This document shows, piece after piece, positions 1-64,000 of a stretch of 64,000 nucleotides of DNA. The notes beneath the pieces were generated by a model. The model had not been told where the DNA came from. It saw nothing but the letters and a program-made list of their open reading frames with translations, and did not search any database. How positions within the stretch are numbered: the stretch's first letter is position 1; every line of letters begins with the position of its first letter. Location of the stretch: assembly GCF_002735925.1 (NCBI RefSeq), contig NZ_PEDL01000001.1, positions 310,001-374,000 on the forward strand, written 5' to 3'. The translations under genes were made by a program, and so were the position numbers. Source of the DNA: Sporanaerobium hydrogeniformans (GTDB lineage: Bacteria > Bacillota > Clostridia > Lachnospirales > Cellulosilyticaceae).

Positions 1-31
1 AGTATTAAAGCCAAAAGAGAGGAGGTAGGCA

Positions 32-1438
32 ATGCCAGCAATAGAGTTAGAACAATTTAAAAAGATTTTAGAACGCTATAAAAATGGACATGATGAGTAT
101 ATTAAGCAATGCAAAGTAGCGAGAATGTACTATGCACACAAGAATGATATATTAAGTGATTCAGCTCCAGCTAATAGAAACAAGCAAAAAGAAGATAATC
201 CTTTAAGAGCAGCTGACAATAGAATCCCTCATGATTACCATGCTCAACTTGTAAATCAAAAAGCATCTTATTTATTCTCATATCCGCCTACGTTTGATGT
301 AGGGAAGAAAGAGCTTAATGAGAAGATTAAGAAGATGCTGGGAGACAATTACGAGAAGTATTGTAATGAACTTTGTGTAGATGCTTCTAATTATCGCAAT
401 GCATGGCTGCATGTATGGAAGGATAGCGATAGTAAAGAATTTAAGTATGCACCGGTTAATCCTATTCAAGTCATTCCTATTTACTCAAATGGATTGATTA
501 AGGACTTAGCTGCAGTTATTCGTGTTTACTCAGAATACTTTGATGATGGTAGTACGTATTCAACAAACAACTATTACACAGTATATGAGTATTGGGATAA
601 AGAGGGATGTACTACATTTCGCAAGAAACAGAATGCTATTAGCTTGAATGATATTGAAAGCATTAATCGATTTGTTTCAGTCAATATTGATACTGGTGAG
701 AGCACAGAAAGTAATTATTATCAACATGATTTTGGAGAGGTACCATTTATTGAGTTTCCCAATAATAACATCAAAGATAGTGACTTAACTAAGATTAAAC
801 CATTTATTGATGTTATGGATAACGTATTAAGTGGGTATGTTAATGATATTGATGACATTCAGCAGCTCATATGGGTACTTACTAACTATGGAGGTACTGA
901 TTTAGATGAGTTCAGAAAAGACTTAAAGAAATATAAGGCTATCAACATGGAAAGTATGGGAGCTGATGATAAGTCAGGAGTTCAAACGATAGCTGTTGAT
1001 ATTCCAGTAGAAGCGAGAAACAAGCTTTTAGAAATTTGTAGAAAACAAATCTATGAACAAGGGCAAGGACTAGACCCTCATCCAGAAGGTGGTTATTCGA
1101 ATAGCTCAGGAGAAGCACTTAAATTCATGTATGCACCACTTGAACTAAAGGCATCACTCATGGAAATTGAGTTTAGACCAGGCTTTAATAAACTCATTAG
1201 GCTCATGGCAAAGAGTCTAGGAAAGAACGAATATTTTTCCATTAATCAAACATGGACTAGAAACTCTATAAAGAATGAGTTAGAGGCTTCTCAAATTGCT
1301 CAAAATAGTTTCGGTGTTATATCTAGAAGAACACTCTTAAAGAATCATCCATGGGTGGAAGATGTAGAGCAAGAACTCATTTACCTTGAGGAACAGGAGC
1401 CAGATCAGGAGCCTCCACTAATAGGTGGTGGTAGTTAA
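32..1438 (+). CDS. Phage portal protein (SPP1 gp6-like)
   Basis: Portal protein of 468 residues, the usual size for the SPP1 gp6-like family. It would form the dodecameric ring at one capsid vertex through which DNA is packaged and ejected. The N-terminal part is charged and helical (start MPAIELEQFKKIL), the middle has the family-typical segment DVMDNVLSGYVNDIDDIQQL, and the C-terminus is acidic and proline-rich. A strong GAGGAGG site at 20-26 sets the ATG. The stop overlaps the start of the next gene by one base (TAATG), implying translational coupling. The position directly before a MuF-type head protein supports the call. Confidence 0.9.
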   Translation: MPAIELEQFKKILERYKNGHDEYIKQCKVARMYYAHKNDILSDSAPANRNKQKEDNPLRAADNRIPHDYHAQLVNQKASYLFSYPPTFDVGKKELNEKIKKMLGDNYEKYCNELCVDASNYRNAWLHVWKDSDSKEFKYAPVNPIQVIPIYSNGLIKDLAAVIRVYSEYFDDGSTYSTNNYYTVYEYWDKEGCTTFRKKQNAISLNDIESINRFVSVNIDTGESTESNYYQHDFGEVPFIEFPNNNIKDSDLTKIKPFIDVMDNVLSGYVNDIDDIQQLIWVLTNYGGTDLDEFRKDLKKYKAINMESMGADDKSGVQTIAVDIPVEARNKLLEICRKQIYEQGQGLDPHPEGGYSNSSGEALKFMYAPLELKASLMEIEFRPGFNKLIRLMAKSLGKNEYFSINQTWTRNSIKNELEASQIAQNSFGVISRRTLLKNHPWVEDVEQELIYLEEQEPDQEPPLIGGGS

Positions 1439-3189
1439 TGGATAATCATACTTATTGGATTAAAAGGCAAGAGGCTAAATATCTAGCTGGAGAAAAACTT
1501 ATTACAGATTACTATAAGGGTTTGGAAAAAGCTTTTAAGCAAGCACAAAAGGAAATCACTAACGTAGTTAATGCTTTTTATATTCGTTATGCAAATGAAA
1601 ATAATGTTACCTTTCAAGAAGCACAGAAGCTTTTAACACGTGCAGAGATAGGGGAGCTTCAAGAGTTTATTGACATGGCTAAAGAATATATGGGAGAGTA
1701 TAACCTTGAACTTAATAACATGTCAATAAAGGCAAGAATAACCAGGTATGAAGCACTTCAAAAGCAAATAGATGTCGTATTGCAAAAACTCTATGCTACT
1801 GAATATGAACAAAAAGGTAGAGAGATTTTGCAAAATGCTTATACAGAGTCCTATTACCGAACTTGGTGGAATATAGATTGTTATAAGGGATTTCATTCAG
1901 AATTTGCTCAGATTAATCCAGTGCTTATTGATGAGCTTATTAACTACCCATTTAATGGGGCCAATTATTCTGCTAGGTTGTGGAAACAAAAGGATCATAT
2001 GCTATACAAGCTGAATGAATCTCTTACTACAATGCTCATACAAGGGAGAAATCCTAAAGTATTGGCACCAGAATTTGCAAAGCAATTTGATGCAAAGACA
2101 AAGGATGCTTATAGATTACTACACACTGAGGGAAGCTTTATCATGGAGCAGGCTACTCAAAAGATGTACATAGAGGACGGAATAGAGAAGTACGAGTGGT
2201 CAGCTACACTGGATCTAAGAACTTGCCATGATTGTAGCCCACTAGATGGTGAAGTATTTGATGTAGGCAAAGGTATTGTAGGGGAAACACTTCCACCCAA
2301 GCATAACCGTTGCAGATGCACCACACTACCTTATTTTAATGATGTTGATAAGTATATTAGCGAGAGAACAGCACGTAACCCTGAGACAGGTAAGAGCATA
2401 CAAGTATGGGAAGATATGAAATATGATCAATGGTATGACCGATATGTTAAAGGAGTACCAGAAGCAGAACTTGCCGAGAAGAAACTCAAAGGACTTTATG
2501 AAGACAGAAAGCAATGGAACCAGTATAAAGAAGTCCTTGGAAAAGAAGTACCTCAATCTATTGAAGCCTTCCAAGAGTTGAAGTATACTGATAATGAGAA
2601 GTGGAAATTATTAAATACTGAATATAGAAAAACTAATTCATACAATACAATCATTAAAAATGAGCCAGATATTACAAAAGACCTTGTAGAGATATCTAAC
2701 CGAACTAGTGTTAGTATGGTTGGATTGGAATACAGATTAAAGACCAAAGAGTCATTTATTCGGAAAGTTAATAGTGATAGTATGAATAGCTTTGATGGAG
2801 ATATTATTTCTAAAACTATTAGCAATACTAATGATGTTATTAGATATACATATCAATCTGATAAAAATACGTTTGTTGATTCATATAAATCTGTTTGTAA
2901 TTCTTTAGTAGATAAAGGGTATAAGACAATAAAGGTAAAGAATACATGGTTAGATAAGCGTAACCCATATAATGGAGTGAACTGTATATTTGAAGGTTTA
3001 AATGGTCAAAGATTTGAAGTGCAGTTTCATACTCCAGAGAGTTTCAATTTGAAAAATGGAGATATGCACAAGTTATATGAAAAAATGAGACTTGATACAA
3101 CAAGTCAAGAAGAAAAGAAAAATTTAACAATTAAGATGTTTGAACTATCGTCAAAGTTAGAAAGACCATTAAATATTGAACAAATATAG
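1438..3189 (+). CDS. MuF-type minor head protein with C-terminal RelA-like toxin-type domain
   Basis: Residues 1 to about 320 form a phage Mu gpF/SPP1 gp7-type minor head protein. The diagnostic Cys/His end of that domain is visible at residues 260-300 (RTCHDCSPLDGEVFD and PPKHNRCRCTTLPYF). The protein continues to 583 residues, well beyond a plain MuF protein. Its last 120 residues contain DVIRYTYQ, a GY-IKVKNTW segment, NPYNGVNCIF and GQRFEVQFHTPESF. These resemble the core strands of RelA/SpoT-like nucleotidyltransferase folds (YxGxN, ExQxHT). MuF proteins with variable C-terminal toxin domains are a known class of phage polymorphic toxin; assignment of this tail to the RelA-like group is an inference from motifs only. 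A small acidic protein follows and could be its immunity partner. Confidence 0.85.
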   Translation: MDNHTYWIKRQEAKYLAGEKLITDYYKGLEKAFKQAQKEITNVVNAFYIRYANENNVTFQEAQKLLTRAEIGELQEFIDMAKEYMGEYNLELNNMSIKARITRYEALQKQIDVVLQKLYATEYEQKGREILQNAYTESYYRTWWNIDCYKGFHSEFAQINPVLIDELINYPFNGANYSARLWKQKDHMLYKLNESLTTMLIQGRNPKVLAPEFAKQFDAKTKDAYRLLHTEGSFIMEQATQKMYIEDGIEKYEWSATLDLRTCHDCSPLDGEVFDVGKGIVGETLPPKHNRCRCTTLPYFNDVDKYISERTARNPETGKSIQVWEDMKYDQWYDRYVKGVPEAELAEKKLKGLYEDRKQWNQYKEVLGKEVPQSIEAFQELKYTDNEKWKLLNTEYRKTNSYNTIIKNEPDITKDLVEISNRTSVSMVGLEYRLKTKESFIRKVNSDSMNSFDGDIISKTISNTNDVIRYTYQSDKNTFVDSYKSVCNSLVDKGYKTIKVKNTWLDKRNPYNGVNCIFEGLNGQRFEVQFHTPESFNLKNGDMHKLYEKMRLDTTSQEEKKNLTIKMFELSSKLERPLNIEQI

Positions 3190-3204
3190 AGGGAGGTGGA
3201 GTAT

Positions 3205-3411
3205 ATGGAAGATTTTTATTTTGCATATGGGTATAGCAAAGGTAAGGTAGATAGGTTATACAGAAGAATTGATGGAAGTTTTGAAAGGTATGATTTTGAT
3301 ACTAAAACATGGGTTGATGCTCCAGAACAATCTTGCATCTATATTGGTGAAGATTTGATGTATGATGAAATATCAGAAGATGATGCTAATAAAGTAATAA
3401 ATACCAAATAG
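3205..3411 (+). CDS. Small acidic protein, possible immunity or accessory protein
   Basis: 68 residues starting MEDFYFAYGYSKGK. The ATG at 3205 is preferred over an upstream in-frame GTG at 3196, because GGGAGG at 3191-3196 sits a normal distance before 3205 and would overlap the GTG. The protein is acidic and rich in Tyr, Asp and Glu, without a signal peptide or membrane segment. It lies 15 bases after the MuF-toxin gene and is followed by a terminator. That position fits an immunity protein for the toxin domain, but this is inference and no family is recognised. It could equally be a routine small phage protein. Confidence 0.7.
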   Translation: MEDFYFAYGYSKGKVDRLYRRIDGSFERYDFDTKTWVDAPEQSCIYIGEDLMYDEISEDDANKVINTK

Positions 3412-3446
3412 GCACTTACTTAGTTGAATGAGTAGGTGCTATTTTT
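3412..3446 (+). terminator. Intrinsic terminator
   Basis: GCACTTACT pairs with AGTAGGTGC (one G-U pair) around a 10-base loop, followed by TATTTTTAT. It directly follows the stop codon at 3411. Confidence 0.75.
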
Positions 3447-3468
3447 ATGTAAAAAATGAGGTTGTAAG

Positions 3469-3777
3469 ATGATAGATAAAGTAAAAATAGGATGGAAAAC
3501 TTATAAGGTTGAATCTGTAGAACCAAAACAAACGTTATTTATTGAAGGCAAAGAATGCTATGGAACTATTGATTATGACAAACAACAGATTGATTTAAGC
3601 ACCACTAATAGCAATGCTCTAAATGAGGTTACACTAATACATGAAGTTCTCCATGGGATAGAAGATATGTATTACTTGGACTTGGGAGAAGAAACTGTAA
3701 AAAGGCTTGCGGAGGCAATTTATACGGTATTGAAAGATAATAATTTAGATATTGTTAAGCAATGTGAAAAAGCGTGA
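3469..3777 (+). CDS. Small phage zinc-metalloprotease-like protein (HExxH)
   Basis: 102 residues with a clear HEVLHGIED segment near residue 63. This HExxH zinc motif sits in an amphipathic helix, as in ImmA/IrrE-like and other compact phage metallopeptidases. The upstream half is beta-rich (IGWKTYKVESVEP, YGTIDYDKQQIDLS), also typical of short phage metallopeptidase-like proteins. No membrane segment or signal peptide is seen. Genes of this kind occur near head genes of Firmicutes prophages, with unknown substrate. It lies between two hairpin structures and just before a minus-strand mini-gene, so it looks like an accessory insertion in the head operon. The fold call is inference. Confidence 0.75.
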   Translation: MIDKVKIGWKTYKVESVEPKQTLFIEGKECYGTIDYDKQQIDLSTTNSNALNEVTLIHEVLHGIEDMYYLDLGEETVKRLAEAIYTVLKDNNLDIVKQCEKA

Positions 3778-3806
3778 CATTTAATTGCCACGCTCTACTT
3801 GTAAAA

Positions 3807-3947
3807 CTATTTCTTTTTTGGTTTAGCTTGTGATAAAGCACTTCCAGCAACACTTTTTGAAGCTTTGCTTGTTCTGCTATCTTGTAATATTTTAGAAGCA
3901 GTAGAAGCAACTTTAGAACTAGTTTGTTTAGTATTTTTTGCTACCAT
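3807..3947 (-). CDS. 46-residue Ser/Lys/Ala-rich protein on the opposite strand
   Basis: Reading the minus strand from 3947 gives 46 codons, beginning MVAKNTKQTSSKVAST and ending SALSQAKPKKK before TAG. Its upstream AAGGCGG can act as a ribosome site about 9 bases before the ATG. The protein is strongly basic and low in complexity, with repeated Ser-Lys and Ala-Ser pairs, suggesting a small nucleic-acid-binding or disordered protein. It is the only minus-strand gene candidate in the late operon. I recall similar tiny Lys/Ser proteins near head genes of Firmicutes phages, but cannot verify homology here. Function unknown. Confidence 0.6.
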   Translation of the reverse strand: MVAKNTKQTSSKVASTASKILQDSRTSKASKSVAGSALSQAKPKKK

Positions 3948-4035
3948 ATGCAACACCGCCTTTCCTTATGTATTTCAGCTCTGCCAAGCTGATAAATGAA
4001 TTATAGAATAAGAGAACTGAATATTGTGTCGTAAT

Positions 4036-4112
4036 AAAGCACTAAGTAAATCTTAAGCGAAAACCACCAGTTGAGAGGGGGAGTGGTGAGTAACTTCTAC
4101 TTAGTGCTTTTT
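4036..4112 (+). other. Long stable stem-loop before the scaffold gene
   Basis: A perfect 13-bp stem (AAAGCACTAAGTA with TACTTAGTGCTTT) encloses about 49 bases, inside which ACCAC pairs with GTGGT to form a second helix. A short T run follows. The element ends 73 bases before the scaffold ATG. It may be a terminator, an mRNA processing or stability element, or a small structured RNA. The stretch from 3948 to 4185 holds no gene. Confidence 0.6.
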
Positions 4113-4185
4113 ATATGTCCGGAATGACGTAAAACTATCAAATCCATGTGATGATAACACGTAAAAATCGTAGGAGGATATAGGG

Positions 4186-4809
4186 ATGAAAAGAGAATTT
4201 CTAGAAGGATTATTAAAAGACATCAAAGAAGAGGACAGAAAAGCTATTGTTGACAAAATTATGGCTGAAAATGGGACAGATATCAATGCAGCTAAAGGAG
4301 ACACCAAGAAACTGGAGGATGAAGTAAAGACGTTAAAAGGTGAAAAGAAGAACCTTGAAGGTCAGCTTACCACAGCTAATGGAACAATCGAGGATCTAAA
4401 GAAAGGTAACCCTGATGTTGAAGCTTTGCAAACTAAAATTAAGGAGCATGAAGCGACTATTGCTAAACAGAAGCAAGAACATGAAGCGGAAGTTACCAAG
4501 CTTGCACGAGAAGCCATTAATACAGAGTTGGTCGGTAAGTACAAGGCTAAAAATGCGAAGGCTGTTATGGCTCTTATTGATGCGTTTGAAGCCAAAGACA
4601 ATGAGGATTACAAGACATTACTAGATGCTAAGCTTAAGGCTTTAAGTGAGGCAGATGATACTAAGTTTATGTTTGGTGAAGCCCAAATCAAACAAAACTA
4701 TAATCCAAATGGTGGTGGGAATCCTGGTAAAGAAGGTTTAGGGGCTAGCATGGCAGCTCAAAGAAATACAACACAGGCACCAGCGTTTGACCCTTGGGCA
4801 ATTAAATAA
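4186..4809 (+). CDS. Phage capsid scaffold protein (GP20 family)
   Basis: 207 residues matching the phage minor structural protein GP20 (scaffold) family in order and composition. The start is MKREFLEGLLKDIKEEDRKA. A long charged coiled coil spans about residues 45-110 (heptads rich in Lys, Glu and Leu), and the C-terminus is Gly/Asn-rich and ends near PAFDPWAIK. Scaffold proteins assemble inside the procapsid, guide capsid subunits and then leave or are cleaved; the C-terminal end usually contacts the capsid protein. AGGAGG at 4172-4177 sets the start. It lies directly before the decoration and capsid genes. Confidence 0.85.
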   Translation: MKREFLEGLLKDIKEEDRKAIVDKIMAENGTDINAAKGDTKKLEDEVKTLKGEKKNLEGQLTTANGTIEDLKKGNPDVEALQTKIKEHEATIAKQKQEHEAEVTKLAREAINTELVGKYKAKNAKAVMALIDAFEAKDNEDYKTLLDAKLKALSEADDTKFMFGEAQIKQNYNPNGGGNPGKEGLGASMAAQRNTTQAPAFDPWAIK

Positions 4810-4824
4810 AGGAGGAATAGAAAA

Positions 4825-5199
4825 ATGTACGCAAAAACAGTGAATTATGATAATACACCAGAGTTTTTAGCAGCAGAGCATCATGTATGCTTTTCTACTA
4901 CAATTAACAACACAGGAATTACAGCAGATAGCAATGGAAAGAAATGGGCTATTGCAGGTAGTTTGATTGATGCCACAGGTAACGTGGTAACAGTTACTTA
5001 TTCAGCAAGTACCTATACACCATCCGCAACACCAGTAGGGATTTTATTCCACACTGTAGACGTTACAGAGGGCTCACAACCAGCATCACTAATGGTTGAA
5101 GGGTATGTAATGGCTGAGAGATTACAAGGTGATAATGTAGCAGGATATGTAGCAACAGCAGCATTTAAAACAGCATGTCCAGAAATTAAATTAAGATAA
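4825..5199 (+). CDS. Probable head decoration protein
   Basis: 124 residues, beta-rich and Thr/Ala/Val-rich, with no membrane segment. It lies between the scaffold and the major capsid gene, where lambda-gpD-like capsid cementing proteins usually sit. The segment TPVGILFHTVDVTEGSQPAS and the later VMAERLQGDNV resemble the strand pattern of such decoration proteins (partner ring contacts and trimer core). GGAGG at 4811-4815 precedes the ATG. The name rests mainly on position, length and composition; a head fibre base is the alternative. Confidence 0.65.
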   Translation: MYAKTVNYDNTPEFLAAEHHVCFSTTINNTGITADSNGKKWAIAGSLIDATGNVVTVTYSASTYTPSATPVGILFHTVDVTEGSQPASLMVEGYVMAERLQGDNVAGYVATAAFKTACPEIKLR

Positions 5200-5212
5200 G
5201 GAGGGCTATCTA

Positions 5213-6232
5213 ATGCCAAGAATCGAAGAATTATTAACCCCAAAAGAATTGATTGATTATACAAAGGCAAGAGCATTACCACCAATGGTAGGTGAAACAC
5301 TCTTTCCAAGCCAAAAAACAGATGCATTAGACATTGAAATGATTAAAGGTGCTAGCAATTTGCCAGTAGCAGCAAGCGTACATGCTTTTGATACTGAAGC
5401 CGAAATTGGAAGCAGAGAGGGTGGAAGCAAAAGTTTCCAAGACCTTGCATTAATCAAAAGAAAAGAAAAAGTGGATGAGAAAACACTTATTGCACTTAAC
5501 AATCCAAGGACATCAGCAGAAGAAAAACGTATTATCAGTGATCTGTTCAACACAGTGGATAGACTTGTAAATTCAGTATTAGTTAGAGTGGAGGCTATGC
5601 GCCTTGAAGCCCTCAGTACAGGAAAGATTCAAGTCAATGAGAATGGTGTAAAGGCAACCATTGACTATGGAATGAATGCAGCCCACAAAGCAAGTAAAAC
5701 ATGGGCTACTGGTACACCAGATATCCTTCAAGATATTTTTGATATGTGTACTACAATCAACACGAACACAGGCTTTAAACCTTCTCGTATCTTAACCAGT
5801 ACAAAAAATCTTAATATCTTACTTAAAGATGCATCTATTCGTTCGGCGGTATTTGGTGTTAACTCAGCCATGTTGCTTACCTCTGCTCAGCTTAATCAGT
5901 TTTTAGTAGCTCAATCCCTTCCACAAATCGCAGTATATGATGCTATGTATCGTGTACAAGCTAAAGCAGGTACATATACAACTAAACGCTATTTAGCTGA
6001 AAATGCTCTTGTTTTAATGCCAGAGGGTAAGATGGGTGATACTTTCTATGGTCCTACAGCTGAGGAAATCGAATTGGCTACAAAAGGTGATGTAGATATC
6101 GAAATGATTGGAAACATCTTAGTAGAGCAATATGCAACAAATGATCCAGTAGCTAAGTGGATTAAGGCAGTAGCAACAGCTATGCCATCCTTCCCCTATG
6201 CAGACCAAGTAGGCGTTATCACCGTATCTTAA
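5213..6232 (+). CDS. Major capsid protein (phage capsid E family)
   Basis: 339 residues, the right length for the lambda gpE-like branch of HK97-fold capsid proteins. The N-terminal signature LTPKELIDYTKAR and the following PMVGETLFPSQKTDALDIEM segment are typical of this family. The centre (TINTNTGFKPSRILTS) and the later region on Asp/Glu-rich strands fit the A and P domains. It builds the icosahedral shell. AAGGAGGGC at 5199-5207 gives a strong start. A hairpin immediately follows the stop, which may separate this highly expressed gene from the connector genes. Confidence 0.9.
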   Translation: MPRIEELLTPKELIDYTKARALPPMVGETLFPSQKTDALDIEMIKGASNLPVAASVHAFDTEAEIGSREGGSKSFQDLALIKRKEKVDEKTLIALNNPRTSAEEKRIISDLFNTVDRLVNSVLVRVEAMRLEALSTGKIQVNENGVKATIDYGMNAAHKASKTWATGTPDILQDIFDMCTTINTNTGFKPSRILTSTKNLNILLKDASIRSAVFGVNSAMLLTSAQLNQFLVAQSLPQIAVYDAMYRVQAKAGTYTTKRYLAENALVLMPEGKMGDTFYGPTAEEIELATKGDVDIEMIGNILVEQYATNDPVAKWIKAVATAMPSFPYADQVGVITVS

Positions 6233-6258
6233 TAGGGGTAGTATTTGCTACCCTTATT
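6231..6258 (+). terminator. Hairpin after the major capsid gene
   Basis: AATAGGGGTAG pairs with CTACCCTTATT (11 bp, one G-U) around TATTTG, overlapping the capsid stop codon. The T-rich tail is short, so it may act as a leaky terminator or as an mRNA 3-prime end stabiliser. Confidence 0.5.
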
Positions 6259-6278
6259 ATTGTAAAGGAGGAAGCTAA

Positions 6279-6623
6279 ATGGTACTTGATAAAGTAAAAG
6301 GCTTGCTTAAGTTATCACAAGATGAACCATTAGTTACTTTTACAGTAGGCATGGTTACCGATGAAGTACTTAATTACTGTAATCTAACAAGTATCCCTGA
6401 AAGGCTTGAGAACGTAGTAGCCATGATGTGCTTTGATGTTATTAAGCAAAGTGGTCTCTCTCTGTCTGAGGATAAGGAGGATCACGTTAAGAGCATACGT
6501 GAAGGGGATACAACTATCCAATATGTTTCCACTACAGAAATGATTGTAGAGCGTATCAAAAACCCTTCTTTTATGTTCAACTATACCGCACAGCTTAATA
6601 CTTTTAGGAGGCTAAGAAGATGA
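6279..6623 (+). CDS. Head-tail connector protein (gp6/YqbG-like)
   Basis: 114 residues, mostly helical, placed directly after the capsid gene where head-tail connector proteins (HK97 gp6, SPP1 gp15, skin YqbG) are found. The N-terminus (VLDKVKGLLKL and a VTDEVLNYCNL helix) and the later EDHVKSIREGDTTIQY fit the family pattern. It would bind below the portal and extend the DNA channel. AAAGGAGGAAG at 6264-6274 precedes the ATG. The stop overlaps the next start by four bases. Confidence 0.75.
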   Translation: MVLDKVKGLLKLSQDEPLVTFTVGMVTDEVLNYCNLTSIPERLENVVAMMCFDVIKQSGLSLSEDKEDHVKSIREGDTTIQYVSTTEMIVERIKNPSFMFNYTAQLNTFRRLRR

Positions 6624-6952
6624 ATCCATTAGCTAGGCTCTGGAAAGATAAGATGACCGTTTATCGCTTTCAAGAAATAACTGAGGGAGACATTACACAT
6701 GAAAAAGATGGAATGGTTTGTGATAATATACCTTGTAAGTACAGCAAAAGTAGCTTAACCGAAGCAAGCGAGGGAGCTCCTCAGCTTGTTAATCGACATA
6801 TCTTATTTTGTGCAAGAGATACAGATATCAAGGAAGGTGACAAGGTAGTTGTTACACAACGTAACGGCAATACTGTAGAGCTTGCAGTAGGTGAAGGCTT
6901 TCCTTACACCAGTCATATTGAGTTTAGCGTTGAGAGGAAGGAATTCCTATGA
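6620..6952 (+). CDS. Head closure/stopper protein (XkdH-like)
   Basis: 110 residues, beta-rich, in the position of the phage head-closure protein (SPP1 gp16, PBSX XkdH). The start MNPLARLWKDKMTVYRFQE is typical: a short helix followed by strands that report on a gene product contacting the connector. The segment DKVVVTQRNGNTVEL fits the small beta-barrel. It likely plugs the DNA channel after packaging and receives the tail. The start overlaps the previous stop (ATGA), and the stop overlaps the next start. Confidence 0.75.
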   Translation: MNPLARLWKDKMTVYRFQEITEGDITHEKDGMVCDNIPCKYSKSSLTEASEGAPQLVNRHILFCARDTDIKEGDKVVVTQRNGNTVELAVGEGFPYTSHIEFSVERKEFL

Positions 6953-7359
6953 ATACGAATCAGCGTGCTAATCAAATGGCTATTCAGAAGTATCGCAAGG
7001 AATTAATGGCTATGATAAGTGATATTAAAGAGATTGATGAGCGTGTGTTAACTAAAGCTGTTAATGTAGGGGAATCAGAAGTTAAACAAAATACACCAGT
7101 AGATACCGGATTTATGAAGAAGCAATGGTACGTATCACCTACTAAGCGAACAGCTAATGGTGTAGAGAAAAGACTTTACAATATTGCAGATTACGCCTCC
7201 TATGTCAATTATGGTCATCGCATTGTAAAAGCACAGGTTACAGTTGGATTTGTTAAAGGTAGGTTTATGCTAGAAAAATCAGTAGCTAAGGTCAATAAGA
7301 CATTAGAAACAGAGTTTAAAAAAGAAGTAGAGAGGGTGAATAGAAAGCATGATAAGTAG
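6949..7359 (+). CDS. Tail completion protein (HK97 gp10/XkdI-like)
   Basis: 136 residues with the motif NTPVDTGFMKKQWYVS followed by YNIADYASYVNYGHR. These are the hallmark strands of HK97 gp10-like proteins, whose usual text is TPVDTGxLr and YAxyvEyGt. The C-terminal helix is charged. In the PBSX order this is XkdI. It acts in joining head to tail. It overlaps both neighbours by a few bases, so the connector genes appear translated as one coupled group. Confidence 0.85.
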   Translation: MNTNQRANQMAIQKYRKELMAMISDIKEIDERVLTKAVNVGESEVKQNTPVDTGFMKKQWYVSPTKRTANGVEKRLYNIADYASYVNYGHRIVKAQVTVGFVKGRFMLEKSVAKVNKTLETEFKKEVERVNRKHDK

Positions 7360-7762
7360 CATTAAAGGATGCATAGCTAGAAAGCTTAAGGAAATCTATC
7401 CAGCTTATACGGTTTATGATGAGGATATTCCTCAAAACTTCAAAACACCTTCTTTTATGATTAACCTTATTCAGGAAGACTATTCTAAGTTACTTCATAT
7501 GAAGTCAAAAGCAACCCTTAGCTTTGATGTAGCCTATTTTAGTGGGAGTAAAGCAATCAATAATGATATACAAGATGTTCAAACAAGCCTACTAAGAAAA
7601 TTTGATTTAATTAAGAAAGATGATTTTAAAATAAGGATACTCAATAAGCGGTGCAACACTACGGATAAGGTGTTGCACTTTTTATTTGATGTGAATTATA
7701 GAGAAATCAACCAAGAAGCATTTATAAAAATGCAGAAAGAAACAACGAATACACGTTTGTAA
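7349..7762 (+). CDS. Tail terminator protein (XkdJ-like)
   Basis: 137 residues. The N-terminal helix and strand (IKGCIARKLKEIYPAYTVYDEDI), then PSFMINLIQEDYSKLL and a final strand set (HFLFDVNYREI) match the phage tail terminator fold found before sheath genes in PBSX-like phages. The protein caps the tail tube and sets the end of polymerisation. It overlaps the previous gene by 11 bases. It is followed by the sheath gene after a GGAGGAG ribosome site. Confidence 0.75.
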   Translation: MISSIKGCIARKLKEIYPAYTVYDEDIPQNFKTPSFMINLIQEDYSKLLHMKSKATLSFDVAYFSGSKAINNDIQDVQTSLLRKFDLIKKDDFKIRILNKRCNTTDKVLHFLFDVNYREINQEAFIKMQKETTNTRL

Positions 7763-7774
7763 AGGAGGAGAAAA

Positions 7775-8833
7775 ATGGCAGGTACATGGAATTCACAAAA
7801 CAAAGTCCTTCCAGGTTGTTACATTAATTTTAAAACCAATGAACCACTCAGTATTATGCCAGGTGATAGAGGAATAGTCGTTATTCTTCAGGAGATGTCA
7901 GTAGGAACTGAAGGAGACATGTATGCTATTACAGCAACCGATGTTTCCGAATGGCCAGAGAATGCTACAGCAGCAGATAAATTCTTAACAGGTGAAGCAC
8001 TTAAACTAGCACAGAAGGTTATTGTGTATAATTTAGGAATTGCTAGAGATTCAGATGCGATTACGGCGGCTCTTACAGCTTTAAAGACAGTTATTTTCAA
8101 CACCCTGTGCTATCCCTATGATAGTTTAGAGGAAGGATCTATCGACACATCGGCTAAAACAGCCATTAACACCTGGATTGAAGCCATGAGAAGTGACGAG
8201 GGAATTTATTGTCAAGCCGTATTAGCCAACCATGCTGCAGATAGCGAAGCTGTTATCAATGTAGCTAATGGGGTGAAAATGGTTGATGGAACAACGCTTA
8301 CGGCGGCACAGTGCACAGCTTGGGTAGCAGGAGCCACAGCAGGGGCGTATATCAATCAGTCTAATACCAATCAAAAGTATATAGGTGCTGTTGATGTAAG
8401 TCCACGTATGACAAAAACAGAAATGGAAACGGCCATTAACGCAGGTAAATTCATCTTTAAAGTAGATACTTCGCAGAATGTTACAGCAGTCTATGATATT
8501 AACTCGTTTATTACCTTTACTGCAGATAAAGCAAAAAGTTTTAGAAAAAACAGAACGGTAAGAGTGATTGATAATATCAATAATGATGTAACCAAGATTT
8601 TTGAAGCAAATTACATGGGTAAAATTAATAATAATGAGGAAGGTAGAAGTTTACTTAAAGCTAGCCTTGTAGAATACTTCAAAGAATTGCAACGCTTGCA
8701 AGCTATACAGAACTTTGTGCCGGATGATGTAACGGTTACGATAGGTGCAGATAAAGATGCAGTCGTTATTGATTGCTATATCCAAACAGTGGATAGTGCA
8801 GAGAAATTCTACATCACTGTAAATCTTAGATAG
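7775..8833 (+). CDS. Contractile tail sheath protein (XkdK-like)
   Basis: 352 residues, the length of the short PBSX XkdK/R-pyocin-type sheath. The start MAGTWNSQNKVLPGCYINF is the usual sheath beginning, in which the N-terminal arm joins neighbouring subunits. The C-terminal domain (RVIDNINNDVTKIF, ASLVEYFKELQRLQ, YIQTVDSAEKFYITVNL) carries the conserved sheath core that packs on the tube. Presence of this gene shows that the phage has a contractile (myovirus-type) tail. AAGGAGGAG at 7761-7769 gives the start. Confidence 0.92.
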   Translation: MAGTWNSQNKVLPGCYINFKTNEPLSIMPGDRGIVVILQEMSVGTEGDMYAITATDVSEWPENATAADKFLTGEALKLAQKVIVYNLGIARDSDAITAALTALKTVIFNTLCYPYDSLEEGSIDTSAKTAINTWIEAMRSDEGIYCQAVLANHAADSEAVINVANGVKMVDGTTLTAAQCTAWVAGATAGAYINQSNTNQKYIGAVDVSPRMTKTEMETAINAGKFIFKVDTSQNVTAVYDINSFITFTADKAKSFRKNRTVRVIDNINNDVTKIFEANYMGKINNNEEGRSLLKASLVEYFKELQRLQAIQNFVPDDVTVTIGADKDAVVIDCYIQTVDSAEKFYITVNLR

Positions 8834-8847
8834 GAAGGAGAATGAGT

Positions 8848-9324
8848 ATGTCAGATAATTACGTAAGATTGGCCGACACCATATCCTCTAAAGAGGGTAA
8901 AGCCTATATTACTATTGATGGACAAAACCGAGAACTCTTTGAAATCTCGTCATTTTCAGCTCAACTGGAATTACAAGTGCAGTCAAGAAGAATGCTCGGG
9001 CATAGGATGGTACAGCATAAAGTCACTGGAGCTGAAGGTACTGGTTCTATGACTATGTACTTTATGAATAGTGATATGCTTCGCTTAGCAGTAGATTATA
9101 TTAAGAATGGTAATTATGGTGGACTAAAAATCCAAGTTAAAAACATGGATGAACAAAGTACTATCGGTACGCAGGATGTGGTATTAAGTAACGTGCTACT
9201 TTCTACCATACCAGTTGCTAAACTAGATGATCAATCAGAAGACCCTATCACTATTGATACGGACTTTACTTTTGACGACATTGATGCACTTGAGTTGTTC
9301 CAGTTACCACAAAACTATCGTTAA
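8848..9324 (+). CDS. Tail tube protein (XkdM-like)
   Basis: 158 residues matching the PBSX XkdM tail tube family. Features are the early strand GKAYITIDGQNRELFEISSF, then VQSRRMLGHRMVQHKVTG, and VLLSTIPVAKLDD-containing strands before an acidic end. The tube subunits stack as hexamers inside the sheath. The ATG at 8848 is preferred to an in-frame ATG at 8842, because the ribosome site AAGGAG ends at 8840 and leaves almost no space for the earlier start. A hairpin follows the stop. Confidence 0.9.
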   Translation: MSDNYVRLADTISSKEGKAYITIDGQNRELFEISSFSAQLELQVQSRRMLGHRMVQHKVTGAEGTGSMTMYFMNSDMLRLAVDYIKNGNYGGLKIQVKNMDEQSTIGTQDVVLSNVLLSTIPVAKLDDQSEDPITIDTDFTFDDIDALELFQLPQNYR

Positions 9325-9331
9325 TCACTAA

Positions 9332-9358
9332 AGGGGGCTTACGTCCCTCTAATTTTTT
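9332..9358 (+). terminator. Hairpin and T run after tail tube gene
   Basis: AGGGGG pairs with CCCTCT (one G-U) around CTTACGT and is followed by AATTTTTTAT. The next gene lies 20 bases away, so leaky termination or mRNA protection of the abundant tube message is likely. Confidence 0.5.
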
Positions 9359-9379
9359 ATAAAAGGAGAGGATTAGATA

Positions 9380-9784
9380 ATGAGTAAAAGTTTACAAGCC
9401 TTTTTAAACCCAGTAAGAATAGAAAACAAAGAGGTTATAGTAAGTAATAGGTTTGTTGAGGATGGTAAAGTAGTACCGTTTGTAATCAAACCTATTACTC
9501 AAAAAGAGAATGAGCTACTTATTAAAAAGTATACTAAAATGGATAAAAAAGGTAATCAGACATTCAATCAAACTGAATATGTGCAAGCGCTCACAGCAAG
9601 TGCGGTAGTATTCCCAGATTTAAATAATGCAGAATTGCAAAAAACACTTGGTGCATTAGGCAATGTAGATGCACTAAAAGAATTGCTTTATGTAGGTGAA
9701 TTTTCTGTGTTAACACAAGAAGTCCAGAAACTTAGTGGATTAGATGTTGAAGATGAGGAATTAATAGAAGAGGCAAAAAACTAA
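9380..9784 (+). CDS. Tail assembly chaperone, short form (XkdN-like)
   Basis: 134 residues in the position of PBSX XkdN, directly before the tape measure. The text includes VRIENKEVIVSNRFVED, KENELLIKKYTK and LKELLYVGEFSVLTQEV, matching tail assembly chaperones of contractile phages. The protein is acidic at its C-terminus. It ends at TAA 9782-9784, immediately after the heptamer A AAA AAC, where ribosomes can slip back by one base and continue into the overlapping frame to 9978. Both forms are expected: the short form coats the tape measure and the rare long form recruits tube subunits. Confidence 0.88.
   Translation: MSKSLQAFLNPVRIENKEVIVSNRFVEDGKVVPFVIKPITQKENELLIKKYTKMDKKGNQTFNQTEYVQALTASAVVFPDLNNAELQKTLGALGNVDALKELLYVGEFSVLTQEVQKLSGLDVEDEELIEEAKN
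9775..9781 (+). promoter_or_regulatory. Programmed -1 frameshift slippery heptamer
   Basis: In the frame of the chaperone gene the codons read GCA AAA AAC TAA. The heptamer A AAA AAC at 9775-9781 allows both tRNAs to re-pair one base back. The zero frame stops at once, and the -1 frame stays open for 65 codons. Confidence 0.8.
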
Positions 9785-9978
9785 TTAAGGAGAATAACTT
9801 TGAGTTCTTAGTAGCTCATTTTGTTCTCCAAAAGCTCCATCGGTTTCCACATGAATTAGCTGAACTACCAAAAACTGAGAAAGCCTTGGTCTATGCATCC
9901 ATCATAGAAAGGATGGAACAAGAGAAAAAAGAACAAGAGAAGCTTAATAGGCTAAAAGCTAAAAAAGGAAGGAGGTGA
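9781..9978 (+). CDS. Frameshift extension of tail assembly chaperone (long form)
   Basis: In the -1 frame, translation continues after the slip with LIKENNFEFLVAHFVL, then a Leu/His/Glu-rich helix and a Lys/Arg-rich coiled end ending KGRR before TGA at 9976-9978. That adds 65 residues and makes a fused product of about 199. It has no good start codon or ribosome site of its own, so it is best read as the downstream half of a G-GT-type frameshift pair, the arrangement known in many tailed phages just before the tape measure gene. A GGAGG near its end serves the tape measure start. Confidence 0.8.
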   Translation, partial: LIKENNFEFLVAHFVLQKLHRFPHELAELPKTEKALVYASIIERMEQEKKEQEKLNRLKAKKGRR

Positions 9979-9982
9979 GTAT

Positions 9983-11761
9983 GTGCCTACATTAGAAGCA
10001 ACATTCAAACTATATGATGGCTACAATAAGACAATTAGTCAAGTTATAGCTGGTACGGACAAGGCTACAAATAAAATATTAAAAGCTTCAGGAGCTACTG
10101 ACACTTTTAATACTAAACTTTCAAAATCAGGAGCAAGCGCAGGTTTAGCTGCTGGTGGCATAAGTAAGCTTGCTGTAGCATTAGGTTCTCTTATAACTGT
10201 TAAAAAAGCTATTGATATTACTGATTCATATGCAAATACAGGATCAAGGCTTGCGTTAATTAATGATGGATTACAGACTCAGGTTGAATTACAAGAAAAG
10301 ATATTTAATGCAGCTGAAAGGTCTAGAGGAAAGTATGCTGATATGGCAAGTGCTGTTTCAAAAATGGGTATGCTGGCTGGTGATGCATTTGGAAGTAATG
10401 ATGAGCTTATAGGGTTTACTGAGTTAGTACAGAAGTCATTTAGATTAGGTGGATCAAGTGTAACAGAACAACAAAGTGCAATGCTACAGTTATCACAGGC
10501 AATGGCAGCAGGAAGACTTCAAGGTGATGAGTTTAGAAGTATTATCGAAAATGCTCCTAAAATCGCAGAGGCTATAGCAAAATATACAGGTAAATCAAAA
10601 GGAGAATTAAAGGCTTTATCCTCAAAAGGTATGTTAACAGCAGATATTATTAAAAATGCTATGTTTGGAATGAGTGATGATATTAATAATGACTTAAAAA
10701 AGATGAAACGTACATTTGGTGATGTTTGGAATGATATTTCAAACAATGCACTTAAAAAGTTTGAACCTACAATGGAAAAAATAAGTGACCTTATAAATAA
10801 TCCTAAGTTTGATGCTTTTACAAATAGCATAATAAATGGAATTAATGGAGCTGCTAATGGTGTATTGTGGCTTATAAATGGTTTTATTGAGCTAGGGACT
10901 ATTATAGATCAAAATAGAGAAGTTGCAGGATTATTTGTATCAATTTTAGGTGGCTCCATGATTGGTTCGGCTATAACAAATATATCTACGCTTGCTAAAG
11001 GATTATTTGTGACAGGTGGTCTTTTATCAATTGGAATAGGCCTCACAATGGGACTAGCTTATGCATGGATAACTTTTGGAGATTGGTTTAATAGCGTAAT
11101 GGGTAATGTGTACGGAACAGTATACGTTATTACAGGTGCTATAGTGAATGCATTCATAGGTGTAGGATATACAATAGATAATATTGTTAAAGCTATATTT
11201 AATAGTTTTGTATGGCTTACAAATTCCACAATAGATTTATTAAATATGTTACCTGGTGTTAATTTAGGTAAAAAGGATTACTGGAAAGGATTTATGCCAG
11301 AGGCCCCTTTTCTGGATTTAAACGAAGAATTTAAAACAGGATACCAAAGTGGAAGTTATGGAAGTAAAGGAATGAGCAATGGTATAAGTACAATGCTTGA
11401 TGATTTGCGAAATATGTTTAATGGAGAAGATGTATTAGGTTCATTTGGTGATTTTAGCAAGATAGACCATATCTTTAAAAGCTTACAGTTCGGAACCCCT
11501 TTTACCGGTTTTGATAATCCAATAGAAGTCACAGGTAAAGGTGGTAAAGCAGTAGAAATTAATATGGATAAACAAGACTTGCAATACCTAAAGGATATTG
11601 CTGAGAGGGAGTATATCAATAAATTTTCTACAGCTACGTTGGCACCTAATACTAACATACAGTTTACTGGTCCAATAAGTAAAGAAACAGATGTTGACAT
11701 GGTGGCTAAGCATATAAGGGACATTATGATTGAAGAAATAGAAATTTGTGCAGAGGGGTGA
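9983..11761 (+). CDS. Tape measure protein
   Basis: 592 residues, starting at GTG 9983 after GGAGGTG at 9970-9976. The overlapping ATG at 9981 leads to an immediate stop. The conserved tape measure block is at residues 115-235 (SKMGMLAGDAF, QLSQAMAAGRLQGDEFRS, IIENAPKIAEAIAKYTGKSK). A hydrophobic region at about 315-370 contains likely membrane-active helices (GLFVSILGGSMIGSAI, GGLLSIGIGLTMGLAYAW). The protein sets tail length and forms or helps the DNA channel during ejection. The length is at the short end for tape measures, predicting a relatively short tail. Confidence 0.9.
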   Translation: MPTLEATFKLYDGYNKTISQVIAGTDKATNKILKASGATDTFNTKLSKSGASAGLAAGGISKLAVALGSLITVKKAIDITDSYANTGSRLALINDGLQTQVELQEKIFNAAERSRGKYADMASAVSKMGMLAGDAFGSNDELIGFTELVQKSFRLGGSSVTEQQSAMLQLSQAMAAGRLQGDEFRSIIENAPKIAEAIAKYTGKSKGELKALSSKGMLTADIIKNAMFGMSDDINNDLKKMKRTFGDVWNDISNNALKKFEPTMEKISDLINNPKFDAFTNSIINGINGAANGVLWLINGFIELGTIIDQNREVAGLFVSILGGSMIGSAITNISTLAKGLFVTGGLLSIGIGLTMGLAYAWITFGDWFNSVMGNVYGTVYVITGAIVNAFIGVGYTIDNIVKAIFNSFVWLTNSTIDLLNMLPGVNLGKKDYWKGFMPEAPFLDLNEEFKTGYQSGSYGSKGMSNGISTMLDDLRNMFNGEDVLGSFGDFSKIDHIFKSLQFGTPFTGFDNPIEVTGKGGKAVEINMDKQDLQYLKDIAEREYINKFSTATLAPNTNIQFTGPISKETDVDMVAKHIRDIMIEEIEICAEG

Positions 11762-11765
11762 TAAG

Positions 11766-12428
11766 TTGAGTAATTATAAAGTGTACTTTGATAGTGGAAC
11801 AACTAAGCTAGTACTTCCAGTTAATCCAGAAGAAATAGAAGTTAAATATGCACAGGCTAATGAAAAGTATGAAGTGCTCAAATTAGGTCAAGTTGTCATT
11901 CCTACACATGTTGAATTGAGATCTTTTAGCTTTGAATGTGAATTACCAGCTAAGCCACCGATATACACAGAAACACCCAATTACTTTATTAGTCCTGATG
12001 AATACTTGAAGATATTTAGAGCATGGCAGGGATACAAAAAGCCGATGTGGTTTATTGCTTCTAATGGTATTGGAGAAGATATCAGCACAAAGGTACTTAT
12101 AGAGAGCATGACTATAATTGAGCGTGCAGGTGAGGAAGGTGATAAGTTTGTAACCTTTCAACTTATTGAATACCAAGAGTTTGCTAAAAGACAAGATGTA
12201 GTCATCAAGGAAAAAGTGACGATTGCTCAAAAAGCAAATGCATCTAGTCAGGCAAGTAATCCTAAAAAACCTACTACCTATATGGTTCAAAGTGGCGATA
12301 CATTGTGGGGTATAGCTAAGAGATTTTATGGGAATGGAGCCAAATATACGACCATATATGATGCAAATAAGGATAAAGTTAAAAATCCTAACCTTATTCG
12401 TGTAGGGCAGGTGATTAATATACCATGA
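11766..12428 (+). CDS. LysM baseplate/tail protein (XkdP-like)
   Basis: 220 residues from TTG 11766, chosen because GAGGGGTG at 11753-11760 lies just upstream. A GTG at 11748 inside the tape measure lacks a ribosome site. The N-terminal 150 residues are the XkdP-type domain (VYFDSGTTKLVLPVNPEEI). The C-terminal 50 form a LysM motif (YMVQSGDTLWGIAKRFYGNG to NLIRVGQVINIP), which binds N-acetylglucosamine-containing wall polymers. It is probably the tail hub-associated protein that anchors to peptidoglycan during injection. The stop overlaps the next ATG. Confidence 0.88.
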   Translation: MSNYKVYFDSGTTKLVLPVNPEEIEVKYAQANEKYEVLKLGQVVIPTHVELRSFSFECELPAKPPIYTETPNYFISPDEYLKIFRAWQGYKKPMWFIASNGIGEDISTKVLIESMTIIERAGEEGDKFVTFQLIEYQEFAKRQDVVIKEKVTIAQKANASSQASNPKKPTTYMVQSGDTLWGIAKRFYGNGAKYTTIYDANKDKVKNPNLIRVGQVINIP

Positions 12429-13375
12429 GTTTTGAATTTTTTGTAGAGAATAAAAAAGATGGTAAAATATCTGAAATAAGTGAGTTAGTTACTTCTATTA
12501 GCTACTCGGATCCGCTAAATAATGGATGTGGAAAGCTTGAATTTAGTTATCTAGATGATGAGCTTGATATCTATAATGGATCAGTTATTCGATTTAGGTA
12601 CCAAGGAACCAACATATTTTATGGTTATGTCTTTAAAAACTCAAGGAGTAAGGCTAAAAAAGTACCTATTGTGGCTTATGATCAACTGCGATACTTAAAG
12701 GCGAAAGACATCATGGTCATTCAAAACATGGAGGTGGCTGACATTATAACTAGAGCTTGCCTTTATTTTAATCTAAGAAAAGGAAATGTCACCCCTACAG
12801 GGTATAAACTTCCAACGAGTGTGCAAGATAATAAAACATGGTTAGATGTGATTTATGAGGCTATAAGAGATACACTTTTAGCTACATCTAGAAAATATTG
12901 TCTAAGAGATGAGTTTGGATATATTGCTCTTAGAAATCTTGAGGAACTAAAGCTTAATCTGATACTAGGTGAAGGTAGTCTATGCTATGATTTTAACTAT
13001 GAGAAATCTATAGATACGAATACCTACAACCTTATTAAGCTTATCAAAAAGAATGAAGAAAGTGGTAGAGTAGACGTATATATAGCCAAGGATAGTGATT
13101 CCTTTTCAAAATGGGGCATATTGCAGTATTACGAGGAAGAAGATAAAAGCTCTAATGATGCAACTATTAAGAGTAAGGCAGATGCCTTATTAAAACTTTA
13201 TAATAGAGAATTAGAAACATTGGAGTTAAAGTGCCTTGGAGATACAAGAGTAAGGGCAGGAACGAGTGTACTAGCTGAGCTTTCAGATATCGGAGTAAAC
13301 AAGAGACTTATTGTCAAAAATGTGACTCATCACTTCCTGCCAGTCCATACCATGGAGGTAGAGCTATGTATATAG
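12425..13375 (+). CDS. Baseplate hub protein (XkdQ-like)
   Basis: 316 residues in the XkdQ slot, equivalent to the T4 gp27-like hub of contractile tails. The N-terminus (SELVTSISYSDPLNNGCGKLEF) and segments such as GSVIRFRYQGTNIFYGYVF and the late CLGDTRVRAGTSVLAEL match hub proteins of PBSX-type phages. It forms the trimeric ring at the tail tip that carries the spike and initiates tube polymerisation. The start overlaps the previous stop (ATGA), and the end overlaps the next gene by 10 bases. Confidence 0.85.
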   Translation: MSFEFFVENKKDGKISEISELVTSISYSDPLNNGCGKLEFSYLDDELDIYNGSVIRFRYQGTNIFYGYVFKNSRSKAKKVPIVAYDQLRYLKAKDIMVIQNMEVADIITRACLYFNLRKGNVTPTGYKLPTSVQDNKTWLDVIYEAIRDTLLATSRKYCLRDEFGYIALRNLEELKLNLILGEGSLCYDFNYEKSIDTNTYNLIKLIKKNEESGRVDVYIAKDSDSFSKWGILQYYEEEDKSSNDATIKSKADALLKLYNRELETLELKCLGDTRVRAGTSVLAELSDIGVNKRLIVKNVTHHFLPVHTMEVELCI

Positions 13376-13836
13376 AATCGATTAAAAAAATAATAGTAGG
13401 TTATCTGAATAACTTAAAGACTACACAAGTTTTATCAGGAACAGTGGAGAGTATCAACCCTTTAGCCATTAGAATAAGCAAGGAACTTGTCATACCTTCT
13501 GAGTTAATTAGTGGTGAGCTTAAGAGGTTTATCATTAAATCCTGGCAAGTGGGTATGAAACTTAATCTCATTAGAAATGAAGGTGGTCAAGAGTTTGTTA
13601 TCCTTGAAGAAATTACTAATATACCTTCAATCAGTGTAGGTACAATCACAGCTGTTAATCCATTAGTTATGGAAATAGGAGAAGGACCATTAAAATTGGT
13701 TGAGGAAAGAATTATAGGAAACCAAAAGGCTAACTATAATAAAATTGAGGATATAGGGAAGAAGGTTAGGCTCCTAAAAAACAGTGCTTCACTTCATTTC
13801 TACATTCTTGAGGAGGTGATTGAAGATGCTTCCTAG
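13366..13836 (+). CDS. Baseplate protein, DUF2577 (XkdR-like)
   Basis: 156 residues of the XkdR/DUF2577 family by position and pattern. An N-terminal helix is followed by small beta-barrel segments (VLSGTVESINPLAIRIS, VGTITAVNPLVMEIGEGP). The two similar strands VESINPLAIRI and ITAVNPLVMEI look like an internal repeat of OB-type strands. This protein is thought to link the hub and spike. It overlaps both neighbours. Confidence 0.8.
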   Translation: MYIESIKKIIVGYLNNLKTTQVLSGTVESINPLAIRISKELVIPSELISGELKRFIIKSWQVGMKLNLIRNEGGQEFVILEEITNIPSISVGTITAVNPLVMEIGEGPLKLVEERIIGNQKANYNKIEDIGKKVRLLKNSASLHFYILEEVIEDAS

Positions 13837-14221
13837 TAGCAAGCTGTATGACATGGAAATAGACGCTACAGAAACAGAAACGAGTAAGACGTATAAACTT
13901 ACTACCAAAAAGATACAAGGCACTACAAGCGATATAGAAGCACTCAAACAAGCTATATATAAGATACTTGATACTGAAAAGTACGATTATCCTATCTATA
14001 GCTTTAATTATGGGATTGAGTTTAACAAGCTTATTGGTCAAGATATGACCTATGTACGTATTGAAATGAAAAGGCTCATTAGGGAGGCTTTGCTTCAAGA
14101 TGACAGAATAACAGATGTAGTCAATTTCAACTTTACCTTTGAGGGTGATGAGGTACTGTGTGAATTCGATGCCGTAACGATTTATGGAATGATTACTGCC
14201 AGCAAGGGGGTGAGTATTTAG
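13826..14221 (+). CDS. Baseplate wedge protein, DUF2634 (XkdS-like, gp25-type)
   Basis: 131 residues starting at ATG 13826, nine bases after AGGAGG. A TTG at 13820 is too close to that site. The protein fits the XkdS/DUF2634 family related to T4 gp25: strands KTYKLTTKKIQGTTSDIEAL, then EKYDYPIYSFNYGIEF and RIEMKRLIREALLQDDRI. The EPR-like lysozyme-fold core of gp25 proteins starts the sheath assembly on the baseplate. The stop shares a base with the next gene. Confidence 0.85.
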   Translation: MLPSSKLYDMEIDATETETSKTYKLTTKKIQGTTSDIEALKQAIYKILDTEKYDYPIYSFNYGIEFNKLIGQDMTYVRIEMKRLIREALLQDDRITDVVNFNFTFEGDEVLCEFDAVTIYGMITASKGVSI

Positions 14222-15243
14222 TGTTTGAAAATATGACTTATGAAAATATTTTAAGCAGTATGCTTGAAGGTGTAACAAGTGATGTAGACAAGAGAGAGGG
14301 AAGTATCATTTATGATGCATTGGCTCCATGTGCCTTGAAGCTGGCAGAGACTTACTTTGAGCTAAACAACTTCTTAAATCTTGTATTTAGTGATACTACG
14401 GTTGGGATATACTTAGACAGATGTGTAGCTGATTTTGGTTTAAGTAGGAAGCAAGCGACAAAGGCTATTCGTAAAATAATTACCAGTGGTGTAGTCCCCA
14501 TAGGGACTAGGTGGGCAATAGAAGATACAACTTATAAAGTTATAGAGTTTATCACTGTAGGTGAATACAAGGCAGAATGTGAGCAATATGGTGATATCGG
14601 TAACACCTATACTGGAACTCTACAAAGCTTAGATAACATCAGTGGAATAACAGCTAACCTTACGGCTATTTTATTAAGTGGTCAGGAAGAGGAAAACGAT
14701 GAAAATTTACGTGATCGGTTCTACAATAAGGTTCGTATGCCTGCGACAAGCGGAAACACTTATCACTATAGACAATGGGCTCTTGAGGTTGAAGGGATAG
14801 GAGATTGTAAAGTATTTCCTATTTGGAACGGTGCAGGTACAGTAAAGGTACTTATAGTAGATTCTAATAAGGAAGTTGATGAAACGCTTGAAGCAACGGT
14901 AGCAACACATATTGAAGAGGTTAGACCAATAGGTGCCACAGTAACAGTAGACAGCCCTACAGCTAAAACAATAGAAGCTACATCAACTATCACTTTGGAT
15001 GGATCTAAAACGTTAGAAGAAGTAAAGGCAAGCTTTGAAGAGAAGTTAAAGAAATATCTAAACAGTACAGTCTTTAAGACCTACTCTATAAGCTATGCCA
15101 TGATAGGAAGTATCCTCCTCACTACTCCTGGAGTAAGCGACTACGAAAATCTGCTTGTAAATAGTGGCACAGCTAATATTGCTATTGAAAGTACTGAGAT
15201 ACCAATACTTGGGGCTGTGACTCTAACAGAGGTGGTGGACTAA
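14221..15243 (+). CDS. Baseplate J-like protein (XkdT)
   Basis: 340 residues of the phage baseplate J/gp47 family. Hallmarks are SDVDKREGSIIYDALAP near the N-terminus and ENLRDRFYNKVRMPATSGN in the middle, followed by YRQWALEVEGIGDCKVFPIW and VEEVRPIGATVTV-type strands. It forms the wedge arms around the hub. The start codon is GTG 14221 with an AAGGGGGTG ribosome site at 14204-14212. Its stop overlaps the next ATG by one base. Confidence 0.92.
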   Translation: MFENMTYENILSSMLEGVTSDVDKREGSIIYDALAPCALKLAETYFELNNFLNLVFSDTTVGIYLDRCVADFGLSRKQATKAIRKIITSGVVPIGTRWAIEDTTYKVIEFITVGEYKAECEQYGDIGNTYTGTLQSLDNISGITANLTAILLSGQEEENDENLRDRFYNKVRMPATSGNTYHYRQWALEVEGIGDCKVFPIWNGAGTVKVLIVDSNKEVDETLEATVATHIEEVRPIGATVTVDSPTAKTIEATSTITLDGSKTLEEVKASFEEKLKKYLNSTVFKTYSISYAMIGSILLTTPGVSDYENLLVNSGTANIAIESTEIPILGAVTLTEVVD

Positions 15244-15785
15244 TGGACTTAATGGAATTACTTCCAGAGTATTATAAAGGTAATACCACTATGGAGGAGC
15301 TTCAAAAAATCCTAAGTACCAAGGTTAATGCTCTTGCTACAGCAAAGGACACAACAATAGACCAATGCTTTATCAATACAGCTACTGAATTACTTAGTAG
15401 GTATGAAACGATATTCGGTCTTAGTGTAGATGTTAGCAAGAGCACTACTTTTAGACGTGAGCGAATTAAGGCAAAGATAGCAGGAACAGGTACCACTACT
15501 AAGCAAATGATTGAGGATGTAGCCAAGTCATATTCAAATGGTGAGGTTGAAGTAATAGAAGATAATGCTAATTATAGATTCATTATTAAGTTTGTAGGTA
15601 CGATAGGGATACCGGAGAATATGGGAGACCTTACGCTGACTATAGATGAGATAAAACCGGCTCACTTAAGCTACACCTTTGAGTACACATATAATACCTA
15701 CAATACAGCAGGGCTATATACTCATAATTATCTTGCCAATTTCACTCACAGTGGCATAAGAGAGGAGGATTTAACAAATGGCTAA
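15243..15785 (+). CDS. Baseplate wedge protein, DUF2313 (XkdU)
   Basis: 180 residues matching the XkdU/DUF2313 family, equivalent to Mu gp48. The start MDLMELLPEYYKGNTTMEEL is followed by SRYETIFGLSVDVSKSTTFR and the characteristic RIKAKIAGTGTTTKQMI segment, then IDEIKPAHLSYTFEY near the end. It completes the wedge and is the point at which fibres attach. It overlaps the fibre gene by eight bases. Confidence 0.88.
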   Translation: MDLMELLPEYYKGNTTMEELQKILSTKVNALATAKDTTIDQCFINTATELLSRYETIFGLSVDVSKSTTFRRERIKAKIAGTGTTTKQMIEDVAKSYSNGEVEVIEDNANYRFIIKFVGTIGIPENMGDLTLTIDEIKPAHLSYTFEYTYNTYNTAGLYTHNYLANFTHSGIREEDLTNG

Positions 15786-16494
15786 TTACACAACGAATTA
15801 CAACCTAAAAAAGCCATTAGGTACCGAAAACTACAACATAGAAGACCAGAATGGAAACATGGACATTATAGATCAGAAGCTTGGAGAGCAAGCTGAACAA
15901 ATAAGTGGTTGTTTAGAGAAAATGGGGCCATTAACAGGGCTTATGACTAGTGTTAAGACGAATATAGTAGCTGCTATTAACTCTTTATGTACATTAGCAA
16001 GTACAACAGTTAATGGGCTTATGAGCAAGGAAGATAAGAATAAGCTTGATGGGATAGCTATAGGTGCAAATAACTATGTGCATCCTGGTAGTGGGACGAA
16101 TCCACATGGAACGACTAAGGCAGATGTAGGGCTCGGTAGTGTACTTAATTATGGGGTAGCAACTACAGCAGAGGCACAGGTGGCAACAAGCAATGTAAAG
16201 TATATGACCCCAGCACTAGTTAAGACCTTATTACAATATCAGGTACAGAATGGAGGTGTTAGCATGATTAAGAGTGTGCAAAGAGGTGTTGTTGCAGCTG
16301 GTACGGCAAGTGGTACTACAGTAGCTATAGCTAGTGTAAATATAAGTAAAGCAGTAGTAATACTATCAAGCTCATACGGAGGTACAAGTAAAGCACCTGC
16401 ACATGCTGAACTTACTAGCAGTACCTCATTAAGTGTCTATGCAGCTAATGTGAGTGAGAATGACCTGTATTGGCAAGTTTTAGAGTTTTACTAA
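15778..16494 (+). CDS. Tail fibre protein
   Basis: 238 residues. The N-terminal part (NYNLKKPLGTENYNIEDQN then MDIIDQKLGE) is the usual short-fibre beginning that docks on the baseplate. The middle (HPGSGTNPHGTTKADVGLG) is a repeated phage fibre motif, and the C-terminal 70 residues are Ser/Thr/Ala/Val-rich and probably form the host-binding tip. It is short, suggesting that the receptor part is compact or supplied by the next protein. The gene overlaps XkdU. Confidence 0.85.
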   Translation: MANYTTNYNLKKPLGTENYNIEDQNGNMDIIDQKLGEQAEQISGCLEKMGPLTGLMTSVKTNIVAAINSLCTLASTTVNGLMSKEDKNKLDGIAIGANNYVHPGSGTNPHGTTKADVGLGSVLNYGVATTAEAQVATSNVKYMTPALVKTLLQYQVQNGGVSMIKSVQRGVVAAGTASGTTVAIASVNISKAVVILSSSYGGTSKAPAHAELTSSTSLSVYAANVSENDLYWQVLEFY

Positions 16495-16512
16495 AATGAG
16501 AGGAATGATTTA

Positions 16513-16779
16513 ATGAGATATTATGCACAAATAAACGATTTAGGTTATTGTATATGTATATCAGAATTAAGTGATGAAGTAATTAAGGAAAATATGATAA
16601 ATATTTTATCATATGATACATCATATCTAGGAAGGAAATGTGATGTTAATAATATGGTGTGGCTAGATGAGTATATAGACAAACCACAGGAAGAAAACAG
16701 GTTAAATCAAATAGAGCAAGCTATAGGGATTTTAGCGGAACAAGTAGCAAAAAATACTTTGTTAACAGGAGGAAATTAA
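16513..16779 (+). CDS. Small tail-fibre-associated protein
   Basis: 88 residues starting MRYYAQINDLGYCICISEL. The first 60 residues are beta-type and Tyr-rich, and the last 25 form a helix (NRLNQIEQAIGILAEQVAKN). Short proteins of this plan commonly follow fibre genes in Firmicutes phages and may be fibre chaperones or tip pieces, but no specific family is claimed. The preceding ribosome site (GAGAGGAAT at 16498-16506) is moderate. A GGAGG inside its end serves the next gene. Confidence 0.65.
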   Translation: MRYYAQINDLGYCICISELSDEVIKENMINILSYDTSYLGRKCDVNNMVWLDEYIDKPQEENRLNQIEQAIGILAEQVAKNTLLTGGN

Positions 16780-16780
16780 A

Positions 16781-16975
16781 ATGAGTGAAGCATTGCAAAC
16801 TATGGTAAAGGATAATATTTTTACAAGGATTGGAGTGGCAGCAGTAGAGCAAAGAACACAATCACTTAGGGGGATGCAGGAACTTGTGGCACTATACTTG
16901 GCTATGGGTTGGATTAATGCTGGGGAATCCGCAGAGATACTAGCATATGCACAACAAAAGTTAGTAGCAGCATAA
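16781..16975 (+). CDS. Small helical protein of unknown role
   Basis: 64 residues, almost all helical (ALQTMVKDNIFTRIGVAAVE, then ELVALYLAMGWINAGESAEI). It starts at ATG 16781 after an AGGAGG site at 16769-16774. The Ala-rich amphipathic second half has no membrane span. It sits between the fibre and lysis genes and may help fibre assembly or lysis timing. No family is recognised. Confidence 0.65.
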   Translation: MSEALQTMVKDNIFTRIGVAAVEQRTQSLRGMQELVALYLAMGWINAGESAEILAYAQQKLVAA

Positions 16976-17014
16976 ACAAATAATCAGTTGTTAAGTTGAA
17001 TAAGGCATAGGAGA

Positions 17015-17039
17015 GACACCAGAGATGGTGTATTTTTTA
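17015..17039 (+). terminator. Short hairpin with GAGA tetraloop and T run
   Basis: ACACCA pairs with TGGTGT around a GNRA-type GAGA loop, followed by ATTTTTTAT. It separates the tail genes from the lysis genes. Confidence 0.55.
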
Positions 17040-17068
17040 TGCTTTTTTTAGGACAGGAGGAATTGCTT

Positions 17069-17350
17069 ATGGACATAACATCCACAAGTCAAGCCATACA
17101 AATGGTAGGTTTTCCTATTATTTGTGTATTGGGTTTGGCTTTTTTTATTTATAAGATATGGCAGAAGATGCAAGAGAATCAAGATAAGCTAACAATGACA
17201 CTCGTAGAAGTTAACACCACAAATAGGGAGCTAAGCGAAACAAATAAGGAACTATCAGAGACTAATAGGAAGCTAGTAGAACAGTTTACAAATGATTTAG
17301 CAAGCATTAAAGAAGATATGAAAGATATTAAAGAAGCTGTATCAAAATAG
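17069..17350 (+). CDS. Holin-like protein (BhlA/UviB type)
   Basis: 93 residues from ATG 17069, eight bases after AGGAGG at 17055-17060. An earlier in-frame ATG at 17039 has no ribosome site. There is one N-terminal membrane segment (VGFPIICVLGLAFFIYKIW), then a long charged helix with a heptad-like repeat (NRELSETNKELSETNRKL). This is the plan of BhlA/UviB holin-like peptides. It probably helps make membrane lesions at lysis together with the next gene. Confidence 0.8.
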   Translation: MDITSTSQAIQMVGFPIICVLGLAFFIYKIWQKMQENQDKLTMTLVEVNTTNRELSETNKELSETNRKLVEQFTNDLASIKEDMKDIKEAVSK

Positions 17351-17364
17351 AGGAGGTAAATAAA

Positions 17365-17643
17365 ATGTTTGATTTAATTTTAGCAATTGTACAAGTAGTA
17401 TTTTTAGTAGTTGTGGTGTTAGCTATACCATGGATAAAGAAGAATGTACCTAGCATGGTTACAGTTATTTTAGTTAATGTAGCAGAGACATTATTTAGCT
17501 ATGCTAACGCTGGACCTGATAAATTTGCTTGGGTAGATAAACTATTACAACAGTTATTGCCTAAGCTCACAGCACTAGAAAGAGAACAATTAATAGAAGA
17601 TATAGTAACTAAAATGAATGCTATAGGGGAGGCTTTAAAATGA
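17365..17643 (+). CDS. Phage holin (LLH type)
   Basis: 92 residues: an N-terminal membrane helix (LILAIVQVVFLVVVVLAIPW), then an amphipathic stretch ending in a charged helix. This fits the LL-H phage holin family, with the typical order holin then endolysin. Holins form membrane holes that release the endolysin and time lysis. GAGGAGG lies at 17350-17356. The stop overlaps the endolysin ATG (AAAATGA). Confidence 0.8.
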   Translation: MFDLILAIVQVVFLVVVVLAIPWIKKNVPSMVTVILVNVAETLFSYANAGPDKFAWVDKLLQQLLPKLTALEREQLIEDIVTKMNAIGEALK

Positions 17644-18356
17644 GTATAGACAGATGTGACGATATAAAAGAGTTACACCCAAAGGTTAGGGAGTTGGCAG
17701 AGAAGTTACTAGTAGAAGCTAAGAAACAAGGACTTGATGCTAAGATTATAGATACTTATCGTAGTCCAGAAAGGCAAGATTTCTTGTATGCGCAAGGTCG
17801 TACTAAGCCAGGTGCTATTGTGACTAATGCTAGAGGTAAAGATAAAAGCTCTTACCATAATTGGCGTTTAGCTTTTGACTGCATCCAGAACTCCAAGACT
17901 GACCCTTACAATGCAGCCTTTTTAGCTAAGTTAGGTAAGATTGGACAAAGTTTAGGATTAGAATGGGGTGGAGGGTGGAGTAGCTTTAAAGATGCCCCAC
18001 ATTTTCAATATACTTATGGGTTATCTATAAAGCAGCTCAATGCCGGGGCTAAAATACCTACTTATATACCACCTAAGCAAGTAGACCAAGAACTTGTAAC
18101 CGCTATAGATAAATTAGTGGTAGCTGGGGTGAAAATGAATGCGTGCAATTGGAACTCTATAGATAAGATGGATTTAAGGTATGCAGAAACACTCATACTT
18201 CGTATAGGAGCATTGTTTGGCTTTAGTGACTATAAAGCTACCATAGATTACTTACAAGGCAAGGAAGTCATTACAGACCGTACGTTATGGGATAGGAAAG
18301 AGTTTGTGCCTAAGTACATTAGAACAATATTAATAAGAGTATCAAAATTAGTTTAG
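17640..18356 (+). CDS. Endolysin, M15 L-alanyl-D-glutamate peptidase (CwlK-like)
   Basis: 238 residues. Residues 10-125 are an M15-type zinc peptidase with the ligand set His73 and Asp80 (SYHNWRLAFD) and His121 (APHFQY), plus DTYRSPERQ at 38-46. It would cut the L-Ala-D-Glu bond of peptidoglycan stems. Residues 150-238 are a helical region with Trp at two spots and no known repeat; it is probably a wall-binding or regulatory part. There is no signal peptide, so release depends on the holin genes just upstream. A terminator closes the operon. Confidence 0.92.
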   Translation: MSIDRCDDIKELHPKVRELAEKLLVEAKKQGLDAKIIDTYRSPERQDFLYAQGRTKPGAIVTNARGKDKSSYHNWRLAFDCIQNSKTDPYNAAFLAKLGKIGQSLGLEWGGGWSSFKDAPHFQYTYGLSIKQLNAGAKIPTYIPPKQVDQELVTAIDKLVVAGVKMNACNWNSIDKMDLRYAETLILRIGALFGFSDYKATIDYLQGKEVITDRTLWDRKEFVPKYIRTILIRVSKLV

Positions 18357-18385
18357 GTAGGGCTTAGGCTCTACCTTCTTTTTTT
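18355..18385 (+). terminator. Strong terminator at end of lysis operon
   Basis: AGGTAGGGC pairs with GCTCTACCT (one G-U) around TTAG, followed by TCTTTTTTT. It overlaps the endolysin stop and marks the end of the late transcript. Confidence 0.85.
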
Positions 18386-18470
18386 ATGCCTAAATTGCAG
18401 AATTGTTTAGTTGAAAAAAATAAATATAAGATGTATACTTATAGTATAAGATATAGTATAAAAAATCATA

Positions 18471-18545
18471 TACAACATATTGTATTTGGTGTTTAATTTA
18501 CTACAACATATTGTAATTGACAAAGTGTGTTAAAATACTTAATAT
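18471..18545 (+). promoter_or_regulatory. Promoter with two identical 14-bp operator-like repeats
   Basis: TTGACA at 18517-18522 and TAATAT at 18540-18545 are 17 bp apart, a good sigma-A promoter for the gene at 18572. TACAACATATTGTA occurs twice, at 18471-18484 and 18502-18515. The copies are exactly 31 bp apart (about three helical turns), and the second abuts the -35 box. TACAA and TTGTA are inverted arms within each copy. Another inverted repeat, CTTATA-G-TATAAG, lies at 18438-18450. Together they suggest a repressor-controlled cargo promoter. Confidence 0.7.
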
Positions 18546-18571
18546 ACAGACAATTTGATGGGGTGTGTAGT

Positions 18572-19123
18572 ATGAATACTAAAGGACAAAAACCTAGTAA
18601 TAAGCTAGATAATGATACAAAACATAAAATATGCACAAATTGCATTCAATATCAAGTAAGTGATAAACCTAATAAAATTGCTAACTTAGGATTTCGAGTT
18701 ATATATACTTTCGTATCTTGGTTGTGGTTAGGTTATGGCGTAACTGATGGGAATGCTTTTTTTGTTTCACTTGGATTGTTTATAGTCCCTTTGTTAATTG
18801 ATTATTTATCATTTATTCCCCAAGAAAATACAAGAAAGTGGATGAAGGTTTTTGAAATATCAATTTGTATCGGAGTCTTAATTTTTGCATATATTGGTAT
18901 AAGTGGAAGTATAAATATTATAAATGATGGAAATAATCTTGTTATGATTCCTACAAGTAATCATTTAGCATTTAAAGGCACTAATTTTAAAATAAATATT
19001 AGTATAGTATACTATCTTTTACTTATATTTGTTTTATGTACTGGAATTGATTGGATAGCAACTCCTAGAACATGTGAAAATAAGTATAGGGAATCTTTGA
19101 AGCCATCAGTAGAAAGGGGATGA
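18572..19123 (+). CDS. Integral membrane protein with N-terminal Cys pair
   Basis: 183 residues from ATG 18572; earlier in-frame starts lie inside the promoter. A soluble N-terminus of about 45 residues contains CTNC and is followed by about four membrane segments (FVSWLWLGYGVTD region, FFVSLGLFIVPLLIDYLSF, ISICIGVLIFAYIGISGSI and ISIVYYLLLIFVLC). No family is recognised. It is transcribed from its own repressible-looking promoter behind the lysis terminator. That is the pattern of a prophage cargo (moron) gene, possibly for superinfection exclusion or an envelope change; the function is not known. Confidence 0.75.
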   Translation: MNTKGQKPSNKLDNDTKHKICTNCIQYQVSDKPNKIANLGFRVIYTFVSWLWLGYGVTDGNAFFVSLGLFIVPLLIDYLSFIPQENTRKWMKVFEISICIGVLIFAYIGISGSINIINDGNNLVMIPTSNHLAFKGTNFKINISIVYYLLLIFVLCTGIDWIATPRTCENKYRESLKPSVERG

Positions 19124-19127
19124 TAGT

Positions 19128-19508
19128 ATGACAGGTATTAATCTCTTTATATTAATCGCAGTTTTATTTTTATCAATCATCATAGGAACAGCAATAAGAT
19201 TATACATCGTAGGGGTAAAAAACATACTAATTTTTTCTATTTACATTCCTGTATTATTATGTGCTTTTACTGTAAATTTTATAACTCAAATATTAAAAGA
19301 GAATAGAACATTATCATTGTTTGAGAAGATTGTTGTAGGATATAAGATATTATTTTTTATAATATCACAAACACCTATATTAATTGGATTAGGTTGCACA
19401 GCTGTAATGGATGCACAAGAAAAGTATAAAAAGAAACCTAAAGATCAATACAGAAGTTCTAAAACTAGTTATAGAGATAAATTTGATAACTTATGTAGGC
19501 TTGCTTAA
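19128..19508 (+). CDS. Small membrane protein
   Basis: 126 residues with three likely membrane segments (LFILIAVLFLSIIIGTAI, ILIFSIYIPVLLCAFTVNFI, YKILFFIISQTPILIGLGC) and a basic cytoplasmic C-terminal tail (KYKKKPKDQYRSS). It lies four bases after the previous gene and is probably cotranscribed, so the two may act together. GGGGATG at 19117-19123 is its ribosome site. No family is recognised. It ends before a terminator. Confidence 0.75.
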   Translation: MTGINLFILIAVLFLSIIIGTAIRLYIVGVKNILIFSIYIPVLLCAFTVNFITQILKENRTLSLFEKIVVGYKILFFIISQTPILIGLGCTAVMDAQEKYKKKPKDQYRSSKTSYRDKFDNLCRLA

Positions 19509-19548
19509 TTTTAAGAATAATACTGAGATAAAGAATAGTTTTAGAAGT

Positions 19549-19572
19549 ACCAGGTGCTGAGCCTGGTCTTTT
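19549..19572 (+). terminator. Terminator, CCAGG-type (first of three)
   Basis: ACCAGG pairs with CCTGGT around TGCTGAG, followed by CTTTT. The same hairpin text recurs twice near 20716-20793. Confidence 0.7.
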
Positions 19573-19667
19573 ATTATGGGTAAAACTTTATATGGAATAT
19601 TTTTTTATGATATTAGTATACTATAATTAAGGTACCAGTTACTTATAGCAAGAAAGGTGGCTGGGTT

Positions 19668-19775
19668 GTGTATATGCTAAAGGCATTATTTATAGCTTTT
19701 GTAGTAGCTGTAATAAACGAAAGTGTAAAATATATGTTTATAGTATTAAAACAATTATTAACTAAGAACAACTAG
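19668..19775 (+). CDS. 33-35 residue hydrophobic peptide, candidate type I toxin
   Basis: GTG at 19668 (or ATG at 19674) opens a frame of 35 (or 33) codons with one hydrophobic segment (ALFIAFVVAVI), a second amphipathic half (YMFIVLKQLL) and a polar end (TKNN). AAAGGTGG at 19653-19660 fits the GTG start. TATAAT at 19622-19627 is a possible -10 box. GGTACCAG in the presumed leader (19631) can pair with CTGGTACC downstream (19801), and the latter also forms a 14-bp hairpin. Size, charge and bracketed pairing resemble prophage type I toxins such as TxpA or BsrG. No antisense promoter was confirmed. Confidence 0.5.
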   Translation: MYMLKALFIAFVVAVINESVKYMFIVLKQLLTKNN

Positions 19776-19799
19776 CTTTAATAATAATTAGTATGCTGG

Positions 19800-19836
19800 G
19801 CTGGTACCTACAATTCTATGAGTTGTGGGTACCAGC
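19800..19836 (+). other. 14-bp stem-loop downstream of the hydrophobic peptide
   Basis: GCTGGTACCTACAA pairs with TTGTGGGTACCAGC (one T-G pair) around a nine-base loop. It lacks a T run, so it is not a simple terminator. Its first arm is also complementary to AGGTACCAG at 19630-19638. Confidence 0.6.
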
Positions 19837-19915
19837 TTATAATTAAAATATAACAAAAGGATATTTATGCTGGAGCGTTTTTCGTTATTTTTTAATTTAT
19901 AAAAGAATAGTTTTG

Positions 19916-19945
19916 AGAGGTAGGGAAGAAACCCTACCTCTTTTT
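19916..19945 (+). terminator. Strong intrinsic terminator
   Basis: AGAGGTAGGG pairs perfectly with CCCTACCTCT around AAGAAA and is followed by a T run. It would end a short transcript of about 310 bases starting near 19633. Confidence 0.85.
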
Positions 19946-19946
19946 A

Positions 19947-19976
19947 TTGTAAGAATATACTAAAATATGCTAAAAT
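19947..19976 (+). promoter_or_regulatory. Probable promoter for the stalk-domain protein
   Basis: TTGTAA at 19947-19952 and TAAAAT at 19971-19976 are 18 bp apart, directly behind the terminator and before the AAGGAGG of the next gene. A TATAAT at 19988 is an alternative -10 box. Confidence 0.45.
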
Positions 19977-20007
19977 TTATATAGTTTATAATTTAAGGAG
20001 GATTAAT

Positions 20008-20700
20008 ATGAAGAAGATTTTAGGATTTTTTGGGGTACTATTATTAGGTGCTACTATAGGCGCTTCAGGAGTTAAAATTACAGCTGAGTTAAAAACACAA
20101 AAAGTTAGTTATAATGGGAATGTATCAGATCAAGAAGTAATAGCTTACAATGGTAGTACTTATGTTCCACTTAGAAAGTTTGGTGAATTAGTAAATATTC
20201 CCGTAAATTATAAAGACGGGGTGGTATATTTAGGAAATGATGGTAGCAAAAATATTTCATATTGGGGACAGGACATAAAAGATATGTCTAAACGAGTAAA
20301 TGCTATAGGTATGGATTTTGTTAATTATGCGTATAATGATAAATGGAATGTAGTTGAAGAAGATAATATAGGCAATAAATATACTAATTATTTGGTATTA
20401 GAAGCTAGTTATCATATGGAAGATGGGAATTATATAGAATTTCCTTTAAATAGTGAATATAAAGAGTTTAGGGCTAAATTAGGTATTCCTAAAGCTTCAC
20501 AAGATTCTATAGGTGAAAGACTTATAAAGATATATGTAGATGATAACTTAAGATATGAGCATACATTAATTAAAGGAGATATGCCTAAAGATATTGTTAT
20601 AGATATTTCAAAAGGTAATAAGTTACGAATAGAGGCATTTCATCTAGGTGAATACGAAAAATCTAGTATAGGGTTGTTTAATGGTGAATTTGTAAAGTAA
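20008..20700 (+). CDS. Secreted protein with copper-amine-oxidase-type stalk domain
   Basis: 230 residues. A signal or anchor segment (ILGFFGVLLLGATIGASGV) is followed at about 30-75 by the stalk domain signature (YNGSTYVPLRKFGELVNIPV and a short VVYLGN strand), a family very common on Clostridia surface proteins. The remaining 150 residues are soluble with beta strands (YLVLEASYHMED, IKIYVDDNLRYEHTL) that look like a jelly-roll, NPCBM-like carbohydrate-recognition or sensing module. That part is an inference. AAGGAGG precedes ATG 20008. It is a prophage cargo gene with its own promoter and double terminator. Confidence 0.75.
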   Translation: MKKILGFFGVLLLGATIGASGVKITAELKTQKVSYNGNVSDQEVIAYNGSTYVPLRKFGELVNIPVNYKDGVVYLGNDGSKNISYWGQDIKDMSKRVNAIGMDFVNYAYNDKWNVVEEDNIGNKYTNYLVLEASYHMEDGNYIEFPLNSEYKEFRAKLGIPKASQDSIGERLIKIYVDDNLRYEHTLIKGDMPKDIVIDISKGNKLRIEAFHLGEYEKSSIGLFNGEFVK

Positions 20701-20715
20701 TAATAGTTTTTGGTG

Positions 20716-20793
20716 GATCAGGTGCGGAACCTGGTCTTTTACTTTATAAAAATATCGTTTTAGATAGACCAGGTGCAGAGCTTGGTCTTTTTT
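20716..20793 (+). terminator. Tandem CCAGG-type terminators
   Basis: GATCAGG/CCTGGTC (20716-20736) with TTTT, and AGACCAGG/CTTGGTCT (20766-20788) with TTTTT, lie 30 bases apart. Both share the loop text TGCNGA with the terminator at 19549. Confidence 0.75.
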
Positions 20794-20869
20794 ATTGTAT
20801 AAATATAGTGAAATATGATACTATTATATAAAAACGCAATTAAGTACATGCTATTAATTAGGGGGGAAT

Positions 20870-21262
20870 ATGAAGAACGATATTGATATACAAATATCTC
20901 CAGTTACTGATGAAGAAATTTATAATGAATTAAACAAATCAAAAGGTATTATGCTTAAAATACTAATAGTTGTATTAAAGATAGGTGCATTATTTTTAAT
21001 ACCTATAATAGCTTTTTTTGCTTTTGTATTTCAGGTAACTGGAATGGTTGTGAAATGGATACTATTTTTTATCGGAGGACTATGTAGCTTAATTAGTGCT
21101 ATAGCTTTGCTTCAATATTTTGTTGATAAAGAGAATTTATTTATTATAATATACGGGTTTATGATAGGGTTTATCAGTCTCATATTAGCTGTGTTTATAG
21201 ATGCTATAGGAGAATTTTTATTAATGTTCTTAGGAAAGACAATAGCATTTTTACATTATTAA
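20870..21262 (+). CDS. Small multi-span membrane protein
   Basis: 130 residues. A 25-residue polar N-terminus is followed by about four hydrophobic segments (MLKILIVVLKIGALFLIPII, VKWILFFIGGLCSLISAIAL, LFIIIYGFMIGFISLILAVF, FLLMFLGKTIAFL). There is no charged motif that suggests an enzyme or transporter, and no family is recognised. AGGGGGG at 20860-20866 precedes the ATG. It probably belongs to the cargo set and could be in one transcript with the next small gene. Confidence 0.7.
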   Translation: MKNDIDIQISPVTDEEIYNELNKSKGIMLKILIVVLKIGALFLIPIIAFFAFVFQVTGMVVKWILFFIGGLCSLISAIALLQYFVDKENLFIIIYGFMIGFISLILAVFIDAIGEFLLMFLGKTIAFLHY

Positions 21263-21302
21263 AAATATCTTTTTATAAATAATGTCATTAGGGGATGATA
21301 TT

Positions 21303-21491
21303 ATGAAATACAAGAAAGAGAATGGGGTTAGAGTGTATTATACTAATGATTTATTATATAAGATAGTTCCTACTGTAAATGACTTTAGAATATATAGGCT
21401 TATTGAAGGTAAATATAAATTTATTACAGGTACGCTATTATTATTCGATGCAAAGCAAGTAGTTGCAGAAATGTCACCAGGAAGTAAATAG
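21303..21491 (+). CDS. Small soluble protein of unknown function
   Basis: 62 residues from ATG 21303, behind GGGGATG at 21291-21297; the in-frame upstream starts lack such a site. The protein is basic and beta-rich (NGVRVYYTNDLLYKIVPTV, KYKFITGTLLLFD) with a short helix at the end (AKQVVAEMSPGSK). It may be a small regulator or adaptor. No family is recognised. It ends 20 bases before a structured RNA candidate. Confidence 0.6.
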   Translation: MKYKKENGVRVYYTNDLLYKIVPTVNDFRIYRLIEGKYKFITGTLLLFDAKQVVAEMSPGSK

Positions 21492-21510
21492 CGAATGTAT
21501 TAAATACTAA

Positions 21511-21696
21511 AAACTGCACATACTACTAATAGGTGGTTGGCAGATCCAAAAGCAATCCTTTCTTCCGAGAAAGTTGCCTAGCCAATAAGATTGAGTTGTG
21601 CACCTAGGTAGACTAGAAGAGAATCTAATTAGCTAAGCAATAGTGCTATAACCGTAATAACTGCCAACGTGGGGCCATGTGCTCCACGTTTTTTAT
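21511..21696 (+). ncRNA. Candidate structured RNA ending in an intrinsic terminator
   Basis: Nested pairings are visible: TGCACA 21515-21520 with TGTGCA 21597-21602; TTGGC 21537-21541 with GCCAA 21581-21585; GCAA 21552-21555 with TTGC 21574-21577; and CTTTCT 21558-21563 with AGAAAG 21568-21573 closing a TCCG loop. A second option is GTTGGCAG (21536-21543) pairing perfectly with CTGCCAAC (21661-21668), which would invade the terminator stem AACGTGGGGC/GCTCCACGTT (21666-21690) that is followed by TTTTTT. No protein frame fits. It could be a prophage small RNA or a switch-like leader for the gene at 21785. No known RNA family is recognised. Confidence 0.6.
21666..21696 (+). terminator. Intrinsic terminator of the structured RNA
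   Basis: AACGTGGGGC pairs with GCTCCACGTT (one G-U) around CATGT and is followed by six T. Confidence 0.85.
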
Positions 21697-21784
21697 TTGT
21701 TCGAAAATTTTATTTAATATTAAATTGAGTTGATAATATGTCAGATAATTTATATAATTATAAAAAGATAGGGTGGTGCATAAT

Positions 21785-22633
21785 ATGATATCAAAGTTAA
21801 AAATAAGCTTTTATAAAAATCCTATGGGTTTTATTTTTACAGTAGTAGTTATAGTTTTTTTACTGATTTTAGGTATAGGAATAGTGATAGGTGATATAGA
21901 AGCTAGTGATTCTGGAGTTGAATCAGCAAGTAATGGCAAAATGAATATAGTACAAACTAATAATGAAGCTAATAGCAATTTACACTGTGATGTAAAAGAC
22001 TGCATATCAGTAGAGCTTATAGGTTCTGATGGGAAGCAACTCTATATAGATAAAGGTATTACGAAGGATAAACTAGCTTATGAAGAAGATATATATCTAT
22101 CTGTAGAAAATACAAGTCAAGATTGTAAGTTTGTAGGCAGTATATATATAGATGGCGCTGGTTTTATGGGACAGTATGGAGGGATTGAGATAATGCCTGG
22201 GGCAGCACAACAATTAAAATACACAATAAAAAATAGCAATACTAAGTATCAAATAGATGGTCAAATGGTACAGGTGCTAAATAATGATATCCTAAGTAAA
22301 TATAAGATATTAGCAAGTAAAATAAAGACTGGGATTGTTGATGAGGATAAATACATTAGAGTAGGTATAGAAATACCTGATGACTTTGATGTTAATAATC
22401 CTATAGATGTACTTAGCGATTTTCTTGATATCTATACAAAATCATATGGTATAGAGGAAATTATCATTTATATTTATGAAAAAGGCTATGCTATGAAAAA
22501 CACTAGTGATATGTATAAGAATGCACTATATGCCATTACAGCATATGTAGGAGAAGAAGGATATAGTTATGATGTAGAAGATTTAAAAAATGACAAAATC
22601 TTGTTTAGTGGAGAATTAAAAATCCAAGAGTAA
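21785..22633 (+). CDS. Membrane-anchored exported protein
   Basis: 282 residues from ATG 21785, ten bases after GGGTGG. One membrane anchor lies at about 14-36 (FIFTVVVIVFLLILGIGIVI), followed by an extracellular domain. The first half is beta-rich (ISVELIGSDGKQLYID, DIYLSVENTSQDCKFVGSIY), like proteins that resemble Ig-type or TcaA-like surface domains. The second half alternates helices and strands. There is no catalytic motif and no lipobox. It may protect the lysogen at the surface, but this is inference. It converges on the XRE gene with a shared terminator. Confidence 0.65.
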   Translation: MISKLKISFYKNPMGFIFTVVVIVFLLILGIGIVIGDIEASDSGVESASNGKMNIVQTNNEANSNLHCDVKDCISVELIGSDGKQLYIDKGITKDKLAYEEDIYLSVENTSQDCKFVGSIYIDGAGFMGQYGGIEIMPGAAQQLKYTIKNSNTKYQIDGQMVQVLNNDILSKYKILASKIKTGIVDEDKYIRVGIEIPDDFDVNNPIDVLSDFLDIYTKSYGIEEIIIYIYEKGYAMKNTSDMYKNALYAITAYVGEEGYSYDVEDLKNDKILFSGELKIQE

Positions 22634-22657
22634 TCAATCTCTTGGACTTTTTTTTAT
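22624..22657. terminator. Terminator between convergent genes
   Basis: CCAAGAG pairs with CTCTTGG around the stop codons of both convergent genes. Nine T follow on the + strand. Confidence 0.65.
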
Positions 22658-22843
22658 CTTACAAATATCTCCTATGTCACAATTTAGAGCTAAACATATA
22701 CGTTCTAAAACTGATACACTTACACTTTCTCCTTTTTTAAACTTAGCAATGGTATCATTACTTAATCCTACAACCTCATGTAAGTATCTGCGATCTTTAC
22801 CTCTTTCTCTTAATATCTCTTCTAATCCTATGTAACTTATCAC
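22634..22843 (-). CDS. XRE-family HTH regulator (one domain)
   Basis: 69 residues from GTG 22843 (minus strand), seven bases after AGGGG. The longer upstream frame has no support. The whole protein is a Cro/CI-type helix-turn-helix: EEILRERGKDRRYLHEVVGL, then SNDTIAKFKKGESVSVSVLE and CLALNCDIGDICKI. This is the compact HTH_26-like form common in clostridial regulators. Divergent from the ParM-like gene, with a perfect palindrome between them, it is the likely local repressor. Confidence 0.85.
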   Translation of the reverse strand: MISYIGLEEILRERGKDRRYLHEVVGLSNDTIAKFKKGESVSVSVLERICLALNCDIGDICKIKKSPRD

Positions 22844-22920
22844 AAAATCACCCCTAAATACAAAATACCATTTATTGTAAAAAAAATCTATAGAAATAGT
22901 CATAAACAGAAATATTTCGG

Positions 22921-22934
22921 AATATACGTATATT
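22921..22934. promoter_or_regulatory. Perfect 14-bp palindrome, probable operator
   Basis: AATATACGTATATT is its own reverse complement. It lies between the divergent XRE and ParM-like genes. A related imperfect palindrome with the core GAATATACG occurs at 24252-24265 before the next operon. Confidence 0.55.
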
Positions 22935-22970
22935 GTAAGGATAAACAACGTATAAAGAAAGGGTGAATGT

Positions 22971-23792
22971 ATGGAGAATATGTGTATAAATAACGGATAC
23001 TTTGCGACAAAGGTTAGGACAGATACCAAAGAATTTATGTTTGAGAGTAAGGTCACTAAAGCGCTAGATAAATATGAATCTAATTTAAAGATAGCAGGAG
23101 AACAGTATAAAGTAGGTTCAGGAAATCATGATTTAGAATTAGATAAGACTACTAGTTTTACTCAAAAGGCTTGTGTATCTTATGCTATTCAAAAAGCAAC
23201 TACTGATAAGGAAGTAAGAGTAATGAGTGCATTACCTATTAATACTTATAGTAATATTGAAGCAAGGCGAAATTATAAGGAGTGGTTACTAAGTTTGGAT
23301 AGAATAAAAGATTGTGAAGTATATCCAGAGGGAGCTGCTGCTACTTTAAGTGATTTGTCTTGGTATAATAATAAGTTAGTGTGCCTAATTGATGTAGGGG
23401 GACTTACTATTAACGCTATGATATTTGATAATGGCAAGTTGGTACCAGGTACTGCTTTTGGTTGTCAACTCGGAGCAATCATCTTAGAAAACCGTATCAG
23501 AATGGCATTACAGCAGACAGGACTTGTAAATATACCAGACTATCAGATTAAATATCTTATTAAGAATGGTGACAAGGTTACTGATAAGGTACTAGAAAAT
23601 TATATAGAGGAACTTAATTTAGAGTTCAGGAAGATGAATTATCCTACGCAACTTGATTTTAGATTTACAGGTGGAGGAGCTCTTAAATTCAGAGAGTTGT
23701 TTAAGAATTACTTTAAAGCATTTATATCCGATTACGCAGTTTGGGAGAATGTGAGGGGTCTTTATTTGCTAAGTCAGGTGGTGTGGAAATGA
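22971..23792 (+). CDS. ParM-like plasmid-segregation actin
   Basis: 273 residues of the actin/Hsp70 superfamily. Visible motifs are NNGYFATKV at the N-terminus (phosphate-1 loop), LIDVGGLTINAMIFDNGK at about 140-158 (phosphate-2 loop) and FTGGGALKF at about 227-235 (adenosine loop). Actins of this type polymerise to push plasmid or phage-plasmid copies apart, with a small DNA-binding partner encoded just downstream, as here. The first loop reads NNG where DNG or DIG is usual, so the catalytic Asp may be replaced by Asn. The length is slightly short. AAAGGGTG precedes ATG 22971. Confidence 0.85.
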   Translation: MENMCINNGYFATKVRTDTKEFMFESKVTKALDKYESNLKIAGEQYKVGSGNHDLELDKTTSFTQKACVSYAIQKATTDKEVRVMSALPINTYSNIEARRNYKEWLLSLDRIKDCEVYPEGAAATLSDLSWYNNKLVCLIDVGGLTINAMIFDNGKLVPGTAFGCQLGAIILENRIRMALQQTGLVNIPDYQIKYLIKNGDKVTDKVLENYIEELNLEFRKMNYPTQLDFRFTGGGALKFRELFKNYFKAFISDYAVWENVRGLYLLSQVVWK

Positions 23793-24025
23793 GAATAGAG
23801 GTTTATATTCCTGATCGTGAGATAGAAGTAATACAAAAGATACTAGAACTTAAGGAAAATAAAAAACTAAGTAGCTACATTGTGGATTTACTCAAGAGAG
23901 AGGAAGAGAATATAACGGAAGAAAAAGTAATAGAACTTATTAAAAAGTACACTCCAGAACATAAAAACACCGCCATGAGGGGCGGTTTAGAAGATAGTGT
24001 TCAATCAATTTTAAAAGGGTTATAG
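23789..24025 (+). CDS. Small ParR-like DNA-binding partner
   Basis: 78 residues from ATG 23789, overlapping the ParM-like stop by four bases (ATGA). The N-terminus is a beta strand followed by two helices (RIEVYIPDREIEVIQKIL, LSSYIVDLLKREEEN), which fits a ribbon-helix-helix fold such as ParR or CopG-like partition partners. The C-terminal part is charged and disordered. ParM gene partners are usually of this size and position. The family call is from fold pattern and context, not from a specific motif. It probably binds a centromere-like site or the palindromes nearby. Confidence 0.7.
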   Translation: MRIEVYIPDREIEVIQKILELKENKKLSSYIVDLLKREEENITEEKVIELIKKYTPEHKNTAMRGGLEDSVQSILKGL

Positions 24026-24136
24026 ATATGGCATAGACGTGAAGATGACTTGCTCGCTGGCGCTCACAACGTTCATACTTCACTATATGATTTCGTGTCA
24101 GCTAAATATTCCTATTTTGCTTGTTTTATGAAAATT

Positions 24137-24214
24137 TTATCTTAACATACAAGTCAAAACGATACATGTTGCATCTAAAACTAAAAATGTGCAATAAGCC
24201 GTTGTAAATATCAT
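24137..24214 (-). CDS. 25-residue hydrophobic Cys peptide (candidate)
   Basis: The minus strand from ATG 24214 reads MIFTTAYCTFLVLDATCIVL and ends TCMLR before TAA. GAGGTGAT lies 5-6 bases upstream, a fair ribosome site. The peptide has one hydrophobic segment with three Cys. It sits antiparallel in the gap between the ParR-like gene and the membrane-protein operon. It may be a small membrane or toxin peptide, or chance. The rest of the gap 24026-24291 holds no other gene. Confidence 0.35.
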   Translation of the reverse strand: MIFTTAYCTFLVLDATCIVLTCMLR

Positions 24215-24251
24215 TTGTATCACCTCGTAATTTTTTATTTATCTAAGTATC

Positions 24252-24265
24252 TCCGAATATACGGA
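24252..24265. promoter_or_regulatory. Imperfect palindrome before the ATPase operon
   Basis: TCCG-AATATA-CGGA has inverted 4-bp arms and shares the core GAATATACG with the palindrome at 22921, suggesting control by the same regulator. Confidence 0.4.
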
Positions 24266-24291
24266 AATTATACATGGAAGGGGAAATAATT

Positions 24292-24672
24292 TTGAAAATC
24301 TATTATATAAGACCTGTTGGGTCTACATTATACGAAAGGGCTCTAACCGAAGTTATGACAAAAGGAAATAAAAAAGCCATAAGATTAATAACTATAGGAT
24401 TCACACTTATGATGTGTTGTCAAAGCTTATTAGCAGCTGATGAAAACCCAGTAAAGAAACTTGGGTATGATGGTATAGGATTAGTTCAGCTAATCATAAC
24501 ATTTATAGCTATCTTTATGGCTCTATTTGAAATAGGTAAAGCAATGCTTGAAGGAGATCCAAAGCGTATACCTAGTATAGTAGCTAAGTATGGTATAGGC
24601 GTTATATGTGTTTATGCAGTTCCTACAGTATACTTTTATATAAAAAACGCATTCGCTGGATGGGAGGGGTAA
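24292..24672 (+). CDS. Small membrane protein, VirB2/pilin-like
   Basis: 126 residues from TTG 24292, preceded by GGAAGGGGA; the ATG at 24274 has no ribosome site. A charged N-terminus of about 30 residues leads to a hydrophobic signal-like segment ending in LLAADE (possible cleavage). Two membrane segments follow (IGLVQLIITFIAIFMALFEI and YGIGVICVYAVPTVYFYI) with a small charged loop between. That two-helix plan after a cleaved leader is the plan of VirB2-type conjugative pilins. Its position in an operon with a VirB4-like ATPase supports this, but sequence alone does not prove it. Confidence 0.6.
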   Translation: MKIYYIRPVGSTLYERALTEVMTKGNKKAIRLITIGFTLMMCCQSLLAADENPVKKLGYDGIGLVQLIITFIAIFMALFEIGKAMLEGDPKRIPSIVAKYGIGVICVYAVPTVYFYIKNAFAGWEG

Positions 24673-24674
24673 TT

Positions 24675-24986
24675 ATGCAAATTTGCTATATACCAGCAGT
24701 AACTACACCTACTCTGTGTGCTATAGATTTAGGGATAAAAGAAACTATTGAGAGTGCTATGCAAGGTGTTATAGATAACATGATAGTGAAGCCTTTTCAA
24801 AATTGGTGCCATGGCATATGGATGTGGACTGTTGATACTAGTCTACCAGCTTGTACTACGGTATCATTAGTAGCTCTCATGCTCTACATGGTAGGAGTAA
24901 AAAGTGCAAGGAAGTGGATAATCATTCCCATTATAGTGTACGTGTTTATACAGATTGCTAATGCTATGTTAGGAGGTGCTTATTGA
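24675..24986 (+). CDS. Small membrane protein in ATPase operon
   Basis: 103 residues from ATG 24675, directly after the previous stop and behind GGGAGGGG. A first half with Cys residues (MQICYIPAVTTPTLCAIDLG) and a Trp-rich amphipathic stretch (FQNWCHGIWMWTVD) is followed by two hydrophobic segments (TVSLVALMLYMVGV, WIIIPIIVYVFIQIANAML). No family is recognised. It could be the VirB3/VirB6-like membrane partner of the ATPase. It overlaps the next start. Confidence 0.6.
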   Translation: MQICYIPAVTTPTLCAIDLGIKETIESAMQGVIDNMIVKPFQNWCHGIWMWTVDTSLPACTTVSLVALMLYMVGVKSARKWIIIPIIVYVFIQIANAMLGGAY

Positions 24987-27316
24987 TGGAGCTTACCCTA
25001 ACTAAAACTATGACAATTAGTGATTATTTTAAGATGATTAAGCCTGAATATGTGTACCTTAAACTTATACCAGATACATCAATTCGTAACTATAACAGCT
25101 CAGCTTTAGCTAAGATGATAGCAAATATGTACCAAGGGATTAACAAGCGTATCTACAAACAAGAAAAAACATGGTGTTTTAAATCTCCTATGCGATGTAG
25201 CTATTTTATTGATATACAAAAGAATGATGTTAGCTTTTATTTTATTGTGCCTGGACAGTATGAATCTATTGCTAGGGAGAAAATATCTAGCGTATGGCCT
25301 AGGGTTACTATAGAGAAAACTGATAAAGTGAAAGAGTTTGAAGGGGATAAGGTTAGTTATAACCTTGGGTACAAGAAAGAGGATGCCCTTAGTCTAGATA
25401 CGGATGCTAGGGGCAACACTCTTCTTAGCAGTATATTAAATATAGTTGATGTGATAGAAGAAGAGGATAGGGTGGGAATATTTTATAATTTTGTACCAAT
25501 TAATCAGAGATATTGGAATGCTGACTATAAGCATACACTCGACAAATGGAAGCAATACAAGCCTCTTGACCGAAACAAAGTATCAGTAGGATACTTGCTT
25601 AAATATTCAGCTATATGTCTGTTGTGGCTTATTCAAAGCGTTTTAGATGGTATATGCGATGCTTTTGGGGAAAACAAAAATGAGGTTAGTACACTTACAA
25701 ATCTCACGGATGCACTTAATAGAACTCGAATAGAATTATCTGAGCAGACAAAACGAAAGAAAAATGAAATAATACTAGACACTCAGATAGCTATTTTAGG
25801 TAGTGGTCCTAATCTATCTAGGAGTAAAAGCAATGTGATTTCTGTTTGTCAAGGGTTTAATAGCATAGAAGGGGATAATGAATTGATTTATAAGGAAAAC
25901 AAAAAATTCGAAGCTTTAAATGATAGTTGTGTGTATAGATCAGTGGAAAGGAATAAGATGAGTGTTTCAGAGTGTCAAAATTTACTACAGTTACCTGGAA
26001 GAGAATTATTAGAAAAACATAAGATAGAGCATATTAACACACTAGAGGTATTGGTGCCAGAAGAACTACAAAAAGGGGTTATGTGTATAGGAGAAAGCAC
26101 TTATAAGGGAAATAGTATTAAGGCATATCTTTCTATGGATAGAAACTTTAAATACCTAACAACTTGCGTAATAGGGCCTACCAGAGCAGGAAAAACTACT
26201 CTTATATCAAACATGGGGGTAGATTCAGCGAGGGCAAGTGAAATAAATGTATTTTTTGATTGGTGTGGTAACTGTGAGCTAACAGAAGAAGTTAAGGTAG
26301 CATTACAAAAGCAAGGTATTAAATGTCTGGTAATTGATTGCTCAGACCCAAAGGACTTGCAAGGGCTAGGTTACAATGAATTATATTCTAACAGCAATGA
26401 TGTATTTGATAGATATCGAAGTTCAAAAGCTCAATCAAGCCAACTCATGACACTTATTAATTCTGTTCAAGGTGATGAGACTGAACTTCGAGCGAGAATG
26501 GAGAGATACCTAGAGGCGGCAGCTGTTACAGTATTTATCTCTAATGGTCCTATCAGGGATGTATTCGGGATACTTCAAAGGCACCAATTACGTGCTGAGT
26601 ATATTAATAAAATACCTACTAATCAGCAAGTGAATTGCCAAGAGTATATAGAGGCTCTTAATGAGTTAGATGAGGTTGATAAGAAAAGCAGTGAGGTAAT
26701 AGGTACAAAGATAAGTGCTATTCAAGGGATACTTAATAGAGCAAATAAGCTAAAGCAAAATACCTATGTGGAAATGATGTTAAAAAAAGATTGCTCTAAG
26801 AATTTTAACCTAACAGAAGAGATAATGAAATCACAAGCTATATTTATAAAAATGCCAGAGACCATGTTTTCTACAGAAATAGAAAAGGATATCTATGCGA
26901 CATACTGGCTCACTAAGTTATGGGCAGCACTTCAACAAAGGAAGTGGCTGGTTAAGGAGCTGGATAATCTAATAAAGGTTAATATGTACTTTGATGAGCT
27001 ATACCAAACCCCAAACTGTCAAGATTTCCTCAGAAGTAAATTAAGTCAGATTGCTAAATTTGGAGCTAAACCAATCATTAGTTGTCACTACTTGGGCCAA
27101 ATTCCAATTATACGAGGAGAGCTAAAAGCTGCTAATACATCATACATGTTGATTGCAGGATGTGATAAAATGAATTATAATGAATTAAAAGAGGAGCTAG
27201 ATCCGTATAATGTAGATGATCTATTACACATGAAAAGGTACCATAGCTTAAACCTTATAAAAACGAGTGATGGATATGCGCGGTTTATTACTAAACTACC
27301 TAGACCTATATCATAG
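24986..27316 (+). CDS. Large VirB4/TraC-like ATPase
   Basis: 776 residues from ATG 24986, behind AGGAGG; a TTG one codon earlier is possible. An N-terminal domain of about 370 residues contains one hydrophobic stretch (LLKYSAICLLWLIQSVL at about 205). A P-loop ATPase domain follows with Walker A GPTRAGKTTL near residue 396, a Walker B-like MYFDELYQ near 670 and a late motif of FGAKPIISCHYLG type. This order is that of T4SS or conjugation ATPases (VirB4/TraC/TraG group) and of phage-type HerA/FtsK pumps. It is the only large gene of the operon. No relaxase or coupling protein is next to it. Function is inferred as DNA or pilin transport. Confidence 0.75.
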   Translation: MELTLTKTMTISDYFKMIKPEYVYLKLIPDTSIRNYNSSALAKMIANMYQGINKRIYKQEKTWCFKSPMRCSYFIDIQKNDVSFYFIVPGQYESIAREKISSVWPRVTIEKTDKVKEFEGDKVSYNLGYKKEDALSLDTDARGNTLLSSILNIVDVIEEEDRVGIFYNFVPINQRYWNADYKHTLDKWKQYKPLDRNKVSVGYLLKYSAICLLWLIQSVLDGICDAFGENKNEVSTLTNLTDALNRTRIELSEQTKRKKNEIILDTQIAILGSGPNLSRSKSNVISVCQGFNSIEGDNELIYKENKKFEALNDSCVYRSVERNKMSVSECQNLLQLPGRELLEKHKIEHINTLEVLVPEELQKGVMCIGESTYKGNSIKAYLSMDRNFKYLTTCVIGPTRAGKTTLISNMGVDSARASEINVFFDWCGNCELTEEVKVALQKQGIKCLVIDCSDPKDLQGLGYNELYSNSNDVFDRYRSSKAQSSQLMTLINSVQGDETELRARMERYLEAAAVTVFISNGPIRDVFGILQRHQLRAEYINKIPTNQQVNCQEYIEALNELDEVDKKSSEVIGTKISAIQGILNRANKLKQNTYVEMMLKKDCSKNFNLTEEIMKSQAIFIKMPETMFSTEIEKDIYATYWLTKLWAALQQRKWLVKELDNLIKVNMYFDELYQTPNCQDFLRSKLSQIAKFGAKPIISCHYLGQIPIIRGELKAANTSYMLIAGCDKMNYNELKEELDPYNVDDLLHMKRYHSLNLIKTSDGYARFITKLPRPIS

Positions 27317-27394
27317 GCCTACCATAAAAGGCAAGCCTATGAGAACATATATTTATAGTCGCTGAAAGTAATTGTGGATACCGCAGTGATAGGT

Positions 27395-27409
27395 TCACCT
27401 CCATTGTAC
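27395..27409. repeat. 15-bp direct repeat, left copy
   Basis: TCACCTCCATTGTAC, identical to the copy at 29764-29778; together they flank the dGTPase/nucleotidyltransferase pair. On the minus strand it contains a ribosome-site-like GGAGGTGA, so it may be part of two decayed homologous gene starts rather than a recombination site. Confidence 0.6.
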
Positions 27410-27410
27410 T

Positions 27411-27452
27411 AAATCCTCGAAATACTCTGACAAAAAAGTGTTTCGGGGATTT
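27411..27452 (+). other. Long hairpin after the ATPase operon
   Basis: AAATCCTCGAAATACT pairs with AGTGTTTCGGGGATTT (16 bp with two G-U pairs) around a 10-base A-rich loop. The flanking T run is short. It may terminate the upstream operon. The remaining gap to 27567 holds no gene. Confidence 0.6.
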
Positions 27453-27567
27453 TGGAGTATTTACGAAAAATTACTTATATTGGAAAGCTAGAGATAAATT
27501 AACTAATCCTTGTACAGCAGAGTAAGAGTGTGTTGTATGAGGAGTTTTTATTTTAGGGGGAAATATA

Positions 27568-28998
27568 ATGGAAACAATTTTAAAATGGGAAAAATTATTA
27601 TGTACAGAAAGACAAAGAATTTCAAGTTCTAATGTCACAAGTCATAGAAATGAGTTTGATAAAGATTATGATAGGATTATAGCATCTTCATCGGTTAGAA
27701 GATTGCAGGATAAGGCACAGGTATTTCCTTTACAAGAAAATGATTTTACACGAACACGGTTAACTCATTCATTAGAAGCCTCTGCTATTGCAAGGTCATT
27801 TGGATTAGCAATAGGAGAAAAATTAGTGGAAAAAGGAGAATTTAGTGAAGTGAAGCAAATATACCAGCTATCATCTTTATTGGCTGTAGCTGGATTAATT
27901 CATGATTTAGGAAATCCACCATTTGGGCATTATGGGGAAGATATTATTAGAAAATGGTTTACAAAGTGGTTCCATAGTGTGGAGTTTAATGAATTTAATG
28001 AAGAATACAGAAGAAAGAATAAAAAAGATTCGATAACAGAACAAGAAAAAGAAGATTTTATTAGATTTGAGGGGAATGCACAGACACTAAGGATAATATC
28101 TAAACTACAATTTATGAATGATCAATATGGAGTTAATTTTACATATGCTACAATGGCAACAATTATGAAATATCCTTGGAAATCTACAGATTCACGAGCT
28201 AGAGTGAAAAATAAATTTGGTTTTTTTGTGGCAGAACATAATGTAGCGAATAAGATATTTGAAAAGACTGGTATAGATAAAGGCCGTCATGCAGCAACAT
28301 ATTTACTTGAAGCATCTGATGATATTGCTTATTTATTAGCAGATGTAGAAGATGGAGTGAAAAAAGGAATTATAGATTGGGATTTAACATATAAGAATAT
28401 AAAGGAGGCTCTAAAAAATGAAGAACAACTTAAGGAGATCTTCAAAGAACTTGATGAAAAAAATAAAAAGGCAGAAGAAAATATGGTGCCAGGGAGCTCT
28501 TTGATTTCAATGCAAAATTTTAAAGTAGCGATGCAAGGAATTTTATTTGTGGATTGTCGCAATACATTTATGGAATATTATGATGATATAATGAATTGTA
28601 AATTTGAAGGTGACCTATTAGGTAAGGGAAAAGTTAGTAACTTGGTGAAGCAACTTCAAGAGGTTACTAGGCAAACCTGCTTTATAGATAGAGAAGTATT
28701 AACATTAGAGTTAGTAGGAGAGAATGTAATTGAAGGGTTACTAGATAGGTTTGTAGCAGCTATTGCATTTTCAGAAAAAGAACCTAGTGCAAAAGTTAAA
28801 GAGGGTAAACTGTATAAATTGATTTCTGATAATTTTATTTATATATGCAAATTAAATGAAGAAGGCAAACCAGAAAAGACATTTGAAAACTTTACGCTAT
28901 ATGATAAACTAATTTTAATTACGGACTTTATTACAGGAATGACGGATTCGTATGCGGTTAATTTATATAAGGAGCTAATAGGAATAAAATTACCTTAA
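27568..28998 (+). CDS. dgt: dGTP triphosphohydrolase (HD domain)
   Basis: 476 residues of the dGTPase family (dGTP to deoxyguanosine plus triphosphate). Typical elements are RRLQDKAQVFPLQENDFTRT and TRLTHSLEASA with His67, then the HD pair at His112-Asp113 within LIHDLGNPPFGHYGE, and EASDDIAYLLADVEDG near 248-263 that supplies the last metal ligand. AGGGGG precedes ATG 27568. It is followed after 12 bases by a nucleotidyltransferase gene. In the host, dGTPases balance nucleotide pools; in defence islands they deplete dGTP and stop phage replication, which suits this setting beside a prophage. The defence role is inference. Confidence 0.92.
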   Translation: METILKWEKLLCTERQRISSSNVTSHRNEFDKDYDRIIASSSVRRLQDKAQVFPLQENDFTRTRLTHSLEASAIARSFGLAIGEKLVEKGEFSEVKQIYQLSSLLAVAGLIHDLGNPPFGHYGEDIIRKWFTKWFHSVEFNEFNEEYRRKNKKDSITEQEKEDFIRFEGNAQTLRIISKLQFMNDQYGVNFTYATMATIMKYPWKSTDSRARVKNKFGFFVAEHNVANKIFEKTGIDKGRHAATYLLEASDDIAYLLADVEDGVKKGIIDWDLTYKNIKEALKNEEQLKEIFKELDEKNKKAEENMVPGSSLISMQNFKVAMQGILFVDCRNTFMEYYDDIMNCKFEGDLLGKGKVSNLVKQLQEVTRQTCFIDREVLTLELVGENVIEGLLDRFVAAIAFSEKEPSAKVKEGKLYKLISDNFIYICKLNEEGKPEKTFENFTLYDKLILITDFITGMTDSYAVNLYKELIGIKLP

Positions 28999-29010
28999 GG
29001 ATGTGAGAGA

Positions 29011-29709
29011 ATGCCATATAGTAATTTATCGAGGGATTTCATAGAGCTAATGCAAGTATATCCTATGGCAGAGCAAATGATTAATGAACTAAGTATAGAT
29101 AATGAATTATTATTATTTGGTGGAAGTGTTAGAGAATATTTAGAAAGTGGGTTTAGAAATATACCTCGAGATTTTGATATCGTAATCAAGAAAAAAAGAA
29201 AAAATAGTTTAGAAGATATATTATGCAAATATCCTCACAAAAAAAATAGATTTGGCGGTTACAAAGTTAGAATTAATTCATTAGAATTCGATATTTGGAA
29301 ACTTGAAGATACATGGGCATTTGTAAACAATAAAGTTAAAGCATCTGAAGAAAATTTAGTAAATACAGTTTTCTTGAATCTTGATGCAATAGTATATAAT
29401 CTTGAAAAAGAAATGCTTTATGATGAAATATATAAGCAAGCTAAGCAAGAACAGTGTTTAAACATTGTTTTGCATGAAAATCCTCATTTAGATTTAAATA
29501 TTTTAAGAGCAATTAATTTTGCTGAAAAATATAATATGAGTTTATCAGAGGAATTGAGATATATGATAAGTGAACTTATTCAAGAAAACAATAATTATTA
29601 TGAAAGATTATACAGTATACAATTTAATCATTACGGAAGTGAAAAATTTACTAAAATAGAGATAAATAATTATTTACATAAACTTATAGATAATCAATTA
29701 AGTGTATAG
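29011..29709 (+). CDS. CCA/polyA-polymerase-like nucleotidyltransferase
   Basis: 232 residues. The N-terminal 130 residues form a class II tRNA nucleotidyltransferase/polyA polymerase head: LLLFGGSVREYLESG (GGSVR at 37-41) and RDFDIVIKKK with Asp54 and Asp56 as metal ligands. A neck-like region follows (HLDLNILRAINFAEKYNMS). It lacks the body and tail of a full CCA enzyme, so it is unlikely to be the housekeeping one. It is cotranscribed with the dGTPase and more AT-rich than the neighbouring chromosome, suggesting transfer as a pair. A toxin, RNA-modifying effector or minimal tRNA NTase are possible. Confidence 0.8.
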   Translation: MPYSNLSRDFIELMQVYPMAEQMINELSIDNELLLFGGSVREYLESGFRNIPRDFDIVIKKKRKNSLEDILCKYPHKKNRFGGYKVRINSLEFDIWKLEDTWAFVNNKVKASEENLVNTVFLNLDAIVYNLEKEMLYDEIYKQAKQEQCLNIVLHENPHLDLNILRAINFAEKYNMSLSEELRYMISELIQENNNYYERLYSIQFNHYGSEKFTKIEINNYLHKLIDNQLSV

Positions 29710-29763
29710 GGTGTTTTTAAATGATGTAATATAATGGATTTCGTGAGTTGTTCTTGCCATAAC

Positions 29764-29778
29764 TCACCTCCATTGTAC
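29764..29778. repeat. 15-bp direct repeat, right copy
   Basis: TCACCTCCATTGTAC, identical to 27395-27409. On the minus strand GGAGGTGA is followed by ATGGCAAGAACA and a 20-codon frame, probably a decayed gene start. Confidence 0.6.
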
Positions 29779-29834
29779 GTATCCACAATCGATTCTATTA
29801 AGATTTCTTGAGGATATACAGTGAGCTTTTTAGT

Positions 29835-29880
29835 AAACCGCTAAACGACATTCTTTTGTTGTTCAAGCGGTTTATTTTTT
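29835..29880 (+). terminator. Terminator after the dGTPase/nucleotidyltransferase pair
   Basis: AAACCGCT pairs with AGCGGTTT around a 23-base loop, then ATTTTTTG. From 29881 to 30016 nothing further is seen. Confidence 0.65.
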
Positions 29881-30016
29881 GTATTTTCTTGATCTAATGC
29901 AAGCGTCAAATAAGCAGGTAGATAGTAGTAGCCTCTTTTTTATGAGATAATTACTTTAAAGTAAAACATTTAAGTTTTTTGAGTTAGTCAAAAAACTCTA
30001 AAGGAGTGATTTTAGA

Positions 30017-30180
30017 GTGGCTACTAGGGAGGCAATTAAAATCTATAGACTGAACCAGTGGACTCAGGATATATGTGAGTATCGCAGTAGTGGGCAAAAG
30101 TAAAATGACTGGTGTAAATTAGATGACATTAATTCTAAAAGGTATTATTTCAGTTCGCTTACTACAAACAGACTAGCTAT
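30017..30180 (+). pseudogene. IS66-family accessory TnpA remnant
   Basis: GTG 30017, behind AAAGGAGTG, opens VATREAIKIYRLNQWTQDIC, the start of IS66 TnpA accessory proteins. It continues to a stop at 30101, after which the same frame still reads NDWCKLDDINSKRYYF, the next conserved block. An in-frame stop, then decay, and no TnpB or transposase nearby show a dead remnant. The trace marks an insertion-prone spot at the right edge of the prophage and defence region. Confidence 0.75.
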
Positions 30181-30345
30181 TATCTACATATGTAGTAAAT
30201 TTGGATGATGTTGTTGCAGCTATGTCTATATTAGTAGCACTAATGATAGTTGCGTTATATGTAATTCTTAAAGCAAAAAACAATTTTTCATTAGATAGGA
30301 AAGGTATGACTATTTTTACAAGTAACCATACCTTAGAAAGAGAGA

Positions 30346-30933
30346 TTATTGGAATGGTGATAAAGAAAGGCGTATAAAGAATCCTTGTGGATGTAGGCAA
30401 ACGGGACACATTTGAGGAGCAGATGTAGCTTTATGAATATGACCACAATTTAAGCATAGCCATTCAACTTCTTGATCATCTTTAAAGAGTTTATCTTGCT
30501 CTATAAGGTCTGCAAATTGTCCAAATCTATCCCCATGAGTCTTTTCGATAGCTGCGATACTTGAAAAAGAATAAGCAATAGCAGGAAAACCTTCTTCTCG
30601 AGCAATTTTAGCGAATGTAGCGTATTCATGCTCATATTCTTGATATTCATTATGTTGAGCAGCTCTTAAAAGTTTAACAATATCTTCATAGATATCTACT
30701 GGATAACAACCATCTACACAAATGTTTTCACCTGCGAAAGTTTTAAGATGATTATAAAAAACTTTAGCATGGGCTCTTTCTTGATCAGCCGTATATTCAA
30801 AAGCAGATTGTACCACATGCAATTTGGCACTTTTAGCCTGTCCAGCAGAAAATAAATAACGATTACGAGCTTGGGATTCTCCAGCAAATGCGCGCATGAG
30901 ATTTTCTTTAGTTTTACTATCTGAAAAATGCAT
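30346..30933 (-). CDS. rbr: Rubrerythrin
   Basis: 195 residues. The N-terminal ferritin-like domain has the di-iron helices (NLMRAFAGESQARNRY, FEYTADQERAHAKVFY, HEYATFAKIAREEG, ATIEKTHGDRF-type end). The C-terminal rubredoxin domain has CLNCG and CPVC pairs. It reduces hydrogen peroxide and protects anaerobes from oxygen. The minus-strand start has an ideal AAGGAGG. The last residues (FFIRLSLSPFQ) are unusual for the family and may reflect a shifted end. It converges on unannotated + sequence from 30201. Confidence 0.92.
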   Translation of the reverse strand: MHFSDSKTKENLMRAFAGESQARNRYLFSAGQAKSAKLHVVQSAFEYTADQERAHAKVFYNHLKTFAGENICVDGCYPVDIYEDIVKLLRAAQHNEYQEYEHEYATFAKIAREEGFPAIAYSFSSIAAIEKTHGDRFGQFADLIEQDKLFKDDQEVEWLCLNCGHIHKATSAPQMCPVCLHPQGFFIRLSLSPFQ

Positions 30934-31033
30934 TTTATACCTCCTTAAGTTTAATCTATATTGAGTAGTATATGTAATTCAAAGAAATAAATGTGGACAT
31001 AGGGTGTTAAACAAAATGAATTTTTAAAATGAA

Positions 31034-31060
31034 AGTAGCTCCTATAATCAAGGAGCTACT
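31034..31060 (-). terminator. Minus-strand terminator after the gene fragment
   Basis: AGTAGCTCCT pairs with AGGAGCTACT (10 bp perfect) around TATAATCA. On the minus strand it is followed by a T-rich stretch. Confidence 0.55.
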
Positions 31061-31077
31061 ACTTAAGACAGTTTTTA

Positions 31078-31254
31078 TTATTCATTTATGAGTTTATTAA
31101 CAATATTTAGAATATCTGTAGCTTCTACTTTGAATCTAAAATAATCTTCTAAAAGAATCATTTTTTCTACATCAGAAGTAGTATTATTTAATGCATTTAA
31201 TTGAAACAAAGAACTTTCAAGTAGAGTGGCGGCATTGATTAAATCTAACCTTTT
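31078..31254 (-). pseudogene. Truncated relative of the secreted protein at 38694-39197
   Basis: The minus frame from about 31254 to TAA 31078-31080 reads RLDLINAATLLESSLFQLNA and then MILLEDYFRFKVEATDILN, with no start codon and a stop just upstream. It aligns with the C-terminal end of the protein at 38694-39197 (SLYQLDSLSS and LLLEDYFQFKKSGEQTLN). It is therefore a 5-prime-deleted paralogue. The rest of the gap 31255-31407 shows nothing. Confidence 0.65.
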
Positions 31255-31407
31255 TTAAAATAGTATGTACAAGTGAAAATAAACTATGTATTAAAAAATA
31301 AGAATTTGGGAAAAGAATGGTTTCTAGAGTTACTTTGAGCATCTAAAAGGAAGGCATCATTTGGTCTGAAGCATCAAAAAGACTTTAAAACAGGGTATCT
31401 TTGCCGA

Positions 31408-32163
31408 TTATGTGTTAATGGATACATGGTTTACAACAGAGCCTTTCATAAAATACAGCATATATTTTCCCATAACAGAAGCCTTTTTTCTTCTGCTTAT
31501 GGGAATTTTTTCTCCAGATTTTAAAATAAAATCACAGTCTGTAGAGGCATCAATATAGTGCATATTAACAATAATGTTGCGATAACATTCTAAAAAACGG
31601 TCATCGGAAAGAAGCACATGTTGGTAGTCCTTATATTTTCCAATAACTTTTAGTGTCCTATCAATAAGATGAATATATAGAGCCTTATCCATGCATTCTA
31701 CATACAAAATATTTCTATAATACAAAAATAGGTCTCCATAATTTGTTAGGACTATCAATCCTTTCTGATCGAGCTCTATTTTGCTACAGACATAATCCAG
31801 AGCTGTATAGAATGAAGCAATATGATTTTCCACAGGTTTAAGAATATAGCCTACAGCATGGACATCATACCCTTCTAATAGGTGATCATTGCTTGAAGTG
31901 AAAAAAATAATACTACATGCTTTGTCTAAGGACGCAATGCGTTTTGCTACATCAATACCTGTCAGCTTATCCATGTAAATATCTAAAAAAACAAGTTGGT
32001 ATTTACCGGGTGCATAACTTTTAAGAAAATCTTCTCCATTTTTGAACTCCTCGAAATGAGGAGTCACATCATAGCGTTCTTTTCTTTCTTTGAAATACTT
32101 ATCAGCAAGGTTTTTAATTAAAATACGTTCTTCTTTTAAATCATCAACAATTGCAATTTCCAT
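31408..32163 (-). CDS. LytTR-family response regulator
   Basis: 251 residues. An N-terminal receiver (MEIAIVDDLKEERIL; phospho-acceptor Asp within LVFLDIYMDKLTG; FFTSS region) is followed by a C-terminal LytTR DNA-binding domain (YRNILYVECMDKALYIHL, DRFLECYRNIIVNMHYID, ISRRKKASVMGKYM). It would act as a transcription factor of the AgrA/ComE group. It is cotranscribed with and probably activated by the GHKL kinase upstream (36 bases between them). A candidate binding site lies at 33627-33656. Confidence 0.92.
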   Translation of the reverse strand: MEIAIVDDLKEERILIKNLADKYFKERKERYDVTPHFEEFKNGEDFLKSYAPGKYQLVFLDIYMDKLTGIDVAKRIASLDKACSIIFFTSSNDHLLEGYDVHAVGYILKPVENHIASFYTALDYVCSKIELDQKGLIVLTNYGDLFLYYRNILYVECMDKALYIHLIDRTLKVIGKYKDYQHVLLSDDRFLECYRNIIVNMHYIDASTDCDFILKSGEKIPISRRKKASVMGKYMLYFMKGSVVNHVSINT

Positions 32164-32199
32164 ACAATGCCTCCTATGCGTATAAAATGTTCACCATAA

Positions 32200-33528
32200 T
32201 TATATTGTAAGCAAACACTCCGAAAACATAAAACGAATAGTAAACCAATGATCCGCGTGGGAACAAATTACACTGCCACGATATTTTGAAACAATGGCAT
32301 GAATAGAACTCATCCCTATACCATGTCCTTTCTCCAGTGAAATAGGCATACCATGGTCGTTAAACAAAATCTCACCTTCAAAACGATTTTTGACCTCAAT
32401 GCCTAGCTTTTGATCATCATATTTTGTAAAGATATGGATTTCTTTATGCCCCTCTTTTTGTTGGCGGCTTGCATGGATGGCATTTTCTAAGACATTGGCA
32501 AATAGTATGGCGATATCATTACTGTTCCAAGGAATATCCTGAGGGATAGCAACCTCTGAGGTAACAAGGATATGTTCTTCTTTGGCTTTGCTAATATACA
32601 CCAGCAAAGCGGAATTGATCACAGGATTATTACAAAAAGCAATAGGCTTTATACTTTGTAAGTTATCACTAAGCTCTGCAAGAAGTGATGAAGCAGCAGA
32701 AAGCTCTCCGCTATGAATCAGGGAAGAGAGTACCTGAACATGATGACGCATATCGTGCCTAAGAATATGCATTTTCTCATTGTTTTCATGGATGGTTTGT
32801 GCTTGCTGTTTGATCCCTTCTATTTGAATATGTAAAAGTTTATTGGTTGATTGTAGAAAGAGCTTTTCTTGTAGTGTTTTAAAATCAAGACTCACTGTTT
32901 TCCATGCAACTAATGCAGCAGAGCCTGTAGTTATCCTTGCAACAAGCTGCTGCCATGTATTAATCCAGCAGCTATTCATTGTAACTACAGTATTGCCTAT
33001 GTAAAGTAAAAAGGGAATCAACCAAATAATATGCCAATAATAATGATCTTCCCTTGATATATTAAAGATAAAAGAATGTTTAAGAAGTCTCCAAACAGGA
33101 TATATGCTAAGAGTTAATAGAAGTAAATAGATCCCTGTTTGCATAATAAGCTGTCTATGGGGGGGAATTCTATGGACATATTGGCTAAGTACAATGGCTG
33201 AAAAGGAATGAAGAACAAGAGCATAATTTGAAACCATACCTAAGATAAAGAGATGTTGAAAAAACATATTTTTTATCATCATTAGATTTACAAATAAATA
33301 TAAAATACCACCAATAGTAATTAAAGTCTTATAAACAGCAGGATTAGCTTGTGTATTTTTTAGAATCGTAAAGAAAGCAATATTCTGTGTGATAAAGCAC
33401 AAAATATAGCATAACATAAGGTGTTTTTTTTGTTTGGCTGCAAGGAGTTTTGAAAAAGGAAGATACCGCAAAATAACACCAGGGATGAGTGCCAAAGTAA
33501 TCGCGAAAGTAACCACAAGGATTTTCAT
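32200..33528 (-). CDS. GHKL-type sensor histidine kinase (AgrC-like)
   Basis: 442 residues. Six or so membrane segments span about the first 205 residues, typical of peptide-sensing AgrC/ComD-like kinases. A dimerisation helix carries the phospho-His in ILRHDMRHHVQVLSSL. The GHKL ATPase has an N box in FANVLENAIHASRQQ and a G box in HGIGMSSIHAIVSKYRG. It likely senses an extracellular signal, perhaps a peptide, and phosphorylates the adjacent LytTR regulator. No AgrB/AgrD-like pair is adjacent. Confidence 0.9.
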   Translation of the reverse strand: MKILVVTFAITLALIPGVILRYLPFSKLLAAKQKKHLMLCYILCFITQNIAFFTILKNTQANPAVYKTLITIGGILYLFVNLMMIKNMFFQHLFILGMVSNYALVLHSFSAIVLSQYVHRIPPHRQLIMQTGIYLLLLTLSIYPVWRLLKHSFIFNISREDHYYWHIIWLIPFLLYIGNTVVTMNSCWINTWQQLVARITTGSAALVAWKTVSLDFKTLQEKLFLQSTNKLLHIQIEGIKQQAQTIHENNEKMHILRHDMRHHVQVLSSLIHSGELSAASSLLAELSDNLQSIKPIAFCNNPVINSALLVYISKAKEEHILVTSEVAIPQDIPWNSNDIAILFANVLENAIHASRQQKEGHKEIHIFTKYDDQKLGIEVKNRFEGEILFNDHGMPISLEKGHGIGMSSIHAIVSKYRGSVICSHADHWFTIRFMFSECLLTI

Positions 33529-33626
33529 AAGATGATCTGCCTCACTTTTATAAAGGTAAAAAGTCTGAATATTTATTAATTATACTATAAAAACAATTTA
33601 TTAACTACTAATTTATGGAATAAGTG

Positions 33627-33656
33627 ACCACTGGGTGCAAAAACTTACCACTCAGT
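33627..33656. promoter_or_regulatory. Candidate LytTR binding site (direct repeat)
   Basis: ACCACTGGGT at 33627 and ACCACTCAGT at 33647 repeat with a 20-bp period, close to the two-turn spacing used by LytTR regulators. They lie upstream of a TATAAA (33692-33697) that precedes the divergent operon starting at 33755. Confidence 0.5.
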
Positions 33657-33754
33657 TCGGAAATATTGTAAGAGAAAATCAATGTTGTTACTATAAAAAC
33701 TAATGATATACAACTTTAGTATCTTGTGAAGCAAAGCGAAAGGACTAACAATTC

Positions 33755-35065
33755 ATGAAACAAGTATGTAAATACTTATTGCTATTTGGTATTACAAATG
33801 TAAGTTTAGTATTGCTACTGATTTTGACAGCCCAGATTCCAAGGAGCAGTATTGAAAGTAACTCGCAAAAGTCAGCCACCTATTTGGATGAAAAGGAAGC
33901 CTTATTTCATACAGTCGTTGAGGGGCAGAAATTAACAACGATTGATAATTATGCAGATACGATTCTCTTAAATATTGTCTATAGCTTAGATGTACAGCAT
34001 CCCCTAGAATCTGTTCTTCTGGCAAGTTATTACAAAGAGGAGTGGCAAAATGCCAATGAAGCTTATAGGGCAGCGGTAACAAAGCATAAACCACCCAATC
34101 AGCCTTATACACGTTATTGGCACGGACAAATAATTTTCCTAAGACCGCTTTTGCTGTTTTTAGATATAAGAGGGATTAGGTGGATAAATGCTGTGGTGAT
34201 GACAGCCTTACTAAGCTGGCTTGGGGTACTCCTTATTAAGAAGCAGCAAAAGCTACTTTTGGGTGCCTTTATAATAGGATTTATCAGTGTAGGGGGAGTG
34301 ATGGTGCCTTGGTGCCTAGAGTATATTTCTACTTTTATCCTTATGCTGGGAGTCTCTATAGCTGCATTATTTATGGAAGACAGAGGAGATGAAAAACTCT
34401 TACCGCTTTTCTTTACAGCAGGTATGCTAACCTCATTTTTTGATTTTTTGACCACAGAGACGATTACGCTCACAATGCCGCTAGTGATGGTACTTTGCAT
34501 AAGGCAAAGAAAGGGTGTATTAAAAGATTTTAAAAGTGGGTTTAGCCTAAGTATAAAGGCAGGGGCTTTATGGGCAGGCGCTTATGCACTGATGTGGCTC
34601 TCTAAGTGGAGTATAAGTACCCTGGTATTAAAGACAAATATCTTTAAGGAAGCCTTAGAACAAGCACAAGTAAGGGCAGTTGGTGACGTAGCTAGCAGCC
34701 TAGCTGATCAGTGGATTGGAGCAGTATTTCGTAATATAGCACTCTTAGTGCCGTTTAACTTTGGAAAGACCTATGGAGAAGTCATATTACTGATATTAGG
34801 AGCAGCCTTTGCAATGTTTTGCTTGCTGTTCTTATACAAAAAAAAGCAACAAGAAACCTGGTTTTTATACCTTATGATGCTCATAGGGCTAGTGCCCTAT
34901 ATAAGATATAGTGTGCTAAGTAATCATTCGTATTTGCATTACTTTTTTACCTATAGAGCCCAGATTGTGACAGTCACGGTACTTCTATATGCAGTACTTA
35001 GTAGTTTAGATCAAAAGCTTTTACAAAAAGACTTTAAAAAGATAAAAAGCTGTATCAAAAAATGA
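33755..35065 (+). CDS. Polytopic membrane protein, GT-C-like
   Basis: 436 residues: a signal-anchor (YLLLFGITNVSLVLLLILTA), an extracellular loop of about 100 residues (including YKEEWQNANEAYRAAVTKHK and NQPYTRYWHGQIIFLRPLL) and eight or so further membrane helices. The plan resembles the DUF-type polytopic proteins that sit beside a GT2 glycosyltransferase in Firmicutes and are thought to be GT-C glycosyltransferases or flippases. Arg/Tyr-Trp-His-Gly in the loop may be functional. It shares ATGA with the next gene. Regulation by the LytTR system is probable. Confidence 0.75.
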   Translation: MKQVCKYLLLFGITNVSLVLLLILTAQIPRSSIESNSQKSATYLDEKEALFHTVVEGQKLTTIDNYADTILLNIVYSLDVQHPLESVLLASYYKEEWQNANEAYRAAVTKHKPPNQPYTRYWHGQIIFLRPLLLFLDIRGIRWINAVVMTALLSWLGVLLIKKQQKLLLGAFIIGFISVGGVMVPWCLEYISTFILMLGVSIAALFMEDRGDEKLLPLFFTAGMLTSFFDFLTTETITLTMPLVMVLCIRQRKGVLKDFKSGFSLSIKAGALWAGAYALMWLSKWSISTLVLKTNIFKEALEQAQVRAVGDVASSLADQWIGAVFRNIALLVPFNFGKTYGEVILLILGAAFAMFCLLFLYKKKQQETWFLYLMMLIGLVPYIRYSVLSNHSYLHYFFTYRAQIVTVTVLLYAVLSSLDQKLLQKDFKKIKSCIKK

Positions 35066-35766
35066 AAACAATGGAGAGGGAAATGGAGCTTACAATTTTA
35101 ATGCCTTGCTTAAATGAAGAAAAAACCATAGAGAGCTGCATCAAAGCGGCACAGCAGTTTATTGATAAAAATAAGCTGGTTGCAGAAATACTCATTGCCG
35201 ATAACGGCAGCACAGATGATTCAGTGAATCTGGCAAAAAGGCTTGGCGCGAGAGTTGTACATATTGCAAAAAAGGGGTATGGAAGTGCCCTTAGAGGTGG
35301 GATTGAAGCAGCTAAAGGTAAGTATATTATCATGGGAGACTGTGATATGAGCTACGACTTTGTGCATTTAGATCTTTTTTTAGAAGCACTAAGACAAGGT
35401 AATGGTTTGGTGATGGGAAACCGCTTTAGAGGCGGCATTCAAAAGGGGGCGATGCCATTTTTACATCAATACTTTGGGGTACCCTTATTATCCTTTGTAG
35501 GAAGAAGCGTTTATGGCACCCAAATCTCCGACTTTCACTGTGGGCAAAGAGGGTTTGATAAGGAGGCGATATTAAGCCTTCATCTTAGTGCAGAAGGCAT
35601 GGAGTTTGCTACAGAAATGATAGGTGCTTTTGCAAGAAGTGATTTTAAAATAGTAGAAATACCTGTTGTATTAAATAAGGATTGTAGGGATGGAAAATCC
35701 CATCTTAGAAGTTTTAGAGATGGATTTAGACATTTGGACTTCATGCTAAAGGCAGCGTTGAAATAG
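35062..35766 (+). CDS. GT2 glycosyltransferase (polyprenyl-phosphate glucose synthase type)
   Basis: 234 residues of the GT2 family (GT-A fold). Motifs are ILMPCLNEEKTIESC, LIADNGSTDDS, KKGYGSALRGGIEAAKG and MGDCDMSYDF (DxD-type metal site). The C-terminus lacks membrane helices. This is the dolichyl-phosphate mannose/glucose synthase-like branch, which makes a polyprenyl-phosphate sugar for a membrane GT-C partner, here the gene upstream with which it overlaps (ATGA). A later ATG at 35083 is a possible alternative start. Confidence 0.88.
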   Translation: MKTMEREMELTILMPCLNEEKTIESCIKAAQQFIDKNKLVAEILIADNGSTDDSVNLAKRLGARVVHIAKKGYGSALRGGIEAAKGKYIIMGDCDMSYDFVHLDLFLEALRQGNGLVMGNRFRGGIQKGAMPFLHQYFGVPLLSFVGRSVYGTQISDFHCGQRGFDKEAILSLHLSAEGMEFATEMIGAFARSDFKIVEIPVVLNKDCRDGKSHLRSFRDGFRHLDFMLKAALK

Positions 35767-35789
35767 ATAACAATTAGAGGAGGAAGAAT

Positions 35790-37439
35790 ATGAAAAGGAA
35801 AAAGCAGTTAGTAACATTAATAATGGCATTTGTACTTGTACTTACAAGCGCACCAGCAGTCAACTTATTTGCAAAGCAATACAATATAAATGGAAGTAAC
35901 ACTAAGTGGGAGATTGATGGAGCATTATCAGATGCTGTAGCAACGATTGAAGTTGGAGATACGATAAAAGATTCTACCATAAATGAAGGATTAGGATATA
36001 GTCTAGACATTCATTATTATCAAGATAATGATGCATTAGATGCAGATTTCATGTTAGAAGATGCACCAGGTAGGTTTGTAGGTTTGACGGCAGCAGATGA
36101 ACATATAGTTTTAGAACCAGAAGATGTGAATGTAACAGTGCCTACTGGAAAGAAGTTTTTAAATTGGAATATAAAATATGTGTATGCTTCCGGTGGTGGT
36201 GCTTCAACATACGTTCAGTTAATTCCCAATTTTGCAGATGTTTATACTGTAATCTATGATGCAAATGGTGGAGAAGGAACACCCCCAATTGATAATAATC
36301 AGTATTTGCAAGGAGACGAAGCTGCTCTACTTGATGGAAGTATGCTAAGTCGTCCTAACTATCGCTTTTTAGGATGGTCAATAGATCCCTCTGCAACAGA
36401 ATCACAATCAGATTGTATAATAGGGACATCCGATATAACATTATATGCGGTTTGGGAAGAGATTCCGTTTGTTGCGCCTACTTTAACAACGCCAGCTGTT
36501 ATCAATATTGGCAGTACAAATGCTTCCCTAAGCTCTCTCATTACACCAGGGTCAGAAGCCATTGAAATGCAAGGTTTTGAGTGGAAGAAAACAGGGGGGA
36601 CCTATACACAAGTTGCTAAAGATGGAACTACTATAACAACTCCTCTAACAGGTTTAGCACCAAACACCAACTATACAGTACGTGCTTTTGCAAAGGCAAA
36701 TAATATTTTATACTATAGCGATGAAAAGGCCTTTACAACAGCACAAGCACCCAGCCCGGGAAACTCAGGAGGCAGCTCAGGAAGTAGTTCCGGAGGAGGT
36801 AGCAGCACTGCTATCACCTATAGTATTACAGTTTTAGAAACGAAGGGTGGAACCATTACTCCAGCTGGTACAATAAAGCTGAGTAAAGATGCAGACAAGA
36901 CTTTTACAATAAAACCAGATGCAGGCTATAAGCTCTCTAAACTTTTAGTAGATGATAGCGAAGTAAAGATTGAGAATGAAAATACTTATACCTTTAAAGG
37001 CATTAACACGAATCATACGCTCAAAGTCATTTTCGAAAAGCAGTATAAAGCACTTGCAAAGGGAACAGCTTCCTTTAGAATAGGTGAAAATAAATATCAA
37101 TCCAACAACCAAGAAGTCATTATGGATGCTGTAAGCTATATTCAAGCACCAGGCTACACCATGCTACCAGTACGTTATGTATTAGAAGCCTTTGGCATTG
37201 GAGAGGCAGATATTGTTTATGCGAATGGGACCGTTACGCTGTTTACAGATGGAAAAATCATTCAGTTAACAGTAGGCAGTGAATATATGCTGGTTAATGG
37301 TGAAAAGACAAAGATGGGTGCAAAAGCTGTTAATAAAGAGGGTCGCATATATGTACCAATTGGAGAAATCGCTAGAACATTAGGCGTCAAAACAAACTGG
37401 GACAGCACAACAAAGATAGCTCACTTTATAAATGAATAA
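35790..37439 (+). CDS. Secreted multidomain surface protein with stalk domain
   Basis: 549 residues. A signal peptide (LVTLIMAFVLVLTSAPAVN) comes first. After a first region of about 120 residues comes an InlB-type repeat (VIYDANGGEGTPP to LGWSIDPSATE and ITLYAVW). A fibronectin-III-like module follows (ITTPLTGLAPNTNYTVRAFA), then a Gly/Ser linker (GGSSGSSSGGGSS), a second GGTITPAGTIKLSKD-type repeat, and finally a stalk domain (YTMLPVRYVLEAFGIGEADI, RIYVPIGEIARTLGVKTNW). It is probably a wall-associated adhesin or substrate. Its location after a glycosylation pair suggests that it is their target. GGAGGAAG precedes the ATG. Confidence 0.85.
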   Translation: MKRKKQLVTLIMAFVLVLTSAPAVNLFAKQYNINGSNTKWEIDGALSDAVATIEVGDTIKDSTINEGLGYSLDIHYYQDNDALDADFMLEDAPGRFVGLTAADEHIVLEPEDVNVTVPTGKKFLNWNIKYVYASGGGASTYVQLIPNFADVYTVIYDANGGEGTPPIDNNQYLQGDEAALLDGSMLSRPNYRFLGWSIDPSATESQSDCIIGTSDITLYAVWEEIPFVAPTLTTPAVINIGSTNASLSSLITPGSEAIEMQGFEWKKTGGTYTQVAKDGTTITTPLTGLAPNTNYTVRAFAKANNILYYSDEKAFTTAQAPSPGNSGGSSGSSSGGGSSTAITYSITVLETKGGTITPAGTIKLSKDADKTFTIKPDAGYKLSKLLVDDSEVKIENENTYTFKGINTNHTLKVIFEKQYKALAKGTASFRIGENKYQSNNQEVIMDAVSYIQAPGYTMLPVRYVLEAFGIGEADIVYANGTVTLFTDGKIIQLTVGSEYMLVNGEKTKMGAKAVNKEGRIYVPIGEIARTLGVKTNWDSTTKIAHFINE

Positions 37440-37472
37440 GATTTGAGTGTTCATGTACTAGAGAAAAACAAA

Positions 37473-37520
37473 AATGCACTTCTAAAGCCTATATGGCGCT
37501 TAGAGGTGCATTCTATTTTT
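37473..37520 (+). terminator. Terminator after the surface protein operon
   Basis: AATGCACTTCTAAAGC pairs with GCTTAGAGGTGCATT (near-perfect, small bulge) and is followed by CTATTTTTATT. From 37521 to 37721 only AT-rich promoter-like sequence is seen. Confidence 0.8.
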
Positions 37521-37721
37521 ATTGCACAAAACTACAAAATATAACAACTATAAAATGCTATACTATGTACTAATGAAATAGAAGTAGTTGAGCTATAAGA
37601 ATGTAACATTTTATGAGTTTTAGTTTTTGTTGTTAGCTTTAGAGTTGTTAAAAGAAAGAGATAAAAGAATGGATTGTATAAACTAATACTGTTACTTATA
37701 TGAGAAGGGAGTATTCAAGAT

Positions 37722-38494
37722 ATGAAAATATTGATGATAAACGGGAGTCCCAGAAAAAAAGGGAATACACAATTAATTTTGGATTTATTTGAAAGATTAT
37801 TGCAGGAACATGTTGGTATTTCACAGGATATAATAACAGTTTCCTTAAGAGAAAAGGTTATTGAGTTATGTCATGGTTGTAGGGGGTGTATGGTAAATTC
37901 TGAAGAGTTTTGTCCATGTAAAGATGAGGTTAAGGACATAGAGAATAAAATGAAAAAAGCTGATCTGATATTAATTGGTTCTCCTGTTTATGTTGAGGAT
38001 ATTTCTGGGCTGATGAAGAATTGGATTGATAGAATGGCTTACCGTTGCCACAGACCCTTTTTAAACGGAAAGAGGGTTTATCTATTTACAACATCGGGAG
38101 CAAAAGCATCTAATCATGCCATAAGGACTCTGAAGCATGCTTTTTTAGCATGGGGAGCAGAGGTTATCCAATGGGATAATTACTCCATGGGTATACGCAT
38201 GGAAGCTGAGATTGCAAGGGAAAATTTGAAAAACAGATTAAGAAGCGTGTACAACTAATCTGTCAAAGCAAAGAAAAGATTAGAAGACGGACATTTTCCC
38301 TGATTGCTTTTTATGTACAAAAGCAGTTTTGGATAAGAAAAGGGAAAGAAGCAGATTCGTATGACTATCATTATTGGAAATCGCAAGGATGGCTTGACAA
38401 AGGGTGCATGTACTATCATCAAGTAAAAGCAAATAGGATAGAACGTTTTATAGTAAAGGTAATAGGAAAATTTGTTGGGTTAATCTTATATTAA
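37722..38494 (+). pseudogene. Broken NADPH-dependent FMN reductase/flavodoxin-fold protein
   Basis: The open part (178 codons to 38258) shows a flavodoxin-fold start (MKILMINGSPRKKGNTQLI), a Cys-rich HGCRGCMVN stretch and GSPVYVEDISGLMKNWIDRM, typical of NADPH-dependent FMN reductases. It stops at YN-TAA. In another frame from about 38291 the text continues to 38494 with FSLIAFYVQKQFWIRK and YWKSQGWLDKGCMYY, matching the usual C-terminal end of this family. A stop and at least one frameshift therefore split an original gene of about 255 codons. The truncated protein lacks the final helix. Confidence 0.75.
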
Positions 38495-38555
38495 TATTTA
38501 AATTATTAAATTTTATTTTTTTGCTTTAAGGGTAAGGAGCTATTGGCATAGATTC

Positions 38556-38589
38556 AAAATAAAAAACCCCTATATAAATAATAGAGGTT
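38556..38589 (-). terminator. Minus-strand terminator for the secreted helical protein
   Basis: On the minus strand AACCTCTAT pairs with ATAGGGGTT, followed by TTTTATTTT. It serves the gene at 38694-39197. Confidence 0.75.
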
Positions 38590-38693
38590 AGTTTAATTGC
38601 TTATTACATAGTAAATAGTTTTCTATATCATGTTAGGTGATACAAAAATGTATCTTTGCTATAATGACTTTTATAGATATTTGGGGAACCTAT

Positions 38694-39197
38694 TTAATAT
38701 CTAGAAAGGCGTTTTTCTACTTCATTTAATGTTTGTTCACCACTTTTTTTGAATTGAAAATAGTCTTCCAATAAAAGTATTTTATCAAGGCTATTGGATG
38801 CACTTGATAGTGAATCTAATTGGTATAAGGAATTCTGTGTATCGTTAATAGCTGATCGAAGAAGTAGTAAAATAGAGCTTCTTAAATCATTGTTAGGAAT
38901 AGTAGAATCATAATCAACAACTTGTTTTCTGAGCTTGGTAATATCTGAGTTAATTGAATTAAGTTCTGACTTAAGTAATGAGCTTTTAAGAGGTTGTTCA
39001 ATAGTCAGCTGTGAGGCTCTAAATATTCTGTTTTGGATAGTATTTAAGTCAGAAATAAATTGAGTTATGAGCTTCTTAAATTCCGCATTACTAGTACTGG
39101 TTATAGTTGTAGGAATGGATGCGTTTAAGTAGACTGGGTTAAGAAACAAAAGGGATATTAAAAGTAGATAAGACAGTGTTTTAAAATATTTTTTCAT
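38694..39197 (-). CDS. Secreted helical protein of unknown function
   Basis: 167 residues. A clear signal peptide (LSYLLLISLLFLNPVYLNAS) is followed by an all-helical mature part with heptad-like Leu/Ile spacing (FKKLITQFISDLNTIQNRIF, SELNSINSDITKLRKQVVDY, ILLLEDYFQFKKSGEQTLNE). No Cys and no enzyme motif occur. It resembles small exported helical bundle proteins but no family is claimed. A decayed paralogue lies at 31078-31254. The neighbouring 24-residue Cys peptide gene points the same way. Confidence 0.75.
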   Translation of the reverse strand: MKKYFKTLSYLLLISLLFLNPVYLNASIPTTITSTSNAEFKKLITQFISDLNTIQNRIFRASQLTIEQPLKSSLLKSELNSINSDITKLRKQVVDYDSTIPNNDLRSSILLLLRSAINDTQNSLYQLDSLSSASNSLDKILLLEDYFQFKKSGEQTLNEVEKRLSRY

Positions 39198-39375
39198 AAG
39201 CCACCTCTTTTAATTTACAAGTAGTCTCTATTTAAAATAACCAATTTATCAGATTGTATACGCGAATTTAAGAGACTGCAAAATGTATTTGATGAAAGGG
39301 AGGTAATAGGATTATCATGAAAAGTTAGCAATTAAGCTAGAATAAATCAAAAGGAAAATAATCTATTTGGTTGTT

Positions 39376-39410
39376 AAAATAAAATAGCGACTAGCACAAT
39401 GCTAGTCGCT
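39376..39410 (-). terminator. Minus-strand terminator of the 24-residue peptide gene
   Basis: AGCGACTAGCA pairs perfectly with TGCTAGTCGCT around CAA, and the minus-strand side continues into a T-rich run (complement of AAAATAAAAT). Confidence 0.85.
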
Positions 39411-39420
39411 ACACATAAAA

Positions 39421-39495
39421 CTAGTTACAAGAGTAACCTAAAAATTTACAAATTAAATCATATAAATTAGAACAATCGAAGTTATTTAAACACAT
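39421..39495 (-). CDS. 24-residue four-cysteine peptide (unannotated small gene)
   Basis: The minus strand from ATG 39495 reads MCLNNFDCSNLYDLICK then FLGYSCN before TAG. A textbook AAAGGAGG lies eight bases before the ATG. TACAAT about 50 bases upstream, with a TTACAA 16 bases further up, makes a fair promoter, and a perfect terminator follows the stop. The peptide has Cys at 2, 8, 16 and 23, spaced 6, 8 and 7 apart, and is hydrophobic in its second half. A signalling peptide, metal-binding peptide or precursor are options. No maturation gene is next to it. The remaining gap 39496-39821 holds nothing else certain. Confidence 0.65.
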   Translation of the reverse strand: MCLNNFDCSNLYDLICKFLGYSCN

Positions 39496-39821
39496 ATGAA
39501 TTATCCTCCTTTAACTTTATTTGTTTTCCTAGGACAACTATATTGTAACATATCGTAATAAAATTGTAATAAGTAAAAGGCTGGTAATTAATTATTGCTT
39601 TAACATAAATTGAAAGATTTTTATCTGTACATAGAGTGGTAGCTAATGTAACGAAGACCCTGTAAAGTAAGAGTCTATATTCCTATTAACTATATTAAAA
39701 ATAAAATTTATAATGTATCATAGACTTGTAGAGTAAATAGATAGATATCCAAAGTATCTGGTCTATAAGACATAGCACCAGATAATGAACATATAAATGA
39801 TTTGAAAAAATGAGGGGTTAA

Positions 39822-41042
39822 ATGAAAAGACAAAATGATTGGTTTACAGGCATTGATTATTATGATAATCACAAAGAAAAAGAAATTAGCGTAGAACGTA
39901 CTATCATAGACACAGAGACACAGATAAAAAGGCATGAGCAAGTAGAGATGTTTTATGTAGTATCAGGAGAAGCCATAGTAAGTATCAATGGAAGAGACTA
40001 TGATGCCAAGGAGGGAAGTTTCTTTTGCATGTATCCACACCATTTTCATCATATTCGATCCGTACAAAAAGCGTTAGAAGTTATTTCAGTAAAGTTTTAT
40101 ATTGGCTTATTCATGTATATGAGTTGGGAAAAACATCCTAAGTATGTGAATGCCAAGTTGATGTATGATACAAGACCTATGGTAAGCTTACAGAGAAAAC
40201 AGAAAGAAAAAATAAAAGAGCTTGTACAAGAAATACTGCAAGAAAGAGAAAATCAAAGATTTGGTAGTATGAATATGGTTCAGTATAAAACTCTTGAGTT
40301 ACATACTTATTTTTGTAGATATGCTTATGAGCATATAGGTATAGATAAGAAAGAGGAAAGTGAAGTATGGAAAGTTATTAAAGTCACCATATTAACTACA
40401 GGAAAAAATTTATCATTAGAAGAAGCGGCGAAAGCTACGAGCTTATCACCCAAGGCTTTAAATCGCAGTATAAAAGAGACCTGTGGGTACACGTTTTTTC
40501 AGCTTCAACAATTTGGAAAGATTATTAATGCCTGTGCGCTACTTCACTTTCCACAGTTGTCTATGGAATACATTAGTGATTTGCTAGGATTTTCTTCAGT
40601 CAATGCCTTTTATAGATCCTTTGTAAAATATTGTTTAGTAACACCGAGAGAGTATCAGGAAAAGTACATAAGGAGTAAGGACTGGGTCGTTATGGGTTCA
40701 GGCTATGCCATGCAATTTTTACAATACATGCATATTCATTTTATGAAAGATTTATCCTTAGAAGGTATTTGTAAAGAATTTTGTATTAAGGAATATACGG
40801 GGAAACAAATTTTTGAAGAGGTATTTGGGAGTAATTTCAATAGTGTTTTAAATGAAATTAGAGTGTGTTATGCAAGTGCTTTTTTAAGGACGTATAAACT
40901 GAATATATTAGAGATTTCATTGATGTGTGGGTTTGATTCATTGTCCACTTTTCAAAGGAATTTTAAATTCTATATGCATCAGACACCAACAGAGTATAGA
41001 AGTGCCATGAAGCACGAAGAAAATAGGTTAGAACCTAAATGA
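39822..41042 (+). CDS. AraC-family regulator with two HTH domains
   Basis: 406 residues. A cupin-like sensor occupies about 1-100 (QVEMFYVVSGEAIVSINGRD, GSFFCMYPHHFHHIRSVQ), then a helical linker. The first AraC HTH domain is at about 190-285 (LSLEEAAKATSLSPKALNRS, YISDLLGFSSVNAFYRSFVK and TPREYQ). A second is at about 295-400 (LSLEGICKEFCIKEYTGKQI, EISLMCGFDSLSTFQRNFKF and TPTEYR). Two complete AraC units in one chain are unusual. It lies upstream of an OYE-type reductase and probably regulates it. Confidence 0.85.
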   Translation: MKRQNDWFTGIDYYDNHKEKEISVERTIIDTETQIKRHEQVEMFYVVSGEAIVSINGRDYDAKEGSFFCMYPHHFHHIRSVQKALEVISVKFYIGLFMYMSWEKHPKYVNAKLMYDTRPMVSLQRKQKEKIKELVQEILQERENQRFGSMNMVQYKTLELHTYFCRYAYEHIGIDKKEESEVWKVIKVTILTTGKNLSLEEAAKATSLSPKALNRSIKETCGYTFFQLQQFGKIINACALLHFPQLSMEYISDLLGFSSVNAFYRSFVKYCLVTPREYQEKYIRSKDWVVMGSGYAMQFLQYMHIHFMKDLSLEGICKEFCIKEYTGKQIFEEVFGSNFNSVLNEIRVCYASAFLRTYKLNILEISLMCGFDSLSTFQRNFKFYMHQTPTEYRSAMKHEENRLEPK

Positions 41043-41123
41043 TAATAAAAATTGAAATTTTGATGATATTCTTACTCATAAAGTTGATATAATTTTATCA
41101 ATAAGTCAGAGGAGGTAGTCATT

Positions 41124-43055
41124 ATGTTCAAATCTTTATTTACGCCTATTAAAATAAGAGACATGGAATTGAAAAATCGTGTGATTATGCCAGCAATGGG
41201 GACACGTATGGCAAATGAAAAAAGTGAGATAACTGAGCGCCTAGTCGCTTATCATGAGGCAAGGGCTAGAGGAGGGTGTGGGTTAAATATTGTAGAAGTG
41301 TCATCCGTTCATACACCCAGTGCACCTGCCCATTTTGTTTCAATAAGCGAGGATATTTATATAAGGGGACATCGCCAATTAACAGATGCTATTCACCATG
41401 CAGGAGGCAGGGCTGGAATCCAACTTTGGCAAGGGTCTATTGCTGTTATGATGGATTCAAAAGCAAAGATTTTTGTTCCAAGTGATATGCCTTTTGGCAC
41501 ATTTACGGTGCCTGCCATGACAGTAGAGGAAATCGAAGAGATTATTCAGTGCTATGGCGCAGCAGCTAGAAGAAGTGCAGAAGCCGGCTATGATTGTATT
41601 GAATTCCATTGTGCACACAATTATTTACCACATTCATTCTTAAGTGGGGGCTTTAATCGTCGTACCGATGCATATGGCGGAAGTTTTGAAAACAGAGCAC
41701 GTTTCCCATTAGCATGTATTCGTGCTATTCGTGAGAACATACCAGAGGGTATGCCATTATTTATGAGAATAGGTGTGCATGATGACTATTTGCAAAATGG
41801 ACTTACCATAGAAGAAACCATTGCATTTTGTAAGCTTGCCAAAGAAGCAGGAGTAGATGTATTAGATATATCAAGAGGAAATATCATTACGCCAGCGTCT
41901 ATCTATGAAGTTCCACCCATCGATATAACAAATGGCTTTAATGTAGATAATGCAAGCCGTATTCGAAAAGAAACAGGGATGCTTACTGTAGCTGTTGGAA
42001 GAATTAATACAGCACAGTTAGCAGATGAAATCCTAGCACAAGATAAAGTAGATATGGTTGTTATGGGGAGAGCGCAACTTGCTGATCCCGAGTTTTGTAA
42101 TAAAGCACAAGAAGGAAGAACGGAAGAGATTATTCATTGTGTAGGCTGTAATCAAGGGTGTTATGATGGGTTCTGTGACGTTAGAAATCGTCCGTTTATA
42201 ACCTGTTTAAGAAATCCTATGCTTGGACATGAGAAGGAATATAAATTAGAACCAGCAACCCACAGTAAGAAAGTACTTATCGTTGGAGGGGGAATGGCAG
42301 GGATGGAAGCTGCCATGCTACTTAAAGAAAGAGGGCATATACCAGTTGTTTATGAGGTAAGTGACCATTTAGGGGGGCAATTTGTTACAGCGGGACAAGC
42401 ACCAGGAAAAGCAGAAATGAAGGAAGCAGCTCGTGCTTTAGGTAAGCAAATAGAAAGAAAAGGTATAGATGTTCATTATCAGATGCAGGTCAATGCAGCT
42501 ATCCTAGAAAAGGAGAAACCTGATGAAATGATTATTGCAATAGGTGCAAGTCCTATAATGATCAACTTACCAGGTATAGAAAATAAGCCAGTGTATAAAG
42601 CGCATGACGTACTAGATGGAAAGTGCACCCCAGAAGGCAGTGTATGTGTTATTGGTGGTGGGTTAGTAGGCTTAGAAGTAGCAGATGCTTTAGCAACAAA
42701 AGGACATCTCGTGAAGATTATAGAAATGAAAGAGCAAGTAGGTGCAGATTTAGGGAACCTTAGAAAAATAGCCGTGATGCAGAAAATGCAAAGTTTAAAT
42801 GTTGAAATCCTAACAAAGGCTACATGTGTTGCTGTACAAGAACAAGGTATTTGTATAGAAATAGAAGGTGAAAAGCAAGTGGTTTGCTGTGATAGTATTG
42901 TCGTAGCCGTAGGGGCTAAGCCAAATGAGCATGCTAGTCTTGTAGCTCTCTGTGAAGAGAAGAAGATACCGTATCATATCATAGGGGATGCAAAGAGTGC
43001 AAGAAGGGCTATGGATGCCATTGAAGAAGGCTTTAATGTTGCACGCCAGTTATAG
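41124..43055 (+). CDS. OYE-type NADH:flavin/2-enoate reductase with Fe-S and FAD domains
   Basis: 643 residues of the 2-enoate reductase/BaiCD/2,4-dienoyl-CoA reductase family. Domains in order: FMN TIM-barrel at about 1-330 (LFTPIKIRDMELKNRVIMPA, FHCAHNYLPHSFLSGGFNRR); 4Fe-4S cluster at 339-360 (CVGCNQGCYDG and TCLRNP); FAD site near 381 (VLIVGGGMAGMEAA); NAD(P) site near 505 (VCVIGGGLVGLEVA). It reduces alpha,beta-unsaturated compounds in the cytoplasm using electrons from NAD(P)H. Its regulator is probably the AraC gene upstream. A decayed start of a second OYE gene follows. Confidence 0.92.
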   Translation: MFKSLFTPIKIRDMELKNRVIMPAMGTRMANEKSEITERLVAYHEARARGGCGLNIVEVSSVHTPSAPAHFVSISEDIYIRGHRQLTDAIHHAGGRAGIQLWQGSIAVMMDSKAKIFVPSDMPFGTFTVPAMTVEEIEEIIQCYGAAARRSAEAGYDCIEFHCAHNYLPHSFLSGGFNRRTDAYGGSFENRARFPLACIRAIRENIPEGMPLFMRIGVHDDYLQNGLTIEETIAFCKLAKEAGVDVLDISRGNIITPASIYEVPPIDITNGFNVDNASRIRKETGMLTVAVGRINTAQLADEILAQDKVDMVVMGRAQLADPEFCNKAQEGRTEEIIHCVGCNQGCYDGFCDVRNRPFITCLRNPMLGHEKEYKLEPATHSKKVLIVGGGMAGMEAAMLLKERGHIPVVYEVSDHLGGQFVTAGQAPGKAEMKEAARALGKQIERKGIDVHYQMQVNAAILEKEKPDEMIIAIGASPIMINLPGIENKPVYKAHDVLDGKCTPEGSVCVIGGGLVGLEVADALATKGHLVKIIEMKEQVGADLGNLRKIAVMQKMQSLNVEILTKATCVAVQEQGICIEIEGEKQVVCCDSIVVAVGAKPNEHASLVALCEEKKIPYHIIGDAKSARRAMDAIEEGFNVARQL

Positions 43056-43069
43056 AAAGGGGAGTTAGT

Positions 43070-43120
43070 ATGAAGTCTAAGTTATTTCAAGCATTACACA
43101 TTGGAACAATGAAGGTATGA
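43070..43120 (+). pseudogene. 16-codon remnant of a second OYE-type gene
   Basis: After an AAAGGGGAG site, ATG 43070 reads MKSKLFQALHIGTMKV before TGA. That is the typical OYE-family beginning and parallels the start of the gene upstream. The rest is lost, and a terminator follows, so it is a deletion remnant of a tandem paralogue. Confidence 0.6.
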
Positions 43121-43124
43121 ATAA

Positions 43125-43165
43125 AACCCTCGAACTTGGAATGCTAGGTTCAAGGCTTTTTGAAA
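43125..43165 (+). terminator. Terminator after the OYE reductase
   Basis: CCTCGAAC pairs with GTTCAAGG with one mismatch, then CTTTTTG. The hairpin is imperfect. Confidence 0.5.
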
Positions 43166-43193
43166 ATTTTAAAATAGAATCAAGGAGAATAGC

Positions 43194-44372
43194 ATGAGAA
43201 AAATAGTTACAATAAGCTTATCTATCATACTTAGTATAGGTGTTTATATACCGTCATATGGTCAGGAGGAGTTTCCTTACTATGAGTTTACCCTTGAACA
43301 GCTCTATCCAGAATTATTTGAGAAAGCTAAAGAAAGAGAAGCTAAGCCTATTGAGTTTTATATTAGTGGAAAGCTTGTTCCCATCCCTAAAGAGGGTCCA
43401 CAGCTTTATAGAGATAAAGTAGACAGTACTTTTTTTGCTAATGAGATGCAAGGAGAAATACTTGTACCAGTATCCTATATAAGAGATGGTTTTGGGTATC
43501 AAGTAGCTTGGAATCCTAAAACGCAACAAATTAAATTTAACAATGGAGAAGTGAAAGCTTATATCAATCAGAAAGAGATAGAGGTGGGGAACCATATCAT
43601 TGCTATAGAGCATGCACCAGTATTGATAGATAGTAGAGCTTATGTATCCTTTAAATTTCTTGAGCAAGCTTTAGGATGGGTCTATACATTTGATGAGAGT
43701 GGCGCTAGCCAGAAGTATTTATTTACTCCATTAGATACACTTCCAGCATTAACAGATCAAGTACTGGCAACCCAAAATAGCAGTAGTAATTACATGCCAT
43801 TAAGTGTACCTATTTATGCTCATTCCCCTTTAAATACTGAAGCGAAAGATGATTATGCTTTAAAGGCGCAACATTTTGTAGCATGGGAAAAACTAGGATC
43901 CAATGTAGCCAATGTAACAACGAGAGTACCGGGAACACCTATTCATGGGGATTTAGAGTATCTTAACAGCTTAGTAGGAAAATGTGGCTATGGGTTTGCA
44001 GGCGATGGTCAATTAACAATTGGTGATAAAGATACGCATATTGATACACCAAGAGGGCATAGTGATACGTATGTTGCAATTGGTCACTCTCTTAAAACGG
44101 ACGGTAGAATTGTAACCATTCGTGGCTGGGTTACAGATTTCAATAAAAAGCCAAGTAAAGGCCAAATAGTTCAAAACAATTTATCTATTGAAGCTATTAA
44201 GTACATGTCTAATAGCATTGAAGATGGACATGCCATTATTGCTTATATTGATAAATATCTTAACCAGAAGCAATACCCTCCACTTGACCAAAATATGAGA
44301 TTTGGCTTAACAAAGGTACGTTTTGAAAAAAAGGCAGCTGGGTGGGGCTTCCATATTATATTCAATGACTAA
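43194..44372 (+). CDS. Secreted stalk-domain protein with unknown C-terminal domain
   Basis: 392 residues. A signal peptide (IVTISLSIILSIGVYIPSYG) leads to a copper-amine-oxidase-type stalk domain at about 50-165 (YISGKLVPIPKEGPQ, EILVPVSYIRDGFGYQVAW, RAYVSFKFLEQALGW). The C-terminal 200 residues contain NSLVGKCGYGFAGDGQL and THIDTPRGHSDTYVA, followed by IEDGHAIIAYIDKYL. That region is not a known enzyme to me. It looks like a sensing or binding module of the outer surface. A strong terminator follows. Confidence 0.75.
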   Translation: MRKIVTISLSIILSIGVYIPSYGQEEFPYYEFTLEQLYPELFEKAKEREAKPIEFYISGKLVPIPKEGPQLYRDKVDSTFFANEMQGEILVPVSYIRDGFGYQVAWNPKTQQIKFNNGEVKAYINQKEIEVGNHIIAIEHAPVLIDSRAYVSFKFLEQALGWVYTFDESGASQKYLFTPLDTLPALTDQVLATQNSSSNYMPLSVPIYAHSPLNTEAKDDYALKAQHFVAWEKLGSNVANVTTRVPGTPIHGDLEYLNSLVGKCGYGFAGDGQLTIGDKDTHIDTPRGHSDTYVAIGHSLKTDGRIVTIRGWVTDFNKKPSKGQIVQNNLSIEAIKYMSNSIEDGHAIIAYIDKYLNQKQYPPLDQNMRFGLTKVRFEKKAAGWGFHIIFND

Positions 44373-44421
44373 GCATTTCTTAAAAACAACTTATTTTTGA
44401 AAGTAAGAGTCAAGTTAAAGC

Positions 44422-44458
44422 CTCAAATTTAGAAAGCAATCTAAGTTTGAGGTTTTTG
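44422..44458 (+). terminator. Strong terminator
   Basis: CCTCAAATTTAGA pairs with TCTAAGTTTGAGG (one G-U) around AAGCAA, then TTTTTG. The remaining gap to 44670 holds no gene; a TTGACA at 44509 has no good -10 partner at normal spacing. Confidence 0.85.
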
Positions 44459-44670
44459 TTATGGAGATAAAGAGAAAAACTTTTAAAAAAAGGGTACTGG
44501 GAGGTAGTTTGACATAAAGAGGGCGTGTATAGTAGGATAAATAATAGTAAGTAAAAATGATTAGGAGAATAGATAATAAACTCATAAGGAGTACATATAC
44601 TACAAGTAATATAGAATAAAGAAAGACGCTATCTAACGCCTATGTAAAATGAAGTATTAAGGAGTGTAAA

Positions 44671-45612
44671 ATGCCTATTAATAAAAAAATGTTAACCACT
44701 CTTAGAAAAATTATTTATCCAAAGGGAGATTTTAAGGAAACCTATAAATTAGAACGTAAGATGATAAATATGACGCATCATTACGTCTTTAAACCTTTTT
44801 TTAAAATGTGGGATCATGAAATCATAACAGATCATCATTCCATACCTGTTCGTCTTTTTTTTCCAAACAAAGAAGGCGTCTATCCACTCCTTATTTTCTT
44901 CCATGGAGGTGGTTTTGTAGTAGGCAATATTGAAAGTTATAGTAAGATTTGCAGTAGACTAGCCAATAACCTCAAACATATTGTTTTGTCTGTAGATTAT
45001 CGTTTAGCACCAGAGCATCCTTTCCCAGCAGGACTTGAAGACTGTTATGCTGTAGTAAAGGAGGTGGCAAGTCATCTCCTTCTTTTTAATCATCCTATCG
45101 AAGAAATCACCTTAATAGGAGATAGTGCAGGCGCCAATTTAGCAGCTGCTGTTTCCTTACTAGCTAGAGAAAGAGGGGAATTCCAAATTGCAAGGCAAAT
45201 TCTTATCTATCCAGCTACTTATAATGACCATAGTGATGCTTCACCTTATGCTTCAGTTAGGGAAAATGGAAAAGATTATTTGCTGACGCAAGAACGTATG
45301 ATGAATTATTTAAAGGCTTATGTAAAACATGAAAAAGATTTAGAAAATCCTTATGTAGCCCCTTTATTGGCAACTGATTTAGAAAATCAACCAGATACTT
45401 TAATTATTACAGCTGAATTTGACTTATTAAGAGATGAAGGGAAGGCTTATGGAGAGCGTTTAAAACAAGCGGGTAATAAGGTGGAAATAGTTGAAATACC
45501 TAATGCAATCCATGGTTTTTTATCCTTACCTCCTATGTTTGAAGAGGTAAAAGCATGCTATACTAGTATAAATCATTTCTTGAATAAGGGGAGAGAAGAT
45601 GAGTCGAACTAA
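44671..45612 (+). CDS. Alpha/beta-hydrolase, HSL-type esterase
   Basis: 313 residues of the hormone-sensitive-lipase family. The oxyanion motif is HGGGFVVGN at about 89, the nucleophile elbow GDSAGAN, the acid Asp in TAEFDLLRDEG, and the His in AIHGF. It would hydrolyse a carboxyl ester. It heads an operon with an acyltransferase-like gene and a zinc-ribbon membrane protein; the stop overlaps the next start by 14 bases. GGAGTG precedes ATG 44671. Confidence 0.9.
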   Translation: MPINKKMLTTLRKIIYPKGDFKETYKLERKMINMTHHYVFKPFFKMWDHEIITDHHSIPVRLFFPNKEGVYPLLIFFHGGGFVVGNIESYSKICSRLANNLKHIVLSVDYRLAPEHPFPAGLEDCYAVVKEVASHLLLFNHPIEEITLIGDSAGANLAAAVSLLARERGEFQIARQILIYPATYNDHSDASPYASVRENGKDYLLTQERMMNYLKAYVKHEKDLENPYVAPLLATDLENQPDTLIITAEFDLLRDEGKAYGERLKQAGNKVEIVEIPNAIHGFLSLPPMFEEVKACYTSINHFLNKGREDESN

Positions 45613-46864
45613 AACACCAACTTGGAGACGGCTAGATAATGCAGCAAAGATTTTTCCGCCTACCAGTAACAAACATGATACAAAGGTATTTCGTTTTGCC
45701 TGTACCTTAAAAGAAGAAATTGTTCCAGAGATTTTGCAAAATGCCTTAGATAAAACGATGGAGGCTTTTCCATTATATGCATCCATTATTAGGAAAGGGT
45801 TATTTTGGTATTATTTTGAGACAAGTTCTATAAAGCCTACTGTAAAAGAGGAGTGTAAATCACCTTGCAGTACTTTATACAATGAGAATTCTAAAAGCTT
45901 ATTGTTTGAAGTAAGCTATTATAAAAAGCGTATTAATTTAGAGATTTACCATGCTTTAACAGATGGTGTAGGTGCTCTTCAATTTTTGCGGACGCTAGTT
46001 TTTCATTATTTATTAATGCAGCATGAAGAATTAAAAGAGGCAAAGTTGAGCTTAGATTATGATGCCTCTCATGCAGAGAAGGAGATGGATGGCTTTAAAA
46101 AATATTTTTCTCCAGGTAAAAGTGCAAAAAATCCTTCTTTAGGAAAGGCATATAGAATTAAAGGGGAGAGGCTTGAAGGAGATGTCCTAAAGGTTATAAA
46201 TGGTGTGGCTTCTGTAAAAGCTATTTTGCAGGAAGCACATCAGTATGAAACCACTTTAACTGTTTATCTAGGGGCTATTTTAATTATGTCTATTTATAAA
46301 GAAATGGCGAGAAAGGATAGAAAGCATCCAGTTGTTGTGTCGGTGCCTGTTAATTTACGCCCTTACTTTAAATCCAGCTCAGCGAGAAATTTTTTTAGTG
46401 TTGTACATGTGCCTTATTATTTTAAAGAAAAGGAACCGGAGTTTGAAGAGGTTATTAGTTATTTAAAAGAGTTTTTTGAAAAGGAATTAACCACAGAGAA
46501 ATTTCAGCTTCGTTTAAATCGTTTAGTAGCGCTAGAACATAATTACTTTACACGCGCCATTCCTTTAATACTTAAGAAACCTACCCTATGGTTTGCCCAT
46601 CATTTAACAAATAATGAGGTGACTACTAGTTTTTCTAATATTGGTAAGATTACGATGCCGAAGGAGCTAGAGCCGTATATTGATGTTTTTGATGTGTATA
46701 CAAGTACGACAAAGGTTCAAGTTTGTTTATGCTCCTATGGTGACAAGCTTTCTATAAGCTTTACTTCTCCTTTTGTGAATAGTGAGGTGCAAAAGCATTT
46801 CTTTCGTACATTAACGAGTAGGGGGATAAAAGTTGAGATTTCAACCAATATAATTACGGAATAA
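45599..46864 (+). CDS. Condensation/alcohol acetyltransferase-like protein
   Basis: 421 residues of the HxxxDG acyltransferase superfamily. The motif HALTDGVGALQF lies near residue 120, and the second half carries the TSFSNIGKITMP-type strand common to these folds (near 345). A short basic N-terminus comes first. It probably transfers an acyl group in membrane lipid or surface chemistry, or makes an ester for the hydrolase next door. It lies between the hydrolase and the DUF6320 gene, a gene trio recurrent in Lachnospiraceae according to my recollection. Confidence 0.8.
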   Translation: MSRTKTPTWRRLDNAAKIFPPTSNKHDTKVFRFACTLKEEIVPEILQNALDKTMEAFPLYASIIRKGLFWYYFETSSIKPTVKEECKSPCSTLYNENSKSLLFEVSYYKKRINLEIYHALTDGVGALQFLRTLVFHYLLMQHEELKEAKLSLDYDASHAEKEMDGFKKYFSPGKSAKNPSLGKAYRIKGERLEGDVLKVINGVASVKAILQEAHQYETTLTVYLGAILIMSIYKEMARKDRKHPVVVSVPVNLRPYFKSSSARNFFSVVHVPYYFKEKEPEFEEVISYLKEFFEKELTTEKFQLRLNRLVALEHNYFTRAIPLILKKPTLWFAHHLTNNEVTTSFSNIGKITMPKELEPYIDVFDVYTSTTKVQVCLCSYGDKLSISFTSPFVNSEVQKHFFRTLTSRGIKVEISTNIITE

Positions 46865-46890
46865 GGAATGTCAAGATAAGGAGGTAGAGG

Positions 46891-47556
46891 ATGAAGACGT
46901 GTGAAAAATGTGGGGTGCAATTAAAAGGAAAAGGAAATAACTGTCCATTGTGCCAAAATGAACTGATAGGTTCAAATGAGGGAGAGGAAGCTGTTTTTCC
47001 TTTGAATGATCAGCGGCAGAAGGAAACGCATATGGTAATTAAAGTCATTAATTTTATGATGCTATGTGTAGGTATTATGTCCGTATTTTTCAATGTGTTA
47101 TATCCAGTGGAAATTTGGTGGTCACTTATTGTGGTGCTTACTTTAATAGGGGTGCGTGTGAGTCTTTTTATAGCTATTGCCAAACATAAAAATATTCTTA
47201 AATATTTGTGGAATCAAAGCTTAGTTATTATTGCATTTGCCATTGTTATTGATTATATAAGCGGAAATCATGGATGGGCCATTACCTTTGTACTTCCTAT
47301 TATTTTTACTTTAGCCATGATTATTATGTATTTGATTTCCAAGATACTACACCTTCAAGTAGGGGACTATATGATTTACCTTTTGCTTGATGCAGTATTT
47401 GGTATTATTCCTATTCTATTTTTACTACTTCAGAGTGTGACAACAGCTATTCCTTCTTTAATATGTATTATGGTGAGCATTATTTCAGTGATTGCTTTAA
47501 TTAGTTTTGAAGGACCGAGTATGTATAGTGAATTAAAAAGAAGATTACATGTATGA
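46891..47556 (+). CDS. DUF6320-like zinc-ribbon membrane protein
   Basis: 221 residues. The N-terminus is a zinc ribbon (CEKCG at 4-8 and CPLCQ at 18-22). It is followed by six membrane segments (VIKVINFMMLCVGIMSVFFN, LIVVLTLIGVRVSLFIAIA, and so on). This is the plan of DUF6320 proteins found beside esterase/acyltransferase pairs in Lachnospiraceae. AAGGAGGTAG precedes ATG 46891. The role is unknown; regulation or membrane tethering of the two upstream enzymes is inferred from the shared operon. Confidence 0.8.
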   Translation: MKTCEKCGVQLKGKGNNCPLCQNELIGSNEGEEAVFPLNDQRQKETHMVIKVINFMMLCVGIMSVFFNVLYPVEIWWSLIVVLTLIGVRVSLFIAIAKHKNILKYLWNQSLVIIAFAIVIDYISGNHGWAITFVLPIIFTLAMIIMYLISKILHLQVGDYMIYLLLDAVFGIIPILFLLLQSVTTAIPSLICIMVSIISVIALISFEGPSMYSELKRRLHV

Positions 47557-47631
47557 GAATAAGCTTTTTACGCTATTGTATTTAATACGATGGAGAGATA
47601 AATAACTATTTAAGAAAGAGAACACAAAGAG

Positions 47632-48975
47632 ATGAAACAGGATTTAACGATTGGGAGTGAGAAGAAAGCGTTGCTGCTTTTTGCCATGCCATTAATAGGT
47701 GGTAATATTTTGCAGCAGCTTTATAACGTTGTAGATACATGGATAGTTGGGAGGTATGTTTCTTCAGAGGCTTTAGCAGCTGTAGGAACTTCCTTTGCAC
47801 TTTTGACTTTTTTATATTCTATTATTATTGGTTTATGCATGGGCAGTAGTACAGCGTTTGCGATGTATTTTGGTAAAAAGGATAAAGTGCTACTAAGAAG
47901 GAGTATTTTTCTTTCGGGTAGTAGTATTGGTATTTTGACACTTGTGTTAAATGTGCTTCTTTTAGTTTGGGGAGATATCATTATAAAGTTAATGCGGGTA
48001 GACCCTGTATTATTTGAGCTGACTAGGGAGTATTTACACATTATTTTTATGGGCCTCACAGCTGTTTTTATTTATAATTTTTTTGCCAGCATCGTAAGAA
48101 GCATGGGAAACTCACGAGTGCCAGTATTATTTATTGCTTTAGCAGCAGCTCTTAATATCATTTTAGATGTACTATTTGTGAAATTTTTCAATTGGAAGAT
48201 TGCAGGAGCAGCTTGGGCGACTTTCATTGCTCAATTAGTTAGTGCACTAGGGATGATGGGGTATGCATGGTGTAAAGTACCAGAGGTAAGGCTTAAAAAA
48301 GAGGATTGTGTATGGGATAAAGAACTTATGAAACAATTAGGAAGCTATTCCTTATTGACATCTTTACAGCAGTCTATTATGAATTTTGGGATACTGATGA
48401 TTCAAGGTCTAGTAAATAGTTATGGCGTAGCTGTAACAGCTGCTTTTGCTGCAGTTGTTAAAATTGACGCCTTTGCCTATATGCCTGTTCAAGATTTTGG
48501 AAATGCTTTTTCTACTTTTATTGCTCAAAATAAGGGAGCGGGGAAAGAAGAACGTATTAAAAAAGGGATCCGTTTTGCAAGCCTCTTAACTGTTTTGTTT
48601 AGTGGATTAGTTTCAGTAGGTGTTGTTATAGGGGCCAAAGAGCTGATGCTTATTTTCTTTGAAGAATACCAACAGGAAATCATTTCCATCGGTGTACGGT
48701 ATTTGCAAATTGAGGGAGCATGTTATATGGGAATAGGCATCCTCTTTTTACTCTATGGGTTTTATCGTGGAGTGGGGAGGGCAGGTATGTCTCTTGTCCT
48801 TACCATTATTTCACTAGGCACAAGGGTAATTTTAGCTTATGCACTAGCTCCTATAGGGGGAATTGAGATGATTTGGTGGGCTATTCCTATTGGCTGGATA
48901 TTGGCTGATGCAGTAGGTATTGGTGTATTAATAAACTATATAAATAAGTCAAAGAGGATTATACGAGAGGTGTAA
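47632..48975 (+). CDS. MATE-family efflux transporter
   Basis: 447 residues, 12 membrane segments, in two halves. The first signature is ALLLFAMPLIGGNILQQLYN and DTWIVGRYVSSEALAAVG, a hallmark of the DinF-like/MATE branch. The second-half equivalent is QDFGNAFSTFIAQNKGAG. It exports drugs or metabolites by H+ or Na+ antiport. A terminator overlaps the last codons. The ribosome site (GAGAT region) is weak. Confidence 0.92.
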   Translation: MKQDLTIGSEKKALLLFAMPLIGGNILQQLYNVVDTWIVGRYVSSEALAAVGTSFALLTFLYSIIIGLCMGSSTAFAMYFGKKDKVLLRRSIFLSGSSIGILTLVLNVLLLVWGDIIIKLMRVDPVLFELTREYLHIIFMGLTAVFIYNFFASIVRSMGNSRVPVLFIALAAALNIILDVLFVKFFNWKIAGAAWATFIAQLVSALGMMGYAWCKVPEVRLKKEDCVWDKELMKQLGSYSLLTSLQQSIMNFGILMIQGLVNSYGVAVTAAFAAVVKIDAFAYMPVQDFGNAFSTFIAQNKGAGKEERIKKGIRFASLLTVLFSGLVSVGVVIGAKELMLIFFEEYQQEIISIGVRYLQIEGACYMGIGILFLLYGFYRGVGRAGMSLVLTIISLGTRVILAYALAPIGGIEMIWWAIPIGWILADAVGIGVLINYINKSKRIIREV

Positions 48976-48983
48976 TCCTTTTT
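48956..48983 (+). terminator. Terminator overlapping the MATE gene end
   Basis: GGATTATAC pairs with GTGTAATCC (one G-U) around GAGAG and is followed by TTTTT. Confidence 0.75.
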
Positions 48984-49069
48984 ACATAAAAAATTCATAT
49001 GTTAAGGTCTGCTTTTAGGTATAATAATATGTTGATAGACATTAGAACTTGAAGTTATAGGAGAGTAGC

Positions 49070-52000
49070 ATGAGTGCATTATTAAAAATTGGAGTAGATA
49101 TTGGATCAACAACTATAAAGATGGTGGTCATTGATCAAGAGGGAAACCTTATTTATAAAACATACAAACGTCATCTTGCAGAAATTAGAACAGCTTTTAC
49201 AAGTTGTTTAGAGCAAGCAAAGGAGATTATAGGTGGGCATGCTTTAAGTTTGTGCATTGCAGGCTCGGGAGGAATGAGTTTAGCAGAAGAACTAAAGATT
49301 CCATTTATTCAAGAGGTTATAGCAAGTACTAAGGCTATTCAAATGAAGCATCCAGAAACAGATGTTGTTATAGAGCTTGGAGGAGAAGATGCCAAGATTA
49401 CCTATTTGCAAGGTGGCCTAGAGCAAAGGATGAATGGAACCTGCGCAGGAGGGACGGGTGCTTTTATTGACCAAATGGCGACCTTGCTCCATACAGATGC
49501 CAGTGGTCTTAATACCCTTGCTAAAGCTTATGGACATATTTATCCCATAGCCGCTAGGTGTGGTGTATTTGCTAAAACAGATATCCAACCCCTTATGAAT
49601 GAAGGAGCAAAACAAGCAGATATTGCTATGTCTATTTTTCATGCGGTGGTGGTACAAACCATTAGCGTTTTAGCCTGTGGTAGGCCCATTCGAGGGAAGG
49701 TTGCTTTTTTAGGAGGGCCCCTTACTTTCCTTTCGGAGTTACGAAAGCGTTTTATAGAAGTCTTGGAGTTAAGTGATGAGGCAGTTATTTTTCCAGAGCA
49801 TTCTGAGCTTTATGTTGCTTGGGGAGCAGCTCTGGCTTGTGAAGAAAAAGGAGTTAAAACCTATGAAGCTTTATTAAAAGAGTTAAGAAGGGAAGGTCAA
49901 AACCAAGACAAAAAGTATCAGACCTTACCTCCTTTATTTGAAAAGGAAGCAGATTATTTAGCTTTTAAAGCACGACATGGGAAGAGTCAGGTAAAGGAAG
50001 GTAAACTGGAAGAGGCAAGTGGACGTTGCTTTTTAGGAATAGATGCAGGTTCTACTACTACTAAAGCTACACTTATTAATGAAGCAGGAGAAATCCTTTA
50101 TTCGTACTATGCAAGTAATAAAGGGAACCCTATTGAGGCAACAAGGGTAATTTTAAAAGAAATTTATACACAACTACCCTCACGTGCCCAAATAGCTTAT
50201 TCCTGCGTAACCGGTTATGGGGAAGCTTTATTAAAAGAAGCTTTTAGTATAGATCTAGGTGAGATTGAGACAGTAGCACATTATAAGGGGGCAAAATTTT
50301 TCTGTCCAGAGGTTGATTTTATACTAGATATCGGGGGACAGGATATGAAATGCCTACATATTAAAGAAGGTGCTATTCAAAGCATTACCTTAAATGAAGC
50401 CTGTTCTGCTGGATGTGGTTCTTTTCTTCAAGCCTTTGCCAATTCATTGGGATTAGATATTCAAAGCTTTGCTAAGAAGTCACTCTTTGCTAAGCATCCA
50501 GTAGATTTAGGCTCCAAATGTACGGTCTTTATGAATTCAAAGGTAAAACAAGCACAAAAGGAAGGTTTTAGTGTAGAGGATATTTCAGCAGGTCTTGCTT
50601 ACTCTGTAGTTAAAAATAGTTTATATAAGGTCATTAAACTAAAAAATCCAGAAGCATTAGGAAAACATATAGTAGTAGAAGGTGGAACTTTTTATAATGA
50701 AGGTGTTTTACGAAGCTTTGAAAAGCTCATAGGAAAAGAAGTTATTCGTCCCAATATTTCTGGACTGATGGGCGCCTTTGGTGCAGCTCTTTTAGCAAAA
50801 GAACGTTTTAAAGAGGGACAAAGTACAACTTTAGTAGAGCTAAAGGAACTGGAAACGATTAAGGCGAATTCAAAAACAGCAAGATGTGGGAGATGCTCAA
50901 ATAACTGTTTATTAACACTCAATAGTTTTCCTAATAATAAACGTTTTATATCGGGCAATCGCTGTGAAGCACCTTTAGGAAATGACTCAAAAGAAAGTGA
51001 ACTACCTGATTTATATGAGTATAAATATAAAAGAGTTTTTAAGTATATACCTTTATCACCCAAGCAAGCTAAAAGAGGAGTGATTGGAATACCAAGGGTA
51101 CTTAATATGTATGAGAATTATCCCTTCTGGTTTACGCTATTTACCTATTTAGGATTTCGTGTTGAACTGTCCTCTCCTTCTTCTAAGAAAGTTTACGAGA
51201 AGGGAGTAGAGTCCATTGTATCAGAAACAGCTTGTTACCCTGCCAAGATGGTTCATGGACATATAGAAGATTTGATAGAGCGTGGTGTCAAGCAGATTTT
51301 TTATCCTTGTATTGTACATGAAGCGAAGGAGTTTGAGCAGGCAGATAATTGCTTTAACTGTCCTGTTGTTACCTCTTATCCAGAGGTAATTGCTAATAAC
51401 ATGGAGCATTTAGAAGAGGAGAAGGTTCAGCTGATCCATCCTTTTTTACCTATGACAGATAAAAAGAAACTGAAAAAAAGATTATATGAAGAGTTTAAGG
51501 TTTTTCATATAAGTAAGGCGGAAATTCATGAAGGTATAGAGGCAGCCACAAAAGAGCAAGAAAGCTTTAAAGAGGCGATGCGTCAAAAAGGTGAAGAGAC
51601 ACTAAGGTTTTTAAATGAGAAAGGGATACGTGGGGTTTTATTAGGGGGTAGACCTTATCATATTGATCCTGAAATAAATCATGGTATTCCCAAATTGATT
51701 AACAGCTTAGGTTTTGCCGTGCTAACAGAGGATGCCATTGCCCATTTGGGGAATAAAGAAATAGCTCTTCGTGTAGTGAACCAATGGGCTTACCATTCAC
51801 GTCTTTATGCAGCGGCTAATCAGGTGGTAGAGGAACCACTCATTGAATTGGTACAGTTAACCTCTTTTGGCTGCGGTATTGATGCGATTACAGTAGAGCA
51901 GGTTCAAGAAATATTAGAAAGTAAAGGAAAACTTAGTACAGTTATCAAGATTGATGAGGGGAGTCATTTAGGAGCGGCACGTATTCGTTTAAGGTCTTTA

Positions 52001-53284
52001 AAGGCCTCTATCGAAGAAAGAGAACAGAGGCAAATGGTAAAAAAGAAACAGGAAAAGGTGCAAAAGGTCAGTGTAAAAAGGGAAAGTAAAAAAGGCACGA
52101 TTATTGTGCCAGAATTTTCGCCTACTCATTTTGAAGTATTAGCAGGTATGCTGCACCACTATGGTTATCAAGTGGAAGTACTGCGTAATAATGAACAGCC
52201 TTTAAAAGAAGGACTTCAATATCTTAATAATGATATGTGTTACCCTGCTATGGTAGTTATTGGTCAGATTATGGAGGCCTTAAAATCTGGTAAATATGAT
52301 TTAAATACAACCTCTGTTCTGCTTGCTCAAACAGAAGGTCAATGCCGTTTTACTAATTATTTAAATCTTCTTCAAAAAAGCCTACAAGATGCAGGTATGG
52401 AAGAGGTACAAGTTTTATCACTCAGTTTAGCAGGAATAAAAAAGGAAAACACATTAGAAGGTCTTACCATAGAAATAATGAAAAATGCTGTGATAGGTAT
52501 GATTTATGGGGATTTATTGACAAAAGTACTCTATCGTGTACGGCCTTATGAAAAAATAACAGGAAGTGCGAATAAGCTATATGAAGAGTGGTTAGTAAAG
52601 TGTAAAGCTTCTTTTGCTAAAATGAATAAAGAAACTTTTAGACAAATCATTCACCATATTATTGAAGACTTTGAAAAACTGCCACGTAAAAATATTTCAA
52701 AGCCAAAGGTAGGGATTGTGGGAGAGTCCCTTGTGAAGCTTAATCCTATTGCCAATAATCATATAGTAGAAGTTCTTGAAAAAGAAGGGGTAGAGGTAGT
52801 TGCCAACGACTTATTGTCTCTTTTATTAGCACCAGGGATCAATCAGCAGTATCGTTATAAAAAGTTAAATGGAAGCTTTGGAGAAAATTTAAAAGGGAAA
52901 ATAACCATTCGTTTTATTGAAAGCTATCAAAAAATCTATACAGAAGCTCTTAAGAAAAGTAAGCTTTTCTATGCCTCTGAAAAAATAAGTGAATTAGCTC
53001 GTCATGCGAGCCAAATTATAGACTTAGGTCACCAATCAGGTGAAGGCTGGAAGCTTTCGGGTGAGATTATGGAGTTAGTTAAATGGGATGTCAAAAACAT
53101 TATCTGCATGCAGCCTTTTGGATGTTTGCCAGCACATGCCAATACACGAGGTGTATTAAAGAAAATTAAAAAACTTCATCAGGGAGTAAATGTAGTGACC
53201 ATTGAATATGACCCTGACTCCAGTGAAGTGAATCAAATGAATCGTATCAAACTTATGCTTGCTAGTGCCTTTAATAAAATTTAA
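49070..53284 (+). CDS. Fused 2-hydroxyacyl-CoA dehydratase activator
   Basis: 1404 residues. Two ASKHA ATPase (BadF/BadG-type) domains are visible: DIGSTTIKMVVIDQEG at the N-terminus with NGTCAGGTGAF, and GIDAGSTTTKATLINEAG at about 322 with NEACSAGCGSFLQ. Each Cys can hold the bridging 4Fe-4S cluster. Then follow a Cys set (CGRCSNNCL at about 605) and two DUF2229/dehydratase-subunit-like parts (ETACYPAKMVHGHIEDLIE, LNNDMCYPAMVVIGQIME). The family activates 2-hydroxyacyl-CoA dehydratases or related ATP-dependent reductases by electron injection. It is a monocistronic fusion, with no dehydratase gene next to it. Confidence 0.9.
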   Translation: MSALLKIGVDIGSTTIKMVVIDQEGNLIYKTYKRHLAEIRTAFTSCLEQAKEIIGGHALSLCIAGSGGMSLAEELKIPFIQEVIASTKAIQMKHPETDVVIELGGEDAKITYLQGGLEQRMNGTCAGGTGAFIDQMATLLHTDASGLNTLAKAYGHIYPIAARCGVFAKTDIQPLMNEGAKQADIAMSIFHAVVVQTISVLACGRPIRGKVAFLGGPLTFLSELRKRFIEVLELSDEAVIFPEHSELYVAWGAALACEEKGVKTYEALLKELRREGQNQDKKYQTLPPLFEKEADYLAFKARHGKSQVKEGKLEEASGRCFLGIDAGSTTTKATLINEAGEILYSYYASNKGNPIEATRVILKEIYTQLPSRAQIAYSCVTGYGEALLKEAFSIDLGEIETVAHYKGAKFFCPEVDFILDIGGQDMKCLHIKEGAIQSITLNEACSAGCGSFLQAFANSLGLDIQSFAKKSLFAKHPVDLGSKCTVFMNSKVKQAQKEGFSVEDISAGLAYSVVKNSLYKVIKLKNPEALGKHIVVEGGTFYNEGVLRSFEKLIGKEVIRPNISGLMGAFGAALLAKERFKEGQSTTLVELKELETIKANSKTARCGRCSNNCLLTLNSFPNNKRFISGNRCEAPLGNDSKESELPDLYEYKYKRVFKYIPLSPKQAKRGVIGIPRVLNMYENYPFWFTLFTYLGFRVELSSPSSKKVYEKGVESIVSETACYPAKMVHGHIEDLIERGVKQIFYPCIVHEAKEFEQADNCFNCPVVTSYPEVIANNMEHLEEEKVQLIHPFLPMTDKKKLKKRLYEEFKVFHISKAEIHEGIEAATKEQESFKEAMRQKGEETLRFLNEKGIRGVLLGGRPYHIDPEINHGIPKLINSLGFAVLTEDAIAHLGNKEIALRVVNQWAYHSRLYAAANQVVEEPLIELVQLTSFGCGIDAITVEQVQEILESKGKLSTVIKIDEGSHLGAARIRLRSLKASIEEREQRQMVKKKQEKVQKVSVKRESKKGTIIVPEFSPTHFEVLAGMLHHYGYQVEVLRNNEQPLKEGLQYLNNDMCYPAMVVIGQIMEALKSGKYDLNTTSVLLAQTEGQCRFTNYLNLLQKSLQDAGMEEVQVLSLSLAGIKKENTLEGLTIEIMKNAVIGMIYGDLLTKVLYRVRPYEKITGSANKLYEEWLVKCKASFAKMNKETFRQIIHHIIEDFEKLPRKNISKPKVGIVGESLVKLNPIANNHIVEVLEKEGVEVVANDLLSLLLAPGINQQYRYKKLNGSFGENLKGKITIRFIESYQKIYTEALKKSKLFYASEKISELARHASQIIDLGHQSGEGWKLSGEIMELVKWDVKNIICMQPFGCLPAHANTRGVLKKIKKLHQGVNVVTIEYDPDSSEVNQMNRIKLMLASAFNKI

Positions 53285-53372
53285 TCCTAAAGAACCTCAA
53301 TGTCTCAATGCATACAATCACCTGAATAGGTAAAACTAAGCTTAGAAATAAATGGAGTAAGGTGGTGGTGTT

Positions 53373-54617
53373 GTGGAAGCAATGAGTAGTTCGGCTATTA
53401 GTGCCAATGAACTCCTTTTGGTTTTAGGTGCAATGGGTGTTGTAGGTATTATAGGTGGATGGTTTAGTGAGAAGCTCAAGGTACCTGATGTGGTTATATA
53501 TTTACTACTAGGTATATTGGCAGGTCCACTTTTCTTTAATATTATTGATGTAGAATCTTTTCCAGTCGTTAATGAAATTATTTTAAGCTTTGGTTCAGCT
53601 TTTGTATTGTATGAAGGGGGCAGAGAAATCAAATTAAGAGTGCTTAATCAGATTAAGATAACGGTAGGCTTATTAGCTACCTTAGGTGTATTTATTTCTA
53701 TGGTGGTAGTTGCTATAGGCATGGTTTTCGTTTTTAAATTACCATTTAGTATCTGCCTTCTAATGGGAGCTATTATTGCCTCAACAGACCCAGCCAGTCT
53801 TATTCCTATTTTTAATCAAGTGGCGATTCGCAATAAGCTAAAGCAAACTATTATTAGCGAATCTGCGTTTAATGATGCCACAGGAGCTATTTTAGTAACC
53901 TCCCTTCTAGCTACCATTTTAACAGGCTCATTTACACCTACCAAAAGTTTGATACAACTCATAATGATGGCAGGTGTAGGGATCGTAGTAGGAGCAGTGG
54001 TAAGCCTTACTGGTGAAGCTCTTTCTTCTGATAAGCAGTACGGTATTTTTAGAGAATTTGGTCCTATTATTTCAGTACTTACAGTAATATTTGCTTATGA
54101 GCTAGCAGAAAGGCTACATGGAAGTGGTTACATGGCGGTATTTATAGCTGGCCTTATATCTGGGAATAAGAAGCAGTTTGGACTGTGGGCCCCAGAAGAA
54201 AACTTTGTATCTGCTGTTCACTTTAGGGAAAATATTTCGACTTTATCTCGAATGGCAATTTTTTTAGTTCTAGGAACACATGTGGATATGCAGGCACTTC
54301 TTAAATATGGTTTAAAATCATTTATCATTGTTCTCGTGCTCATGTTTATTGCAAGACCTTTAGTTGTTTTAATATGTGCGTTACCAGATAAAAAGGCTCA
54401 ATGGAAGAAACGTGAAATCTTTTTTATGATGTGGGTAAGAGAAACAGGTGTTATACCAGCTGCTTTGTCTGGATTAGTGGTTTCAATGCGTATAACAGGC
54501 TATGAAATTATCTCTTCAGTTGTATTTATGACTTTGCTTATTACTCTTTTGCTTCAAGCCAGTACTACAAAGTGGATGGCTAAAAAACTAAAAGTACTTG
54601 AAACACCTTCTACTTAA
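53373..54617 (+). CDS. Cation/proton antiporter (CPA family)
   Basis: 414 residues, about 12 membrane segments. The key membrane-helix motif STDPASLIPI with an Asp sits at about 138, and ESAFNDATGAILV at about 164 has the second Asp of the CPA/NhaP type. It exports Na+ or K+ in exchange for protons. The start is GTG 53373 behind AAGGTGG. The C-terminus lacks a long regulatory tail. A weak terminator follows. Confidence 0.9.
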   Translation: MEAMSSSAISANELLLVLGAMGVVGIIGGWFSEKLKVPDVVIYLLLGILAGPLFFNIIDVESFPVVNEIILSFGSAFVLYEGGREIKLRVLNQIKITVGLLATLGVFISMVVVAIGMVFVFKLPFSICLLMGAIIASTDPASLIPIFNQVAIRNKLKQTIISESAFNDATGAILVTSLLATILTGSFTPTKSLIQLIMMAGVGIVVGAVVSLTGEALSSDKQYGIFREFGPIISVLTVIFAYELAERLHGSGYMAVFIAGLISGNKKQFGLWAPEENFVSAVHFRENISTLSRMAIFLVLGTHVDMQALLKYGLKSFIIVLVLMFIARPLVVLICALPDKKAQWKKREIFFMMWVRETGVIPAALSGLVVSMRITGYEIISSVVFMTLLITLLLQASTTKWMAKKLKVLETPST

Positions 54618-54630
54618 AGAAGGAATTGAG

Positions 54631-54659
54631 AGGATTATACGAAGTATATAATCCTTTTC
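54631..54659 (+). terminator. Terminator after the antiporter
   Basis: AGGATTATAC pairs with GTATATAATCCT (two-base bulge), then TTTTCTTATT. Confidence 0.6.
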
Positions 54660-54739
54660 TTATTATGGCTTGAAAGAAAAGGGGGGTGGTTTATAATAGA
54701 TTAAAAGGGTATTTACCGTAGACATAGAAGGGAAAGAAA

Positions 54740-55843
54740 ATGAAAACAAACTTATATCATTACATATTCATCTGGCAGGTAAAGGATAGTCAAAGGATGG
54801 AGGATTTTAAGCTACAAGGTACCTTGGAGGAATTGGTTAAGGGATGGTGTAAAGAGGAGAGGGGAAAGGTAGAAGGGCTTGTTTTAGACAAGAAAGGTAT
54901 AAAGCTTAAAGTAAGTACAGAAGAAGCTCTTTATAGCACAAAATTTTTAAAAAAAATACAACGTCAAATGGAAGCTTTTTTTAAAAAAGCAGAAATTTTT
55001 CTAGATACAGAGGTGTCTTATTGGGAAGGTAATCCTTTTGTTATAACCCACTATCCACAGGAGGCGAAAGGAGAAGAACGGCTAGAGAAGCTTCTCCAAT
55101 CGGTGCTAGAAGTGGGTTATTATGATTTAAAAGAATATTTTACATATGATGTAGGTATTTTTAGAGACTATTTGTTGCAAAAAAACCTAGGGGTTATTGA
55201 CCATGGGGATAGAGTGTATTTAGTAGACATACAAGCGCTTAAAAAGCCTATTTATTTAAACTGTTTTGACTGTACCAAAATTCATCAATATGGGTGTTGT
55301 TGTGGAAGTCCTTGTGACTTTGGAGGTCGAAATCTTAAAAACTTTAAAATGCATTTACCTTTTATAGAGGAAGAAGTAAGATATGCAGATGAAGTAAGCT
55401 ATCAGGCAATTAAGGAGAGAGGAGGGTTTATTAGAAATGAGGGGCAAATTAGAGCGTATAATGGTCATTGCACGTTGCTAATAAAAGAAGGGGAAAGTTA
55501 TAAATGTGTGGCACATAAATATGCCTTAGACCATCAAATACCTATTTATGACCTATGCCCTCTTTCTTGCTTAATGTATCCACTCGAGATCATGGAGCTT
55601 ATAACGAATAAACAAAAGAAAATACTATTTTTTACTTCTGTGATAGACCCCTATTTTGCTAATAAATTTGGACGTTGGGGGAGCTATGCTTCCTTAGGTA
55701 TGGAAATGCGGTGCTTAAAGAAAGAAGCACATAATGAAATTTTTAAGGAAGAGCATTATCGTCCTGTTTATGAAGTGAATCGAGAGCTTATTTGTCATGA
55801 ATGGGGAAAACTTTTTTTTGATGCACTTAAGGTATTGATGTAA
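54740..55843 (+). CDS. Cys-rich metal-binding protein (DUF3109-like)
   Basis: 367 residues. The C-terminal half has a dense Cys region (NCFDCTKIHQYGCCCGSPCD near 175-195), then HCTLLI, CVAHKYALDH and CPLSCLMYPLE. This resembles the YkgJ/DUF3109 pattern of proteins that hold a Zn or Fe-S site through scattered Cys. The N-terminal 160 residues are charged and without motif. There is no signal peptide, so it is cytoplasmic. The neighbouring genes do not suggest a pathway. Function unknown. Confidence 0.7.
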   Translation: MKTNLYHYIFIWQVKDSQRMEDFKLQGTLEELVKGWCKEERGKVEGLVLDKKGIKLKVSTEEALYSTKFLKKIQRQMEAFFKKAEIFLDTEVSYWEGNPFVITHYPQEAKGEERLEKLLQSVLEVGYYDLKEYFTYDVGIFRDYLLQKNLGVIDHGDRVYLVDIQALKKPIYLNCFDCTKIHQYGCCCGSPCDFGGRNLKNFKMHLPFIEEEVRYADEVSYQAIKERGGFIRNEGQIRAYNGHCTLLIKEGESYKCVAHKYALDHQIPIYDLCPLSCLMYPLEIMELITNKQKKILFFTSVIDPYFANKFGRWGSYASLGMEMRCLKKEAHNEIFKEEHYRPVYEVNRELICHEWGKLFFDALKVLM

Positions 55844-55946
55844 GGGGAAAGGGTGCCTTTTGCCAGATATGGGCTATTTGACGTATCCAATCAGCGTGCT
55901 ATAATCAAAACGAAGGAAAGCAGAAGGATTTGAAGGAGAGAAGAAG

Positions 55947-56810
55947 ATGACAAGAATTGATTTACATACGCATACTAAAATGTCTGACGGCACAAGTGAA
56001 CCTAAAGAGATCATAAAGCAAGCAGTATTAAATAATGTAGAGGTTGTAGCTATTACAGATCATGATACGTTGGATGCTTTAGAAGAGGCAGGCCAGGAAG
56101 CAAAAGCCCAGGGCATTTGCTTTATACCTGGGATTGAACTAACTTGTCCATATGGTGAAGGGCGATTACTTCATATACTTGGTTTGGGCATTGACATAGA
56201 GGAACCTTGTTTCAAAAAAGCCTATATTGGCTTAAAGGAACGAAAAGAAAAGCGACTTCAAGATATTTTACAAATTCTTGAAAAAGAGGGTGTTGTTATT
56301 CCAAGACGTGCATTAGAAGAAGCTGCTTATACACAGTACTTGGATCGTGTGGATATTATCCGTTATCTTTATAGGGAAGGTAAGATCCAGACGGCAGTAG
56401 AAGGATGGAATAAATATCTAGACCCTATTCCTTATGGAGCTAGAGAGCTTATTGGAGTAGATGAAGCACTAGAACTCATTCAAAAAGCAGGGGGTGTAAG
56501 TGTACTTGCTCATTATCCTAAAAATATCGGTTTTAAAGACTATCCTAAAAATGAAATAGTAAAACATCTTTCTATTTTAAAGCGTAAAGGACTTATGGCT
56601 ATTGAACGCTATTATCCTTCTTTTACGGAGTCAGAAAATCAGTTTGCACAAGAATTAATAGAAAAGCAAGGATTCTTAGCTTCAGGAGGGACAGATTTTC
56701 ATGGTAAAAACAGACCAGGAATAGATGTGGGCATAACAGACGAAGGTTTTACCATTCCTTATAGTGTCTATGAAAAAATGGCTCCTTTTCTTCACAATCA
56801 AATAAAATAG
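55947..56810 (+). CDS. PHP-domain phosphoesterase
   Basis: 287 residues of the PHP family (nucleoside 3-prime,5-prime bisphosphatase/3-prime exonuclease-type YciV/RNase AM group). Metal-binding His/Asp motifs are DLHTHTKMSDGT at 4-15, VAITDHDTLDAL at 35-46 and SGGTDFHGKNRPG near the end. It hydrolyses phosphoesters in RNA or nucleotide turnover. AAGGAGAG precedes the ATG. A strong terminator follows. Confidence 0.9.
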   Translation: MTRIDLHTHTKMSDGTSEPKEIIKQAVLNNVEVVAITDHDTLDALEEAGQEAKAQGICFIPGIELTCPYGEGRLLHILGLGIDIEEPCFKKAYIGLKERKEKRLQDILQILEKEGVVIPRRALEEAAYTQYLDRVDIIRYLYREGKIQTAVEGWNKYLDPIPYGARELIGVDEALELIQKAGGVSVLAHYPKNIGFKDYPKNEIVKHLSILKRKGLMAIERYYPSFTESENQFAQELIEKQGFLASGGTDFHGKNRPGIDVGITDEGFTIPYSVYEKMAPFLHNQIK

Positions 56811-56818
56811 TATAAAAA

Positions 56819-56854
56819 ACTCACTCTTAAGGCAATAGAAGAGTGAGTTTTTTT
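56819..56854. terminator. Strong, probably bidirectional terminator
   Basis: ACTCACTCTT pairs perfectly with AAGAGTGAGT around AAGGCAATAG, flanked by A run and T run. Confidence 0.85.
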
Positions 56855-56878
56855 AGTAAGGTTAACTCTTATAAACCA

Positions 56879-56887
56879 TGGTATAAT
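56879..56887 (+). promoter_or_regulatory. Extended -10 promoter element
   Basis: TGG-TATAAT lies 25 bases before the next start codon. The -35 region is poor, as usual for extended -10 promoters. Confidence 0.5.
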
Positions 56888-56912
56888 AGGTAAAAGAAAG
56901 GAGTTGTACCTT

Positions 56913-58106
56913 GTGAGTAAAGTATTAGTGATTAGTCTAGATGCAGTATCTGACGAGACGTTTGATATATTAAAAGAATATAGGCATTTTAAAACATTAT
57001 ATAGAGAAAGTACTTTAGTAAGAGAAGTGGATTCTCTTTTTCTTTCTAACACCTATCCTATTCATACCTCTGTTGCAACTGGGACATATCCCTATGAGCA
57101 TGGTGTGTTTTCAAATACCAAGGTGCAACCAGGTAATAATCACCCAGATTGGCTATGTTTTAGTCAGTTTATAAAGGCTAAGACCCTTTGGCAGGCAGCT
57201 AATGAAAAACAATTAAAAACAGCGGCTGTTATGTGGCCAGTTACTGGAGGCGCTAAGGAAATTGCTTATAATGTACCAGAAATTATGGCAAAGCCTCGTG
57301 AAAGCCAAATGATTGTCAGTTTAAGAGCAGGCTCAAAATTTTTACAGCTAAAAGAATTTTTAAGACATAAAAAAGTTTTAAAGGGGATTCAGCAGCCTCA
57401 GCTAGATCAGTTTTCTACCTTAGTCATGTGCGATATTATTAAGGAAAAACAGCCAGATTTAATGCTACTTCATTTAACTGCATATGATTCTCTCTGTCAT
57501 CAGTATGGCAAAGACAGTAAAAAGTTAAAAGAGGCTTACGAAGCCTTAGATGCAAACTTAGGAAAGCTTCTAGCAGTAATTGATGAGGAAACAACAGTTA
57601 TATTCTTTTCAGATCATGGGCAATTAAATGTTCATCAATGCATTCAGCCTAATATTTATTTAAGAGAAAGGGGTATATCAGAGGAGGAAGCTTATATTGA
57701 ATGCTGTGGTGGATCAGCTTTTTTCCATGCTTACAATTGTTCAGAAGCCACTGTTGTACAGATGAAAGAACATCTTAGGGGAACACAAGGTTTTAACCGT
57801 TTTCTAACGACAGAAGAAATGCAACTATGTGGAAGGGGAGATTTACCTTTTGGCTTTTGTGCAAAAGTAGGTTATTTTTATGAACGCCGCGAGATACAGG
57901 AAAAAGGCAATCACGGTTACCCCCTAGATTACCCGCATTACAAGGTGTTTTATGGGGTGAGAGGAAAAAGGTTTGAGCAAGGGAAGGTGCTAAAGGGAGG
58001 AAGTTTACTCGACTTAACAGCCCTAATTGCTAAAGAATGTGAACTTGACATGCCCGACATAAAAGGAAAGATAAAAGAAAATATTTATAAGGAGAGGGTT
58101 TTATGA
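56913..58106 (+). CDS. Alkaline-phosphatase-superfamily phosphodiesterase/pyrophosphatase
   Basis: 397 residues from GTG 56913, nine bases after AAGGAG; a TTG at 56904 is inferior. The metal motifs VLVISLDAVSDETFD, TYPIHTSVATGTYPYEHGVF (nucleophile Thr/Ser), LTAYDSLCHQYG, FFSDHG and NHGYPLDYPH near the end place it in the type I phosphodiesterase/nucleotide pyrophosphatase branch. No signal peptide is seen, so it is probably cytosolic. It overlaps the next gene by four bases. Confidence 0.88.
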   Translation: MSKVLVISLDAVSDETFDILKEYRHFKTLYRESTLVREVDSLFLSNTYPIHTSVATGTYPYEHGVFSNTKVQPGNNHPDWLCFSQFIKAKTLWQAANEKQLKTAAVMWPVTGGAKEIAYNVPEIMAKPRESQMIVSLRAGSKFLQLKEFLRHKKVLKGIQQPQLDQFSTLVMCDIIKEKQPDLMLLHLTAYDSLCHQYGKDSKKLKEAYEALDANLGKLLAVIDEETTVIFFSDHGQLNVHQCIQPNIYLRERGISEEEAYIECCGGSAFFHAYNCSEATVVQMKEHLRGTQGFNRFLTTEEMQLCGRGDLPFGFCAKVGYFYERREIQEKGNHGYPLDYPHYKVFYGVRGKRFEQGKVLKGGSLLDLTALIAKECELDMPDIKGKIKENIYKERVL

Positions 58107-59386
58107 GGTTGACAAAACAGGAAAAAAGTTGGGTGATGTATGACTTTGCAAACTCCGTTTATGCGACGATTATGATGGCTGCTATATTTCCTATTTATTT
58201 TAGCAGTGTTTGCCAAGCGCAAGGAGAATCAGGAGATTTTTGGTGGGGCATTGGGACGGCTATTGCTACCTTTACAATGGCACTATTAGCTCCTGTTATA
58301 GGTGCTATTGCTGATTATAAAGGATATAAGAAAAAGCTTTTTAATAGTTTTTTAGGAGTAGGACTTATTTTTACACTGGTAACAGCTTTTACGGGGAGCT
58401 GGAGGCTTATGCTTTTAGGTTATACTGTATCCCACATTGGTTTTTCGGGCTCTTGTCTGGTTTATGATAGCTTTTTAACTGATGTTACAGATGCTAAAAG
58501 GATGGATCATGTTTCAAGTTTAGGTTATGGACTAGGATACATAGGGGGAAGTACGATACCTTTTTTAATGAGTATTTTGCTCATTTCAGCAGGTGAAAAA
58601 ATAGGAATTACCATGCCTATGGCTATACGTTTATCAGTTGTTTTAACTGTTTGTTGGTGGGGGCTTTTTTCGATTCCCTTCCTTAAAAATGTTAAGCAAG
58701 AGCATGCTATAGATGGGCATAATGCCTTACAATTAAGAGAAATTTTTAAAGCTATAGGACAGACGCTTAAAAATATTTTTGAAAACAAAAGACTTTTTGT
58801 TTTTTTGTTAGCCTATTTTTTCTATATTGATGGAGTCAATACGGTGATTAATATGGCAACTAGTTATGGAGCCACTTTAGGATTAGATAGTGTGAAAATG
58901 ATACTGGCACTTTTAGTTACCCAATTAGTAGCATTTCCTTGCGCCATTTTGTTCGGAAAATTAAGTGGAAGGTGGGGGGCTTTAAAGCTGATTAAAGGTG
59001 CAGTTATGGTCTATCTCTTTATTTGTGTATTAGGTTTTTGGATGGGCTTTGGATTAGAGGAAGGTTTTTTAAGCATAGGTGAAGCAGAAGGACTTTTTTG
59101 GTTTATGGCAGCGGTGGTAGGGACCGTTCAAGGAGGTATTCAAGCCATATCTCGCTCTTATTTTGGTAAGCTGATCCCACCTGAGAAGTCTGGAGAGTAT
59201 TTTGGTTTCTTTGATGTATTTGGTAAATTTGCAGCAGTTATTGGACCGGCTCTTTATGCCGGTATAAAAGGTGTAACTGGAAGAAGCTCTTTATCTATTC
59301 TTTCTATTACCTTGCTATTTGTTATATCACTGATGATTCTTTTGGTAGGAAGAAGGTATTTAGAGGATACATCAGTAAAAGTATAA
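58103..59386 (+). CDS. MFS transporter (UMF1/Atg22-like)
   Basis: 427 residues with about 11-12 membrane segments. The Atg22/UMF1-type signature is early (EKSWVMYDFANSVYATIMM) and the later SRSYFGKLIPPEKSGEYFGF motif is conserved in this branch. It probably exports or imports nucleoside or amino-acid breakdown products. The start overlaps the phosphodiesterase stop, implying paired work. Confidence 0.88.
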   Translation: MRLTKQEKSWVMYDFANSVYATIMMAAIFPIYFSSVCQAQGESGDFWWGIGTAIATFTMALLAPVIGAIADYKGYKKKLFNSFLGVGLIFTLVTAFTGSWRLMLLGYTVSHIGFSGSCLVYDSFLTDVTDAKRMDHVSSLGYGLGYIGGSTIPFLMSILLISAGEKIGITMPMAIRLSVVLTVCWWGLFSIPFLKNVKQEHAIDGHNALQLREIFKAIGQTLKNIFENKRLFVFLLAYFFYIDGVNTVINMATSYGATLGLDSVKMILALLVTQLVAFPCAILFGKLSGRWGALKLIKGAVMVYLFICVLGFWMGFGLEEGFLSIGEAEGLFWFMAAVVGTVQGGIQAISRSYFGKLIPPEKSGEYFGFFDVFGKFAAVIGPALYAGIKGVTGRSSLSILSITLLFVISLMILLVGRRYLEDTSVKV

Positions 59387-59449
59387 GGAAATGCGTACTA
59401 GGCAGAAGAAAATAACTGAGAAAAAGGAGAAAAATGTCATTCGAAGCTA

Positions 59450-59478
59450 TTGACAAAATAGAAAAAAACATAAATAAT
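59450..59478 (+). promoter_or_regulatory. Promoter for ddh
   Basis: TTGACA at 59450-59455, then 17 bases, then AATAAT at 59473-59478. It lies about 85 bases before the ddh start. Confidence 0.7.
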
Positions 59479-59561
59479 TTAGTAGTACTCAAAAAAACTA
59501 CTAATTGGAAGTGGCTAGTAGAGGAGAGTAAATTTACAAAAGATACAGGAGGCAATCTATC

Positions 59562-60554
59562 ATGAATCATAAAATAAAAGTAGGGATTGTGGGTTATGGC
59601 AATGTAGGTCGTGGCGTAGAAGTAGCCTTAGGTCAGAATCCAGATATGGAATTAGTAGCCGTTTTTACAAGAAGAAAGCCAGAGACAGTAAACATTCAAA
59701 CTAAAGTGGCTAAGGTTGTTCCTATAAACGAGCTAGAAGCTTATCAAGAAGCAATTGATGTATTGATTTTATGTGGTGGTTCTGCAACGGATTTACCTGT
59801 ACAAGGGCCCGAACTTGCAAAATTATTTAATACCATTGATAGCTTTGATACTCACGCACGTATTCCAGAATACTTTAGTAATATGCAAGCAGCAGCCGCT
59901 GATGCAGGTAAAACAAGCATTATTTCTGTAGGTTGGGATCCTGGTTTATTTTCAATGGTACGTATGATGTCAGGAGCTTTCTTGCCAAAAGGAGAAGATT
60001 ATACTTTCTGGGGTAAGGGAGTAAGCCAAGGTCATTCGGATGCGATTCGTCGCGTAGCAGGTGTTAAAAATGGCATTCAATATACTATTCCGATGGAAGA
60101 AGCAATCGAAGCTGTTCGAAAAGGAGAGAATCCTAAACTTACAACACGTCAAAAACACTTAAGAGAGTGTTTTGTAGTGGCCGAAGAAGGTGCAGATCAA
60201 GCAGAAATTGAAAGTACAATTAAGAATATGCCTAACTATTTTTCGGATTATGATACAATTGTACACTTTATTACAGAAGAAGAACTTAAAGCAAAGCATG
60301 ATAAGATGCCTCATGGAGGTTTTGTATTTAGAAGTGGTGTAACAGGCATGCAAGAAGAACATCAGCAAATCATTGAGTTCTCACTTAAATTAGACAGCAA
60401 TCCAGAGTTTACAGCTCAAGTGCTAGTAGCCTATGCGCGTGCAGCAGTGCGTATGAATCGAGAAGGTCAAGTAGGTGCAAAAACAGTATTTGATGTACCT
60501 CTTGCCTATTTATCTCCACTTAGTTCAGCAGAGCTTATGAAAACTTTATTATAA
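59562..60554 (+). CDS. ddh: meso-Diaminopimelate dehydrogenase
   Basis: 330 residues of the Ddh family (NADPH-dependent reductive amination of tetrahydrodipicolinate to meso-DAP, a one-step lysine and peptidoglycan route). The dinucleotide site is VGIVGYGNVGRG at the N-terminus; SVGWDPGLFSMVR and GKGVSQGHSDAIRRVAGVK are diagnostic. AGGAGG precedes the ATG. The promoter is close upstream and a strong terminator follows. Confidence 0.95.
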   Translation: MNHKIKVGIVGYGNVGRGVEVALGQNPDMELVAVFTRRKPETVNIQTKVAKVVPINELEAYQEAIDVLILCGGSATDLPVQGPELAKLFNTIDSFDTHARIPEYFSNMQAAAADAGKTSIISVGWDPGLFSMVRMMSGAFLPKGEDYTFWGKGVSQGHSDAIRRVAGVKNGIQYTIPMEEAIEAVRKGENPKLTTRQKHLRECFVVAEEGADQAEIESTIKNMPNYFSDYDTIVHFITEEELKAKHDKMPHGGFVFRSGVTGMQEEHQQIIEFSLKLDSNPEFTAQVLVAYARAAVRMNREGQVGAKTVFDVPLAYLSPLSSAELMKTLL

Positions 60555-60562
60555 AATATAAA

Positions 60563-60618
60563 GGATGTTAAAACTATTTAGAGTAACTTATTTTAAATAG
60601 TTTTTAACATTCTTTTTT
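60563..60618 (+). terminator. Terminator after ddh
   Basis: GGATGTTAAAACTATTT pairs with AAATAGTTTTTAACATTC (one bulge) and is followed by TTTTTT. Confidence 0.85.
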
Positions 60619-60634
60619 AAAGTAAGGAGAGAGC

Positions 60635-61633
60635 ATGAAGCAGACATTGAAGGAGAAAGCAAAGACATTACCTGATTTACCCGGTGTTTACTTGATGAAA
60701 GATAGTGAGGGCACAGTCATTTATGTAGGAAAGTCAAAGCAGCTTAGAAGGCGAGTGAGTTCCTATTTTGGTTCAGATAAAGGACAGTCTTCTAAGGTTA
60801 AAAAGCTTGTTCGTCATATAAAAAGTATAGAGTATGAAGTAGTAGATACGGAACTAGATGCTCTTTTAAGAGAGTGTACTCTTATTAAAGAATTAAAACC
60901 TATTTATAATCGTTTACTAAAAGAAGATAAAAAATATTGTTATATTGTTGTGAATAAAGAAGAAGCTTTGCCACGGGCAAGACTAGCTTATGAAAAAGGT
61001 AAAGAAGGAATCTACTTTGGACCTTATGACCGTAAGCAGAGTTTAGAAGAAGCAATAGAGGCTATTAATCTGTATTATGGATGGCCAACTTGCAAAGAGG
61101 TAGTAGAAAAGGAAGGTTGTCTATCCTTTTTAAGAGGAAGATGTTTAGGTTTTTGTGAGCAGGAAGTGGCCAGACAAGTTTTAGCATCTCATTTACAAGA
61201 TATGTTTGATTTTCTAAGAGGAAAACATCAGAAGGTCCTTAACTTTTATAAGATGAAGATGGAAAAAGCAGCAAATCAATTAGAATTTGAAGAAGCAGCC
61301 CAATATCGCAATATAATAGGAAGTCTTAAGGCTTTGAACTTTAAAAAGGAAGCTATTGCTTATGGGCTAAGTAGACAAAAAGGCTTGCTCTTTGTACCTA
61401 AACCACTTGGAGGTATAAAGGTCTATGGCCTATTGGGAACAACTATCCTTTTTACGGAACATGTATTTAGAAAAGAGGTAACCTCTTTTCTAAGGGAAAA
61501 GCTACAGCAAAATACAACGAAGCCACGTAAACAATTTACCAAACAAGAGATAGATGAAGTCTATATTATTTACAGCTATTTAAGAAATACAGATAAGTGC
61601 ACTTATATTTCTTGGAAAGAAAAGGAATTATAA
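60635..61633 (+). CDS. Short UvrC-like GIY-YIG nuclease
   Basis: 332 residues. The N-terminal GIY-YIG domain is clear (LPGVYLMKDSEGT at 17-29, VIYVGKSKQLRRRVSSYF at 30-47, LLRECTLIKELKPIYN). A Cys-containing middle (CLSFLRGRCLGFCEQEV, an Fe-S-like segment) and a UVR motif (KMEKAANQLEFEEAAQYRN) follow. The C-terminal half of UvrC (RNase-H-type nuclease and HhH) is missing. It is about half the length of UvrC, as in Cho-like or DNA polymerase III epsilon-type partners. GGAGAG precedes the ATG. Confidence 0.85.
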   Translation: MKQTLKEKAKTLPDLPGVYLMKDSEGTVIYVGKSKQLRRRVSSYFGSDKGQSSKVKKLVRHIKSIEYEVVDTELDALLRECTLIKELKPIYNRLLKEDKKYCYIVVNKEEALPRARLAYEKGKEGIYFGPYDRKQSLEEAIEAINLYYGWPTCKEVVEKEGCLSFLRGRCLGFCEQEVARQVLASHLQDMFDFLRGKHQKVLNFYKMKMEKAANQLEFEEAAQYRNIIGSLKALNFKKEAIAYGLSRQKGLLFVPKPLGGIKVYGLLGTTILFTEHVFRKEVTSFLREKLQQNTTKPRKQFTKQEIDEVYIIYSYLRNTDKCTYISWKEKEL

Positions 61634-61662
61634 GGAGAAGACAGGAAAACGTGCAATAAGAA

Positions 61663-61734
61663 TTGACAAGCTTTCTCTATCAATTCTATAATAAAAGGAG
61701 AAAAGGAGTAACGAATAGGTGCTCCTATTTTTTT
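61663..61734 (+). promoter_or_regulatory. Promoter followed by a short leader hairpin with T run
   Basis: TTGACA at 61663-61668 and TATAAT at 61687-61692 (18 bp apart) form a strong promoter. About 25 bases later AATAGG pairs with CCTATT around TGCT and runs into six T (61714-61734), as an attenuator would. The 90 bases to the next gene hold no other motif I can name. Confidence 0.65.
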
Positions 61735-61823
61735 GAATTTAAATTTAAGTTATGTCAACCTTTTTAAAAACTTCCTTAAAAAAGACAAACTATTTAAAGC
61801 ATACAGGGATAAGGAGGGGATTT

Positions 61824-63656
61824 ATGTTAAATAAATTAAGAGAAAAATTAATAAAGAAAGAAGAAGTTTATCCTAAAGCGAAAGATGAAAGGCGCATTTT
61901 GACACATGTACCTGATCCTTCTCATATACGTCAAAAAACTGACCGACGAGGAGAGACCTCCTATGAAAAAGGAGTACGCTACAAGGTGGAGTGTCCGGTA
62001 AGTATTGATTTACCAAAGACTCATAAAAAGATAAAGGGAACTTTAGTTGATATTTCAGTAAGTGGAGCATTAATAAGTATTTCGTCAGCTGATCAAGAAC
62101 TTTTGCTTACAGAGAAAGAATATAAGTTGCATTTTAAAATTCCGACAGGCAGTATCCTAGAAGGATATGACCAAAAAGTGCGTATTTATGCAGCTGTTAA
62201 GAGAAAAGCAGAGTCTCTTGAAGAAACGAATACATTTTTAGTTGGCTTTAAATTTAGAAAAGATTTAGATAAACATTTTAAATATAGAAGATGGTTTGCT
62301 GATTTAACATTTTCTAGCTTCTTTTTAGCCTTTATCGTTTTTTTAATTGCGTTGATGCGAGTAGAAAGCATTATTTATTTTAAGTATGCGCCTTTATTTT
62401 ATGGGTATAGTATTTTAACGGCCACCTATCTTTTGACACGTTATTTGTTTGGTGGATTTTATCGTCCTGTACCTATTAATAAGAACTATACACCCGGTGT
62501 TTCAGTAATCATTCCTTGCTTCAATGAACAGAGATGGATTCAAAAAACAATTATTAGCTGTCTTAATCAAGATTATCCTACTTCTAAGCTTGAAGTCATT
62601 GTAGTAGATGATTGTTCAACAGATGGCTCTGTAGAGGCTATCGAAAAAACCATTGCTCTTCTCAAGGAAAAATGTGGGCAATATGAGCTAGAAGGACGTA
62701 TTAAGTTTATTCCTCTTAAAGAAAATAGTGGAAAACGTGTAGCACTTGTTAAAGGGATGGAAGCTGCTACGCATGAGTTAGTGACCTTTGTGGATTCGGA
62801 CAGTTTTCTAAAACCCCAAGCTATTCGTCATTTGGTACAGCCTTTTAGAGACCCTAAAGTAGGTGGTGTAACAGGACGAACAGATGTGGAAAATGCATGG
62901 ACGAATAGTATTACTAAGATGCAGGCAGTACGTTACTATGTAGCCTTTCGAATGATTAAAGCGGCAGAATCAATTTTTGATGCAGTGACATGTCTATCAG
63001 GTCCTATTTCATGTTATCGTAAAGAATTAGTGGAATACTATAAAGAAGATTGGCTTAGTCAAACCTTTTTTGGACAGCCAGCTACTTTTGGAGATGATCG
63101 AAGTATGACCAACTATATTCTTAAAAATCATCGTACTGTGTATCAAGATACAGCCATTTGTACTACAATTGTACCCTCTGAGTTCAAGGTATTTCTTAAA
63201 CAACAGATGAGATGGAAACGTTCTTGGTTAAGAGAATCTTTAAGAGCTGGAAGTTTTATGTGGAAAAAAGAACCTTTCCAAGCTCTTTCCTTTTATGCAG
63301 GATTTATAGTCCCCCTTTTAGCTCCTTTTGTTATTTTATATAATGTGGTATATGTTCCGCTGACTTATGGGATTTTCCCTTGGGTTTTCTTAATAGGGAT
63401 TTTACTAATGAGTTTTTTGATGAGCTTTATATATCTTTGGTTTAGAAAAAGCAAAATATGGATTTATGGACTATGGTTTTGCCTTTTCTATGAAGGAATT
63501 TTAGTATGGCAAATGCCTATTGCCTGTTTGACCTTCTGGAAATCAACATGGGGTACAAGACAGACCAAGGAAGATGTATTAGCTGAAGCTAAGAAAGAAG
63601 CTAAAAAGATAAAAAGGAGGGGAAATAATGAGTATCAAAGTACAAATGGAGCGTGA
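61824..63656 (+). CDS. PilZ-fused processive glycosyltransferase (exopolysaccharide synthase)
   Basis: 610 residues from ATG 61824 behind AGGAGGGG; a longer frame from 61752 lacks a ribosome site. An N-terminal PilZ domain (KGVRYKVECPVSIDLP, LVDISVSGALIS; c-di-GMP-type DxSxxG) spans about 50-150. Two membrane segments come next, then a GT2 domain (VSVIIPCFNEQRWI, VVDDCSTDGS, VDSDSF, QQMRWKRSW), and C-terminal membrane segments. It resembles hyaluronan/cellulose synthase-like enzymes, so it polymerises and exports a polysaccharide, likely under c-di-GMP control. Confidence 0.88.
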   Translation: MLNKLREKLIKKEEVYPKAKDERRILTHVPDPSHIRQKTDRRGETSYEKGVRYKVECPVSIDLPKTHKKIKGTLVDISVSGALISISSADQELLLTEKEYKLHFKIPTGSILEGYDQKVRIYAAVKRKAESLEETNTFLVGFKFRKDLDKHFKYRRWFADLTFSSFFLAFIVFLIALMRVESIIYFKYAPLFYGYSILTATYLLTRYLFGGFYRPVPINKNYTPGVSVIIPCFNEQRWIQKTIISCLNQDYPTSKLEVIVVDDCSTDGSVEAIEKTIALLKEKCGQYELEGRIKFIPLKENSGKRVALVKGMEAATHELVTFVDSDSFLKPQAIRHLVQPFRDPKVGGVTGRTDVENAWTNSITKMQAVRYYVAFRMIKAAESIFDAVTCLSGPISCYRKELVEYYKEDWLSQTFFGQPATFGDDRSMTNYILKNHRTVYQDTAICTTIVPSEFKVFLKQQMRWKRSWLRESLRAGSFMWKKEPFQALSFYAGFIVPLLAPFVILYNVVYVPLTYGIFPWVFLIGILLMSFLMSFIYLWFRKSKIWIYGLWFCLFYEGILVWQMPIACLTFWKSTWGTRQTKEDVLAEAKKEAKKIKRRGNNEYQSTNGA

Positions 63657-64000
63657 AGTAAGGAGAAAAAATATAAAAAAGGCTCTACGCAGTGTAGTAG
63701 AGTGGCTCCTTTTGTTAGGGATAGTAATAGGTATAAGTCTGTATTTGCTTTTTCCTAAGACATATAAAGAACCTGATCAAACGTACTGGAAGCAGCAAAA
63801 AGGGTTTTCAGTATTGGCTTATAATGGAGTCACACGAAGAGAAAAAGAAGGATTAATTACTAGAGAGCAGTTAGAAACGCATTTAAAGGCACTAAAAGAA
63901 GCAGGGTATACGTCCATCGGCATACAAGAAATAATAGATTATTATGAAAAAGGAAAACCTTTACCAGAACAAGCGGTGTGTATCCTGTTTGAAGATGGAC
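63628..64000 (+). CDS. Polysaccharide deacetylase (partial, cut by window end)
   Basis: The frame opens at ATG 63628 behind AAAGGAGGGG, overlapping the previous gene by 29 bases, and runs beyond the window (124 codons seen). A basic start is followed by one membrane anchor (VVEWLLLLGIVIGISLYLLF), then a periplasm-side region and the start of a NodB-type domain (LTREQLETHLKAL-like helix with VCILFEDG). The usual FDDG motif reads FEDG here. It would deacetylate the polymer made by the previous gene. Confidence 0.8.
   Translation, partial: MSIKVQMEREVRRKNIKKALRSVVEWLLLLGIVIGISLYLLFPKTYKEPDQTYWKQQKGFSVLAYNGVTRREKEGLITREQLETHLKALKEAGYTSIGIQEIIDYYEKGKPLPEQAVCILFEDG

Follow-up and report, generated by a model that had tools for sequence, protein, structure and literature searches.

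Phages are known to encode RNAs that interfere with the small RNAs of their hosts, one example being AgvB (PMC4104026; reviewed in PMC12197685), which mimics an mRNA target of GcvB (PMC4104026). AgvB and AsxR of EHEC act as anti-sRNAs, or sponges, and the element described here resembles them in being a predicted prophage small RNA related to an RNA of the core genome. Unlike AgvB, however, the RNA on this phage is a version of the host RNA itself (86% identity) and not a mimic of an mRNA target. Another structured phage RNA, the C4 antisense RNA of P1 and P7 (RF01695; PMC12197685), has loops that pair to a ribosome-binding region; our element is longer than C4 and has its own terminator. 6S RNA (RF00013) is similar in length, occurs in Bacillota, and can be present in more than one copy, but the element has no match to the RF00013 model. 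Transcription-attenuating riboswitches likewise have competing helices beside a terminator, whereas here the helix leaves the terminator working, the genes downstream of the two copies differ, and promoter-like sites intervene. To our knowledge, prophage RNAs have been little characterized in Clostridia.

The element lies in a 64,000-nt stretch of Sporanaerobium hydrogeniformans DNA (contig NZ_PEDL01000001.1, positions 310,001 to 374,000), referred to below as the window. A preliminary description made from the letters alone had proposed that it is a compactly folded, possibly new RNA with competing helices and a terminator. The coordinates of its features are collected in Table 1.

Table 1. 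Features of the element and its immediate surroundings in the window
Feature	Position	Strand	Remarks
Small gene ahead of the block (69-codon ORF)	21282..21491	+	ATG at 21303 after AGGGG is the likelier start
5' edge of conserved unit, AATGTATTAAAT	21494..21505	+	Same in both copies; unrelated just upstream
RNA body plus terminator	21511..21696	+	Second copy at G000:C11:191952-192157, 86% identity
Predicted local extension of P0, CUGC 21514-21517 with GCAG 21540-21543	21514..21543	+	Alifold consensus; pair probability ~0.5
Predicted hairpin P0, ACUACU / GGUGGU, 4-nt loop	21522..21537	+	Invariant in both copies; pair probability ~0.7
Predicted long-range helix, 5' arm (GUUGGCAG)	21536..21543	+	Inverted repeat; energy about equal to that of the local form
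Predicted hairpin P2, GCAA..CUUUCU-UCCG-AGAAAG UUGC	21552..21577	+	Pair probability 0.9
Predicted arm P3, UAGC.AAU.AGAUU / AAUCU.AUU.GCUA	21579..21635	+	Consensus fold; apical loop of ~29 nt, variable
CACCUAG block inside the variable P3 loop	21601..21607	+	Unchanged between the copies in the alignment
Predicted long-range helix, 3' arm (CUGCCAAC)	21661..21668	+	Shares 3 nt with the start of the terminator stem
Intrinsic terminator plus U-tract, 3' edge of unit	21666..21696	+	10-bp stem 21666-21690, then T-run
Promoter-like TTGATA-17-TATAAT	21730..21758	+	11/12 matches; chance ~0.005 for region size and composition
Orphan membrane/surface protein gene	21785..22633	+	Outside the RNA unit

The element has a twin in the chromosome

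A search of the genome for sequences similar to the element revealed a second copy of ~205 nt (E 3.3e-62) located 139.5 kb upstream of the copy in the window. When the two were aligned together with their flanks, identity jumped at AATGTATTAAAT and dropped after the TTTTTTATT U-tract of the terminator, while the flanks themselves were unrelated. Judged by this alignment, a sequence unit is certainly conserved between the copies, and, because its 3' edge is the terminator U-tract, the unit ends where a transcript would end. The AATGTATTAAAT segment at the other edge may represent either a −10-like promoter element or a piece of a 3' untranslated region (UTR). Other parts of the genome gave antisense matches of 14 to 22 nt only, all at chance level.

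The two copies are surrounded by unrelated genes. The window copy lies just beyond prophage tail, holin, and endolysin genes, with primase/helicase and terminase genes further to the left. The chromosomal copy follows a 73-amino-acid ORF and precedes dut amid housekeeping genes, which, to judge from their translations, include lysine biosynthesis, pyruvate-formate-lyase-like, and rarA-like genes in addition to dut. The occurrence of the copies among unrelated genes, one set prophage and the other chromosomal, implies that the element is probably a free-standing regulatory RNA and not an on/off switch for a neighbor. In makeup it resembles a stand-alone bacterial sRNA, being a noncoding unit with an intrinsic terminator at its end that is conserved regardless of the neighboring genes. 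One of the readings offered in the preliminary description was a stand-alone prophage regulatory RNA; the first half of this reading gains support from the exact coincidence of the end of the conserved unit with a terminator, but the copy in the chromosome means that the RNA is not specific to the prophage.

We also agree that no reading frame fits the element. Its longest frame, of 14 codons from a TTG, has no spaced Shine-Dalgarno sequence; in copy 2, three of the four changed codons alter the amino acid, and the frame is broken at indels. On the strength of these nonsynonymous changes and frame breaks, we rejected a coding role.

At each locus, no more than ~2 nt separate the start of the conserved block from the stop codon of a small ORF (in the window, the block begins 2 nt after the stop codon at 21489-21491). 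The small gene in the window belongs to no Pfam or PHROG family, and the chromosomal 73-amino-acid ORF has no family match. The presence of a small ORF directly before each copy could be taken to mean that a small gene and an RNA moved between phage and chromosome together as a mobile cassette, of an addiction- or integron-like type, for example, and the neighborhood of dut does differ in relatives, where this gene follows nrdD-nrdG-like genes (names again from translations). Such a cassette appears improbable, however, given that the two small ORFs are unrelated, that neither terminal inverted repeats nor target duplications were found at the block edges, and that the genome holds just the two copies, with partial ones absent. 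In addition, the 8-bp repeat is reversed in order relative to an attC core site (GTT first), and what closes the unit is an RNA terminator.

The surrounding prophage region has further features of its own. Window positions 4116-4172 (+) match the GP20-b cis-regulatory RNA of Rfam (RF03003, 40.2 bits, above the cutoff); the site is in the region of the phage head genes, immediately ahead of the ORF at 4186-4809. Two near-identical terminator hairpins, GGATCAGGTGCGGAACCTGGTCT and AGACCAGGTGCAGAGCTTGGTCT, stand in tandem at 20715-20788 (+), following an NPCBM-domain ORF (20008-20700). Past the endolysin gene, positions 18527-22633 contain a run of orphan genes for small membrane or secreted proteins, most of them without a Pfam family, and this is likely a lysogenic-conversion (moron) region. 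After this cargo region, positions 22971-27316 encode a partition protein of the actin-like ParM type and a 777-amino-acid protein matching PHROG 5156 (unknown function), and beside them is the gene for an HD-domain protein resembling dGTPase (27568-28998). Genes of the ParM type point to an origin from a plasmid-like element or a phage-plasmid; a search of IMG/VR for related prophages found no relatives of the ParM-like and ATPase-like neighbor proteins.

The element belongs to no named family and appears to be restricted to one lineage

Comparison of positions 21494-21696 with Rfam 15 gave no match at the gathering cutoffs and, at relaxed settings, only chance-level matches on the minus strand (E 2.5 and 5.9), in agreement with the earlier failure to assign the element to a named family. 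No tRNA or tmRNA was found in it. We considered 6S RNA and found no support for it, the sole RF00013 match in the genome, which served as a control, being located elsewhere (L010, C11:61246-61437, 63.1 bits). The C4 antisense RNA (RF01695) likewise found no support: the genome gave no match, a weak negative given that the control genomes were silent too, and cmscan of the window agreed.

Homologs were sought by DNA searches and with a covariance model derived from the window and chromosomal sequences. These gave no third copy in the 23 other genomes of the family or in sampled genomes of the order (392), the class (391), and the phylum (398), where stricter filters can lose weak matches, and the model run with its filters off gave no match in the dut neighborhoods of 14 relatives. 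Weak model matches in relatives (L012 and L013, E 0.05 to 0.06 per genome) were read individually and judged to be due to chance, because ~1.4 such matches would be expected over 24 genomes and the L013 site lacks most of the helices. A blastn search of 50,697 phage and 72,556 plasmid records found no homolog. Exact-pattern scans of IMG/VR with five patterns returned nothing or isolated short matches, and we discounted the four 34-nt matches to a sixth pattern, which came without the rest of the model, as well as a pattern match in a GTDB contig (L016, the same place as L006) that consisted of 20 nt inside an apparent coding region. As far as the searched collections show, the RNA is thus limited to this lineage, and the preliminary suggestion that it may be new holds in the sense of an undescribed, lineage-restricted RNA.

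The second copy, and not the fold energy, sets the element apart from chance

The consensus fold of the two sequences consists of P0, P2, the P3 arm, and the terminator. In P2, one A-U pair is replaced by G-U in copy 2, and P3 has a pair probability of only 0.33 in the window copy. The hairpin previously described as UNCG-like does have a UCCG tetraloop (21558-21573), but the UNCG character is not conserved, the loop being CCCA in copy 2. Folded at its full 186 nt, the window copy was moderately stable, with a z score of −1.97 relative to shuffled sequences; without the terminator, the score was −0.60, with 61 of 200 shuffles folding equally well or better, and that of copy 2 was −0.56. That the fold stands out was not confirmed, and, since without the terminator it is indistinguishable from that of shuffled sequences, fold energy alone could not justify the finding. 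It is the second copy that raises the element above chance.

The bodies of the two copies differ by 22 substitutions, 21 of them located away from the consensus helices (Fisher p 3e-5, a value that is partly circular because the helices were picked from the same two sequences) and most of them in the apical loop of P3. When the substitutions were re-placed at random and the sequences refolded, an equally good consensus was obtained in 0/300 and 14/300 cases for the body and in 0 to 1 of 300 with the terminator included. When the pattern was slid along so that its clustering was kept, 30/314 and 51/314 null alignments folded as well, a level at which the avoidance of helices is no longer significant, and the depletion of substitutions was not significant with helices taken from one sequence alone (p 0.17 and 0.11). 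Covariation was sought in two sequences only, and no pair had changed on both sides. We regard the particular fold predicted for the conserved unit as plausible but unproven.

The terminator core is predicted to survive the competing helix

The terminator claimed in the preliminary description is genuine, and the surrounding 2.1 kb contain four terminator-like sites against 0.3 expected. It had further been proposed that a perfect 8-bp helix between 21536-21543 and 21661-21668 would intrude on the terminator stem. The perfect repeat exists (by our estimate, ~0.26 such repeats would be expected in a sequence of this length), and copy 2, with CUGCCAGC as its 3' arm, keeps the 8-bp helix with one A-U replaced by G-U. 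The intrusion is slight, however, affecting at most 3 outer pairs of the 10: with the long-range helix in place, the 7-bp core of the terminator stays at −11.4 of −14.8 kcal/mol. Because the long-range form costs no more than these outer pairs and the core remains, we rejected the helix on energetic grounds as an antiterminator in the usual sense; the two structures are not mutually exclusive, as terminator and antiterminator would be in a riboswitch or attenuator. The local and long-range folds are 0.7 to 0.8 kcal/mol apart in both copies, and in the window copy the local pairing is predicted to form about half of the time and the long-range pairing about a fifth. Two CUGC segments (21514-21517 and 21661-21664) compete for the GCAG at 21540-21543, the pairing of the latter segment being extendable to 8 bp, and in the predicted folds this, not terminator versus helix, is the real competition.

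These results bear on the suggestion that the element is a switch, namely a ligand- or protein-controlled attenuator of the surface-protein gene at 21785 in which the 8-bp helix would serve as antiterminator. Two nearly isoenergetic folds do make use of a common GGCAG segment, and positions 21596-21604 form a 9-nt complement to the ribosome-binding region at 21775-21783. Yet this P3-loop complement ranks only ~11th among 105 gene starts, which is ordinary, and the complementarity between the P3 loop and the available gene starts was unexceptional. Along with the stable terminator core that the long-range helix leaves behind, a strong promoter-like site (Table 1) follows ~35 nt beyond the terminator, ahead of the gene. 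Nor are the downstream genes functionally consistent: copy 2 precedes the unrelated dut, and a weak promoter-like site lies between its terminator and that gene, whereas the gene at 21785 encodes an orphan that has no Pfam or PHROG family and no relative in the genomes of the family or in phage records. We consider control of the 21785 gene very improbable. The promoter-like site after each terminator and the unrelated downstream genes argue for an RNA that is stand-alone or released from a 3' UTR and against a leader switch.

Transcription of the element

For the window copy, neither a sigma-70-type −35 element at the right spacing from the 5' edge nor a convincing, conserved promoter of its own upstream of the block was found. 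Upstream of the block, the best promoter-like sequence (TTGATA-16-TATAAT, 21123-21150) is located ahead of the small ORF. This arrangement, together with the fact that in both loci the block spans the distance from ~2 nt past the stop codon to the terminator, is consistent with a 3'-UTR/terminator module. Such a module would be a structured trailer by which the mRNA of the small upstream gene is ended and stabilized; it would have undergone host-phage recombination and would not act in trans. We regard such a trailer as possible, if somewhat unlikely: ~155 nt are conserved ahead of the terminator, far beyond the needs of termination, the ORFs upstream of the two copies are unrelated in sequence, and near the block of copy 2 there is a candidate promoter (TTGTTA-18-TACAAT, L008 9913-9942).

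Discussion

We conclude that this RNA element is real and undescribed, that it is restricted to the lineage, and that host and prophage each have one copy of it. As an overall explanation, we propose that it is a noncoding RNA with its own terminator that most likely acts in trans, an explanation whose chances we put at about even. The RNA would be ~185 to 205 nt long, with the prophage copy in the late cargo region. It might be transcribed together with the small upstream gene and then processed or, alternatively, arise from a promoter inside the end of that gene, and it would terminate at 21690-21696 whatever the upstream fold. Action in trans would be through base pairing, for which the CACCUAG of the P3 loop is the best seed candidate, or, equally well, through protein binding. 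This candidate seed could have anti-Shine-Dalgarno character. The phage copy may supplement, mimic, or compete with the host RNA, and a near copy of a host RNA on a phage would fit either dosage control or competition.

We infer the discrete transcript, the action in trans, and the relationship of the two copies from the arrangement of the loci, and our best reading is a lineage-restricted, trans-acting or protein-binding RNA carried by both host and prophage. A bolder version of this proposal, which we think unlikely as a whole, is that the element represents a new class of structured regulatory RNA in this clostridial lineage, maintained by the host as well as by its prophage, that the prophage copy retunes the regulon of the host RNA, and that CUGC/GCAG strand exchange serves as a conformational switch. 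For judging whether a predicted RNA is real, the paralog was more informative than the fold energy. If the proposal is true, phage mimicry or dosage control would here be exerted by a near-identical RNA instead of an anti-sRNA. A single genome with near-identical forms of an RNA in its chromosome and in a prophage offers a clean, testable case of a phage-borne regulatory RNA of host type.

What the first reader, a model, noticed from the sequence alone, without database searches (positions are those of the whole stretch)
39376..39580. Unannotated 24-residue peptide with four cysteines and perfect gene signals
A consensus AAAGGAGG, fair promoter, stop and perfect 11-bp terminator surround a frame too short for gene finders. 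Cys spacing (2, 8, 16, 23) and a hydrophobic half suggest a structured or modified peptide: signal, metal-binding peptide, or peptide sensed by the nearby GHKL kinase.
Basis: seen in the sequence. Interest (0 to 1): 0.6.

Follow-up and report, generated by a model that had tools for sequence, protein, structure and literature searches.

The report
Unannotated tiny cysteine-peptide gene family
A 24-residue, four-cysteine peptide gene in this gut-type bacterium is real: it belongs to an apparently undescribed family of tiny peptide genes, most with a shared conserved promoter, scattered singly or in small arrays through gut and rumen Clostridia.

Summary
Window 39421-39495 (-) encodes MCLNNFDCSNLYDLICKFLGYSCN behind a consensus Shine-Dalgarno, with a strong terminator. 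Plain tblastn finds almost nothing. A scan of genome contigs for Shine-Dalgarno plus cysteine spacing gave 91 stretches, 31 of them clear relatives, such as MCFNFNSCSELFNAICKYFNFGC. The frame is under purifying selection (pN/pS 0.32, against 1.3-1.4 in shifted frames). A profile built without the window ranks this peptide first in the window (E 1.3e-7). About 75 bp of promoter are conserved too, including a dyad near +1. A promoter model found 24 places at 30 bits or more in 19 of 397 genomes, all 24 followed by a tiny cysteine peptide; 15 were not in its training set. Some form arrays: three peptides, one promoter, one terminator. Neighbours are not conserved, so sensing by the nearby GHKL kinase is not supported. 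No Pfam, NCBIfam or Rfam family and no paper found matches. Best reading: free-standing genes for short amphipathic peptides acting in trans, organised like phenol-soluble modulins but unrelated in sequence. The gene family is near certain; the mode of action is inference.

The parts
39517..39588 (-). Conserved promoter region of the family (TACCA element, -35, -10 and downstream dyad)
   Evidence: Model R2, built from 20 relatives' promoters without the window, finds 39518-39586 as the best site in 64 kb: 17.8 bits, E 1.4e-4. R1, which includes the window, gives 35.9 bits.
39542..39570 (-). sigma-A-type promoter ATTACA-17-TACAAT with TG before the -10
   Evidence: Consensus scan; GTTACAAT is conserved in the alignment of relatives.
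39521..39537 (-). Dyad-like element TTGTCCTAGGAAAACAA at the expected transcript start (counterpart of TTGTnCTTAGCTAAnACAA); imperfect in the window
   Evidence: Alignment A3. Dyad tested on 20 relatives without the window.
39505..39512 (-). Shine-Dalgarno AAAGGAGG, 9 bases before ATG
   Evidence: Sequence.
39421..39495 (-). Open reading frame for MCLNNFDCSNLYDLICKFLGYSCN plus stop
   Evidence: Translation; profile of 31 relatives without the window, E 1.3e-7, next segment 0.034.
39384..39412 (-). Intrinsic terminator

Best explanation
The locus is a free-standing, single-peptide transcription unit of an undescribed family. A dedicated, probably regulated promoter makes a short mRNA carrying only the peptide, with a consensus ribosome site and its own terminator. 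The product is a 19-27-residue peptide (24 here) without signal sequence: an N-terminal MCFNFxxC-like segment, then an amphipathic helix with Cys near its end. SHOWN: the gene is conserved, under selection as a protein, and has its own conserved control region. INFERRED: the peptide acts in trans as a free amphipathic peptide, most likely at a membrane or outside the cell, leaving by an unlinked exporter as phenol-soluble modulins do, with its cysteines forming disulfides or other thiol links. A trans-acting regulator would bind the dyad at the transcript start. Confidence is about 0.95 for the gene family and about 0.35 for the modulin-like mode of action; the figure below is for the whole statement.
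For: Relatives: 31 of 91 stretches. In-frame pN/pS 0.317 over 266 pairs of 33 distinct frames, 1.30 and 1.37 in shifted frames, 0.374 without the Cys codons. With Met and Cys fixed, 2 of 100,000 shuffles of the window peptide score as well. Promoter model: 24 places at 30 bits or more in 19 of 397 genomes, 24 of 24 followed by a small Cys peptide, 15 of the 24 not in training. Arrays: three peptides, each with its own Shine-Dalgarno, between one promoter and one terminator (L307); three plus a separate one (L306); two (L305); three tandem units in Kineothrix alysoides (L126). Terminator-like hairpin in 22 of 37 units against 4 of 1110 shuffles. Helical moment of residues 9 onward reached by under 6% of shuffles in 12 of 16 chosen peptides. 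Nearest downstream gene convergent in 28 of 42 loci that have one.
Against: No expression, export or activity data. The peptides are near neutral, whereas many membrane-active peptides are cationic. In the window's own family only this genome of 24 has it, so it is dispensable there. Cys number varies from 2 to 4 or so. Fifteen of 37 units gave no terminator-like site by my rule. Four of 16 peptides show no unusual helical moment. Codons 6 and 7 of the Lachnospiraceae-type frames never vary synonymously (101 of 101 and 111 of 111 pairs), hinting at some nucleotide-level role as well.
Confidence: 0.5

Rival explanations
1. An intracellular regulatory microprotein: the peptide stays in the cell and tunes a membrane protein or enzyme through its helix and thiols.
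For: No signal sequence, single copy in most loci, tightly conserved control region, no linked exporter or immunity gene.
Against: Divergent paralogues in polycistronic arrays are more usual for secreted peptides or toxins (established knowledge, recalled).
Confidence: 0.25
2. A precursor of a modified peptide (RiPP) or thiol-linked signal whose enzyme is encoded elsewhere.
For: Conserved Cys, arrays of precursor-like genes, orphan placement.
Against: No conserved enzyme near the loci; no clear leader/core boundary.
Confidence: 0.12
3. A type I toxin: a small membrane-active peptide silenced by an antisense RNA.
For: Size, tandem copies and strong signals recall Ibs/Ldr-type toxins (recalled, no call).
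Against: No RNA family hit at the locus. Sequence downstream of the stop is not conserved beyond a terminator. Peptides are only mildly hydrophobic. Antisense promoters were not tested.
Confidence: 0.1
4. A leader peptide: ribosome stalling at Cys codons controls the next gene.
For: Cys-rich frame followed by a terminator; in the window a same-strand gene begins 223 bases on.
Against: In 28 of 42 loci with a downstream gene it lies on the opposite strand. Arrays of peptides share one terminator. The window's downstream gene has its own promoter-like site.
Confidence: 0.03
5. A chance reading frame inside a regulatory RNA.
For: Two codons lack synonymous variation.
Against: Codon-level selection and frame-keeping length differences; arrays that repeat Shine-Dalgarno plus frame without the promoter; no Rfam match for the window region.
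Confidence: 0.02

Closest known systems
Phenol-soluble modulins of staphylococci (psm-alpha operon, delta-toxin); facts recalled
   Same: About 20-residue amphipathic peptides without signal sequence, several paralogues on one short mRNA, control in trans, no linked exporter.
   Different: No sequence match in Pfam or NCBIfam; cysteine-bearing, near neutral, with an MCFNF-like start; different bacteria.
AgrD / cyclic thiolactone autoinducers; facts recalled
   Same: Small peptide with a functional Cys.
   Different: No AgrB among the window genes scanned, no acidic tail, several spaced Cys.
Type I toxins (Ibs, Ldr, Fst); facts recalled
   Same: Tiny frames, tandem copies, strong translation signals.
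   Different: No antisense partner seen (not tested systematically); cysteine-based conservation.
Small-protein catalogues of the gut microbiome (PMC13376575, passages seen; PMC7324362, search listing only)
   Same: Such catalogues predict very many unannotated small frames.
   Different: I found no mention of this family; whether it sits unnamed in a catalogue was not tested.

Membership tests
Cys micropeptide family (defined here) | Cys-spaced 19-27 aa frame matching the family profile | tested here: met
   Profile without the window: E 1.3e-7, best of 3048 segments
Cys micropeptide family (defined here) | Conserved upstream promoter region | tested here: met
   R2 without the window: E 1.4e-4 at the right place
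Cys micropeptide family (defined here) | Own terminator | tested here: met
   Window: (22 of 37 units overall)
Phenol-soluble modulins | Match to a curated family of that name | tested here: not met
   No Pfam or NCBIfam family for the window peptide
Phenol-soluble modulins | Amphipathic helix without signal sequence | tested here: met
   Helical moment of the window peptide reached by 1.35% of shuffles; helix itself not shown
Phenol-soluble modulins | Export by a PmtABCD-type transporter; lytic or surfactant action | not testable with these tools
   Needs experiment
AgrD autoinducer | Adjacent AgrB | tested here: not met
   Pfam of ten genes between 29011 and 41042 and NCBIfam of most of them
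Attenuator leader peptide | Regulated gene in cis downstream | tested here: not met
   As a rule for the family: 28 of 42 downstream genes convergent
Type I toxin-antitoxin | Cis-encoded antisense RNA antitoxin | tested here: inconclusive
   No Rfam match at the locus; antisense promoters not tested
RiPP precursor | Linked maturation enzyme | tested here: not met
   No recurring neighbour; an unlinked enzyme cannot be excluded

The most novel reading that the evidence does not exclude
A new class of secreted or membrane-acting cysteine micropeptides in gut and rumen Clostridia: made from dedicated units that share a roughly 75-bp control region, multiplied into arrays in some species, controlled by one unknown trans-acting regulator that recognises the dyad at the transcript start, and missed by annotation because they fall below gene-finder size.
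Probability: 0.35. Interest if true: 0.8.

Novelty: new variant of a known kind. Interest (0 to 1): 0.64.

Why it matters
It is a conserved gene family that the curated protein and RNA libraries searched here do not contain, found in gut and rumen bacteria. Its promoter is so conserved that the promoter alone finds new members. A tiny cysteine peptide with its own unit and arrays of paralogues is a good candidate for a signal, surfactant or competitive factor in the gut community, and it can be tested directly in cultured hosts such as Kineothrix alysoides.

Tried and rejected
tblastn with the window peptide: 24 own-family genomes gave no credible relative. In 392 genomes of the order, one of three non-self hits at E<=0.02 (G318, MFSFDCSLLWELICQMYGLGC) is a true relative; I recognised it only later. 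Plasmid and phage collections gave no family member. The viral-contig scan gave one stretch without a family frame. Rfam on the L126 units gave only weak hits far below gathering scores. Single-sequence RNA folds showed no obvious shared structure beyond the terminator (read by eye; no consensus fold was run). Regulon test: the dyad pattern in 16 genomes gave 16 listed places, 14 in front of a family peptide and 2 elsewhere, so it does not mark a wider regulon. Search for a conserved partner gene: none beyond common families. Structure prediction was not run (the tool's minimum is 30 residues). Below 30 bits, the loci that I inspected (L271-L281, L289) showed no family peptide by the rule; L290 and L291 were fetched but not inspected. 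The first promoter alignment had the window segment misplaced and was redone.

The ten literature searches listed no paper on this family, including a search for four sequence strings. One paper was opened, for passages only (PMC13376575).

Full report
WHAT IS THERE. On the minus strand of the window, AAAGGAGG at 39512-39505 precedes ATG at 39495; 24 codons later TAG ends at 39421. The product is MCLNNFDCSNLYDLICKFLGYSCN. A 13-pair, 3-base-loop terminator follows at 39412-39384, the only terminator-like site in 38600-39900. A promoter-like ATTACA-17-TACAAT with TG before the -10 lies at 39570-39542. Taken alone such promoter matches are at chance level there (10 found, 9.0 expected), so the promoter became credible only through relatives. 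In the whole window only one other frame of about 15-61 codons follows such a Shine-Dalgarno (28418).

FINDING RELATIVES. A 24-residue query is weak for tblastn: 24 genomes of the family gave no credible relative and the order (392 genomes) gave three non-self hits, of which one later proved true (L178). I therefore scanned genome contigs for GGAGG, 4-11 bases, ATG and the four Cys codons at the window's spacing, all else free. Of 91 stretches, 31 are relatives, judged by eye from the translations: the frame ends at or one residue after the fourth Cys and shares residues that the pattern left free (MCFNFNSCSELFNAICKYFNFGC, MCNFNFNCNSIWQLLCSLFGWGC). The other 60 look like chance matches. Named hosts include Kineothrix alysoides, Kineothrix sp. 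MSJ-39, Muricomes intestini and Lachnospiraceae bacterium GAM79; most others are Clostridia assemblies, many from rumen or gut.

IT CODES FOR PROTEIN. Over 266 pairs of 33 distinct frames, pN/pS is 0.317 in frame, 1.30 and 1.37 in the two shifted frames, and 0.374 with Cys codons left out. With Met and Cys fixed, only 2 of 100,000 shuffles of the window peptide match the relatives' profile as well. A profile of 31 relatives without the window finds the window peptide first among 3048 six-frame segments, E 1.3e-7, next 0.034.

THE PROMOTER IS PART OF THE FAMILY. Lachnospiraceae-type units share about 75 bases upstream: TTCCA, CTCCTATTG at the -35, GTTACAAAATTGTTACAAT at the -10, then the dyad TTTGTnCTTAGCTAAnACA near the expected start. 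The distance from CCA to GTTACAAT in the window equals that in L118 (35 bases by my count). A model made without the window (R2) finds the window's site as best in 64 kb, 17.8 bits, E 1.4e-4; these E-values are rough. A model including it (R1) was run on 397 genomes of the family f5, which holds the Kineothrix sp. MSJ-39 unit (same unit in L136 and L222; hence Lachnospiraceae, taxonomy recalled). At 30 bits or more it gave 24 places in 19 of 397 genomes, and all 24 are followed by a small Cys peptide; nine of the 24 lay in the training set, 15 did not. The promoter thus predicts the peptide without using its sequence. Ruminococcaceae-type units show weaker promoter matches at the right place (L147, L134, L085, L089, L135), and with R2 only L147 passed E 0.1.

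THE FAMILY IS BROADER THAN FOUR CYSTEINES. The promoter search brought in MCFNFSSCNLSDLLKLISQYCK, MCFKFISNCSDLWNYIRNCFGC, MCFTNCEDLLAFIRNCFGC, MCFRFYSCNDIAALIRSCFGY, MFNFSSCNFSDLLNQILKYCNFGK and others: 19-27 residues, mostly two to four Cys. A strict four-Cys metal site is therefore not the family's common denominator. The shared design is an N-terminal (M)CFNF-like segment, usually a Cys about residue 6-11, then an amphipathic stretch with Cys near the end. The helical moment of residues 9 onward is reached by under 6% of shuffles in 12 of 16 chosen peptides; that the stretch is helical is a prediction.

ARRAYS. In L307 three different peptides, each with its own Shine-Dalgarno, lie between one promoter and one terminator; L306 holds three near-identical peptides, then a second promoter with one more; L305 holds two. 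Kineothrix alysoides has three whole units in tandem; G524 has four promoter places. Repetition of Shine-Dalgarno plus frame without the promoter argues that the peptide, not an RNA, is what is being multiplied.

SURROUNDINGS. No gene recurs next to the units except common families such as transporters and regulators. The nearest downstream gene (a mechanical call of frames of at least 110 codons) is on the opposite strand in 28 of 42 loci that have one within the held DNA, same strand in 14; 6 of 48 had none. That rules out a cis leader peptide as the general rule. Relatives of the window's LytTR regulator lie near the units only in L142 and L292 among 45 loci compared, so the GHKL/LytTR pair at 31408-33528 is most simply a bystander. 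No plasmid or phage record searched carries a unit.

CONTROL. The dyad was counted on 20 relatives: 88.7% of cells pair, 11 cells with changes on both sides against 4.0 in shuffles, 0 of 500 shuffles as high, and slid versions pair 31-60% of cells. Relatedness can inflate such counts, and the structure was drawn from these same sequences. Searching the dyad in 16 carrier genomes gave 16 listed places, 14 of them in front of a family peptide, so it looks dedicated to this gene. Spacing between half-sites differs between lineages. I read it as an operator, or less likely a 5' RNA hairpin. In 19 distinct Lachnospiraceae-type frames, codons 6 and 7 show no synonymous variation at all, which is unexplained.

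DISTRIBUTION. Patchy: 19 of 397 Lachnospiraceae genomes at the strict cut; within the window's own family only its own genome of 24; also one genome in family f17 and several Oscillospiraceae/Ruminococcaceae assemblies. Because peptide type seems to follow lineage, repeated loss seems more likely than recent transfer, but no tree was made.

HOW IT MOST LIKELY WORKS. Shown: a conserved peptide gene under protein-level selection with its own control region. Inferred: the peptide acts in trans, at a membrane or outside the cell, in the manner of phenol-soluble modulins. Rivals are an intracellular microprotein, an unlinked RiPP-type precursor and a type I toxin. Nothing here measures expression.

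NOVELTY. No Pfam or NCBIfam family matches seven representative peptides apart from one meaningless hit (E 0.26); the best solved-structure match is at E 1.7, that is none; no Rfam family at the window locus; ten literature searches listed nothing on it. Large small-frame catalogues may hold it unnamed; that was not tested.

Noticed in passing
window 41124-43055 (+): A BaiCD-type flavoenzyme: NCBIfam NF041087 'bile acid Fe-S flavoenzyme BaiCD' at 1071 bits against a cut-off of 825, next to an AraC-type regulator; no other bai gene was named among the neighbours that I scanned.
   Followed up: partly
window 32-18356, possibly to 27316 (+): Prophage structural genes: portal, head, tape measure, baseplate, endolysin, with a GP20-b cis-regulatory RNA at 4116-4172.
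   Followed up: partly
window 38694-39197 (-): 167-aa secreted-looking protein of a family expanded in this bacterial family (12 matches in G018, 11 in G020, 4 in the own genome), without a curated family.
   Followed up: partly
L228, L229, L232, L240: Genes beginning MCGIVGYIG (GlmS-like start, recalled) in Lachnospiraceae share an upstream TGCAAAAAAAT...TTTTGTnCAAA-like element.
   Followed up: no
family frames, codons 6-7: Asn/Ser codons AAT/AGT and AGC/AAC never vary synonymously in 19 distinct Lachnospiraceae-type frames, although later codons do.
   Followed up: no
window 49070-53284 (+): 1404-aa protein with acyl-CoA dehydratase activase domain matches (TIGR00241 above cut-off).
   Followed up: no
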